Part shown: positions 1-38,450 of the stretch, piece by piece
Layout: each line of letters starts with the position of its first letter
How positions within the stretch are numbered: position 1 is the first letter of the stretch
Assembly (NCBI GenBank): GCA_029572955.1
Contig: JAKPQE010000126.1
Span: 1-38,450, forward strand
Origin: Pseudomonadota bacterium
Lineage (GTDB): Bacteria > Pseudomonadota > Alphaproteobacteria > Rhizobiales > JAKPQE01
Reading direction: 5' to 3'
Length of the DNA stretch: 38,450 nt
The notes under the pieces: generated by a model
Told to the model about the DNA's origin: nothing
Database searches by the model: none
What the model saw: only the letters and a program-made list of their open reading frames with translations
Made by a program: the position numbers and the translations under genes

Positions 1-260
1 TTGGCCTTGGCATAGCTCTCGGCGATCGCCTGCACCGCGGTGGTACGTCCCGAGGTGATGTAGAGTTCGCGTGCCGCGCCGAGGGCGGCGGCGTCGGCGG
101 CATCCTGGAAATTGGCGGCCGTCATGTGCAGCTGGGCGGTATCGACGCCATAGGCGACCGAACCGAGGATGACCGGCAGGGTGAGCGCGAACACGAGAGT
201 GGTGTTACCTTGTGCGGCCGATCGGAAATGGCGCAGCAGACTCTGCATTCGGTTCGGCAT
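1..260 (-). CDS. TadE/TadG-like pilus-assembly protein, 5' part only
   Basis: The reverse strand opens with an ATG at 260 and stays open to the window edge, giving about 86 residues. After a short basic N-terminus (MPNRMQSLLRHFRSAAQGN) there is one hydrophobic segment at about residues 20-38. It is followed by VDTAQLHMTAANFQDAADAA and then LGAARELY. A type III pseudopilin-like N-terminus with a polar segment rich in 'DAADAAAL' is typical of the Flp pilus-assembly TadE/G-like family, which is anchored in the inner membrane and takes part in tight-adherence pili. A second ATG at 248 is possible; neither has a clear ribosome-binding site. The rest of the gene, usually several hundred residues with a von Willebrand A-like domain in TadG, lies outside the window, so TadE versus TadG cannot be decided. 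Confidence 0.75.
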   Translation of the reverse strand, partial: MPNRMQSLLRHFRSAAQGNTTLVFALTLPVILGSVAYGVDTAQLHMTAANFQDAADAAALGAARELYITSGRTTAVQAIAESYAKA

Positions 261-472
261 GGCGATGGACGCTCGTTTCTTGCTTTTCCGGATCGCTTCG
301 AAAACGATCTCTTGATCAGCACCGAGCGTTGCACCGAATATTTGAAAAATCCTTTATATGCCTAAGCTCTAGAGTCCAAATCCCGACAACAGGAACAAAG
401 TATTTCGCCGTTCGACGGCATTTTCGGCAATGCCGAAAGAAACGATTTACCAAACATCGCCGATGGAAAAGC

Positions 473-1636
473 TTACGCCGCCGAACGATCACCGGACTCG
501 AGGAACCGGGCCATGTCGCCGATGACGAGGCGGGCGAGCGCCCCGCCCTCGGGGGCGGCTTCGAGGGTGCAGGAGCCGCCGTGCAGGCGGGCGATGCCGC
601 GGGCGACCGTCAGCCCGAGGCCGATGCCGCCGCGGCTGCGGGTCATCGCCGATTCGACCTGGAAGAACGGATCGAACACCTGCTCGCAGAGATCCGGCGA
701 GAGGCCGCGGCCGTCGTCGGTGACCGTCACTTCGAGGCGGCGCCTGGCGACCGAGGCGTTGATGCGAACATGGCCGCCGTCCGGCGCCGCGTGCACGGCG
801 TTCTCGACCAGTTCGCCGACCGCCCGGCGCACCAGCGTGCGGTCGCAGGTGATCTCGGCGAAGGGCTGGTCCATCACGCATTCGAGCTTGATGCCGCGCG
901 ACTTGGCGACCTCGGCGACGCCGCGCGCCGGCGGCACGACCAGCGTCTCGACCGTATAGTCGTCGTCGTTGCGCGATTGCGTGCCCGACAGGATCGCCGA
1001 AAACAGGAAGAGGTCGGAAACGAGATCTTCCATGCCGCGGCCGGCCGCCTCGATCTCGCGGGCGTAGTCGCGATAGCCGTCGTTCTCGATCGGCCCGTTG
1101 ACCTCGTCGATGAGCAGCCGCGAGAAGCCGATGATCGAATTGAGCGGCGTCCTGAGCTCGTGGCTGACCACCGCGATCATGTTGTCCTTCATGTGGCTCG
1201 CCGCCTCGGCGGCCCGGCGTGCCTCGCGAATGGTGTTCTCGCGCTTGGAATTGTTGAGCACGTACCAGATGTGATGGACGAACAGCGCCCAGTTGAGCGG
1301 CTTCGTCAGAAACCCGGTCGCACCGAGCGCCAGCGCCCGCTCGCAGGCATTGGAATCCTCCGATCCGGTGATCACCACCACCGGCACATGGCGCAGCACC
1401 GCGTCCTTGCGCAGCTTGGCGAGCAGGTCGTAGCCGGTCATCACCGGCATATCGAGATCGGTGATGACGAGATCGACCCCGTTCTCGGCCATGTAGGCGA
1501 GCGCCTCGGCACCGTCGCCGACGGTCGCGACGACGAAGGCATAGCGCTTGAGATTGGCCTCGACGATCTCGCACATCAGCGGATCGTCGTCGACGACGAG
1601 CACGCGCGAAGGATTGTCGGCGGAATTCGGGTCCAT
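473..1636 (-). CDS. Response-regulator/histidine-kinase hybrid (REC-HisKA-HATPase)
   Basis: This is a soluble two-component protein of 387 residues with the receiver at the N-terminus. The receiver (about residues 11-128) shows acidic residues D16-D18, phospho-acceptor Asp60 (ITDLDMP) and Lys112 (TKP). The HisKA dimerisation helix carries the autophosphorylation site His159 (VVSHELRTPLN). The HATPase domain has the N-box ELVENA, the G1 box DDGRGL and a glycine-rich G2 box (GGIGLGL). There is no membrane segment or sensor domain, so signals probably arrive by phosphotransfer to Asp60 or by protein contact. I chose the ATG at 1636 because GGAG lies 5 nt upstream; an in-frame ATG at 1660 would add eight residues but lacks a site. 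It is divergent from the tripartite kinase at 1752. A functional pair is plausible but is inference. Confidence 0.88.
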   Translation of the reverse strand: MDPNSADNPSRVLVVDDDPLMCEIVEANLKRYAFVVATVGDGAEALAYMAENGVDLVITDLDMPVMTGYDLLAKLRKDAVLRHVPVVVITGSEDSNACERALALGATGFLTKPLNWALFVHHIWYVLNNSKRENTIREARRAAEAASHMKDNMIAVVSHELRTPLNSIIGFSRLLIDEVNGPIENDGYRDYAREIEAAGRGMEDLVSDLFLFSAILSGTQSRNDDDYTVETLVVPPARGVAEVAKSRGIKLECVMDQPFAEITCDRTLVRRAVGELVENAVHAAPDGGHVRINASVARRRLEVTVTDDGRGLSPDLCEQVFDPFFQVESAMTRSRGGIGLGLTVARGIARLHGGSCTLEAAPEGGALARLVIGDMARFLESGDRSAA

Positions 1637-1751
1637 CTCGGCTCCGGCGAGGACTGGCATCGGAAGGCCAACCTATCGCGCGATCGATTGAGGAGACGTT
1701 AAGCAAACGCATCTTCGCGCCTGCGCATCGTAAACCGTCGGTAAACCGCTT

Positions 1752-4580
1752 GTGTCGGATGCTGCGCCGACGGGCAACGGGATAAGGGACGAACGCGCCT
1801 TGGGCCGCAAGACGATCGCACGGCGGATCGCTGTGACGGTGATGATCGCCATCGCCGTGACGACGGCGATCGCCGTCACTCTGCTCGTATGGCAGGAGAC
1901 GGTGCGCTATGCCGAGACCAAGCGCGCCGAACTGCTCTCGGTCGCCGCGGTCTTCGCCGTCGCGACGAGCGATGCGCTCGCCGCCGGCGATCGCAATGCC
2001 GGCCTCAAGAGCCTCAAGGCGATCCGCGCCTTCCCCTCGATCCACTATGCCCGCATCGAGACCATGGACGGCCATGTGATCGCCGAGATGGGCACCGGCA
2101 TCGTGCTCGAGAGCGCCGCCGCCGAGGCCGCCTCGGGCAGCGTCTGGTCGCTGCTGACCAAGCACGATCTGCCGGTCCGCCACCGCGTCGTGAAGGCCGG
2201 CGAGGACGTCGGCTATCTCGTGCTCCTCGCCGATACCGGCGATCTCCTCGGCCGCATTCTCGACGGCGTCATGACCAACGTCGCCGCCGCCGTCGCGTCC
2301 GCCTTCATCGGCTTTGCCGCCGTCTTCCGCCTGCAGCGCCGCATCGTCGCGCCGCTCCACGACGTCATCCGGACGATGGACGGCATTCGCGAGGCCGAGG
2401 ACTACCGCCATCGCGTCGGCGCCGCCGAAGACGAGGAGACCGCCCGCCTCGTCGACAGCTTCAACACCATGATGGCCGAGATCAGCGATCGCGACGACCG
2501 CCTCGCCCGCCACCGCGAAAACCTCGAGGCGACCGTCGAGCAGCGCACCCACGAGCTGCGCCTCGCCAAGGAGACGGCCGAGACGGCGAACGCCGCCAAG
2601 TCCGACTTCCTCGCCACCATGAGCCACGAAATCCGCACGCCGATGAACGGCATGCTGGTGATGGCCGAGCTCTTGACCCGCGCCCGCCTCACCGACCAGG
2701 AACACCGCTATGCCGAGATCATCCTGAAATCCGGCAAGAGCCTCATCGCCATCATCAACGACATCCTCGACCTCTCCAAGATCGAGGCCGGCCGGCTGCA
2801 GCTCGAGCGCACCGAGGTCGCGCCCGCCGCCCTTGCCGGCGACATCATCGAACTGTTCTGGGACCGGGCGACCTCGAAGGGCCTCGACCTTGCCGCCTAT
2901 GTCTCGCCGCGCGTGCCGGCCGGCATCTTCGCCGACCCGGTGCGCCTGCATCAGGTCCTCTCCAACCTCGTCAACAACGCCATCAAGTTCACCGAGGAAG
3001 GCTCGGTCACCATCGAGATCGACGGCGAGATGGTCGGCGAGCGCACCGCGCGCCTCGCCGTCGGCGTCGTCGACACCGGCATCGGCATTCCCGAGGACCG
3101 CCAGGATACGATCTTCGAGATGTTCGCCCAGGCCGACCAGACCACCACCCGCCGCTTCGGCGGCACCGGTCTCGGCCTCGCCATCTGCCGCCGCCTCGTC
3201 GACGCCATGGGCGGCGACCTGCGCGTCCGCTCGAAGGAAGGCGAGGGCTCGACCTTCCATTTCGCCATCGATGTCGAGATCGACACCGCCGCGACCCCGA
3301 TCCACCTGCCCGAGACGGCCGCCTTCGGTACCGCGATCGTCGCCACCGGCCTTTCCCGCACCGCCGGGATCATCGCCCGCTATCTCGCCGACGCCGGCAT
3401 CGCCGCCCGCGTCGCACGACCCGAGCCGGCGGCCGTCGGCCACCTCGGCCCGCGCGACCTCCTCGTCGCCGATACCGCGCTGCTCGAGAGCTTCGCCCCG
3501 CCGGCAGCCCCGAAGGCCGTCGTCGCCCTCGCCCCGGTCGGCGACACCGCCGCCGACCGCCTGCTGCTGGCCTGCCGCGCCACCAACCGTCTGCCCTGCC
3601 CGGTCACCGCCGAGGGCATCGCCGCGCTGCTGACCCGCATCGCCGAGGGCGTCACCGAGCGGCCCGAGACCTCGACGCGGCGCGGCAGCGAGCTTGCCGC
3701 CCTGCCGCAATTCCCCGGCGCCCGCCTGCTCGTCGCCGACGACAATCCGGTCAATCGCGAGACCATTCTCGCCGCCTTGTCGCGCCTTTCCATCGTGCCC
3801 GAACTCGTAGAGAACGGCGCCGAGGCGGTCGAGGCCGTCGCCGCCAACAGCTACGACTTCGTCTTCATGGACTGCTCGATGCCGGTGATGGACGGCTTTG
3901 CCGCGACCCGGGCGATCCGCGCCGCCGAGGATGCCGCCGGCGCCGGCCGCCTGCCGATCGTCGCGCTCACCGCCCGCGTCCTCGGCGAGGCCGACGACGC
4001 CTGGCGCGACGCCGGCATGGACGCCTTCCTCGTCAAGCCGTTCACGCTCGAGGAAATCGGCAAGTGCCTCGCTGCCTGGCTGACCCCCTCGGAAGCTCCG
4101 GCGCCTGCGCCGGCCGAGAATGCTGCGCCGCAGCATGACTCTCCGGCCGCACAGAATGCTGCACCCGTTGCTGCACCCCGTGCTGCAGCATCGCCGGGCT
4201 CCGCGGCATCGCCGGCGGACGATGGCGACACGCCGGTCCTCGATCCCAAGGTGCTCGCCTCGATCGCCGAGATGGGCGGCCCGGCCGCCGCCGCGCTGCT
4301 CGACCGGCTGTTCGGCCTCTACCTCGAAAGCGCCCCGAAGGCGATCGCCGAACTCGTCGCCGCCGCCGAGGCGGACGACGCCGCCGAGGTCGGCCGCGCC
4401 GCCCATGCCCTGAAATCGATGAGCTACAACATCGGCGCCGCCCGCGTCGCCGCGCTCTGCGCCGGCGTCGAACGCGCGGCCAAGGACGGCGGTTTCAGCC
4501 GTGACGACGTCGCCGCCATCGGCGCGAGCTTTGCCGAAGCCTCCGGCCGCATCGCCGCCGAGCGCGGCAAGGCCGCCTGA
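1752..4580 (+). CDS. Membrane-bound tripartite hybrid histidine kinase, BarA-like
   Basis: This is a 942-residue hybrid kinase. In order it has a first transmembrane helix (about residues 24-46), a periplasmic loop of about 125 residues with no recognised domain, a second helix (about 173-195), HAMP, a short coiled coil, HisKA with His292 ([11 protein letters not shown]), HATPase ([13 protein letters not shown]), a degenerate receiver-like segment (about 515-640), a true receiver with Asp707 ([10 protein letters not shown]), an Ala/Pro linker, and a C-terminal Hpt domain with His885 (AHALKSM). This is the architecture of BarA/ArcB/TorS-type phosphorelay kinases. The predicted relay is His292 to Asp707 to His885 and then to a separate response regulator that is not identifiable here. 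The start is a GTG at 1752 with a weak ribosome-binding site; the TTG at 1800 is an alternative. No terminator is evident after the stop. Confidence 0.88.
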
Positions 4581-4859
4581 CGGCTCGCCACCGGTCACGG
4601 GATTTCGTTGCGAACGAATTCGTTTGCTATTTGTCCCCGACTGTGAGACTGAAGCGCCTTCACCGCGCGTAGAAGACGAGACGATCGTCCGCGGTGCCGC
4701 CTCGCCCGGCAGACAAGGCCATTGCCCGTCTGTGCGCAGGCCGTGCCCTCCGGCACTTCATACGGCAGCTGATCTACGCTGGCTTCCCCCTTTGGCAAGC
4801 GCATGCCGCGCCCGGCCCCGAACGGCCGTCGGCGCGCACGATCATTTGAAAGAACACGC
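4581..4859 (+). promoter_or_regulatory. Gene-free leader upstream of the DEAD-box helicase
   Basis: These 279 bp hold no convincing gene. An AT-richer patch around 4601-4635 contains a 12-bp perfect palindrome, AACGAATTCGTT (4613-4624). It extends to 18 bp (4610-4627) with one mismatched pair, followed by TATTTG at 4628. This is the likely promoter or operator area. The rest would be a 5' untranslated region of about 200 nt. Long leaders are common on cold-inducible RNA helicase genes, so cold control is a reasonable inference, but no known RNA element was recognised. Confidence 0.35.
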
Positions 4860-6593
4860 TTGAAACAGTTTTCCGACCTCGGCCTCGCCGAGACCCTCCT
4901 TCGCGCCGTCTCGGCCGAGGGCTACACCCATCCGACCCCGATCCAGGCCGAGGTGATCCCGGCCATGCTCGCCGGCAACGACATCCTCGGCATCGCCCAG
5001 ACCGGCACCGGCAAGACCGCGGCCTTCGTGCTGCCGCTGCTGAACCGGCTCGCCGCCTGCACGCGGCCGCAGCCGCGCGGCTGTGGTGCGCTCATCCTGG
5101 CGCCGACGCGCGAGCTCGCCGCCCAGATCGCCGACAACATCCGCACCTACGGCAAGTTCACCCGTCACTCGGTCGCCGTCGTCGTCGGCGGCGTCAAGCC
5201 GGGCCCGCAGATCCGCACCATGGCGCGCGGCGTCGACATTCTCGTCGCCACCCCGGGCCGGCTGCTCGACCACATGACGACCGGCGCGATCCGCCTGCAC
5301 GACACTTCCGTCGTCGTCCTCGACGAGGCCGACCAGATGATGGATCTCGGCTTCCTGCCGGCGATCCGCAACATCATGGCCAAGGTCCCGGCCGATCGCC
5401 AGACCGTCCTGCTCTCGGCGACGATGCCGGCGCCGATCCGGGCGCTTGCCCAGGACTTCCTCGACGAGCCGGTCGAGGTTTCGGTGGCCCCCGTGTCGCG
5501 CCCGATCGAGCGCATCGACCAGAAGGTGATGCATGTCGATGCCGGCATGAAGCGCCAGGCGCTCGTCGACATCCTCGCCCGCGAGGAAGTCGAGCGTGCC
5601 ATCGTCTTCACCCGCACCAAGCATGGCGCCGACAAGGTCCGCCGCCATCTCGAGGAGGCCGGTCTCGCCGCCGACGCCATCCACGGCAACAAGAGCCAGG
5701 GCCAGCGCGAGCGCACCCTCGCCTCGTTCCGCACCGGCAATGTCAACATCCTCGTCGCCACCGACATCGCGGCGCGCGGCATCGACATCGACGACGTCTC
5801 CCACGTCGTCAATTTCGAACTGCCGAACGTGCCGGAGTCCTACGTCCACCGCATCGGCCGCACCGCGCGCGCCGGCAAGAGCGGCTTTGCCATCACCCTT
5901 TGCGATTCGAGCGAGCGCAAGCTGCTGCGCGACATCGAGCGGCTGATCGGCAATTCGCTCTGGGCCGAGGGCTTCACGCCGCGTGCCCGCCCGGCCGCCC
6001 GTCCGGTCGCTGCCGCCCCGGTCGCCGCCGCGCCGGTGGTTGCCGAGCCGCACGGCTTCGATCCGAACCCCGGCGACGATCCGCGCCCGGGCCGGCACCA
6101 CGACGGCCGTGGCCCGAAGCATCGCGGCCGGCCGGCCCACCGCAAGCCCGCCGGCGATCGCCCGGGTCTGCGCAGCGACGGCACCCGGCCCGGCGAGACG
6201 CCGGAAGCCGGACTCGCCCGGATGCTCGGCAAGGCCCCGGCCGCGCCGCATCACCGCGCCGCCGCCCCCGCCGGCGAGGCCCGTACCGAGGCCGCTCCCG
6301 GCGGCCGCGACAATCCCGGCCGCGGCAAGCAGCGCCACCGCAAGGGTGGCCGGCCGCAGACCGCCGAGGCCAATCCCGAGCGCGGCGCCAATGGCGGCCG
6401 TCGCAACGGCGAAGCCGGGCGCTGGGCCACTGCCGAGCATGGCGCCAGTCCGGACCGCAAGGCCAACCCGGAGCGCAAGCCCAATGGCGAGCGCAAGCCC
6501 AATGGCGAGCGCAAGGCCAATGGCGAGCGCAAGGGCGGCTGGCAGCCGCGCCGCCGCAAGGGCAATGGCGAGCGCACGGCGCGCCCGGCCTGA
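4860..6593 (+). CDS. DEAD-box ATP-dependent RNA helicase, RhlE-like
   Basis: This cytoplasmic RNA-unwinding ATPase should act in ribosome assembly or mRNA turnover. The core (about residues 1-380) has the full motif set: Q motif (TPIQAEVIP), Walker A AQTGTGKT, PTRELA, DEAD (VLDEADQMMD), SAT, TRTKHGADK, ATDIAARGIDI and HRIGRTARAGK. A disordered basic tail of about 190 residues follows, rich in Arg, Pro, Gly and Ala, with tandem NGERK repeats and probable RNA-binding function. I prefer the TTG at 4860 as the start (577 residues). The protein then begins right at the family's conserved FSDLGLAE block, and a GAAAG lies 7 nt upstream. An ATG at 4803 would add 19 basic residues with no ribosome-binding site. 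The gene ends at a strong terminator and is probably transcribed alone. RhlE is the nearest family; the exact subfamily is less certain. Confidence 0.9.
   Translation: MKQFSDLGLAETLLRAVSAEGYTHPTPIQAEVIPAMLAGNDILGIAQTGTGKTAAFVLPLLNRLAACTRPQPRGCGALILAPTRELAAQIADNIRTYGKFTRHSVAVVVGGVKPGPQIRTMARGVDILVATPGRLLDHMTTGAIRLHDTSVVVLDEADQMMDLGFLPAIRNIMAKVPADRQTVLLSATMPAPIRALAQDFLDEPVEVSVAPVSRPIERIDQKVMHVDAGMKRQALVDILAREEVERAIVFTRTKHGADKVRRHLEEAGLAADAIHGNKSQGQRERTLASFRTGNVNILVATDIAARGIDIDDVSHVVNFELPNVPESYVHRIGRTARAGKSGFAITLCDSSERKLLRDIERLIGNSLWAEGFTPRARPAARPVAAAPVAAAPVVAEPHGFDPNPGDDPRPGRHHDGRGPKHRGRPAHRKPAGDRPGLRSDGTRPGETPEAGLARMLGKAPAAPHHRAAAPAGEARTEAAPGGRDNPGRGKQRHRKGGRPQTAEANPERGANGGRRNGEAGRWATAEHGASPDRKANPERKPNGERKPNGERKANGERKGGWQPRRRKGNGERTARPA
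6453..6533 (+). repeat. 18-bp in-frame tandem repeat in helicase tail
   Basis: The unit GAGCGCAAGCCCAATGGC occurs at 6471-6488 and 6489-6506. A one-base variant lies at 6507-6524, a half unit at 6525-6533 and a diverged copy at 6453-6470. It encodes a repeated hexapeptide, ERKPNG or ERKANG. Copy number could vary between strains by slippage. Confidence 0.85.
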
Positions 6594-6615
6594 CCGCATC
6601 GGCAATCGAGACAGG

Positions 6616-6650
6616 AACGGCGGGGCCTCGGCCCCGCCGTTTTCGTTTTC
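6616..6650 (+). terminator. Intrinsic terminator of the helicase gene
   Basis: There is an 11-bp perfect stem, AACGGCGGGGC (6616-6626) with GCCCCGCCGTT (6631-6641), and a CTCG loop. It runs straight into TTTCGTTTTC. It begins 22 nt past the helicase stop. It is the clearest Rho-independent terminator in the window. Confidence 0.92.
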
Positions 6651-6694
6651 TCCAGCTATTTGAATCTCGAACGATTTCTCGTCAGCCGAACGAT

Positions 6695-7435
6695 TCAGTC
6701 CGGTCGGAAATCGCTCTTGCCGCCGGCGCCGCGCCACCAGAGATCGGTGAGAAGGTCGGCGACCGCGTCCGCGTCCATGGCGAATTCGGCAAGCGCCGGA
6801 TCGCGCCGGAGGTAGAGCTGGGACAGGAACTCGTCGACCATGCCGCCGAGCGCATAGGCCGTCGGCAGCATCGCCGCAACGCCGCCGTCCGTCGCGTCGG
6901 CAAGGCCCCGCCGCCGGGCGATCGCCGCCGCCATGCGCCGGTACCAGTCGCGATTGAGCCGGCGATAGGCCTCGGCGAAACCGGCATCGGCGCCGCCGAG
7001 CCCGACGAGATAGCGCATCAGGCCGGCATTGGCCGCAAAGAGCCGCGTATAGACGAGCGTCACCTGGCGCACCCGGGCGCGCGACCCCGCCTCGCCGGCC
7101 CGCGCCTCGGACAGCGCCGCAAGGACGAAGCGGGCAAACTCCTCGACGAGCGCGGCGAGGGCCGCATCGAGATCGGCGAAATAGCGATAGAGCGTGCCGT
7201 GGGCGAGGCCGGCCCGCGCCGCCACCGCCGCGACCGTGAGGCCCGACCGCGAGACACCGGCCGAGAGCTCGCCGGCGATCGCGGCAAGGAGCCGGAGCCG
7301 CGTGCGCTCGGCCTTGCGCGGGGACGCATCGCCGGCACGGCCAAGCAGCGTCGCGGCGAAGTCGAGATCGTTGCCGCGATCGGCCCCCGACCGGGGCTCC
7401 GTCTCGTGTTTCAAGCTCTCGGCCCGGCCACCCAT
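6695..7435 (-). CDS. TetR-family transcriptional regulator of the acyl-CoA ligase operon
   Basis: This is a 246-residue TetR-type repressor. After a low-complexity N-terminus of about 40 residues, the DNA-binding region reads ERTRLRLLAAIAGEL then LTVAAVAARAGLAHGTLYRYF, the usual TetR helix-turn-helix. The remainder is an all-helical ligand-binding domain with no assignable ligand. I chose the ATG at 7435 because GGAGAGG stands 3 nt upstream; an ATG at 7492 would add 19 residues without such a site. It is divergent from the ligase gene at 7758, whose promoter carries a perfect 26-bp palindrome. The natural inference is that this protein binds there and is released by an acyl-CoA or aromatic acid. 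By family, TetR regulators beside acyl-CoA ligases often sense CoA thioesters. Confidence 0.88.
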   Translation of the reverse strand: MGGRAESLKHETEPRSGADRGNDLDFAATLLGRAGDASPRKAERTRLRLLAAIAGELSAGVSRSGLTVAAVAARAGLAHGTLYRYFADLDAALAALVEEFARFVLAALSEARAGEAGSRARVRQVTLVYTRLFAANAGLMRYLVGLGGADAGFAEAYRRLNRDWYRRMAAAIARRRGLADATDGGVAAMLPTAYALGGMVDEFLSQLYLRRDPALAEFAMDADAVADLLTDLWWRGAGGKSDFRPD

Positions 7436-7599
7436 CGACCTCTCCACGCCTGCCGGCGAACAACCCGCACGCATACGCCCGCCGTCCCGCACGCCGGTCC
7501 CGAGGCCGGACGTGCACCGAGCGACCGCACCGGCAGTCCTCGATCCGGCTCGTCGCCCTTGCTCGCCGGCGACCTCCGGCCACCACCTGCCTGCCTGCT

Positions 7600-7646
7600 A
7601 CCGCGTGCCGACCATCGCCAGTCTGCCGGCCACCGCGTGCCGACCA
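7600..7646. repeat. 15-bp direct repeat in the tetR-ligase intergenic region
   Basis: ACCGCGTGCCGACCA is present at 7600-7614 and again at 7632-7646, 32 bp apart (about three helical turns). It lies in the 322-bp interval between the TetR gene and the ligase gene. The rest of that interval up to 7690 is C-rich and shows nothing else recognisable. Confidence 0.6.
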
Positions 7647-7695
7647 ACACCACCTCGATGCCGGCCATCGCCAAATCACCGCCACCACACCGATA

Positions 7696-7723
7696 TTGAC
7701 ACGGCCGCCACCTTCATCAAAAT
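7696..7723 (+). promoter_or_regulatory. Sigma70-type promoter of the ligase operon
   Basis: A consensus -35 hexamer TTGACA (7696-7701) is followed after 16 bp by CAAAAT (7718-7723), a 4/6 match to the -10 box. The start of transcription would fall at about 7730, giving a leader of about 28 nt before the ATG at 7758. The -10 box overlaps the left edge of the 26-bp palindrome, so a bound repressor would block it. Confidence 0.6.
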
Positions 7724-7745
7724 GAAAATGACGTCATTTTCATTT
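7720..7745. promoter_or_regulatory. 26-bp perfect palindrome, probable TetR operator
   Basis: The half-site AAATGAAAATGAC (7720-7732) is followed without a gap by its exact reverse complement (7733-7745), with the centre at AC|GT. A 26-bp perfect palindrome is long for a TetR site and may bind two dimers. It covers the -10/+1 region of the ligase promoter and ends 12 nt before the start codon. It is strikingly AT-rich against its surroundings. Binding by the divergent regulator is inferred from position. Confidence 0.8.
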
Positions 7746-7757
7746 ATGAGGCCGACC

Positions 7758-9056
7758 ATGCTCATCGACGGCGCCGACTTTGCCGAACCCGGCGAGCTCG
7801 CCGCCCACCGGCAGCGCCTGTGGGAGACGCAGCGCGACTACGTCGCCGCGAACTCGCCCCTGCATGCCCGCGCCTGGGGCGGCAAGGCGCCGCCGAAATC
7901 GCTCGACGCCCTCGCCGACCTTCCCCTCGTCGACAAGGAGATGCTGCGGCAGAGCCAGCGGACCCATCCGCCCTTCGGCGACTATCTCGCCGCCGACCCG
8001 GCGAAGATCTCCCGCGTCCACCGCACCTCCGGCACCACCGGCACGGCGATGAACCTTGCCCTTTCCGCCCGCGACGCCCACGAGACCGCCGTCGTCGGCG
8101 GCCGGGCTCAGGGAGCCTCGGGCCTCGGCCCGGGCCACCGCGTCGTCCACTGCCTCAACTACCGGCTCTGGATGGGCGGCTACACCGACCACGCGACGCT
8201 GGAAGCGACCGGCGCCACCGTCATCCCCTTCGGCGTCGGCGACACCGAGCTTCTGATCCGCACCATCCGCGAGCTGAAGATCACCGCGATCTCCTGCACG
8301 CCGTCCTATCCGGCGGTGCTCGAACGGGTGCTCGCCGAGCACCATCCGGATCTTGCCCCGCGCGATCTCGGCCTGAAGCTCGGCCTCTTCGGCGGCGAGG
8401 CCGGCCTCAACAATGCCGAGTTCCGCGAAAAGCTCGAGGCGACCTGGGGCTTCGAGGTGCGCAACGCCAATTACGGCGTCACCGACGTCTTCTGCAATTT
8501 CGCCGGCCAGAGCGAGGTCGACGACGACCTCCATTTCATGGCCCTCGACATCCTCCACCCCGAGATCATCGAGCCGGCGACCGGCGCCGTCCTGCCCTTC
8601 GCGGAAGGAACGCGCGGCGAGTTGGTACTGACCCACATGAGCCGCGAGTGCCAGCCGCTGGTGCGCTTCCGCACCGGCGACATCGTGCTCCTGACCGGCA
8701 CCGGCCGGGCGAGATGCGGCCGCACGGCGCCGCGCTTCCGCGTCGTCGGCCGCAGCGACGACATGGTGGTCGTGCGCGGCATCAACGCCTTCCCGACCCA
8801 GGTCGCCGCCGTCGTCCACCAGTTCACCGCGCTTTCCGGCGAATACCGCATCGTGCTCGCAGGCCCCGGCCCTTACGACGTGCTGCCGATCGAGGTCGAA
8901 CTCGCCGACGGCGTCGCCCCCGACGACGGCATCGCCGACAATGTCGAGCACGCCGTGAAGCGCGAGATCGGCGTCACCGCCCGCGTCACCCTGCTTCCCT
9001 TCCACAGCCTGCCGCGCACCGAGGGCAAGACCCGCCGCGTCGTGAGGAATCCCTGA
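7758..9056 (+). CDS. Phenylacetate-CoA-ligase-family (PaaK-like) acyl-CoA synthetase
   Basis: This is an AMP-forming ligase of 432 residues. It would activate a carboxylic acid, probably aromatic, to its CoA thioester using ATP and CoA. The ATP-binding P-loop-like motif is SGTTG at residues 91-95 (HRTSGTTGTAM). The N-terminal LPLVDKEMLR is typical of PaaK. The aromatic-binding/adenylate region reads NYGVTDVFCNFAGQ. The hinge and C-terminal core are RFRTGDIV and VVGRSDDMVVVRGINAFPTQV, and GKTRRV lies near the C-terminus. The ATG at 7758 is chosen because GAGG stands 6 nt upstream; an ATG at 7746 is also in frame. The next gene, an enoyl-CoA hydratase, overlaps by 1 nt, so the two are translationally coupled. 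The substrate cannot be read from the sequence, and no paa ring-oxidation genes are present. Confidence 0.88.
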   Translation: MLIDGADFAEPGELAAHRQRLWETQRDYVAANSPLHARAWGGKAPPKSLDALADLPLVDKEMLRQSQRTHPPFGDYLAADPAKISRVHRTSGTTGTAMNLALSARDAHETAVVGGRAQGASGLGPGHRVVHCLNYRLWMGGYTDHATLEATGATVIPFGVGDTELLIRTIRELKITAISCTPSYPAVLERVLAEHHPDLAPRDLGLKLGLFGGEAGLNNAEFREKLEATWGFEVRNANYGVTDVFCNFAGQSEVDDDLHFMALDILHPEIIEPATGAVLPFAEGTRGELVLTHMSRECQPLVRFRTGDIVLLTGTGRARCGRTAPRFRVVGRSDDMVVVRGINAFPTQVAAVVHQFTALSGEYRIVLAGPGPYDVLPIEVELADGVAPDDGIADNVEHAVKREIGVTARVTLLPFHSLPRTEGKTRRVVRNP

Positions 9057-9820
9057 TGGCCAAGACCGTGCTTCTCGAGAAGATCGGCGACGGCGTCGCG
9101 ATCGTCACCCTCGACCGCCCGCATCGCCTCAACGCCATCGTGCCGGAGCTGCTCGACGATCTCGTCGCCGCCCTCGAGGCCGCAAACGCCGACCCCGACA
9201 TCCGCGCCGTGGTGCTGACCGGCGCCGGCCGCGCCTTCTGCTCCGGTGACGACCTCAAGGACTTCGCCGAGCAGGTCAGCGACGAGGCCGGCACCACCGC
9301 CTATGTCGAGCGCATCCAGGACGTCACCCGCGCCATGGTGCTCGGCTCGACGCCCGTTGTCGGCGCCATCCGCGGCTGGGCGGTCGGCGGCGGCCTCGAA
9401 TGGGTCATCAATTGCGATTTCGCCGTCTGCGCCGCCGGAACGCGCTTCTTCTTCCCGGAGGTCTCCTGGGGCCTTTTCGTCACCGGCGGCGTCACCGACC
9501 TCCTGCCGCGCCTCGTCGGCCTCCAAAAGGCGCGCGAGATGATCCTCTTCGGCGAGAAATTCACCGCCGAGGAAGCGCGGGACTGGGGCCTCGTCCACGA
9601 TGTCGTCGCCGACGAAGACCTGATGGCGAAAGCGACCGCCCTTGCGAAGCGCATCGCGGCCCTGCCGCCCGGCCCGGTCCGCGACCTTCGCCGCATTCTC
9701 GCCCGGCCGCAACCGCTCGGCCTCGAAGCGGCGATGGCCGAGGAAACGGCGGCGACCGTCCGCGGCTTTCTCGATCCTGAGACGGCGAAACGGGTGGCGG
9801 AGTTCTCGAAAGGCGGCTAA
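9056..9820 (+). CDS. Enoyl-CoA hydratase/isomerase (crotonase family)
   Basis: This 254-residue crotonase-fold protein should act on the CoA thioester made by the upstream ligase, by hydration, isomerisation or C-C cleavage. The oxyanion-hole segments are GRAFCSGDDLKDF and IRGWAVGGGLEW. The second catalytic-loop region FFFPEVSWGLFVTGG carries a glutamate where crotonase has its second acid. TGATG overlap with the ligase (stop 9054-9056, start 9056) indicates coupling. The first catalytic-acid position is Glu in GGGLEW, so true hydratase chemistry is possible, but the family also includes isomerases, dehalogenases and hydrolases. The 3' end overlaps the convergent hemerythrin gene by 4 nt, with no terminator between. 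Confidence 0.9.
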   Translation: MAKTVLLEKIGDGVAIVTLDRPHRLNAIVPELLDDLVAALEAANADPDIRAVVLTGAGRAFCSGDDLKDFAEQVSDEAGTTAYVERIQDVTRAMVLGSTPVVGAIRGWAVGGGLEWVINCDFAVCAAGTRFFFPEVSWGLFVTGGVTDLLPRLVGLQKAREMILFGEKFTAEEARDWGLVHDVVADEDLMAKATALAKRIAALPPGPVRDLRRILARPQPLGLEAAMAEETAATVRGFLDPETAKRVAEFSKGG

Positions 9821-10389
9821 TGCCCCGCGCCGAAGGGCGGCAGGCCGAGATCCATGATCCGCCGCTGCAGTTCGGAGAAGCGGTCGGGCGGCGCCTCGCC
9901 GGAGAGCGGGTCGATGTTCTCGGCGAAGGCCTTGTCGATCGCCTCCCAGTCGTCTTCCGTGAGGAGCTTCTGGGCGAGCGGGAAGGCCTCGTGGTTTTCC
10001 ATGCGCATGTGATTGTCGAGGAAGGCGACGTAGCTCTTCGCCATGAAAGCGAAGTTTGCCGCCTCGCCCGCCGGGTCCTTGGCATAGGCCTCGACCTGAT
10101 CGTGGAACCGGCGGATCAGCTCGTATTCGTGATGGTGTTCCTTGAGCAGGCGATCGAGCACCGGGATTGGCTCGACGCTGCGCCTGCGCATCGCCGCGAA
10201 GATGAAATCCTCTTCCTTCGGGTGATGGATCTTGTCCGGGAACTCGTCGATATATTCGACGATGGCGCGCAGCACCTCGACGTCGGCGTGCCCGCCGCGC
10301 TCGACGATCAGGGCTTCCATCTTCAGCACGCGGGCGATGCCGCGCAGCGCCAGGTGCTCGCGGGCGAGCACCTTCATCGCAAGTCTCAT
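9817..10389 (-). CDS. Hemerythrin HHE-domain protein
   Basis: This is a 190-residue soluble four-helix-bundle protein. Probable di-iron ligands are clustered as HHPKEEDF, KEHHHEYELI and HMRMENHEAFP, the alternating H...HxxxE pattern of bacterial hemerythrins. Such proteins bind O2 or NO at a non-haem di-iron site and serve in oxygen sensing, storage or iron-centre repair. The gene overlaps the end of the LivM-type permease gene by 4 nt (ATGA), so it is the last cistron of the ABC-transporter operon. That is an unexpected place for it. No partner domain such as a kinase, GGDEF or chemoreceptor is fused. A role protecting the nearby hydrogenase or a transported-substrate pathway from oxygen is only a guess. 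Confidence 0.87.
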   Translation of the reverse strand: MRLAMKVLAREHLALRGIARVLKMEALIVERGGHADVEVLRAIVEYIDEFPDKIHHPKEEDFIFAAMRRRSVEPIPVLDRLLKEHHHEYELIRRFHDQVEAYAKDPAGEAANFAFMAKSYVAFLDNHMRMENHEAFPLAQKLLTEDDWEAIDKAFAENIDPLSGEAPPDRFSELQRRIMDLGLPPFGAGH

Positions 10390-11414
10390 GATGCGCTCTC
10401 CTTCGCCTCGTCACCGAGCACCAGCCGGCGCTGCACCGGGAAGAAGCGGATGTCGTATTTCGCCGCGAACCAGCCCCACAGGCCCTTGGGGCTCGTCAGC
10501 ATGACGAGGATCGCCGCAAGGCCGAGGACGATGAGGTACCAGGAGCCGAAGCCGTCGAGGAATTCGCGCAGCGCGAAATAGACGAGCGCGCCGACGATCG
10601 GTCCCTCGATCGTGCCGATGCCGCCGATGACGACGACGAAGAACATGATCACCGACCAGTCCATCGAGAAGGCGGCGTCGGGCGAGAGCCGCAGCTTGGT
10701 GATGGCGATCAGCGCGCCGACGAGGCCGCAGCCGAAGGCCGAGGCGAGATAGACCACCCACTTGATGTCGCGGACATTGACGCCGAGGCTTTCCGAGGCC
10801 GGCTCGCTGTCGCGCACGGCGGTGAGGGCGAGGCCGAAGCGCGAGCGCAAGAGCAGGTAGACGAGGACGAGGGCGCCGATGCCGATCGCCGCGGCGAACC
10901 ACAGCGTCAGCGCCTCGCGCCAGAACGCCGGAATGCCGCGCACCGCATTGGTGATCGAAAGGCCGGAGCCGCCGCCGAGTGAGGCCGTGTTGGCGACGAA
11001 GAGCTGGTAGATCTCGGCAACGACCCAGGTGCCGACCGCGAAATAGGCGCCGCGCAGGCGGAAGACGATCGCCGCCGTCGGCACCGCGACGAGGGCCGCG
11101 ACGAGGCCGGCGAGCGGCACGGCGAGAAAGACGTTGAGCCCGAGCTTCAGCGAGAGGACGACGATCGAATAGGCGCCGAGCCCGACATAGGCCTGCTGGC
11201 CGACCGACAGGAGGCCGCCGTAGCCGGCGAGCAGGTTCCACATCTGCGCGAGCGCCAGGATGTAGAGGAATTCGGTGACGGTGCGGATGTCGGCCCGCCC
11301 GGCCCACCAGGGCATGGCGACGATCGCCGCGACGATGACGAGAAGGACGACGGCGCCGACCCGGCTGGCCCGGGTCGCCCGCTCCACCGAATAGCGCGCT
11401 GTGGACTGGGACAT
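10386..11414 (-). CDS. HAAT-family ABC transporter permease (LivM type)
   Basis: This is a 342-residue inner-membrane permease with about ten hydrophobic segments. It has the LivM signature region (LAGYGGLLSVGQQAYVGLGA) near residues 60-85, and the cytoplasmic coupling segment AVRDSEPASESLGVNVRDIK near residue 200. By family it pairs with a LivH-type permease to import branched-chain amino acids, amides, urea or aromatic acids. It lies 11 nt downstream of the LivH-type gene and overlaps the hemerythrin gene by 4 nt. The substrate is unknown. The divergently acting ligase/hydratase operon next door makes a carboxylic acid a reasonable guess. Confidence 0.92.
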   Translation of the reverse strand: MSQSTARYSVERATRASRVGAVVLLVIVAAIVAMPWWAGRADIRTVTEFLYILALAQMWNLLAGYGGLLSVGQQAYVGLGAYSIVVLSLKLGLNVFLAVPLAGLVAALVAVPTAAIVFRLRGAYFAVGTWVVAEIYQLFVANTASLGGGSGLSITNAVRGIPAFWREALTLWFAAAIGIGALVLVYLLLRSRFGLALTAVRDSEPASESLGVNVRDIKWVVYLASAFGCGLVGALIAITKLRLSPDAAFSMDWSVIMFFVVVIGGIGTIEGPIVGALVYFALREFLDGFGSWYLIVLGLAAILVMLTSPKGLWGWFAAKYDIRFFPVQRRLVLGDEAKESAS

Positions 11415-11425
11415 CTTCGGCCTCC

Positions 11426-12298
11426 TCAGCGATCGCGGGTTTTCGGAAAGAGGCCGTTCGGCCGGAACACCAGCACGGCGAGGAACGCCATGTGGCCGGT
11501 GAGGATGCCCCAGCCCGGATCGAGCCGGAAGCCGATCGACTGGGCGAGACCGAGGATCATGCCGCCGGCGAGCGTGCCCCAGAGCGAGCCGAGGCCGCCG
11601 ATGATCACCGCCTCGAAGGCATAGAGCAGCCGGCTCGGCCCGACCGTCGGGTCGATGCTGGTGCGGATGGCGAGGTAGACGCCGGCGATGCCGACGATGG
11701 CGAGCGCGATCGCCATGGCGAGGCCGTAGATGTGGCGGTTGTCGATGCCCATCAGCTCGGCCGTAACCCGGTCGTCCGACGCGGCGCGGAACGCCCGCCC
11801 GAGGCTGGTCCTGGAAAAGACGAGCTGCAGCCCGCCGATGACCGCGATCGCGGTCACAAAGATCAGCACCGGGAAGACGCCGACCGCGAGCCCGCCGGGA
11901 AGGGCGATCGAGGCGGTCTCGAACGGCCCGGCGTTGAGGCCGCGGCTGTCGGCCGAAAAGAGCTGCATCAGGAGGTTCTGCAGGATGATCGAGAGGCCGA
12001 AGGTGACGAGCAGCGGCGGCAGGATGTCGGTGCCGAGCGTGCGGTTGAGCACCACCCGCTGCAGGCCGTAGCCGAGCACCGCCATCGCCGGCACGACGAA
12101 GACCAGCGACCAGAACGGGTTGAGCCCGAGCGCGTCGGTCGCGACGATGCCGAGATAGCCGGCGAGCACGATGAGGTCGCCGTGGCCGATGTTGATCAGC
12201 CGCATGATGCCGAAGGTGAGCGACAGGCCCGCCGCGAAGAGCGCGTAGAGCCCGCCGAGCAGCAGGCCCTGGATGATGGTGTCGATCCAGCCGATCAT
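11426..12298 (-). CDS. HAAT-family ABC transporter permease (LivH type)
   Basis: This is a 290-residue inner-membrane permease. The N-terminus IIQGLLLGGLYALFAAGLSL and the following LINIGHGDLIVLAGY are characteristic of LivH. The coupling loop AFRAASDDRVTAELMGID lies near residue 190. There are about eight transmembrane segments. It is the third gene after the binding protein in the operon order: binding protein, LivG, LivF, LivH, LivM, hemerythrin. It is separated from LivF by only 4 nt. The length is normal for the family and nothing appears disrupted. Confidence 0.93.
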   Translation of the reverse strand: MIGWIDTIIQGLLLGGLYALFAAGLSLTFGIMRLINIGHGDLIVLAGYLGIVATDALGLNPFWSLVFVVPAMAVLGYGLQRVVLNRTLGTDILPPLLVTFGLSIILQNLLMQLFSADSRGLNAGPFETASIALPGGLAVGVFPVLIFVTAIAVIGGLQLVFSRTSLGRAFRAASDDRVTAELMGIDNRHIYGLAMAIALAIVGIAGVYLAIRTSIDPTVGPSRLLYAFEAVIIGGLGSLWGTLAGGMILGLAQSIGFRLDPGWGILTGHMAFLAVLVFRPNGLFPKTRDR

Positions 12299-12302
12299 CG
12301 CC

Positions 12303-13001
12303 TCAGACTCCGAAATAGGCGGCGGAGATTTCCGCGCGGCCGAGGTCGCCGGGCCGGCCCGACAGCGAGACCCGGCCCTCCTGGAAGCAGTAGACGCGAT
12401 CGGCGACCTTCATCGCCTGGCCGATGTCCTGCTCGACCACGACGACCGAGGTGCCCTCGGCCTTGATGCCCGGCAGCGCCGCGTAGATGTCGGCGATGAC
12501 GACCGGGGCAAGGCCGAGCGAGATCTCGTCGCAAAGGAGGAGGCGCGGGTTCGACATCAGTGCCCGGCCGATCGCCACCATCTGCTGCTGGCCGCCGGAA
12601 AGCGCCGTGCCGGGGCTCGACCGGCGCTCCGCGAGAATCGGGAAGAGCTTGAAGATGCGCTCCAGCGTCCACGGCCCGGGACGCTTCGAATAGCCGCCGA
12701 TGACGAGGTTTTCCTCGACCGAGAGGCTCGGAAACAGCCGTCGGCCCTCCGGCACGAGGGCGAGCCCCTTGCCAACGATGCGGCTCGCCGCCATGCCGCC
12801 GATCGCCTCGCCGCCGAAGACGACGCTCTCGGCCCTCGTCGCGATGAGGCCCGAGAGGGTCTTGAGGAAGGTCGACTTGCCGGCGCCGTTCGAGCCGATG
12901 ATCGCCACCGTCTCGCCGTCCTCGACCGCGAAATCGATGCCGAAGAGCGCCTGGAAGTCGCCGTAGAAGGCCGTCAGGCCCCGGGTCTCGATGAGGCTCA
13001 T
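12303..13001 (-). CDS. HAAT-family ABC transporter ATPase (LivF type)
   Basis: This is a 232-residue cytoplasmic ATPase. Walker A is GSNGAGKST, the signature is LSGGQQQMVAIGRAL, Walker B is LLLCDEISLGLAP and the switch-region VVEQD takes the place of a classical H-loop, as usual in LivF. The ATG at 13001 overlaps the stop of the LivG-type gene by 4 nt (ATGA). Together with LivG it forms the nucleotide-binding dimer that powers LivHM. All catalytic motifs are intact. Confidence 0.93.
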   Translation of the reverse strand: MSLIETRGLTAFYGDFQALFGIDFAVEDGETVAIIGSNGAGKSTFLKTLSGLIATRAESVVFGGEAIGGMAASRIVGKGLALVPEGRRLFPSLSVEENLVIGGYSKRPGPWTLERIFKLFPILAERRSSPGTALSGGQQQMVAIGRALMSNPRLLLCDEISLGLAPVVIADIYAALPGIKAEGTSVVVVEQDIGQAMKVADRVYCFQEGRVSLSGRPGDLGRAEISAAYFGV

Positions 13002-13723
13002 TCGACGCTGATCCCCATGTAGATTTCCCGCACCGCGTCGCTCGCCATCACCTCGGCCGGATCGCCTTCCATCAGCAGGCGCCCGAAATCGATGGCGATC
13101 AGCCGGTCGACCACCGCCATCAGCGCGTGGACGATGTGCTCGATCCAGATGATCGAGACGCCCTCGGTGCGGATCTCGTTGATCGTCTCGACGAGGGCAT
13201 GGACCTCGTGCTCGGTGAGGCCGCCGGCGATCTCGTCGAGGAGGAGAAGCTTCGGATTGGTGGCGAGCGCCCGGGCGAGCTCGAGCCGCTTGCGGTCGAG
13301 GAGGGTCAGCGCCCCGGCAAGGAGATTGGCCTTTTTGAGGAGCCCGGTACGCTCGAGGATCGCGACCGCGACCTCGACCGCCTCGGCCTCGGAGCGCTCG
13401 GCCCCGAAGGTGCCGCCGACGAGGACGTTCTCGAAGACCGTCATGCCGGCGAAGGGATGCGGGATCTGGTAGGAGCGGCCGATGCCGGCCCGGCAGCGCA
13501 CCGCCGGCGAAAGGCCGACAATGCTCTGCCCCTCGAAAAGCACGTCGCCGGCATCGGGTTTGAGGTCGCCGGTGACGAGATTGAACATCGTCGTCTTGCC
13601 GGCGCCGTTCGGGCCGATGACGCCGAGCGCCTCGCCCGCCGCGAGCGTGAACGACAGATCGTCGGTCACCTTGAGCGAGCCGAAGCTCTTGGAGACATGC
13701 TCCAGGCTCAACAGCACCGTCAT
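12998..13723 (-). CDS. HAAT-family ABC transporter ATPase (LivG type) with atypical signature motif
   Basis: This is a 241-residue ATPase. Walker A GPNGAGKTT, Q-loop region GRSYQIPHPF, Walker B LLLLDEIAGGL and H-loop IEHIVHAL are all present. The ABC signature, normally LSGGQ or LSYGQ, reads ALTLLDRKRLELARAL here, so the central Ser-Gly-Gly is lost. I believe similar degenerate signatures occur in some LivG-like subfamilies, but I cannot check this. The start at 13723 is supported by GGGGGAG 5 nt upstream; an ATG at 13774 is in frame but lies inside the upstream intercistronic region. A strong stem-loop separates it from the binding-protein gene. Confidence 0.9.
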   Translation of the reverse strand: MTVLLSLEHVSKSFGSLKVTDDLSFTLAAGEALGVIGPNGAGKTTMFNLVTGDLKPDAGDVLFEGQSIVGLSPAVRCRAGIGRSYQIPHPFAGMTVFENVLVGGTFGAERSEAEAVEVAVAILERTGLLKKANLLAGALTLLDRKRLELARALATNPKLLLLDEIAGGLTEHEVHALVETINEIRTEGVSIIWIEHIVHALMAVVDRLIAIDFGRLLMEGDPAEVMASDAVREIYMGISVE

Positions 13724-13747
13724 GTCGGCTCCCCCGGAAATGGTCGG

Positions 13748-13772
13748 GGCGGCGGACCATCGGTCCGCCGCC
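13748..13772 (-). other. Intercistronic stem-loop between binding-protein and LivG genes
   Basis: A perfect 11-bp stem, GGCGGCGGACC (13748-13758) with GGTCCGCCGCC (13762-13772), has a 3-nt loop. It sits in the 70-nt gap after the binding-protein stop and about 25 nt before the LivG start. No T-run follows on the coding strand, so it looks like a 3'-end stabiliser or partial attenuator rather than a full terminator. It would favour excess binding protein. Confidence 0.7.
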
Positions 13773-13793
13773 ACCCTCCCCCGTCTCGATCGA

Positions 13794-15107
13794 TCAGGCG
13801 AGCGGCTTCAGCTCGCCGCCAACGGGCACCATCGGCGCCTGGCTGTTCTCGACGATGACGAGGTCGAGGCCGTTGCTGCCGCGCTGCCACTGGCCGGAGA
13901 CCAGCGGCGTCTTGGCGATGTTCGGGACCGGACCCTTCCGGAAGTTGATCGGACCGACGATCGAGGCGTAGTCGGTGTCGCGGATCGCGTCGCGGATCGC
14001 TTCCGGATTGCCGGGGCCGCCGGCGCGCTTCAGCGCGTCGATGGCGACCTCGAAGAGCGAATGCTTGAAGCCGACCGGCATCGTCCACGGCCGGCCGGTC
14101 GCCGCGGTGTAGGCCTTGGCCAGTTCGGCCGAGCTCTGGCCGGTGAGGCCCGAGGCGAACGGATGGTTCGGCGACCACCACACCTCGACGGTCAGGCCCT
14201 CGCCGCGCTCGCCGAAGGCCTCGATCGCCGCCGGGAACTCGCTCGCCTTGGCGACCGTCACGATCTTCGGCTTGAGGCCCTGCTGGCCGGCCTGCGACCA
14301 GAAATTGGCGAAGTCCGGCGGCGGCACGACGCCGGTGACGATCTCGACGCCCTCTTTCTTGAATTCGGAGATGTAGGAGGAGAAGTCGTCCGACGGCGTC
14401 TGGTAGCGGCCGAGATCGACGAGCTTGAAGCCCTCCTTCTCGAGCACCGGCGGGAAGCCGATCTTGCCGTCGCCCCAGGCGTTGCCGTCCGAATCGTTCG
14501 GCCACAGCGCGCCGAGCACCTTGTTGGTGGCGATCGATTTCCACAGGTTGGTGTAGGAGCCGATGATGTCCTCGAGGCCCCAGAAGAAGTGGTAGGTCCA
14601 CTCGAAGCCCTGGTCCGGCTTGCCGCCGCGGCCGAAGAAATGCGGCTGCCACGGCGTGTCGTTGGTGATGCAGGGCATGCCGTTCAGCTCGCACTGGTCG
14701 GCGACCGGATTGGTGGTCGCCGGCGTCGAGCCGGCAATGACGATGTCGACCTCGTCGTTGAGGATCAGCTCGTTGGCGACCTCGGCGGCGCGGTTCGAAT
14801 TCGACTGGCTGTCCTTGTAGACGATCTCGACCGGATAGCTCGCGTCGCCGATCTTGAGGCCGCCGGAAAGGAACTTGTTGAGCTGCTCGATGGTGAAGGG
14901 ATCGGGCTCGCCGAAGACGGCGAGCGGCCCGGTCGCCGGGCTCACATAGCCGATCTTGATCGGCTTCGACGCGCGCACGAACGGCGCCGGAAACATCGAG
15001 GCCGCGGCGCCCGCGGCAACCCCGCCCATCAGCTTCAGCGTGGTGCGGCGGTCGATCGTGCCGGCGATCATGCCGGAAAGACGGCCCTTCGAGCTGGACT
15101 CGGCCAT
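13794..15107 (-). CDS. HAAT-family ABC transporter periplasmic substrate-binding protein, Tat-type signal
   Basis: This is a 437-residue Leu/Ile/Val-binding-protein-like (periplasmic-binding-protein type 1) receptor. The N-terminus has a twin-arginine motif, DRRTTLKLMGG (about residues 19-29), a weakly hydrophobic Gly/Ala stretch and a probable cleavage site after FVRA. The mature start PIKIGYVSPATGPLAVFGEPD is the classic fold entry. It would capture the substrate in the periplasm for LivHM. GGGAGGA lies 7 nt before the ATG. It is the first gene of the six-gene operon and is probably driven from the AT-rich region at 15121-15190. No ligand can be assigned. It is longer than typical LivJ/K proteins and closer to the urea/amide or aromatic-acid branches. 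Confidence 0.9.
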   Translation of the reverse strand: MAESSSKGRLSGMIAGTIDRRTTLKLMGGVAAGAAASMFPAPFVRASKPIKIGYVSPATGPLAVFGEPDPFTIEQLNKFLSGGLKIGDASYPVEIVYKDSQSNSNRAAEVANELILNDEVDIVIAGSTPATTNPVADQCELNGMPCITNDTPWQPHFFGRGGKPDQGFEWTYHFFWGLEDIIGSYTNLWKSIATNKVLGALWPNDSDGNAWGDGKIGFPPVLEKEGFKLVDLGRYQTPSDDFSSYISEFKKEGVEIVTGVVPPPDFANFWSQAGQQGLKPKIVTVAKASEFPAAIEAFGERGEGLTVEVWWSPNHPFASGLTGQSSAELAKAYTAATGRPWTMPVGFKHSLFEVAIDALKRAGGPGNPEAIRDAIRDTDYASIVGPINFRKGPVPNIAKTPLVSGQWQRGSNGLDLVIVENSQAPMVPVGGELKPLA

Positions 15108-15424
15108 TGCATCTTCCTCCCTTGGAATTTCGTTTCACCTTATTAAAATCGACTTTTATACGAGAAATCGTCGATTTCAACAGGGTTCTCGGCAAAACGT
15201 TCAGAAATGCCGCCGCGAATCACGGTTTGCGGCCGGCGCGGGCCGCAGCGATGGTCCCGGCGCCGGCAAAGATGGTTCGCGACAAAGGGTCGCCAGCGCC
15301 CGTCACACTGCCTGCAATCGAGCCATCTCGGCACAAGTTCGGGCGCGGCCTGCACAAAATAACTTCATTGCACTGCACCAAACCTTCGCAAATCAGTCTA
15401 TGATGCAGCCATCGATTTCCAGCT
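15108..15424. promoter_or_regulatory. 317-bp divergent promoter region: transporter (-) / hydrogenase (+)
   Basis: There is no gene here. The left part (15121-15185) is AT-rich and holds the transporter promoter: on the minus strand TATAAA (15161-15156) lies downstream of TTGAAA, though the 14-bp spacing is short. The right part holds a TATGAT -10 candidate at 15399-15404 for the hydrogenase operon with no good -35, which suggests activator dependence. I saw no FNR box (TTGAT-N4-ATCAA) and no sigma54 -24/-12 element. The middle (15190-15340) is GC-rich and featureless. Confidence 0.45.
15146..15177. promoter_or_regulatory. Inverted repeat AAATCGAC-N16-GTCGATTT, candidate operator of the transporter operon
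   Basis: AAATCGAC (15146-15153) is mirrored exactly by GTCGATTT (15170-15177), and the pair encloses the TATAAA box. A 24-bp centre-to-centre spacing puts the two arms on nearly the same DNA face. It does not resemble the 26-bp palindrome of the ligase operon, so a different regulator is expected. Confidence 0.5.
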
Positions 15425-16555
15425 ATGGTCTGCGCCGTGAACAAACATCTGGATGCGCGCCTTCTGGACCCTGCGGGCGCCGACGAGTTGGTCCGGGCCC
15501 TGCAACGTCGGGGTTTCTCCGTCATCGCGCCGGCCATCGAGGACGACATCGTCGTCCTTCGCGAATACGGCCCGGCCGATACGCTGCCACGCGGCTATTC
15601 CGACACGCAGGACGGCGGCAGCTACCGCCTGACCCGCACCGGTGACGACCGGCTCTTTGCCTATGCCGCCGCCCCGCAGGGCTTCAAGCGGGTACTCTGG
15701 CCGCCGCGCCAGACGCTCTATGAATCCCGTCGCACCGCCGATCGCCTCGAGATCCTGCCGGTCACAGAAGAGCCGAAAAAGCTCGCGCTCTTTGCCGCCC
15801 GGGCCTGCGAGATCGACGCGATCGCCATCCTCGACGGGGTCTTCGACAACGGCGATTTCGCCGATCCGGGCTACTGGGCCCGCCGCCGCGACGCCTTCGT
15901 CGTCCTCGTCGAATGCGGCCGCAGCGGCGATACCTGCTTCTGTGCCTCGATGGGCACCGGCCCGGCCCGCGAAGCCGGCTTCGACATCGCCCTCACCGAG
16001 ATCTTCGGCAACGGTCCGCACCGCCTCCTCGCCCGCGCCGGCAGCGAGCGCGGCGCCGAGGTTCTGGCCGAAATCGCCGGCCGCCCCGCCACCGCCGGGG
16101 ACGCCGACGACCGCAACCGCATGCTCGCCGAGGTTGCCGCCGCCCAGGCCCGGCGCATGCCCGCCGACGTCGCGGCGATCCTTGCCGCCAATCCCGAGCA
16201 TGCCCGCTGGAACGCCGTCGCCGAGCGGTGCCTGACCTGCGGCAACTGCACCATGGTCTGCCCGACATGCTTCTGCTCGACCACCGAGGATTCGAGCAGC
16301 CTCGACATGTCGACCGCGACCCGGGCGCGCCGCTGGGATTCCTGTTTCACCATCGACTACAGCTACATCCATGGCGGCGCGGTGCGCGCCTCGGCGCGGT
16401 CGCGCTATCGCCAGTGGATCAGTCACAAACTCTCGACCTGGCACGAGCAGTTCGGCCGCGCCGGCTGCGTCGGCTGTGGCCGCTGCATCACCTGGTGCCC
16501 GGTCGGGATCGACATCGTCGAGGAGGCGAACGCCATCGCCGCCTCCAGCGCCTGA
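15425..16555 (+). CDS. [NiFe]-hydrogenase group 3b beta subunit (4Fe-4S electron-transfer protein)
   Basis: This is a 376-residue cytoplasmic iron-sulfur subunit of the NAD(P)-linked bidirectional hydrogenase, also called sulfhydrogenase. It passes electrons between the small subunit and the flavin subunit. Two ferredoxin-type clusters are visible at the C-terminus. The first has C269, C272, C275 and C279 ([11 protein letters not shown]), followed by CPTCFC-type extra cysteines. The second has C348, C351, C354 and C358 ([12 protein letters not shown]). The N-terminal 250 residues match the HydB/HyhB-type region, with the internal motif [11 protein letters not shown]. The ATG at 15425 has no strong ribosome-binding site; a GTG at 15437 is possible. 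It is the first gene of a six-gene operon. Symbols hyhB or hydB are used for homologues, but I leave the field empty because naming varies. Confidence 0.9.
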
Positions 16556-16565
16556 GGAGGACAGA

Positions 16566-17042
16566 ATGGTCGATATCCATTCCGTGTCCGAGCTTCTGAA
16601 GGACCTCGAGTTCTTTCGGGAATTCGGCGAAGCCACGATCGAGTTGCTCGCCGGATGCGCCACCAACGTGGCCTACCGCCCCGGCGACTACGTGTTCCGC
16701 GAGGGCGGATCGGCGGATGCCTTCTTCATCATCCGCCACGGCGACGTCGCCCTGGAGATCCATGCTCCGGGCCGCGAGCCGCTGGTGTTCGAGACGCTGC
16801 ATCCGGGCGATGCCATCGGCTGGTCGTGGATGGTGCCGCCCTTCAAGTGGAGCTACGACGCCCGCTGCCGCACCGTGGTGCGCGGCCTCTCGTTCGACGC
16901 CACCTGCCTGCGCGGCAAGATGGAGGCCGACCACGAGATCGGCTACCAGCTCATGCGCCGCTTCCTGCCGGTGATGTCGCGTCGCCTGCTCGGCGCCCGC
17001 CTGCAGCTCCTCGATCTCTACGCCGCGGAGAAGGCCAGATGA
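16566..17042 (+). CDS. Stand-alone cyclic-nucleotide-binding-domain protein in the hydrogenase operon
   Basis: This 158-residue protein is essentially one CAP-ED/cNMP-binding beta-roll: [27 protein letters not shown], then a phosphate-binding-cassette-like stretch around [15 protein letters not shown], and a C-terminal helix ending [13 protein letters not shown]. There is no helix-turn-helix after the roll, so it is not a Crp/Fnr-type DNA binder. It may be a ligand-responsive subunit or chaperone of the hydrogenase. The canonical cassette arginine is not obvious, so cAMP binding is doubtful. GAGGAGG lies 5 nt before the ATG. It sits 10 nt after the beta gene and overlaps the gamma gene by 4 nt, so it is firmly part of the operon. 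Confidence 0.85.
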
Positions 17043-17902
17043 GAACCGCCGGCGAAAGGCCCGGCGCGCCGGGCGGCTCCGCCGACCCGATGGTGCCGCG
17101 CCCGTTCCGCGTGACGCGCCGGCGCCGCGAGACGGCCGATACCTTCACCCTCGACCTCGTCGCCGAGGACGGCAAGCCGTTCGCCTTCGCGCCCGGCCAG
17201 TTCAACATGCTCTACGTTCACGGGGTCGGCGAGGTGCCGATCTCGATTTCCGGAGACCCTGCCGACGGCACCCGCCTCGTCCACACCATCAGAGCGGTCG
17301 GCAAGGTCTCCGCAGCCCTTTGCGCCATGAAGCGCGGCGACCTCGTCGCGCTGCGCGGCCCCTACGGCAAGCCCTGGCCGACCGTCGAGGCCGAGGGCCA
17401 CGACGTCGTCTTCATCGCCGGCGGCGTCGGCCTTGCCCCCTTGCGCCCGGCCATCGTCCACGCCATCGCCAACCGCCACCGCTTCGGCAAGGTGATCGTC
17501 CTCTACGGCGCCCGCAGCCCGGCCGACATGCTGTTCGCCGAGGAAGTGCAGCGCTGGCGCGGCCTCTTCTCGATGGAGGTCGATGCCACCGTCGACCGCG
17601 CCGGACCGGACTGGCTCGGCCGCGTCGGTGTCGTCACCAAGCTCGTCGAACGCGCCGAGTTCGACCCGGCCCATACCCTCGCGATGATCTGCGGACCGGA
17701 AGTGATGATGCGCTTCAGCGTCGAAATGCTGACCCGCCGCGGCGTCGCCGAGGACCGCATCTACGTCTCGATGGAACGCAACATGAAGTGCGCCGTCGGT
17801 TTCTGCGGCCATTGCCAGTGGGGCAGCGCCTTCGTCTGCCGCGACGGCCCGGTGTTCCGGCACGACCGGATCGCGCACCTCAACGCCATCCGGGAGCTCT
17901 GA
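17039..17902 (+). CDS. [NiFe]-hydrogenase group 3b gamma subunit (FAD/NAD(P)-binding, 2Fe-2S)
   Basis: This 287-residue flavoprotein is related to ferredoxin-NADP reductase and dihydroorotate dehydrogenase electron-transfer subunits. It exchanges electrons with NAD(P)H. The FAD-binding barrel includes [22 protein letters not shown]. The nucleotide-binding domain has [13 protein letters not shown] and the later CGPEVMM. A C-terminal [2Fe-2S] site is formed by C251, C256, C259 and C267 ([17 protein letters not shown]). The first 20 residues are a Pro/Gly-rich extension. ATGA overlap with the cyclic-nucleotide-domain gene and 3-nt spacing to the small subunit show tight coupling. Confidence 0.92.
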
Positions 17903-17905
17903 GCC

Positions 17906-18685
17906 ATGGCGGCACGCAAACCCAAGCTCGCGGTCTGGAAGTTCTCGTCCTGCGACGGCTGCCAGCTCAACCTGCTCGACTGCGAGGACGAGCTTCTGGC
18001 GATCGCCGATTCGATCGAGATCGCCGAATTCCTCGAGGCGACGCGGGCCCAGGTGCGCGGCCCCTACGACGTCTCCCTCGTCGAGGGCTCGATCTCCAAC
18101 GACCACGACGCCGAGCGCCTGCGCAAGATCCGCAAGCAGTCGAAGCTCGTCATCGCCATCGGCGCCTGCGCCACCGGCGGCGGCATCCAGGCGCTGCGCA
18201 ACGGCCGCGACGTCGACGAGTTCGTGCGCACGGTCTACGCCCATCCCGAATTCATCGACACCCTCGCCACCTCGACGCCGATCACCGACCACATCCCGGT
18301 CGACTTCGAGCTGCGCGGCTGCCCCGTCAGCAAATACCAGCTCCTCGAGGTGGTCTCGGCGCTGCTCGCCGGCCGCCAGCCGCGCGTTCCGCGCCATTCC
18401 GAATGTCTCGAATGCAAGATGCGCGGCACCGTCTGCGTCATGGTTGCCAGGGGCCAGCCCTGCCTCGGCCCGGTGACCCAGGCCGGTTGCGGCAATCTCT
18501 GCCCCTCGGTCGAGCGCGGCTGCTACGGCTGCTTCGGCCCGAAGGAGAGCCCGAACACGGCGAGCCTCGCCGACCGCTTCCTCGCCACCGGCAGCCAACG
18601 GCGCCGTGTCCGCGAGATGTTCCAGAGCTTCAACGCCGCTGCGCCCGCTTTCGCAAAGGAGGCCGAACGTCATGAGCCGCGTTGA
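17906..18685 (+). CDS. [NiFe]-hydrogenase group 3b small subunit
   Basis: This 259-residue small subunit carries the Fe-S relay next to the Ni-Fe site. The proximal cluster ligands begin with C16 and C19 (SSCDGCQLN) and include GACATGG and [10 protein letters not shown]. The C-terminal part has [12 protein letters not shown] and later QAGCGNLCP and [10 protein letters not shown], which would hold two more clusters. There is no Tat signal, consistent with a cytoplasmic enzyme rather than a group 1 uptake hydrogenase. Its stop overlaps the large-subunit start by 14 nt. The family match is to sulfhydrogenase delta/HyhS proteins. Confidence 0.93.
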
Positions 18686-19997
18686 GACCCGCAATCCCGA
18701 CCGCGACGCGCCCGGCCGCGTCATCAAGGTCGATGCGCTGGCCCGCGTCGAGGGCGAAGGCGCGCTCTATGTCCGCGTCAGGGACGACCTCATCGAGGAC
18801 GTGAAGTTCCGCATCTTCGAGCCGCCCCGGTTCTTCGAGGCGCTGCTGCGCGGCCGGCCCTATAGCGACGCTCCCGACATCACCGCGCGCATCTGCGGCA
18901 TCTGCCCGATCGCCTACATGCTCGGCGCCTCGCGGGCGATGGAGGATGCCCTCGGCGTCGTCCTCGACGCGCCGCTCGAAGACCTTCGCCGGCTCATCTA
19001 TTGCGGCGAGTGGATCGAGAGCCATGTGCTCCACGCCGCCATGCTGCATGCGCCGGACTTCCTCGGCATGCCGGATGCCTTCGCCTTCGCCAAGGCCAAT
19101 CCCGACGCCGTCAAGGCGGCGCTGCGCCTGAAGAAGCTCGGCAACACCATCCTCGAGGCGGTCGGCGGCCGTGCCGTCCATCCGGTCAACCTCGCCGTCG
19201 GCGGCTTCTATCGCGCGCCGAAGAAGCACGAATTGCAGGCGCTGCTGCCGGAAATCGAATTCGGCATCGAGGCCTCGGCGACGCTTGCCAAGGCGTTTGC
19301 CGGCTTCGACTTCCCCGATTTCGACTACGACTACACCTGCGTCTCGATGCGCTCCGACAAGGCCTATGCCATCGAGGAAGGCCGGCTCGTCTCCAATCGC
19401 GGCCTCGACATTCCCGTCGCCGCCTTCCCCGACCATTTCTTCGAGGAACACGTCGCCCATTCGAACGCCCTGCACGGGCGCATGCGCGACGGCTCGCCCT
19501 ATCTCGTCGGCCCGATCGCCCGCTACAACAACAATGCCGGCCAGCTCTCCCCGGCAGCCCGCGACCTTGCCCGCGAAATCGGCCTCGGCGCGACCGTGAC
19601 CAACCCGTTCAAGTCGATCCTCGTGCGCATGGTCGAGACCTTCCATGCCTGCGAGGAATCGCTGCGTATCGTCGCCGGCTACGAGGAGCCGGAGCGGGCG
19701 CGCATGCCGATCGAGCCGCGCGCCGGCAAGGGCTCCGGCGTCACCGAGGCGCCGCGCGGCATCTGCTGGCATTCCTACGAGCTCGACGACGAAGGCCGCA
19801 TCGTCGGCGCCACCATCGTGCCGCCGACCTCGCAGAACCAGCCGCAGATCGAAGCCGACCTCGCCGGTGTCATCGCCCGCAACCTCGATCTCGACGACGA
19901 GGCGCTGAAGTGGCGCTGCGAGCAGACGATCCGCAACTACGATCCCTGCATCTCCTGCGCCACCCACTTCCTCGACCTCACCGTCGATCGGGTCTGA
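18672..19997 (+). CDS. [NiFe]-hydrogenase group 3b large (catalytic) subunit
   Basis: This 441-residue catalytic subunit splits or makes H2 at a Ni-Fe(CN)2CO centre. The four Ni ligands are visible: C75 and C78 in the L1 motif RICGICP, and C426 and C429 in the L2 motif [10 protein letters not shown]. The maturation endopeptidase should cut after H432, removing a very short tail of nine residues (FLDLTVDRV). The start is at an ATG inside the small-subunit gene, preceded by AAAGGAGG. In known group 3b enzymes the partner is NADP(H), and some reduce sulfur or polysulfide. All ligands are intact, so the enzyme should be active. The hyp genes for the Fe ligands are not in the window. Confidence 0.95.
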
Positions 19998-20001
19998 CGC
20001 C

Positions 20002-20430
20002 GTGCTGGTCATCGGCGTCGGCAACCGCCTGCGCGGCGACGACGCCGCCGGGCCGATCGTCGCCGAACGCCTCGCCGAAATGGGCATCGCCGCGATCGAG
20101 CGCGACGGCGACGGCACGCGGCTTCTCGAGACGATGGAAGGCGCCGACGAAATCGTCATCGTCGACGCCATGCGCTCCGGCGCGGCGCCCGGCACGATCC
20201 GGCGTATCGACGCCGTCCGCGAGCCGGTACCGGCCGGCGCCTTTCACTATTCGAGCCATGCCTTCGGCGTCGCCGAGGCGATCGAGACCGCCCGGGCGAT
20301 CGGCATCCTGCCGGCCCGTCTCGTGCTTTACGGCATCGAGGGCGCGCGCTTCGACTTCGGCGCCCCGGTCGACGCCGCGGTCGCCGAGGCCATCGCCGGC
20401 GTCGTTTCCGAGATCGTCGGCAGGGACTGA
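20002..20430 (+). CDS. Hydrogenase maturation endopeptidase (HycI/HyaD family)
   Basis: This 142-residue protease trims the C-terminus of the large subunit after nickel insertion. The N-terminal VIGVGNRLRGDDAAGP carries the conserved Asp-Asp region. VIVDAMRSG supplies the second metal-binding acid, and SSHAFGV the conserved His. The start is a GTG at 20002, 4 nt after the large-subunit stop. It closes the operon. Its last 103 nt are overlapped by the convergent LysE-type gene, and no terminator stands between them. Confidence 0.92.
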   Translation: MLVIGVGNRLRGDDAAGPIVAERLAEMGIAAIERDGDGTRLLETMEGADEIVIVDAMRSGAAPGTIRRIDAVREPVPAGAFHYSSHAFGVAEAIETARAIGILPARLVLYGIEGARFDFGAPVDAAVAEAIAGVVSEIVGRD

Positions 20431-21056
20431 CCGGCACCGCGGCCGAAATCCGCGAGAACCGGCAGCATCGAGCCGACCAGCAACACCGCCATCGTCACGT
20501 TGAAGGCGCGGCAATAGGCCGGCCGCTGCAGGAAACGCCCGAGCACCGCGCCGAGGGCGAGCCAGGGCAGACAGCCGACCGTCGCGGCGAGAATGAAGAC
20601 CGCGCCGAAAAAGGCGCCCTGTGTAAGGGCGCTGCTGTCCTCGTTCATGTAGGCCGAGATGACGGCGGTCGCGATCAGCCATGCCTTCGGATTGATCCAC
20701 TGGAAAAGCGCGGCGCCGAAGAAAGTCCCGCGCCGGTCGATCTCGGCCGGGCCGGCACCCGCGCCGGACGCCGTGACCGGGGCAGAGCCGATCTGCCAGG
20801 CGAGCCAGAGGAGAAACAGGATGCCGGCGATCTTGATCGCCTCGGTGACGAGGTCGAGCCGCATGATCGTCTCGCCGAAGCCGACCGCGAGGAGAAAGAT
20901 CATCACCGCGAAGCCGAAGGCGATGCCCCACAGGGTCGGCAATCCCCGCCGCACGCCGACGGCGCTGCCGACCGCCGTCAGCAGCACGTTGTTGGGGCCG
21001 GGGGTGACCGATGCGACGAACGCGAAAACACCGATTGCTATGAGCTGCTCAAACAT
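20328..21056 (-). CDS. LysE/RhtB-family amino-acid exporter
   Basis: This 242-residue inner-membrane exporter has five to six hydrophobic segments. The family hallmark is near the N-terminus: FVASVTPGPNNVLL, then GLPTLWGIAFGF and later FQWINPKAWLIATAVIS. Family members export lysine, homoserine, threonine, cysteine or similar amino acids. The normal domain ends at about residue 206. The remaining 35 or so residues (after LPVLADFG) are Ser/Thr/Ala-rich and are encoded by the strand opposite the hydrogenase endopeptidase, so they look like read-through into antisense sequence. The ATG at 21056 starts right at the first membrane segment; an ATG at 21164 would add 36 unlikely residues. Confidence 0.88.
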   Translation of the reverse strand: MFEQLIAIGVFAFVASVTPGPNNVLLTAVGSAVGVRRGLPTLWGIAFGFAVMIFLLAVGFGETIMRLDLVTEAIKIAGILFLLWLAWQIGSAPVTASGAGAGPAEIDRRGTFFGAALFQWINPKAWLIATAVISAYMNEDSSALTQGAFFGAVFILAATVGCLPWLALGAVLGRFLQRPAYCRAFNVTMAVLLVGSMLPVLADFGRGAGQSLPTISETTPAMASATAASTGAPKSKRAPSMP

Positions 21057-21114
21057 CGACCCCGCCCCGCCTTGGGAGTTCCGACCCGATCCGATTCCGC
21101 CACGCCCAAGACGA

Positions 21115-21152
21115 GCACTACCACTTATACGGGTGGTGCGGACCCGTGAAAA
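21115..21152 (-). promoter_or_regulatory. Promoter with imperfect dyad upstream of the LysE-type gene
   Basis: On the minus strand TTTTCA (21152-21147), 17 bp and TATAAG (21129-21124) make a fair sigma70 promoter about 65 nt before the start codon. An imperfect inverted repeat (GCACTACC at 21115-21122 against GGTGGTGC at 21132-21139) straddles the -10 box. LysE-type genes are often controlled by a LysR or Lrp regulator, but none is encoded nearby. Confidence 0.4.
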
Positions 21153-21206
21153 TTCAGGGAGCAAGATCGCGATGCGGCGCTTCCCGGGCCGTGCCGGACG
21201 GGTCGC

Positions 21207-21878
21207 TCAGTCCGCGGCCGGCCGGCGCATTGTCGCCAGCATCGAATAGCCGCGCCGCAGCGCCCTGACCTCGAGTTCACAGCCGTGCTCGGCGGCGATT
21301 TCCTCGAGCGCCCAGACGATCTGCCCGGCCCGCGGCTCGACATGGAACCAGGCGAGCCAGCGCGTCAGCCCGGAGCGGAAGAAGCCCGGCAGGTCGGCCA
21401 GCGTGCCGAAATCGACGACATGGAGGCTGCCGCCGGGCGCGAGGCAATCGACCATGTTGTCGAGCGCCGCCCGCCAGTCCGGGATCATCGACAGCGTGTA
21501 GGAGAAGTAGATCCGCTCGAAGCCGTCGACGCCGAAAGCGCGGCGCGGGTCGGCCTCCGTCGCGTCGCCATGGGCGAGGCGCACCGTCCCGGCAACGCCG
21601 TGGCGCGCCACCGAGGCCGCCGCCGAGCGCAGCATTTCGAGGGAAATGTCGAAGCCGTGCACCGCGGCGGCCGGATAGCGCCGGGCCACCGCGACGAGGT
21701 TGCGCCCGGTGCCGCAGCCGACCTCAAGCACCCGCCCGCCCGCCGGCGGCAGGAGCTCGGCGATCAGCCGGTCGCGATCGAGCAGGTAGTATTTCCGCGT
21801 CGCATCGTAGATGTGGCGCTGGTAGCGGTAGACGCGGTCCATCAGCGCCTGATGGCCGGGCGCGGCGAGGTCGGTCAT
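21207..21878 (-). CDS. btaB: S-adenosylmethionine N-methyltransferase of betaine-lipid synthesis (BtaB)
   Basis: This 223-residue class I methyltransferase has motif I VLEVGCGTGRNL, the acidic loop FDISLEML and motif IV-like FSYTLSMIPDW. In bacteria BtaB adds three methyl groups to the amino-carboxypropyl head group made by BtaA, giving diacylglyceryl-trimethylhomoserine (DGTS). The assignment rests mainly on the 4-nt overlap with the preceding btaA gene and on the 'YQRHIYDATRKYYLLDRD' N-terminus, which I associate with this family. GGAAGG lies just before the ATG. No terminator is visible downstream. Confidence 0.88.
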   Translation of the reverse strand: MTDLAAPGHQALMDRVYRYQRHIYDATRKYYLLDRDRLIAELLPPAGGRVLEVGCGTGRNLVAVARRYPAAAVHGFDISLEMLRSAAASVARHGVAGTVRLAHGDATEADPRRAFGVDGFERIYFSYTLSMIPDWRAALDNMVDCLAPGGSLHVVDFGTLADLPGFFRSGLTRWLAWFHVEPRAGQIVWALEEIAAEHGCELEVRALRRGYSMLATMRRPAAD

Positions 21879-23110
21879 TGCCCGCCTTCCTTCAGCCGGT
21901 AGAGATGGAAGCCGCCATAGATGCCCGAGCGGTCGCGCGCATGGCCGGTGGCCGAGCCCTCCGCGTCGTAGTGCCAGCGGCTGAGGATCTCGTCCGGAAC
22001 GCGGCCGGGCAGAAGGTCCGGCTCGGCCGCCGTGCGGAAGACGACCCGCGCCCCCGGCCGCGCCGTGCGGGTGATCTCGGCCCACAGCGCGCCGAGCTGG
22101 GCGTCGCTCATCCAGTCCTGCGCGTCGAGCAGCACCACCCGGTCGACGCTCCCCTCCGCCTCGCCGGCGAGGAACTCGGTCATCGAGCGATGCAGCACCG
22201 CGACGCGATCCGCCGTCTCGCGCAGCGTGTCGAAATGCCAGGCCTCGAGATAGGGCGGCAGCGTCGAGCCGTAGGTGCGGCCGAACGCCTGGTGGGCGAA
22301 ATAGTTGGTCGAGAGATCGAAATCGCAGGCGAGACGGCGCAAGCGCTCGAGCAGCACGTCGGCCATGTGCCGGCCGCCGGCGAGCGCGGCGTACTGCGCC
22401 GGCGGAATGCCGAGGCCGTAGAGCGAGATGGTGCGCCCGACCAGCCAGCGCAGGAAGCCGCGCTGGAACAGCGGCGCGATCTCGCGGTCGAAGATCTCGC
22501 GCTGCTCGGCCATCGTCGTCGCCGTCAGCATGATCCGCGGATCGACGCCATAGGCGCGCGCGACGAGATGGGCAAGGCCGATGAACCGGCCGAGCAGCCC
22601 GTGCTCGTAGATGTTGCCGGCGAACATGCCGATCCGCCGGTTGCCGAAGCGCCGCGCCTCCCAGAAGTCGCGGGCACTCGGATCGAGCCGGTCGGCGAGA
22701 TGGCGGTCATAGGCGGTGATGTTCTCGACCCGGTCGGGATCGGCGAAAAACCTCGCGAAGCTCGCATGGTCGGGCAGCGCCGAGGCGGCCGCGAGCTTCA
22801 GGCGCGTCAGCGCCACATGGGCCGGATTGAGGTCGACCGCGGTGATCCGCGCCGGCCGCGCCGTCAGGTAGGAAAGCACGTTGCAGCCGCCCGAGGCGAT
22901 GGTCACCACGTGGCTCTCCGGCCCGATGTCGAGGGCATCCATGTCGGCTTCCGGGTCTTCCCAGATCTGGGCGTAGACGAGACCGGAGAAGGCGAGCGCG
23001 AAGAGATGGTCGAAAAGCCCCTCGCGCGAGGCGATCGACCCGGCACCGACGGCGGCGCGCAGGCGCTCGGCGGTTTCGCGCTTGGTGGAAATGGCAATGG
23101 CGTCCGACAA
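21875..23110 (-). CDS. btaA: S-adenosylmethionine:diacylglycerol 3-amino-3-carboxypropyltransferase (BtaA)
   Basis: This 411-residue DUF3419/BtaA protein transfers the 3-amino-3-carboxypropyl group of SAM to diacylglycerol, the first step of DGTS betaine-lipid synthesis at the inner membrane. Recognisable blocks are FALAFSGLVYAQIWEDPEAD near residue 40, the SAM-binding TIASGGCNVLSYL, AVDLNPAHVAL, and the C-terminal VLLDAQDWMSDAQL. The start is a TTG at 23110 with AGGAG 6 nt upstream. Known homologues in Rhodobacter and Sinorhizobium are induced by phosphate starvation through PhoB, replacing phospholipids. A candidate Pho box lies 68-85 nt upstream of this start. Confidence 0.93.
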   Translation of the reverse strand: MSDAIAISTKRETAERLRAAVGAGSIASREGLFDHLFALAFSGLVYAQIWEDPEADMDALDIGPESHVVTIASGGCNVLSYLTARPARITAVDLNPAHVALTRLKLAAASALPDHASFARFFADPDRVENITAYDRHLADRLDPSARDFWEARRFGNRRIGMFAGNIYEHGLLGRFIGLAHLVARAYGVDPRIMLTATTMAEQREIFDREIAPLFQRGFLRWLVGRTISLYGLGIPPAQYAALAGGRHMADVLLERLRRLACDFDLSTNYFAHQAFGRTYGSTLPPYLEAWHFDTLRETADRVAVLHRSMTEFLAGEAEGSVDRVVLLDAQDWMSDAQLGALWAEITRTARPGARVVFRTAAEPDLLPGRVPDEILSRWHYDAEGSATGHARDRSGIYGGFHLYRLKEGGQ

Positions 23111-23177
23111 ATTCCGCTCCTTGGCTCATGCGAGAGACCCGGGAATCAACCCGATCGGAAGCGGATAGCGGTGCTTG

Positions 23178-23195
23178 GTGAAACTGGCGTGACAG
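23178..23195 (-). promoter_or_regulatory. Candidate Pho box upstream of btaA
   Basis: On the minus strand, CTGTCAC, 4 nt, GTTTCAC forms two 7-bp units 11 bp apart. This is the layout of PhoB sites (consensus CTGTCAT-N4-CTGTCAT). The first unit matches 6/7 and the second 4/7. The position, 68-85 nt before the btaA start codon, suits activation. No other Pho box was noticed nearby. Confidence 0.5.
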
Positions 23196-23275
23196 TCCGG
23201 CCTCCGGCAAAGCCGGGACGCTTCACGGCGACGCCGCCGAGCGAGTCCGGCGCATCGACGGACGGCCGTGAGGCG

Positions 23276-24235
23276 CTACGCCCGGCGCCGCCGATCGATC
23301 ATGTCGGCCATCACGCACAGGAGCTCGAACATCATCGTCGCCCCGACGAGGGCGGTCATGCCGCCGACGTCGAACGGCGGCGCCACCTCGACGACATCGG
23401 CCCCGACGATGTTCACGCCGCCGAGCAGCCGCACCATCTCCTGGGACTCGCGGGTCGTGAGCCCGCCGATCTCCGGCGTACCGGTGCCGGGCGCCATCGA
23501 CGGGTCGATCGCGTCGACGTCGAAGGTGACGTAGGTCGCCCCGTCGCCGACGATAGCCCGCGCCTCGGCCATCACCTCGGCGGCGCCACGACGGACGAAC
23601 TCTTCCATATAGACGATGCGGATACCCTGGGCCCTGGCCCAATCGTGCTCGCCCGGATCGTAGACCGAGCCGCGGATGCCGATCTGGATCACGCGCCCGG
23701 GATCGAGCAGTCCCTCCTCGATGGCACGGCGGAAAGGCGTGCCGTGGGTGTAGGGGTTGCCGCCGAAATAGGTGTCGTTGGTGTCGGAATGGGCGTCGAA
23801 ATGGATCAGGCCGACGGGCCCGTCCTTCGCGACGGCGCGCAGGACCGGGAGCGTGACGAGATGATCGCCGCCGACCGACAGCGGCAGCGCGCCGGCCGCC
23901 ACGATCCCGGCCATCGCCGTCTCGATCCGCGCCAGCGCATCGCCGAGATCGATCGGATTGACCGGGAGGTCGCCGACGTCGGCGACATTGGCGACGGCGA
24001 ACGGCGCGACCCCGGAGACGTGATGGGCACGCCGCATCAGGCTCGACTGGTTGCGCACCTCGCGCGGGCCGTGGCGGGCGCCGGCGCGATTGGTGGTACC
24101 GCCGTCCCAGGGAATGCCGACGAGCGCGATGTCGAGGCCTTCGGCCGAGGCGACCGCCGGCAGCCGCATGAAGGTGGCGTGGCCGGCGAAGCGCGGCACT
24201 TCGGCGGCGTCGACCGGCTGATGATAGGTCGTCAT
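23276..24235 (-). CDS. Agmatinase/guanidinobutyrase-family ureohydrolase
   Basis: This 319-residue binuclear-metal (Mn or Ni) hydrolase should cleave a guanidino group to urea and an amine. All metal ligands are present: H125 (GGDHLVTLPVLR), D147, H149 and D151 (HFDAHSDT), D239 and D241 (TFDVDAIDPSMAPGTGTPE). The last block followed by IGGLTTRE is typical of agmatinase, guanidinobutyrase and guanidinopropionase rather than arginase. The substrate loop (YFGGNPYTHGTPFRRAIEEG) gives no firm choice. It overlaps the creatininase-like gene by 4 nt and is the last gene of the seven-gene operon. In context it might hydrolyse creatine or another guanidino acid produced by the upstream amidohydrolase. 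That is inference. The ATG at 24235 is favoured by the overlap. Confidence 0.9.
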   Translation of the reverse strand: MTTYHQPVDAAEVPRFAGHATFMRLPAVASAEGLDIALVGIPWDGGTTNRAGARHGPREVRNQSSLMRRAHHVSGVAPFAVANVADVGDLPVNPIDLGDALARIETAMAGIVAAGALPLSVGGDHLVTLPVLRAVAKDGPVGLIHFDAHSDTNDTYFGGNPYTHGTPFRRAIEEGLLDPGRVIQIGIRGSVYDPGEHDWARAQGIRIVYMEEFVRRGAAEVMAEARAIVGDGATYVTFDVDAIDPSMAPGTGTPEIGGLTTRESQEMVRLLGGVNIVGADVVEVAPPFDVGGMTALVGATMMFELLCVMADMIDRRRRA

Positions 24236-25017
24236 GTCCGTGGTCCCCGGGAGAATTCGCGTTCGATGGCGGCGATCATGCCCGCCTCGCTGTCGGCGAG
24301 GAGCCATTCGCCCTTTTCGGCCGACGAGCCTTCGGTCATCGACAGCACGCCCGAAGGCGGCACCTCGTCACAGGGCTTGGGAAAGCGGTCATAGGGCAGG
24401 AAGGCGGCCGGGCCGTCGTCGGTGGCCCTGGAGAGATCGACGAGGTCGGGGCGCAGCGCCAGCATCATCGAGGTCTCGAGGACCGAGGCATGCTCGAGCT
24501 CGATGCCCGGGAAGCCCTCGGGGAAGATGCGGTCGAGCGTTGCCGGCTGCACCATTTCCCAATGGTCGATGCGCAGGATGACGAGTCCGTCGGTGCGGTC
24601 GCGGCCGATCGCGTCGAGCGCCAGCTCGATCCCCTCGATGGTCGGCCCGATATTCTCGAAATGGCCGTTCACCGTGACGATCTTGCGGACCTTCTGGCGA
24701 TGGAGTTCGCAGATGATGTCGCGCACGATCAGCGCGAAAGTGTGGGCCGCGAGGTTCAGCGTGCCGGGGAAGCCCGGCCCGCCGCCGGTCCGGGGCTGCG
24801 AACGATTGCCGTAGGCGACCGCCGGCAGCACCAGCCCGCCGACCTTGCGGGCGACGCGCTCGGCGACGCCCGTCGGCAGCACCACGTCGACATTCAGCGC
24901 CATGTGGCGGCCGTGCTGCTCGGTCGCCCCGAGCGGCAGGAAGACCGGCGCGCCCTCGGCGATCCGGGCCTCGACCTCGGGCCAGGGCAGTTCGGCATAA
25001 AAAACGGTGTCGGTCAT
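24232..25017 (-). CDS. Creatininase-family amidohydrolase, close to true creatininase
   Basis: This 261-residue, normally hexameric metal-dependent amidohydrolase would open a cyclic amide such as creatinine to creatine. Ligands E33, H35 and D44 (LGATEQHGRHMALNVDVVLPT region), H119 and E121 (VNGHFENI) are present. The glycine-rich loop GGGPGFPGT and the C-terminal EKGEWLL resemble Pseudomonas creatininase as I remember it. The active-site tryptophan corresponding to Trp154 is kept (W153). The second gating tryptophan (Trp174 there) appears as I172 in PGIELEHAS. The substrate may therefore be creatinine or a related cyclic guanidino compound. Neighbours are a ureohydrolase (4-nt overlap) and two dehydrogenases. 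The family also includes MftE and inosose hydrolases, which are less similar by eye. Confidence 0.87.
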   Translation of the reverse strand: MTDTVFYAELPWPEVEARIAEGAPVFLPLGATEQHGRHMALNVDVVLPTGVAERVARKVGGLVLPAVAYGNRSQPRTGGGPGFPGTLNLAAHTFALIVRDIICELHRQKVRKIVTVNGHFENIGPTIEGIELALDAIGRDRTDGLVILRIDHWEMVQPATLDRIFPEGFPGIELEHASVLETSMMLALRPDLVDLSRATDDGPAAFLPYDRFPKPCDEVPPSGVLSMTEGSSAEKGEWLLADSEAGMIAAIEREFSRGPRT

Positions 25018-25027
25018 CGGGAGTCCA

Positions 25028-25735
25028 TCAGGTCATTGCGGCGCCGCCATTGGCGCCAAGGCATTGTCCGGCAAAGAAGGTCGCACCGGGTCCGGCAAGG
25101 AAGACGACCGCCGCCGCCACCTCTTCCGGGCGGCCGATGCGGCCCATCGGATTGGCCGTCTCCTCGGCCTTCTGGGCATCGGTCAGCCGGTCGAACGCCA
25201 GCAGCGGCGTATCCGTCGGCCCCGGCGCCACGGCGTTGACGAGGATGCGGGGCGACAGCTCGCGCGCCCACGACCGGGTCACGCCGATCATCGCCGCCTT
25301 CGTCCCGGCATAGACCGAGGCCCCGGCGCGGCCGAGATAGGCAAGCTCGGAGACGATGTTGATGATCCGCCCGCCGTCGGACAGATGCGGCAAGGCCTCG
25401 CGCGCCGTCAGGATCGCGCCGCGCACGTTGATCGCGAACATCCGGTCGATATGGGCGGCGGTGAGCTCGGCGAGCGGCACCTCTTCGAAGATGCCGGCAT
25501 TGTTGACGAGAATGTCGAGACCGCCGAGACGCCCGGCCGCCTCCGCCACGGCGGCGACGACGTCGCCCTCCGCCGCGAGATCGCAGGCAAGGATCGCGAA
25601 GCCCGCCTCGCCCGGCCGCAGGTCGAGGCCGACCACCGCGGCGCCGGCGTCCAGCAGGGCGCGGGCCGTTGCCAGGCCGATGCCGCTGGCGGCGCCGGTG
25701 ACGAGCGCCCGCTTGCCCGAGAGCGGCTTCACCAC
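25028..25735 (-). CDS. Short-chain dehydrogenase/reductase (first of two)
   Basis: This 235-residue classical SDR oxidoreductase has the NAD(P)-binding motif TGAASGIGLA, NNAG, catalytic Ser in IVSELAY and the YAGTK Tyr/Lys pair. The cofactor loop VVGLDLRPGE has Asp after the second strand, which favours NAD(H). It would oxidise a hydroxyl or reduce a ketone of the imported compound or an intermediate. It lies 10 nt upstream of the creatininase-like gene and overlaps the second SDR by 7 nt, so it is clearly co-transcribed. It is not a duplicate of its neighbour: the two differ throughout, so they probably catalyse different steps. Confidence 0.9.
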   Translation of the reverse strand: MVKPLSGKRALVTGAASGIGLATARALLDAGAAVVGLDLRPGEAGFAILACDLAAEGDVVAAVAEAAGRLGGLDILVNNAGIFEEVPLAELTAAHIDRMFAINVRGAILTAREALPHLSDGGRIINIVSELAYLGRAGASVYAGTKAAMIGVTRSWARELSPRILVNAVAPGPTDTPLLAFDRLTDAQKAEETANPMGRIGRPEEVAAAVVFLAGPGATFFAGQCLGANGGAAMT

Positions 25736-26484
25736 GGCACCTCTCCCCGATCGACGCCGAGCGACTGCCCGGTGATGTTGGCGGCGAGGTCGGAACCGAG
25801 GAACAGGTAGGTCGCCGCCATGTCGGCCGGCTCCATCAGCCCCGGCAACGCCTGCCCCGCCACGATCCGGTCGAGGAGGGCGCTTTCGGGTTCGCCCGCC
25901 GCCGCCGCCATCCGGCCGAGCGAGCGCATCGAGGCCTCGGTGTGGACCCAGCCGGGACAGACCGCGTTGACGCGGATGCCGCGCGGGCCGAGTTCGCGGG
26001 CCCAGGTCTTGGTGAGGCCGATGATCGCGTGCTTGGAAGCGACATAGGCGCCGAAGCCGGGCTCGGCGACCCGCCCCCAGATCGAGGCGGTGTTGATGAT
26101 GGCGCCGCCCCGGCCCATGCGGTCGAGCGCCGTCGCGGTGACGAGCGCCGTACCGACGACATTGATGTCGATCACCCGGCGGAAGGCGTCGGTGACCGCG
26201 TCCGAAGCGTCGGCGATCGGCGTCATCAGTTCGAGGCCGGCATTGTTGACGAGGACGTCGATCCGCTCGAGCGGCGCGAGGGCCGCGACAACCTCGGCCT
26301 TGTCGGCGATGTCGGCGAGCGCCGCCGTCGCGCCGAGCTCGGCGGCGCGCGCATGCACGGCCTCGTCGTTGGCGATCAGGTGCAGCCTCGCCCCCGCGGC
26401 GGCGAAACCTTCGGCGATGCCGAGGCCGATGCCGCGGCTCGATCCGGTGACGACGACGGTCCGGCCGGCATAGCCGATCTGCAT
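25729..26484 (-). CDS. Short-chain dehydrogenase/reductase (second of two)
   Basis: This 251-residue classical SDR has TGSSRGIGLG, NNAG, catalytic Ser in NTASIWG and the YVASK pair, then PGWVHTE. The dinucleotide loop (LHLIANDEAVHAR) lacks a clear Asp, so NADP(H) use is possible. The 1-nt TGATG overlap with the ABC ATPase gene means it follows the importer genes directly in the operon. With the other SDR it suggests that the substrate carries hydroxyl or keto groups in addition to a guanidino or cyclic amide. The function is inferred from the family only. Confidence 0.9.
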   Translation of the reverse strand: MQIGYAGRTVVVTGSSRGIGLGIAEGFAAAGARLHLIANDEAVHARAAELGATAALADIADKAEVVAALAPLERIDVLVNNAGLELMTPIADASDAVTDAFRRVIDINVVGTALVTATALDRMGRGGAIINTASIWGRVAEPGFGAYVASKHAIIGLTKTWARELGPRGIRVNAVCPGWVHTEASMRSLGRMAAAAGEPESALLDRIVAGQALPGLMEPADMAATYLFLGSDLAANITGQSLGVDRGEVPW

Positions 26485-27269
26485 CAGAGCCTCCCCTCCT
26501 CGCGCATCATCCGCATGATCTTGCGCTCGAGTTCGCTGTAGCCGGCAAGCGCGATCAGCTCTTCCTTGTTGCGCAGCCGCGTCGCCGGCTTGAAGTCGGG
26601 GACGATCTCTTCCTTCACCCGGCCCGGATGACTCGACAGGAAGACGATCCTGTCGGCAAGGAAGATCGCCTCCTCGATGTCGTGGGTGACGAGGATCATC
26701 GTCGTCCCCGCGGCCTCGGCGACGGCGATCATCAGTTCCTGCATCTGCCAGCGGGTTTCCGCGTCGAGCGCCCCGAAAGGCTCGTCCATCAGCAGCACCT
26801 CGGGCGCGTTGGCGAGGGTGCGGGCGATGGCGACGCGCTGGCGCATGCCGCCGGAAAGGCGCGAGGGATAGGTGTCGATGAATTTCGTGAGACCGACGAG
26901 GCCGATGAAATGGGCGGCGCGCTCGCGCCGTTCCTTGGCCGGGACGCCGTTGATCTTCATCCCGAACTCGACGTTCTTGCCGACCGACATCCAGTCGAAC
27001 GACGAATAGGCCTGGAACACCATGCCGCGATCGCGCCCCGGGCCGTGGATATCGGCTCCCTTGAGGCGAATCGTCCCCGAGGTCTGGTTCTCGAGGCCCG
27101 CGATCATCCTGAGGATCGTCGACTTGCCGCTGCCCGACGGGCCGAGCAGGACGCAGATCGACCCCTTCTCGACCGAGAAGGACACGTCCTCGACCGCCAG
27201 CAGCTCCTTGCCGTGCGGCAGATCGTAGATCTTCGAGACGTTGTCGATGGTCAGCAGCGCCTCGCCCAT
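26484..27269 (-). CDS. NitT/TauT-family ABC transporter ATPase
   Basis: This 261-residue cytoplasmic ATPase is of the SsuB/TauB/NrtD type. Walker A is GPSGSGKST, the Q-loop FQAYSSFDWMSV, the signature LSGGMRQRVAIARTL, Walker B LLMDEPFGALD and the H-loop VTHDIEEAI. All motifs are intact. The ATG at 27269 overlaps the permease stop by 1 nt (TGATG). It powers the adjacent permease to import the operon's substrate. The length is normal. Confidence 0.93.
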   Translation of the reverse strand: MGEALLTIDNVSKIYDLPHGKELLAVEDVSFSVEKGSICVLLGPSGSGKSTILRMIAGLENQTSGTIRLKGADIHGPGRDRGMVFQAYSSFDWMSVGKNVEFGMKINGVPAKERRERAAHFIGLVGLTKFIDTYPSRLSGGMRQRVAIARTLANAPEVLLMDEPFGALDAETRWQMQELMIAVAEAAGTTMILVTHDIEEAIFLADRIVFLSSHPGRVKEEIVPDFKPATRLRNKEELIALAGYSELERKIMRMMREEGRL

Positions 27270-28084
27270 CACCGCGTCCCCTGCAGATAAGGAAACAGGC
27301 GCCGGTGCAGCGCGGCGAAGATCATGTCGAAGACGAGACCGAGCGCCCCGATCACGATGATGCCGGCAAGAATCTCGTCGGTGTGCAGGAAGCGGCGCGC
27401 CCGCATCATCATCGCGCCGATGCCCGTCGTCGAGGCGACGATCTCGGCGATCACGAGATAGGTCCAGACCACCGCCAGCATCTGCCGCATGGCGACGATG
27501 ACGTTGGGCAGCACGGCGGGCAGCATGACCTGGAACACCGTGACCCGCCGGTTCGCGCCGAGGGTCAGGGCGGTCTCGATCAGCTCCTTGCGGATCTCCT
27601 TGGTGTGATCGGCAATGAGGGTGATGAGAAAGAAGATCACCCCGAGGAACAGCAGCGCGAGCTTCGGCGCCTCGCCGGTGCCGAACCACATCAGCAGGAT
27701 CGGAATGAAGGAAGGTGCCGGCAGGTAGCGCCAGGCCGAGACGAAGGGCGAGAAGATGGCGTCGATCGCCGGAAAGGCGCCCATCGCGACGCCGAGCGGC
27801 ACGGCAACGAGAGAGGCAAGGGCAAAGGCCGCGAGCACCCGCGCGATCGAAATCAGGACGTCCGCGCCGAAACCCTGATCGGTGAACAGCCGGACGGTCG
27901 TGCCGAAGACATCGACCGGCGACGGCACGAGGATCGGGTTCACCCAGCCCATCGCCGTTGCGGCGATCCAGACAGCGAAAAAGGCGATCCAGATGGCGAA
28001 GGCGGAGATCAGGATCTGCCGGCGCGAGACCGGTGTCCGCACCTTGAGGAACCGGGAATTGCGCCCCGTGGCCACCTTCGACAT
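27269..28084 (-). CDS. NitT/TauT-family ABC transporter permease
   Basis: This 271-residue inner-membrane permease has about six transmembrane helices and a BPD-type coupling motif (IETALTLGANRRVTVFQVMLPAVLPNV), typical of SsuC/TauC. The N-terminal 20 residues are basic and cytoplasmic. The ATG at 28084 is chosen because GGAGGAG stands 6 nt upstream. It is separated from the binding-protein gene by a 62-nt gap with a perfect stem-loop. By family such transporters import sulfonates, nitrate, thiamine precursors, pyrimidines or guanidino-type compounds. Confidence 0.93.
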   Translation of the reverse strand: MSKVATGRNSRFLKVRTPVSRRQILISAFAIWIAFFAVWIAATAMGWVNPILVPSPVDVFGTTVRLFTDQGFGADVLISIARVLAAFALASLVAVPLGVAMGAFPAIDAIFSPFVSAWRYLPAPSFIPILLMWFGTGEAPKLALLFLGVIFFLITLIADHTKEIRKELIETALTLGANRRVTVFQVMLPAVLPNVIVAMRQMLAVVWTYLVIAEIVASTTGIGAMMMRARRFLHTDEILAGIIVIGALGLVFDMIFAALHRRLFPYLQGTR

Positions 28085-28102
28085 GCGCAGCTCCTCCGAA
28101 TG

Positions 28103-28124
28103 CCCCACGGCCGTGGCCGTGGGG
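28103..28124 (-). other. Intercistronic stem-loop between binding-protein and permease genes
   Basis: CCCCACGGC (28103-28111) pairs perfectly with GCCGTGGGG (28116-28124) around a CGTG loop (or CACG on the coding strand). It lies 22 nt past the binding-protein stop and just before the permease ribosome-binding site. There is no T-run, so it is probably a 3' stabiliser or partial attenuator that raises binding-protein output. Confidence 0.7.
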
Positions 28125-28146
28125 TCTGACGCAGGATAATCGGCGA

Positions 28147-29205
28147 TCAGTTCGCCGAGAAGGACTGGCGGTAGCCCTGCGCCACGAGGTCGGCCATCAG
28201 GCTGCAGTCGATGCCGGCGGCCGGATCGATCTTCTTGGTCATGAGGCCGAGCTTGACCCACCAGTCGTTGGTCAGGGCCACCGAGCCCGGCATCGAGCCG
28301 TTCGGCAGGCCGAATGGCGGATTGCCTTCGAGCACGCCGCAGGTGCGGGCGGATTCGTCGAAGTCGAAGACGTAGATGCCGCCCTCGAGGCTCTTGCCGT
28401 CGGTGCCGATGACGGACGCCACATCGTCGACCGGCCACTGCAGGTAGTCGGCGATCAGCTTGTTGGTCTCCTCGACATTGCTATGCCAGTAGCCGCGCGC
28501 ATCCCATTCGGCCTTGAGCACGGCGAGCGCGGCGGGCCGCCGCTTGGCGATGAAGTCCTTGTTCATGAACAGGGAGTCCATGAAGATGCCGGTCTTCAGC
28601 ATGTCCGGATCGGTGGTGTTGACCACCGACTTGGCGCCCGGCGCGGCCTCGAGCACCTTGGAGATCCAGGGCTCGTACATGTAGGCGGCGGCAAGATCGC
28701 CCGACAGCATCGGCCCGACGGCCTCGTCGGCGTTGAGGTTGACCCAGGTGACGTCGCCGGGGGCGATGCCCTCGCGGTCGAGCCAGAGGCCCATCAGGAG
28801 CTGCCCGATATAGGCCTGCGGCGCGGCGACCTTCTTGCCCTTGAGATCGGCGGGCGTCGTGCCGGCCGCGAGGATGACGTGATCGACGCCATAGGACGGA
28901 TTGAGGTAGGCGACGTTCACCTCGTTGAGCTCGGAGGCGACCGCGACCGGGATGTAGTCGGCGGTGCAGCCATAGACATCGATCTGCCCCGCCGCGAGGG
29001 CCGCATGGCCGCCGAGCGGATCTTCGAAATTGGTGATCTTCAGATCGTAGTCGGCGATCAGGTTCTTCTCCTGGGCGATTTCCAGCATCGCATAGCCGGG
29101 CCAGGACACACAGATACCGACATTGATCGTCTCCTTGGCCGAGACGGCGCCCGAGGTCAGGGCGGCGGAAGCGGCGAGAGACAGGGCAAGAGCGAGTTTG
29201 CGCAT
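28147..29205 (-). CDS. NitT/TauT-family ABC transporter periplasmic substrate-binding protein
   Basis: This 352-residue NMT1/SsuA/THI5-like binding protein has a Sec signal peptide (MRKLALALSLAASAALTSGAVSA, cut before KETINVG). The mature fold reads NVGICVSWPGYAMLEIAQEK, then GQIDVYGCTADY and YLNPSYGVDHVILAA, with later APQAYIGQLLMGLWLDREG. It would deliver the operon's substrate to the permease. It is the first gene of the catabolic operon, with GGGAGCC just upstream of the ATG, and is divergent from a TetR gene. The ligand is unknown. The rest of the operon suggests a guanidino compound. Confidence 0.92.
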   Translation of the reverse strand: MRKLALALSLAASAALTSGAVSAKETINVGICVSWPGYAMLEIAQEKNLIADYDLKITNFEDPLGGHAALAAGQIDVYGCTADYIPVAVASELNEVNVAYLNPSYGVDHVILAAGTTPADLKGKKVAAPQAYIGQLLMGLWLDREGIAPGDVTWVNLNADEAVGPMLSGDLAAAYMYEPWISKVLEAAPGAKSVVNTTDPDMLKTGIFMDSLFMNKDFIAKRRPAALAVLKAEWDARGYWHSNVEETNKLIADYLQWPVDDVASVIGTDGKSLEGGIYVFDFDESARTCGVLEGNPPFGLPNGSMPGSVALTNDWWVKLGLMTKKIDPAAGIDCSLMADLVAQGYRQSFSAN

Positions 29206-29245
29206 GGAAGGCTCCCTGGAGAGGTTGTGAAAAAACTATATCGAG

Positions 29246-29289
29246 CTAAAACTTTTAGTCTACAAAAAATTTTGCAGGACAAAATTTGT
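29246..29289. promoter_or_regulatory. Three short palindromes between the catabolic operon and tetR
   Basis: In a very AT-rich 120-bp divergent region lie CTAAAA-C-TTTTAG (29246-29258), CAAAA-AA-TTTTG (29263-29274) and ACAAA-A-TTTGT (29279-29289). The first lies between a -35-like TTGTAG and a -10-like TATAGT reading towards the binding-protein gene on the minus strand. They are candidate operators for the divergent TetR protein; which one is used is unknown. Confidence 0.55.
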
Positions 29290-29290
29290 G

Positions 29291-29318
29291 TTGCAATCGC
29301 GCTTCGTCGACTTATCTT
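29291..29318 (+). promoter_or_regulatory. Promoter of the divergent tetR gene
   Basis: TTGCAA (29291-29296), a 16-bp spacer and TATCTT (29313-29318) form a fair sigma70 promoter. Its start point would fall at about 29325, on or beside the ATG at 29326. No ribosome-binding site precedes that ATG, so a leaderless mRNA is predicted. Confidence 0.45.
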
Positions 29319-29325
29319 CCGACCC

Positions 29326-29961
29326 ATGTCCGAAGCACGGCCAATCAGCCTCAGGGAACGGCAGAAGGAGGACCGGCGGGCACGCATCACCGCCGCCGCC
29401 AGGCGTCTCTTCGTCGAGGCCGGCCTCGAGAAGATCACCATCGAGGCGATCGCCGAGATCGCCGGCGTCTCCAGCGTGACCGTCTACAACTATTACGGAA
29501 CCAAGTCCGGCGTGCTCCTGGCGCTCGTCGCGGAAAGCGACCGCGAACTCCTCGGCACGCTCGCGCGGGACCTGATCGGCAAGCCGCAGGAGGTCGTCGA
29601 TCTCGTCCTCCGCTTTTTCGAGATCATCTGCCGCCATGCCCTCGACCATCTCGATAAGGCGGTCTGGCGCCAGGTCATTTCGGCCTCCGTCTCGGGCACC
29701 GAGCCGCGCTTCGGCAAGTCGTATCACGAGCTCGACAACCGCCTCGCCAACGTCCTCATCCGCGAGGTCGAGCGCTTGAAGGCGATCGGCAAGGTGCCCG
29801 CGACGAGCGACGCGACCCATCTCGGCTGGGCGCTGTTCAATCTCCAGAACGCCCGCTTCGTCGAGTTCATCGCCTCGGACGATGTCCACCCCAATCAGAT
29901 TCTGCGCCATCTGCGGAACGATCTGGAGGCGCTGATGCCGCGCCCCGCGCCCCGCGACTGA
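29326..29961 (+). CDS. TetR-family regulator of the guanidino-compound operon
   Basis: This 211-residue TetR-type regulator has a basic N-terminus (SLRERQKEDRRARITAAARRLF). The helix-turn-helix follows at about residues 32-56: ITIEAIAEIAGVSSVTVYNYY. The C-terminal domain is helical, with KAVWRQVISASVSG and LGWALFNLQNARFVEF. It is divergent from the binding-protein gene with 120 bp between them, so repression of the catabolic operon and itself, relieved by a substrate or intermediate, is the simple model. The stop codon lies inside the first unit of a 23-bp tandem repeat, so the last residues (PRPAPRD) could be affected by repeat expansion. Confidence 0.9.
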   Translation: MSEARPISLRERQKEDRRARITAAARRLFVEAGLEKITIEAIAEIAGVSSVTVYNYYGTKSGVLLALVAESDRELLGTLARDLIGKPQEVVDLVLRFFEIICRHALDHLDKAVWRQVISASVSGTEPRFGKSYHELDNRLANVLIREVERLKAIGKVPATSDATHLGWALFNLQNARFVEFIASDDVHPNQILRHLRNDLEALMPRPAPRD

Positions 29962-30035
29962 TCGGCCGCGGCACTCCCCGCTGATCGGGCGCGGCACCCC
30001 CTGCTGATCGGGCCCGGCACTCCCCGCTGCCCGAG
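29958..30035. repeat. Three-copy 23-bp tandem repeat at the tetR 3' end
   Basis: Units begin at 29958, 29981 and 30004, each starting CTGATCGG(C/G) and continuing with a GGCAC core and a C-run, followed by a partial fourth unit at 30027. The first unit contains the tetR stop codon. Copies differ at two to four positions. The repeat marks the left edge of the gene-poor, AT-richer segment. Confidence 0.75.
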
Positions 30036-30841
30036 AAACCCCGCCCCGTTGGCGTACCGCCGAGCGCACGCAAGGCCGACTGGCCGCCGGCCGACGAGGC
30101 CGCCCCGGCGGAGCTGACGAGCATAGCGAATTCGCGTGAAAAATGGCGGTGGACGCAGCCTGTTGCGAACCAGTCTCTGTCTTTTGGTAACAGGAGAACG
30201 AAACGCGGGGGGCGTTCGTCGAGTTCTTACCGGTTTTCCCCTTGCTTCCTGCGTCTTGCCATCTATGCCAAAACATCTCGCCAATCGCGGCATCGCTGAA
30301 ACAGGCGAATTCGTTGCCGTTCAGCGGGATTTGATTGTCGCTATCCGGGATCGGCGTGCCTAAAAACGGGATGTCGCGGCGTTAGGACGGGACGGCTTTG
30401 CCGACAGGCGGGCGGGAGATGCTGTTTCCCAGGCAAGGATTGCGCTTTTCCGGACAGGTTTTGTGGTTTGTCGAGGAAGACGGCTGTTGCCGCCTCGGGG
30501 GCGACGATTTTCCACCCGATCGGTCGGGCAACACGCCGTGACGACGTGGTCGAGCCCGAAGTGTGACGCGAAGCCGGAGATCCGAATCGGTCGGCGATTT
30601 GGCAGATTTCGCGGATCTCAGATTCTCGCCGGCACGGGTTTTCCACAGCCCTTCGAAAGCCAGAATTCTTCGAAGTACCTTCGAAGGGGGCTCGAAGGGG
30701 TTTCGAAAAGGTTTTCCCAGATAAAGTTGCAGTCCCCTTGTTCTGCTTGATTTTCCATCTGTTTTTTCTCCAGCCTCGATGAGATCGACAGCCGCGGCGC
30801 GCTGTCTGTCGCTCACTTTGAGACACGTGGAGAGAAGTCCC
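29962..30841. other. 880-bp interval without a credible gene
   Basis: Base composition is less GC-rich than the flanks, and no reading frame on either strand shows a recognisable protein. From left to right it holds the 23-bp tandem repeat and an AT-rich patch with a bulged dyad around 30190-30212. It then holds an undistinguished stretch, an 11-bp-phased TTCGAA array at 30669-30712, a T-rich patch at 30745-30770 and a 6-bp dyad GACAGC-N8-GCTGTC (30787-30806) just before the methylase start. It may be degraded sequence at the edge of an acquired segment plus the methylase control region. Confidence 0.5.
30669..30712. repeat. Four 11-bp units led by TTCGAA, helically phased
   Basis: TTCGAA (or CTCGAA in one unit) begins at 30669, 30680, 30691 and 30702, exactly 11 bp apart. 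The remaining five bases are mostly G-rich in the middle units. A fifth TTCGAA stands at 30652 but is out of phase. An 11-bp period puts each site on nearly the same face of the helix, as in arrays bound by a cooperative protein. It lies 130-173 bp upstream of the ParB-like/methylase gene. Confidence 0.6.
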
Positions 30842-32299
30842 ATGACCACCCGCCAGCCCGAGATCGAGATGCGGTCGGTGTTGTCGTTGCGGCCCTATGC
30901 GGGCAATGCGCGGCAGCACTCGAAGGCACAAGTGTGCCAGATTGCCGAGAGCATCCGCCGCTTCGGCTTCACCAACCCTGTGCTGATCAGCGACGACGGC
31001 GAGATCGTCGCCGGCCACGGCCGGGTGATGGCGGCAAGGGAACTCGGCATCACCGAGGTGCCGACCCTGAAGCTATCGCATCTGACGGCTGCGGAACGGC
31101 GGGCATACGTCCTTGCCGACAACAAGCTCGCACTCAACGCCGGTTGGGACACCGAGGTCCTGGCGATCGAGCTGCAGGCCCTCATCGATCTCGAATTCGA
31201 CGTGTCGCTGACCGGCTTCTCGCTGGCCGAGATCGACTTTGTGCTTGATGGAGCCCGTAACGCCTCGACAGACGCCTCGGACGAAGCGGACTGGCTGCCG
31301 GACATGCCCGAATATTCGGTGTCCCAGCCGGGCGATCTCTGGGTCCTGGGTCGTCATCGTCTCTTGTGCGGTGATGCCCGATCGCTGCCGGATGTGGAGC
31401 GGCTGATGGATGGTGCACGGGCCGACCTCGTCTTCACCGATCCGCCCTACAATGTGCCGATCGACGGCCATGTCTGCGGCCTCGGCGCGGTCCGGCATCG
31501 CGACTTCGCCATGGCCGCAGGCGAGATGTCGACGTCGGAGTTCACCGCTTTCCTGACGGAGACGCTCGGCAATGCTGCGGATGGCTGTCGCGATGGTGCA
31601 ATCGCCTTCATCTGCATGGACTGGCGCCACATGGGCGAGTTGCTCGGCGCCGGCAAGGCTGTCTTCTCAGAGCTGAAAAACCTCTGCGTCTGGAACAAGA
31701 GCAATGGCGGCATGGGGACTTTCTATCGCTCCAAGCACGAACTCGTATTCGTCTTCAAGGTCGGCACCGCGCCCCATACCAACACATTCGGCCTCGGCGA
31801 AACCGGGCGCTACCGCACCAATGTCTGGGACTATGCCGGCATCAGCAGTCTCGGGCCCGAGCGCGCCGAGAGCCTTGCCATGCACCCGACGGTCAAGCCC
31901 GTCGCCCTCGTTGCCGATGCCATCAAGGACTGCAGCCGCCGCGGCGACATTGTGCTCGATGTCTTTGCCGGTTCGGGTTCGACGCTGATTGCCGCCGAGA
32001 GCTGCGGACGGGGGGCCTCTCTCCTCGAATATGATCCCGCCTATTGCGACGTGATCATTGCGCGCTGGCAGCGCCTCACCGGCAAGCAGGCTGTTCTCGA
32101 ACATTGTGGCAAGCCCTTCGACGACGTCGCCGAGGAGCGAGGCCTACCGCCGCGAGAGAGGCTCGGCAGCACCAAGCACCGACGGAGCAAGACCGCCGCG
32201 TCCCGGCGACCCGGCGCCAGGGCCTCGCAAGGCCAGCAGAAGCCCCCGCACACTGTCTCCAGTACCCTCGATAGCCTCGGCGCGGAGGCGGATCGATGA
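30842..32299 (+). CDS. ParB-like nuclease domain/DNA methyltransferase fusion (N4/N6 type)
   Basis: This 485-residue fusion has a ParB/Srx-like domain at about residues 8-100. Its landmarks are LRPYAGNARQHSKAQVCQIA, then FTNPVLISDDGEIVAGHGRV and LADNKLALNAGW. A beta-class amino-methyltransferase follows, with catalytic motif DPPY at residues 200-203 (FTDPPYNV), then WNKSNGGMGTFYRSKHE, HPTVKP and the SAM-binding motif FAGSGSTLIAAE. The C-terminal 50 residues are basic and disordered. By family it makes N6-methyladenine or N4-methylcytosine; the recognition sequence is not predictable. GGAGAG precedes the ATG. It overlaps the DUF5681 gene by 4 nt. Without a cognate endonuclease here it would act as an orphan methylase, as often seen on prophages and islands. 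Confidence 0.9.
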   Translation: MTTRQPEIEMRSVLSLRPYAGNARQHSKAQVCQIAESIRRFGFTNPVLISDDGEIVAGHGRVMAARELGITEVPTLKLSHLTAAERRAYVLADNKLALNAGWDTEVLAIELQALIDLEFDVSLTGFSLAEIDFVLDGARNASTDASDEADWLPDMPEYSVSQPGDLWVLGRHRLLCGDARSLPDVERLMDGARADLVFTDPPYNVPIDGHVCGLGAVRHRDFAMAAGEMSTSEFTAFLTETLGNAADGCRDGAIAFICMDWRHMGELLGAGKAVFSELKNLCVWNKSNGGMGTFYRSKHELVFVFKVGTAPHTNTFGLGETGRYRTNVWDYAGISSLGPERAESLAMHPTVKPVALVADAIKDCSRRGDIVLDVFAGSGSTLIAAESCGRGASLLEYDPAYCDVIIARWQRLTGKQAVLEHCGKPFDDVAEERGLPPRERLGSTKHRRSKTAASRRPGARASQGQQKPPHTVSSTLDSLGAEADR

Positions 32300-33312
32300 G
32301 CAACGATCACGCGCACATGGACGACGGGACCCCGTCCGCCAGGCCGACAACTTCTCTTTCCAAAGACGACATGGCTGCCATCATTAGAAAGACCGTCATC
32401 GACGACAGCGGTCCAATGAGCCGAGGCCGGGACGGCCGGTTCCGCAAGGGCCAGTCGGGCAATCCCAAGGGGCGGCCGCCGCGTGAAGCCGAGCCCGATA
32501 TTCGAATACATCACCAGACGACCAAGGCACGTCTCCTCGAAGAACTGCGCCGCCCGATTCAGGTCCGCGAGAATGGCCGCACCGTCGAGATGTCGGTCGA
32601 CCAGGCTCTGATCCGTGCTGAGATAGCAGGCGCGCTGAAAGGCAATGCCTATGCCCAACGCCACCTTCATGACCGGATCGAGCGCCTGGAGCGCGAAGAA
32701 GCCATCGAGATTGCGAGGCAGAACGCCGTGTTCCTCGAATATCAAGCCCGTTGTCGTGCTGAAATCGAAACCGCAAAGCAGCGGGGCGAACCTCTGCCGA
32801 ACCCAGTCCCCCACCCGGACGACATCGTCATCGAGGACGGAAAGCGGGTCCGCTTCATCGGCCCAGTAGATGAGACGGAGGTGGCGAAGTGCGAGCGAGA
32901 TTGTCGAGTTCGCGACACGCTCCTCATGCAGGACTCCCTCGACGAGCGGTCCTACGATCAATCATCGGCGCATGCCCCCGAGGATCAGCCGGGATCGGCG
33001 ATGCTCCTCGCCGTCGCCCTCGACAAGACCTTGCCGCCGCGCCTTCGGCTGAGCGAGGCGGCCATGACGGTCGCGTATTCGCGCCATGATGCAACGCCGA
33101 AACGGGTCCTCCTGAAGAAGCTCTACCGAGCCTGGCGGAGCCTTGGCTACCGCGTCGAACGCGGACGGACCTTCCCGCCGCTCGCCATTGTCGAAGCAAG
33201 GCTGCGGACGATCTTCGGCATCGTCGCGACGATCCAGCGGCGCGGCGTCGACCCGGCCGAACTCACGCCGGCTGACATCACCGAGTTCCTCGAAGAGGTG
33301 ATGGACCGGTAG
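32296..33312 (+). CDS. DUF5681-domain protein
   Basis: This 338-residue protein has the DUF5681 signature at about residues 42-62 (GRDGRFRKGQSGNPKGRPP). The family's function is not established. A charged helical middle part follows (ERLEREEAIEIARQ and surrounding residues), then a C-terminal region ending in DITEFLEEVMDR. The ATGA overlap with the methylase gene indicates co-translation. The basic GNPKGRPP element suggests nucleic-acid contact. A link to phage terminase small subunits has been considered for such proteins, but I see no terminase or other phage gene here. Composition is less GC-rich than most of the window, in line with horizontal acquisition. Confidence 0.82.
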   Translation: MSNDHAHMDDGTPSARPTTSLSKDDMAAIIRKTVIDDSGPMSRGRDGRFRKGQSGNPKGRPPREAEPDIRIHHQTTKARLLEELRRPIQVRENGRTVEMSVDQALIRAEIAGALKGNAYAQRHLHDRIERLEREEAIEIARQNAVFLEYQARCRAEIETAKQRGEPLPNPVPHPDDIVIEDGKRVRFIGPVDETEVAKCERDCRVRDTLLMQDSLDERSYDQSSAHAPEDQPGSAMLLAVALDKTLPPRLRLSEAAMTVAYSRHDATPKRVLLKKLYRAWRSLGYRVERGRTFPPLAIVEARLRTIFGIVATIQRRGVDPAELTPADITEFLEEVMDR

Positions 33313-33484
33313 CGCCCGGACCCGCGGTGCACAATGCGGCGCGACCACAATACCGACTGAACATCAAGCCGGCTCGGGGGACGACGGTCACATTCCCTGC
33401 AGAAATCTTCCGCTCGGACGCAATGGCGACGCATTGCCAAGCAGTGTTGCCCTTCCCACGACCACCAAGGGAAGGAGCACAAAC

Positions 33485-34102
33485 ATGGCCGACCTCGTCG
33501 ACGAAGAACCCAACGACCCGATCGACAAGCCGCTGCGGCTATCGATCCGCTGGTCCGGCATCGCCGAAGGTATCGTCTCCGAAGGCGACATCGAAGCCTA
33601 TCTGCAGATCGGCCTCTTCCTCGGCGACGAGCCGCTGTTCGCCGATGTCGCCTATGACCACCCGCCGGGATACCGCGAAACCTGGCTGTTGCCGGGCCAT
33701 TTCTCCGGCGAGAGCGCCGACTGCCGACTGCTCGACGACCTCTGGGCTTTGCTCTCCACCGGCAAGCGCATGGACTTCGACGACACCATCGAGCCGACCT
33801 TCCGGCTTGCCATCGCTCCCCTGCCGTTCCTCCTCTGGCATGATCGTGAACCAGACCTCGACCGCAAGCCGGACTACTATGAGGTACTCACCATCATCCG
33901 GCATGGCGGGCCCTGGCATGGTGACGCCATGGGCGGCGCCGGTCCAGCGGCGTACTCTGTGGTCGAGCGCCCAACCCTCATCAAGTTCTTCTATGACCTC
34001 CTCGACGAGGCCCTCGATCCCAAAAACAGCGACGAGGCATCACGAAGGATACTGATGGAGAGGTTCGGGGAGGCGATCGACAATCGGCCGGAAACTCGCT
34101 GA
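33485..34102 (+). CDS. Acidic protein of unknown function
   Basis: This is a 205-residue soluble protein with no signal peptide or membrane segment. It is strongly acidic: Asp and Glu are frequent throughout, for example DLVDEEPNDPIDKP at the start and FFYDLLDEALD near the end. I do not recognise a family. The strong site AAGGAG 7 nt before the ATG and normal codon usage support a real gene. It lies 172 bp after the DUF5681 gene in the same direction and converges on lapG. The compact acidic character would fit an immunity or antitoxin-like protein, but no toxin is beside it and this is only a possibility. Confidence 0.72.
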   Translation: MADLVDEEPNDPIDKPLRLSIRWSGIAEGIVSEGDIEAYLQIGLFLGDEPLFADVAYDHPPGYRETWLLPGHFSGESADCRLLDDLWALLSTGKRMDFDDTIEPTFRLAIAPLPFLLWHDREPDLDRKPDYYEVLTIIRHGGPWHGDAMGGAGPAAYSVVERPTLIKFFYDLLDEALDPKNSDEASRRILMERFGEAIDNRPETR

Positions 34103-34232
34103 ACTACCCTCAACCGAATGCTGACGCACTACATCCGCCAGCAGACCAACGGTCTCAATGCCACGAGGTCCGCGGTCGCGCGGCCACAAATTCGCCGGCG
34201 CCGTGGAGATGTCGAAGCTTAGCGGCCGACTG

Positions 34233-35264
34233 TTACCGGAAATGTGGCATTGCCCCGAACGCGAACGGAACGTTCGGAGCGACGTGCCCCTCAAGGTACG
34301 CCCATTGGCCGGACACGTTGAACGTATAGATCGGCTGATAGTTGGGCAGGTCGGCCTCGAAGCGGACCCTCGCATAACGGCTGTCAAGCACCAGCCAAGA
34401 GCCGTTGAAAGACACGATGAGCACGGCATGGTTGAAGTTCCTGTAGCGATCCTTCAGCGCGACGACGCGCATATCGTCGTCGGCAAAGCCGAGGGCGCGC
34501 AACGTCCAATATTTGAGGATCACATAGTCCTCGCAGTCAGCCCCGCCGCGAGCAAGCGATTCACCCGGAGAGGCCCAGTATTCCTCGACGCCCCAGTTGT
34601 CACGGTCGCTACGATAGGGAAGAAGGCGATTGAGGGCACTGTTGACGAAGGCGATCTGCTCGCCGCGCTGTTTCGTGCGGGCGGTATCGACGATCTTTGC
34701 CCAGCCCTGCTGGCGCCGATCTGCGCAGCGGCTCGCATTGGCGCCGCATGCGGCAAGACGAGAGAGGTCGCCACTGGCCTTCGCCGCGGCGCGGTCCCAG
34801 CCCTGGCGCATCGGCAGCCGCGCAAGGCGCGCCGAGCCGACGCCAAAGAGCGTGGCGCCGGCGCCAGCGGACCTGGCCACGGCCAAATCGGGCGTCACAG
34901 ACACCACAGCTGACTTGAGGAAGGTCCTTGGCGAAAAGGCGACGGAGTGGCCACGCTGTTCGATGTCACCTGCAATCGGCTGAGTTGCGATAATTGGGAG
35001 CGAGACTCCATAGAGGCGTTTTACCAGCGGAAAATCGTTGCCTACGGCGGCTATGATTTGCGGCGTGCCAATCATCGAAGCCAATTGCTCAGGATCGGTG
35101 CGCGCCACTGCGGGGTCGGCTTGGCGCGCCTTGTCGGCAATCGCCGCGAAAGTCACGGCGCCTGCCGATCCCGTCGACGATATCATCGTCATCGCAAACG
35201 AGATGAGCGCGCACAATACGATACCCATCCCGGCCGGCCGTGCCGGCGGGTAAGCCACTGCCAT
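34233..35264 (-). CDS. lapG: Periplasmic transglutaminase-like cysteine protease, LapG type
   Basis: This 343-residue BTLCP-family protease has an N-terminal signal or anchor (GIVLCALISFAMTMISSTGSAGA, about residues 14-36). The catalytic triad is C244 (GGADCEDYVILKYW), H279 (NHAVLIVSF) and D294 (WLVLDSRYAR). LapG cleaves the N-terminus of a giant surface adhesin and so releases the cell from a biofilm. In pseudomonads it is restrained by the c-di-GMP receptor LapD. It is the third gene of the lapB-lapC-lapG operon, 28 nt after lapC. The region between residues 140 and 210 is longer than I expect for LapG. The ATG at 35264 is used; one at 35228 would begin nearer the signal segment. Confidence 0.83.
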   Translation of the reverse strand: MAVAYPPARPAGMGIVLCALISFAMTMISSTGSAGAVTFAAIADKARQADPAVARTDPEQLASMIGTPQIIAAVGNDFPLVKRLYGVSLPIIATQPIAGDIEQRGHSVAFSPRTFLKSAVVSVTPDLAVARSAGAGATLFGVGSARLARLPMRQGWDRAAAKASGDLSRLAACGANASRCADRRQQGWAKIVDTARTKQRGEQIAFVNSALNRLLPYRSDRDNWGVEEYWASPGESLARGGADCEDYVILKYWTLRALGFADDDMRVVALKDRYRNFNHAVLIVSFNGSWLVLDSRYARVRFEADLPNYQPIYTFNVSGQWAYLEGHVAPNVPFAFGAMPHFR

Positions 35265-35292
35265 TCGTCTGAAGCCCCTGCTTCAGCGGCGA

Positions 35293-36606
35293 TTAGCGCT
35301 CGCGGAGCGCCTCTTGCCGCATCTTTGTTATTGGCTTCAGAAGATAATCGAGTAGCGTTTTCTGTCCGGTTAAGATGTCGACGGACGCAACCATTCCTGG
35401 AATTATTGGTAAAGGATTGGCTTCATCGCGTAGGAAATTTTTATCTGTTCGAACAATCACGCGATAGAACGTATTTCCTTGCTCGTCCCTGATCGTGTCG
35501 GCACTGATGCGTTCCAGATTGCCGGAAAGTCCGCCATAGATGGAATAGTCGTAGGCGGTAATCTTAACGTTTGCTTTCTGGCCTGGATGCAGGAAGGCCA
35601 CGTCCTGCGGCCGGATCCGCGCCTCGATGAGCAGGCTGTCCTCGATCGGCACGATCTCGACGACGTTCTGACCCGGCTGCACGACGGCGCCGAGCGAGGT
35701 GATGTCGAGCCGGTTGACGACGCCCTTGACCGGCGACTTCAGTTCCGTCGCCGATACCCTGTGCGCGGCGCCCTTGATCGTCTCGGCAAGGATGCTGAGT
35801 TCGGCCCGGACGTTGGCGAGCTCTTCCTGGGCCGTGGCGCGGAACTGCAGCATCGCGTTGCGCAACCGCTCCTCGGCTTCGGCGACGGCAGCTCCGGCCC
35901 GCCCGATCGAGGCCTCGGTGATGGCAAGCTCGCCCTCGGTCTGCTTCAGCTGCCGCGACAGCTCGAGATACTGGACTTCCGGCAGGACCTTGCTGCGATA
36001 GAGCCTTTCCTTGATGGCGATCTCGCGGCGCATGATCTCGAGCGTCTCGCTGAGTTGTGTGCGCCGCGCGGTCAACTCGGCGATCTCGCCACGCTTCTGG
36101 TCCCGCTGCCTTTCGAGCACCACCACGTCGGTGTCGTAGGCCTCTTGCTTGGCCCGATAGACGCTGCGTTGCTCGGCGACGATGTCCGGCGCCTCGCCTT
36201 CGAGCGCCGCATCGAACGCCGGTTCCCGGCCGGCGCTTTCGGCCTCGAGCCGGGCGAGGCGCGCAAGCAGCACGAGGCGCTTCTTCTGGACTTCGCCGAG
36301 CTCGGACGAAAAGCCGGTATCGTCGATGCGCACCAGCACCTGGCCGGCCGCGACGACGTCGCCTTCCTCGATGTCGATGGCCTGCACGATGCCGCGCTCC
36401 GGCGCCTGCACCACCTGGATCTGTCGCGACGGGATGACCTTGCCGTCGCCCCGCGTTACCTCCTCGAGGCTGGCGAAGGAGGCCCAGAGAATGGCGACGG
36501 CGATGAGCGCCACCAGCGCATAGAGCAGGTGCACCGATGCCCGCGGCGCTCCACCAAGGGCGGCAAGCCGGACGCCGCGGTCCTCCGTTCCGGCGCCGCC
36601 GCTCAT
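35293..36606 (-). CDS. lapC: Type I secretion membrane-fusion protein, HlyD/LapC type
   Basis: This 437-residue periplasmic adaptor has one N-terminal membrane helix (about residues 26-45). The lipoyl half-motif IPSRQIQVVQAPERGIVQAI follows, then a long coiled coil (about 110-280, for example LERQRDQKRGEIAELTARR). The second lipoyl half reads LKSPVKGVVNRL and a beta-barrel domain IEARIRPQDVAFL completes the fold. It links the inner-membrane ABC exporter to a TolC-like outer-membrane channel for export of an RTX or adhesin substrate. It overlaps lapB by 4 nt. Its pairing with LapG, not with a haemolysin, makes an adhesin the likely cargo. Confidence 0.9.
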   Translation of the reverse strand: MSGGAGTEDRGVRLAALGGAPRASVHLLYALVALIAVAILWASFASLEEVTRGDGKVIPSRQIQVVQAPERGIVQAIDIEEGDVVAAGQVLVRIDDTGFSSELGEVQKKRLVLLARLARLEAESAGREPAFDAALEGEAPDIVAEQRSVYRAKQEAYDTDVVVLERQRDQKRGEIAELTARRTQLSETLEIMRREIAIKERLYRSKVLPEVQYLELSRQLKQTEGELAITEASIGRAGAAVAEAEERLRNAMLQFRATAQEELANVRAELSILAETIKGAAHRVSATELKSPVKGVVNRLDITSLGAVVQPGQNVVEIVPIEDSLLIEARIRPQDVAFLHPGQKANVKITAYDYSIYGGLSGNLERISADTIRDEQGNTFYRVIVRTDKNFLRDEANPLPIIPGMVASVDILTGQKTLLDYLLKPITKMRQEALRER

Positions 36607-38450
36607 GTCGTCTTCACCTGATGCAGCGGCACGGCGACGCCGGCTCCCAGTTCGCGGAGCTTGCGGAACACCTCGGCCTTCGGGCCGTCGAGGGCGACGC
36701 GGCCGTCGTCGAGCACGATCACCCGGTCGACAAGATCGAGGACGGACATGCGATGGGTGGAGATGAGCACCGTCGCACCGTCCTCGCTGAACTCGCGCAG
36801 GCGCGCAATGAGGCGCTGCTCGGCCGTCGAATCGAGATTGCTCGTCGGCTCGTCGAGGAAATAGATGCGCGGCCGCTTGAGCAGCGCCCGCGCCAGCGCG
36901 ATCGACTGGCGCTGGCCACCGGACAGGGCACGCCCGCCTTCGCCGACGGCGAGATCGTAACCGTGCGGATGGCGCGCGACGAAGTCCTCGACACCGGCAA
37001 TACGCGCCGCCTCGATGACCTCTTCGTCCTCCGCCTGCGGCCGACCGATAGCGATGTTCTCGCGCACCGTGCCGGTGAACAGCACGTTGTCCTGCGAGAC
37101 GAAGCCGACGCCTTCGCGAAGGTCCGCCGGATCGTACTGGCGGCTGTCGATGCCGTCGACGAGGATTGTCCCGCTTTGCGGCTGGTGCAGGTTGACGAGG
37201 AGACGGCCGACCGTCGTCTTGCCCGAGCCGACGCGCCCGACAATGCCGACCCGCTCGCCGCCCTCGATGCGGAATGAGACGTCGCGCAGAGCCTCGTCGG
37301 CGGCGCCCGGATAGCGGAAGGTCACGGCCTTGAACTCGATGCTCCCGCTCTCGATCCGGCGGTTGACGAAGGCATGCCCCGCCGGACGCTCGACATCCAT
37401 GCGCATGATGGCATCGATGGTGCGGAACGAGTGGACCGTCTGCTCCAGCCGCGCGAGCGTCGCCGAAATCGAGCCGAGCGGTGCCAGCACCCGGCCGGCA
37501 AGCATGGTCGCGGCGACGAGCGCACCGGTGCTCGTCTCGCCGTCGCGCACGAGATAGACGCCCCAGGCAATGATGGCGATGGACACCAGCGCCTGCAGGA
37601 AGCCGGTCGAGGTCTGGGCGATCGTCGCCCAGAAGCGGCCAGCGAGGATCGAGCCGCTGGACGCCGCCACCGAGCGCTCCCACAGCCCCTGCAGCCGCCC
37701 CTCGGCGTTGAGCGCGCGAATCGTGTCGAGGTTGGCAATACCCTCGACAAGCACCGAATGGCGCACCGCCGCCTCCCGGTCGGCATTACCGATCGCCCGC
37801 CCGAGCGGCCGCTGCACCATCAGGTTGGCGACGATGACGAGCGGCACCGCAACCATCGGCACCAGGGCGAGCGGGCCGATCAGCACGAAGAGGACGACGA
37901 GAAAGACGCCGATGAAGAAGAGGTCGATGATTGAGACCAGCGAGGACGAGGTGAAGAACTCCCGCACCGTCTCGAACTCGCGCACCTGGTTGGCGAAGGC
38001 ACCCGACGATGCCGGCCGCCGGTCGAGCCGGATCGCCATGATCTGCGCAAATATCTTGGCAGCGAGCTCGTAGTCGGCGCGCTTGCCCGCAAAGGTGAGG
38101 ATCTGGCTGCGGATGACCTTCAGTACCGCATCGAAGACGAGCGCCAGGACGACGCCGATGGCGAGCGCCCACAGCGTCGCGACCGCGAAATTGGGAATGA
38201 CCCGGTCATATACGTTCATGATGAACAGCGGCGAGGCGAGCGCCAGCACGTTGATGGCGAGCGCCGCCAGCGCCACCTGCGCATAGTCGGCCTTGTATTC
38301 GGCAACCGTCGACCAGAACCAGTGCCGCCCGCGTTCCGCCGCGATACCGAAGAGACGCGCCCGGAGCGAAGCGTCTTCCTTGAGCGCGATGGCAAGGCCG
38401 CAATAGCCAGCCTCGACGTCGGCAATCGCGGCGGTCTCGGCCGCGCCGCC
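36603..38450 (-). CDS. lapB: Type I secretion ABC exporter, LapB/RtxB type, N-terminus outside the window
   Basis: The frame is open from the window edge to the stop at 36603, giving 616 residues of an exporter that normally has about 700-720. The visible part starts in the region just before the first membrane helix, so a degenerate C39-peptidase-like domain probably lies beyond the edge. Six membrane helices follow (from VALAALAINVLALASPLFI). The ATPase domain has Walker A GRVGSGKTT, signature LSGGQRQSIALARALL, Walker B IYFLDEPTSNLD and H-loop STHRMSVL. All motifs are intact. With lapC and lapG it forms an adhesin export and release module. No adhesin gene is in the window; it may lie further upstream. 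Confidence 0.9.
   Translation of the reverse strand, partial: GGAAETAAIADVEAGYCGLAIALKEDASLRARLFGIAAERGRHWFWSTVAEYKADYAQVALAALAINVLALASPLFIMNVYDRVIPNFAVATLWALAIGVVLALVFDAVLKVIRSQILTFAGKRADYELAAKIFAQIMAIRLDRRPASSGAFANQVREFETVREFFTSSSLVSIIDLFFIGVFLVVLFVLIGPLALVPMVAVPLVIVANLMVQRPLGRAIGNADREAAVRHSVLVEGIANLDTIRALNAEGRLQGLWERSVAASSGSILAGRFWATIAQTSTGFLQALVSIAIIAWGVYLVRDGETSTGALVAATMLAGRVLAPLGSISATLARLEQTVHSFRTIDAIMRMDVERPAGHAFVNRRIESGSIEFKAVTFRYPGAADEALRDVSFRIEGGERVGIVGRVGSGKTTVGRLLVNLHQPQSGTILVDGIDSRQYDPADLREGVGFVSQDNVLFTGTVRENIAIGRPQAEDEEVIEAARIAGVEDFVARHPHGYDLAVGEGGRALSGGQRQSIALARALLKRPRIYFLDEPTSNLDSTAEQRLIARLREFSEDGATVLISTHRMSVLDLVDRVIVLDDGRVALDGPKAEVFRKLRELGAGVAVPLHQVKTT

Follow-up and report, generated by a model that had tools for sequence, protein, structure and literature searches.

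The classical creatinine pathway consists of creatininase, an M24 creatinase, and sarcosine oxidase, and in three annotated plasmids its creatininase is located beside an importer of the spermidine type. Catabolism of 3-guanidinopropionate in P. aeruginosa relies on the ureohydrolase GpuA; gpuPAR of strain PAO1 is not known to include short-chain dehydrogenases (SDRs), a cyclic amidohydrolase, or an ABC importer, and GpuA-type enzymes prefer short guanidino acids. In histidine utilization, HutI opens an imidazolone-type ring and the arginase-family enzyme HutG then cleaves the product. The guanidine hydrolase GdmH and metformin hydrolase belong to the same superfamily of ureohydrolases. The operon analyzed here lies in a 38,450-nucleotide stretch of DNA (the window). 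It shares a creatininase-family hydrolase and an adjoining importer with the creatinine pathway, but SDRs and a ureohydrolase are present instead of creatinase. Unlike in the GpuA system, genes for an ABC importer, SDRs, and a cyclic amidohydrolase accompany the ureohydrolase gene. Its logic resembles that of histidine utilization, although the ring-opening enzyme belongs to a different family. The features are as follows:

28147 to 29205, minus strand: NitT/TauT-type substrate-binding protein (SBP; Pfam NMT1_2/NMT1)
27269 to 28084, minus strand: ABC permease (BPD_transp_1), start chosen here at ATG 28084; TauC-like, under the TauC cut-off
26484 to 27269, minus strand: ABC ATPase, start chosen here at ATG 27269
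25729 to 26484, minus strand: SDR1, classical short-chain dehydrogenase (Pfam) with TGSSRGIG and YxxxK motifs; orthologs found
25028 to 25735, minus strand: SDR2, classical short-chain dehydrogenase with a GTG start at 25735 or 25732; orthologs found
24232 to 25017, minus strand: CRN, creatininase-family metallohydrolase (PF02633, 181 bits)
23276 to 24235, minus strand: UREO, ureohydrolase of the 3-guanidinopropionase (GpuA) group (PF00491, 318 bits)
29326 to 29961, plus strand: divergent TetR-type regulator (TetR_N, 43.5 bits), start chosen here at ATG 29326
29235 to 29262, minus strand: promoter-like element TAGACT-16-TATAGT for the operon (9/12 match)

All eight genes listed by the first-pass annotation, namely the importer, two SDRs, a creatininase-like enzyme, a ureohydrolase, and the divergent TetR gene, were found, and the operon is confirmed. 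On the minus strand, the gene order is SBP, permease, ATPase, SDR1, SDR2, CRN, and UREO. The genes had been described as overlapping, which holds for four of the six junctions but not for SBP–permease and SDR2–CRN, where short gaps occur. The mechanically called reading frames of the permease, ATPase, and TetR genes begin too far upstream, and we chose in-frame starts. The two motifs of SDR1 are read as those of classical SDRs.

The likeness to the P. aeruginosa system is UREO, which is 67% identical to GpuA, the solved 3-guanidinopropionase. Its best PDB match was 3nip (GpuA, 479 bits), followed by 3nio (guanidinobutyrase, 330 bits); the HutG model (133.5 bits against a cut-off of 229) and the metformin hydrolase subunits (about 88 bits) were weaker matches. 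UREO and GpuA fell into a 54-row group excluding GbuA (SH-aLRT 96) in a quickly searched tree with long branches and no bootstrap values. UREO retains Tyr157, which we take to be the specificity residue of GpuA, while the equivalent position in GbuA is Met161. The arginase-family metal motifs GGDH, DAHSD, and DxDxxDP are located at residues 122, 147, and 239. By this grouping and Tyr157, UREO is predicted to be of the 3-guanidinopropionase type. In two sequences of a sister subgroup (loci L092 and L095) Tyr157 is replaced by Phe, so UREO substrates may vary.

CRN passes the NCBIfam creatininase equivalog TIGR04448 (312 bits, cut-off 235) and matches PF02633 well above the cut-off of 31.3 bits; the best PDB matches were 1q3k, 3a6e, and 1j2t. 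As a mycofactocin-type peptidase it scored 78 bits, below the cut-off of 172, and this assignment was rejected. The dinuclear metal ligands of creatininase, E34, H36, D45, H120, and E122, are all present. Trp174 is replaced by Ile, and Gly179-Gly180 by Ala and Ser; we assume that Trp174 and this loop participate in substrate binding. In the CRN tree, a clade of 51 rows was separated from the creatininases located beside creatinase genes (split 97/91). Seven loci had been removed from the tree, comprising duplicate contigs (L087, L088, L143–L145) and weak or partial CRN matches (L079, L112), while near-copies such as L058/L060 and L062/L069 were retained. Trp174 was found in none of the 51 clade members and in all 10 creatininases linked to creatinase, a difference that represents one phylogenetic split and not many independent events. 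Likewise, the Gly-Gly pair of this loop is replaced in 51/51 and kept in 10/10, while the metal ligands are retained. For this comparison, sequences were sorted into groups manually according to their gene context, and the residues were read only afterwards. No creatinase was detected within 6 kb of CRN in any of the 51 clade members. Since Trp174, kept by the compared creatinine-pathway enzymes, is absent, the substrate of CRN is probably not creatinine. If so, a clade that is probably inactive on creatinine carries the curated "creatininase" label, and position 174 could serve as a simple residue marker.

The SDR-SDR-CRN-UREO set is conserved across Alphaproteobacteria. The genes for UREO and CRN are adjacent in 22 of the 25 named loci, which exclude L080–L084 (28%–30% identity); a cultured relative with the operon is, for example, Sinirhodobacter ferrireducens. 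A ureohydrolase was found within 6 kb in 37 of the 51 members of the CRN clade, as judged with context models built from the window proteins and a few hits, which can miss distant relatives. The synteny check proposed earlier for the creatininase-ureohydrolase pair thus came out in its favor. Two clade members lacked an SDR label: the contig of L078 begins about 320 bases upstream, and the match in L077 begins at residue 32. The window's genome (3.76 Mb) contains two arginase-family and two creatininase-family matches, and from the former number we calculate a probability of about 0.6% that an arginase-family gene would lie this close (6 kb) to CRN by chance. Given this low figure and the recurrence of the pair in 22/25 loci, the pairing is more than chance. 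No description of it was found in the literature, among the matches listed.

In related operons, a PuuE/allantoinase-like hydrolase occupies the position of CRN, while the SDRs and a ureohydrolase are retained. The operon of Roseovarius THAF9 encodes the importer (59%–66% identity), UREO (55%), SDR1 (54%), and SDR2 (42%), together with a second ureohydrolase and a hydrolase of the PuuE-like kind, whereas none of the genes in this stretch is annotated as creatininase. Locus L110 is similar, as are L184 and L185, in which only the second of the two ureohydrolases is present. This second enzyme (UREOB) was considered as a guanidine hydrolase and rejected, its best solved match being 1wog (agmatinase, 186 bits) against 125 bits for 7esr, which we take to be GdmH. 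Loci L097 and L168 combine SDR-SDR-CRN with an arginine deiminase/DDAH-like enzyme where UREO would be. On a P. aeruginosa plasmid, a GpuA homolog (87%) lies next to genes for two oxidoreductases and a PuuE-like hydrolase; further along begins an omega-aminotransferase-like gene, consistent with beta-alanine as a product. These unrelated stand-ins for both CRN and UREO support a sequence in which a ring is opened and the guanidino group is cleaved afterwards, with something other than creatinine as the substrate, and they are the strongest support for the earlier proposal of uptake followed by opening of a cyclic amide and release of urea. That each of the two key enzymes is exchanged while the rest of the operon stays similar provides a sharp, testable handle on the substrate.

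We infer that the operon scavenges nitrogen and carbon from a small cyclic guanidino compound that is not creatinine, a reading to which we give about an even chance. Such a compound would be taken up by the NitT/TauT-type importer. The two SDRs, whose role is a guess, could form a cyclic acylguanidine (a lactam resembling creatinine) by oxidizing either a ring hemiaminal or an alcohol. CRN, acting as a metal-dependent cyclic amidohydrolase, would open the ring to a short guanidino acid, and UREO would remove urea from the latter, leaving an amino acid. Our best guess for the CRN substrate is the lactam of 3-guanidinopropionate (5,6-dihydroisocytosine, with a six-membered ring) made by the SDRs; it would yield 3-guanidinopropionate and then beta-alanine and urea, which could be passed to urease. 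The window's genome encodes the urease alpha subunit (997 bits) and methylmalonate/malonate-semialdehyde dehydrogenase (665 bits). The hydroxylated cyclic guanidine suggested in the first-pass annotation may also be the substrate and is close to this model. More tentatively, the scheme could represent a complete pathway that is as yet undescribed: the two SDRs would convert a cyclic hemiaminal or guanidino alcohol to a cyclic acylguanidine, the ring would be opened by a re-purposed creatininase or, in other bacteria, by an unrelated PuuE-like enzyme, and urea and beta-alanine would be set free by a ureohydrolase of the GpuA type. In that case, the whole clade would be wrongly annotated as "creatininase". 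If right, a further route for the catabolism of cyclic guanidino compounds exists in many Alphaproteobacteria that are soil-dwelling, root-associated, or aquatic, and this would hint at a guanidino metabolite in the environment that has so far escaped notice.

A ureohydrolase was not detected within 6 kb in 14 of the 51 CRN-clade members, only two of which have a DDAH-like enzyme. Others of these members have Rieske, NtaA-type, or desaturase-type proteins or an isochorismatase-type amidase. For these reasons, the SDR-SDR-CRN core may also serve non-guanidino compounds. CRN could then act on a lactam or, like IolN (3-dehydro-scyllo-inosose hydrolase), on a cyclic diketone produced by the two SDRs, with the guanidino moiety being a side group or UREO serving a separate supply of 3-guanidinopropionate. 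SDR and CRN genes without a detected guanidino-cleaving enzyme in several clade members (L118, L147–L150), the occurrence of UREO homologs (74%–81% identity) alone, outside such operons, and a weak match of CRN to the IolN family (81.7 bits) point in this direction. However, the latter score is far below the cut-off of 245, and a ureohydrolase or another guanidino-type enzyme is linked to CRN in most of the clade (37 plus two members), so we consider this alternative unlikely.

It is still less probable that the operon is a creatinine route without creatinase, in which CRN would produce creatine and UREO would split it into sarcosine and urea. The TIGR04448 match agrees with it, as does the isomerism of creatine and 3-guanidinopropionate. 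Creatinase was not found in the window's genome (an assembly with a rated completeness of 98.7% and contamination of 3.6%), the best match showing 26% identity over 139 amino acids (E 2.4e-4). Among sarcosine-oxidizing enzymes the search covered soxB, whose best match was below the cut-off (58.6 against 529 bits). The missing creatinase fits the creatinine route, but soxB below its cut-off, the altered Trp174 and Gly-Gly positions, and two SDRs left idle count against it. In addition, 10 mM creatine is reported not to be cleaved by AGMAT, a human hydrolase of guanidino acids (PMC9772407). The absence of Trp174 throughout the clade, the 3-guanidinopropionase type of UREO, and the soxB result weaken the earlier idea of a ureohydrolase replacing creatinase. 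An allantoin-like route, in which CRN or PuuE opens a hydantoin bearing a guanidino group (e.g., a guanine oxidation product) and UREO removes urea, appears very improbable: PuuE-like hydrolases replace or accompany CRN, one such cluster has an NCS1-type permease (under the family cut-off), and an allantoate-amidohydrolase-type gene lies near a CRN relative in L177, but the PuuE-like proteins score 67–84 bits against the PuuE cut-off of 425, the SDRs have no role, and GpuA-type ureohydrolases favor short guanidino acids.

The proposed uptake of a cyclic guanidino compound would depend on a NitT/TauT ABC importer, in which the NMT1-type SBP, BPD permease, and ATPase were all identified by Pfam. 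Every ligand-specific NCBIfam model listed for these proteins scored below its cut-off, including SsuA_fam for the SBP (89.5 against 163.5 bits). The SBP is 73%–86% identical to nine aligned orthologs, and its AlphaFold model, based on 10 sequences, had a mean pLDDT of 53. SDR1 and SDR2 gave only generic matches in the NCBIfam and PDB searches. No Rfam match at the gathering score, and with it no guanidine riboswitch, was found between positions 20000 and 32000, and the locus does not qualify as a guanidine-riboswitch operon. TetR would keep the operon repressed until the substrate arrives. One promoter-like element was found, compared to 0.0 in shuffled sequences, and it contains the perfect inverted repeat CTAAAA-G-TTTTAG (29246 to 29258), a candidate TetR operator. 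The perfect repeat occurs in the window alone, and GACTAAA is kept in all 11 aligned intergenic regions.

ORF and domain reading of the window found, as the first-pass annotation had claimed, seven minus-strand genes with a divergent TetR gene: an importer (the NitT/TauT-type substrate-binding protein SBP, a permease and an ATPase), two SDRs (SDR1 and SDR2), a creatininase-family hydrolase (CRN, 25017-24232) and a ureohydrolase (UREO, 24235-23276). The genes had been described as overlapping, which holds at four of the six junctions, while SBP and the permease, as well as SDR2 and CRN, are separated by short gaps. Start codons of the permease (28084), ATPase (27269) and TetR (29326) were chosen by us. 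The upstream region contained the following features:

29262-29235, minus strand: promoter-like site, 1 match versus a mean of 0.0 in shuffles
29258-29246: perfect inverted repeat CTAAAA-G-TTTTAG, enclosed by the promoter-like site

The string GACTAAA was present in all 11 aligned intergenic regions (the window and 10 loci), and the perfect repeat in that of the window alone. An Rfam scan of 20000-32000 of the window revealed no family at gathering score.

The operon is real and conserved. Scanning GTDB-based genome contigs with CRN yielded 30 loci, 25 of which (L055-L079) had at least 64% identity. Synteny of the creatininase-ureohydrolase pair, which the first-pass annotation had suggested checking, was borne out, with UREO adjoining CRN in 22 of these 25 loci and both SDRs doing so in 21. 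Among the genera named in the titles of the records are Sinirhodobacter, Defluviimonas, Allgaiera, Thioclava, Rubellimicrobium, Hoeflea, Mesorhizobium, Shinella, and Rhizobium. CRN matches were found in 32/397 genomes of the order (E 1e-40) and, at 1e-50, in 11/398 genomes of the phylum and 11/385 of the class, counts in which the genome of the window and ordinary creatininases are included. At one locus (L057, 7997-9971, plus strand) the operon has apparently decayed: the permease match is in three pieces, and SDR2 and ureohydrolase matches are absent.

CRN matched PF02633 (181 bits), exceeded the cut-off of the NCBIfam creatininase equivalog (312 versus 235 bits), and had creatininases as its best solved relatives. 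An 81-row tree contained a split (support 97/91) with 51 rows on one side, of which 49 are SDR-linked; the 10 creatininases adjoining an M24 creatinase grouped with the solved creatininase 1q3k (support 100/96). CRN is therefore placed by the tree outside the creatinine (creatinase-linked) clade. The SDR label is an imperfect marker of the 51-row clade, since three rows so labelled lie outside it. Creatinase was found within 6 kb in none of the 51 members; conversely, no SDR or ureohydrolase was detected within 6 kb of any of the 10 creatinase-linked creatininases, some of their contigs being short. Creatininase, an M24 protein, and a spermidine-type importer make up the ordinary arrangement, as seen on annotated Shinella, Paracoccus, and Leisingera plasmids. 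Trp174, which we take to close over creatinine, and Gly-Gly at 179-180 were invariant in the creatinase-linked clade (10/10 each), and Trp174 occurred in 15 of the 19 remaining rows. The CRN clade has Ile (31), Thr (12), Phe (5), Met (2), or Tyr (1) at position 174 and Ala followed by Ser or Ala at 179-180. A search of the open-licence literature on creatininase Trp174 found no paper. Metal ligands were retained in both clades, except for one row gapped at three ligands and the Salipiger CRN of locus L118 (6965-7759, plus strand), where His120 is replaced by Asn and the rest of the operon is apparently intact.

UREO matched PF00491 and scored above the cut-off of the general NCBIfam agmatinase model (199 versus 174). 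By far its best solved relative was the 3-guanidinopropionase GpuA (3nip; 67% identity), with 479 bits versus 330 for guanidinobutyrase (GbuA). A quick 78-row tree put UREO together with GpuA in a 54-row group that excluded GbuA (SH-aLRT 96). UREO retains Tyr157 of GpuA, at which guanidinobutyrase has Met161; Lee et al. 2011 are said to have shown that these positions matter for specificity. Close homologs of UREO (74%-81%) occur in other surroundings on four annotated plasmids (Rhizobium, Roseateles, Shinella, and Paracoccus). According to a passage of PMC9772407, creatine is not hydrolysed by human AGMAT, whose substrates are guanidino acids of intermediate chain length.

In the proposed pathway, the compound would first be imported; a cyclic acylguanidine would be produced by SDR1 and SDR2 through oxidation of a guanidino alcohol, aldehyde or cyclic hemiaminal; CRN would open its ring, and UREO would then take off urea. 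That UREO is of the GpuA type points to 3-guanidinopropionate as linear product and hence, hypothetically, to its six-membered lactam as the CRN substrate. The smaller residue at CRN 174 would suit a substrate whose ring differs from that of creatinine or exceeds it in size. The claim of an uptake and degradation pathway for a guanidino compound is reasonably supported as to pathway class (ring opening, then guanidino cleavage), while its substrate is something we still infer. The window's genome encodes urease alpha (997 bits, cut-off 680) and methylmalonate/malonate-semialdehyde dehydrogenase (665 bits, cut-off 448.5), so the host could use urea and beta-alanine. Of the classical creatinine enzymes, reported as missing from the operon, searches of this genome found no creatinase, and no soxB above the cut-off. 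The genome's second creatininase-family gene (G000:C53:141973-142704) is of MftE-like type, with a score of 125 bits that falls short of the 172 cut-off. Among the open-licence papers listed on creatininase with ureohydrolases, SDRs, and guanidino compounds, no description of the operon was found; to the extent of this literature, it is undescribed.

Related operons differ in their enzymes. Roseovarius sp. THAF9 has recognisable counterparts of the importer proteins (59%-66% identity to those of the window), TetR (42%), UREO (55%), SDR1 (54%), and SDR2 (42%), accompanied by a second ureohydrolase (UREOB) and, at CRN's place, a polysaccharide-deacetylase/PuuE-like protein; no creatininase is annotated in that stretch. 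At locus L110, SDR1, UREO, UREOB, and SDR2 occur with a PuuE-like protein that shares 66% identity with its THAF9 counterpart, CRN being undetected in the locus context scan, and UREOB-SDR1-SDR2-PuuE-like sets occur in Shinella HZN7 and Gemmobacter fulvus. Two loci (L097 and L168) retain SDR-SDR-CRN with an arginine-deiminase/DDAH-like protein, and no ureohydrolase was detected within 8 kb. A P. aeruginosa plasmid encodes an 87% GpuA homolog, two oxidoreductases, and a PuuE-like hydrolase that belongs to another subtype (about 30% identical); about 3-4 kb on, past a regulator and a symporter, an omega-aminotransferase-like gene is present with its first 80 residues. Such swaps would be the expected outcome if the chemistry is cyclic amide opening followed by guanidino cleavage, regardless of the protein. 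CRN and the PuuE-like protein need not always be alternatives, since locus L068 has both. That PuuE-like proteins are cyclic amidohydrolases is what we infer, because their NCBIfam scores are far under the PuuE cut-off.

Ureohydrolase was not detected within 6 kb in 14 of the 51 CRN clade members. A Rieske oxygenase is a partner in six of the 51, with ureohydrolase (L091, L093, L164, and L166) or without it (L096 and L146), and an NtaA/DmoA-type monooxygenase partners CRN in Salipiger. Among loci of the same phylum outside the class, L149 has a membrane desaturase-type protein as partner, and L150 an isochorismatase-type amidase. Since some members have these other partners, SDR-SDR-CRN may be a module serving several related rings. 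At L096 (9266-12063, plus strand), where ureohydrolase went undetected, the genes after SDR-CRN encode the Rieske oxygenase and an EutB-like ethanolamine ammonia-lyase. At L152 (1-1173, plus strand), an argininosuccinate-lyase-like gene (273.6 bits, just below the 279.5 cut-off) adjoins SDR-SDR-CRN and would represent another guanidino-type enzyme at this module.

Other genes noted in the window are:

18606-19997, plus (opposite) strand: nickel-dependent hydrogenase large-subunit-like protein (PF00374, 91 bits)
21207-23110, minus strand: DUF3419 protein (372 bits) and adjoining methyltransferase, directly downstream of the operon
30779-33312, plus strand: DNA N6/N4 methylase, then DUF5681 protein, just past TetR

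The DUF3419-methyltransferase pair looks like a betaine-lipid gene pair, presumably BtaA/BtaB. The methylase, in our reading, has a ParB-like N-terminal part, and the methylase-DUF5681 stretch may mark where a mobile element begins or ends.
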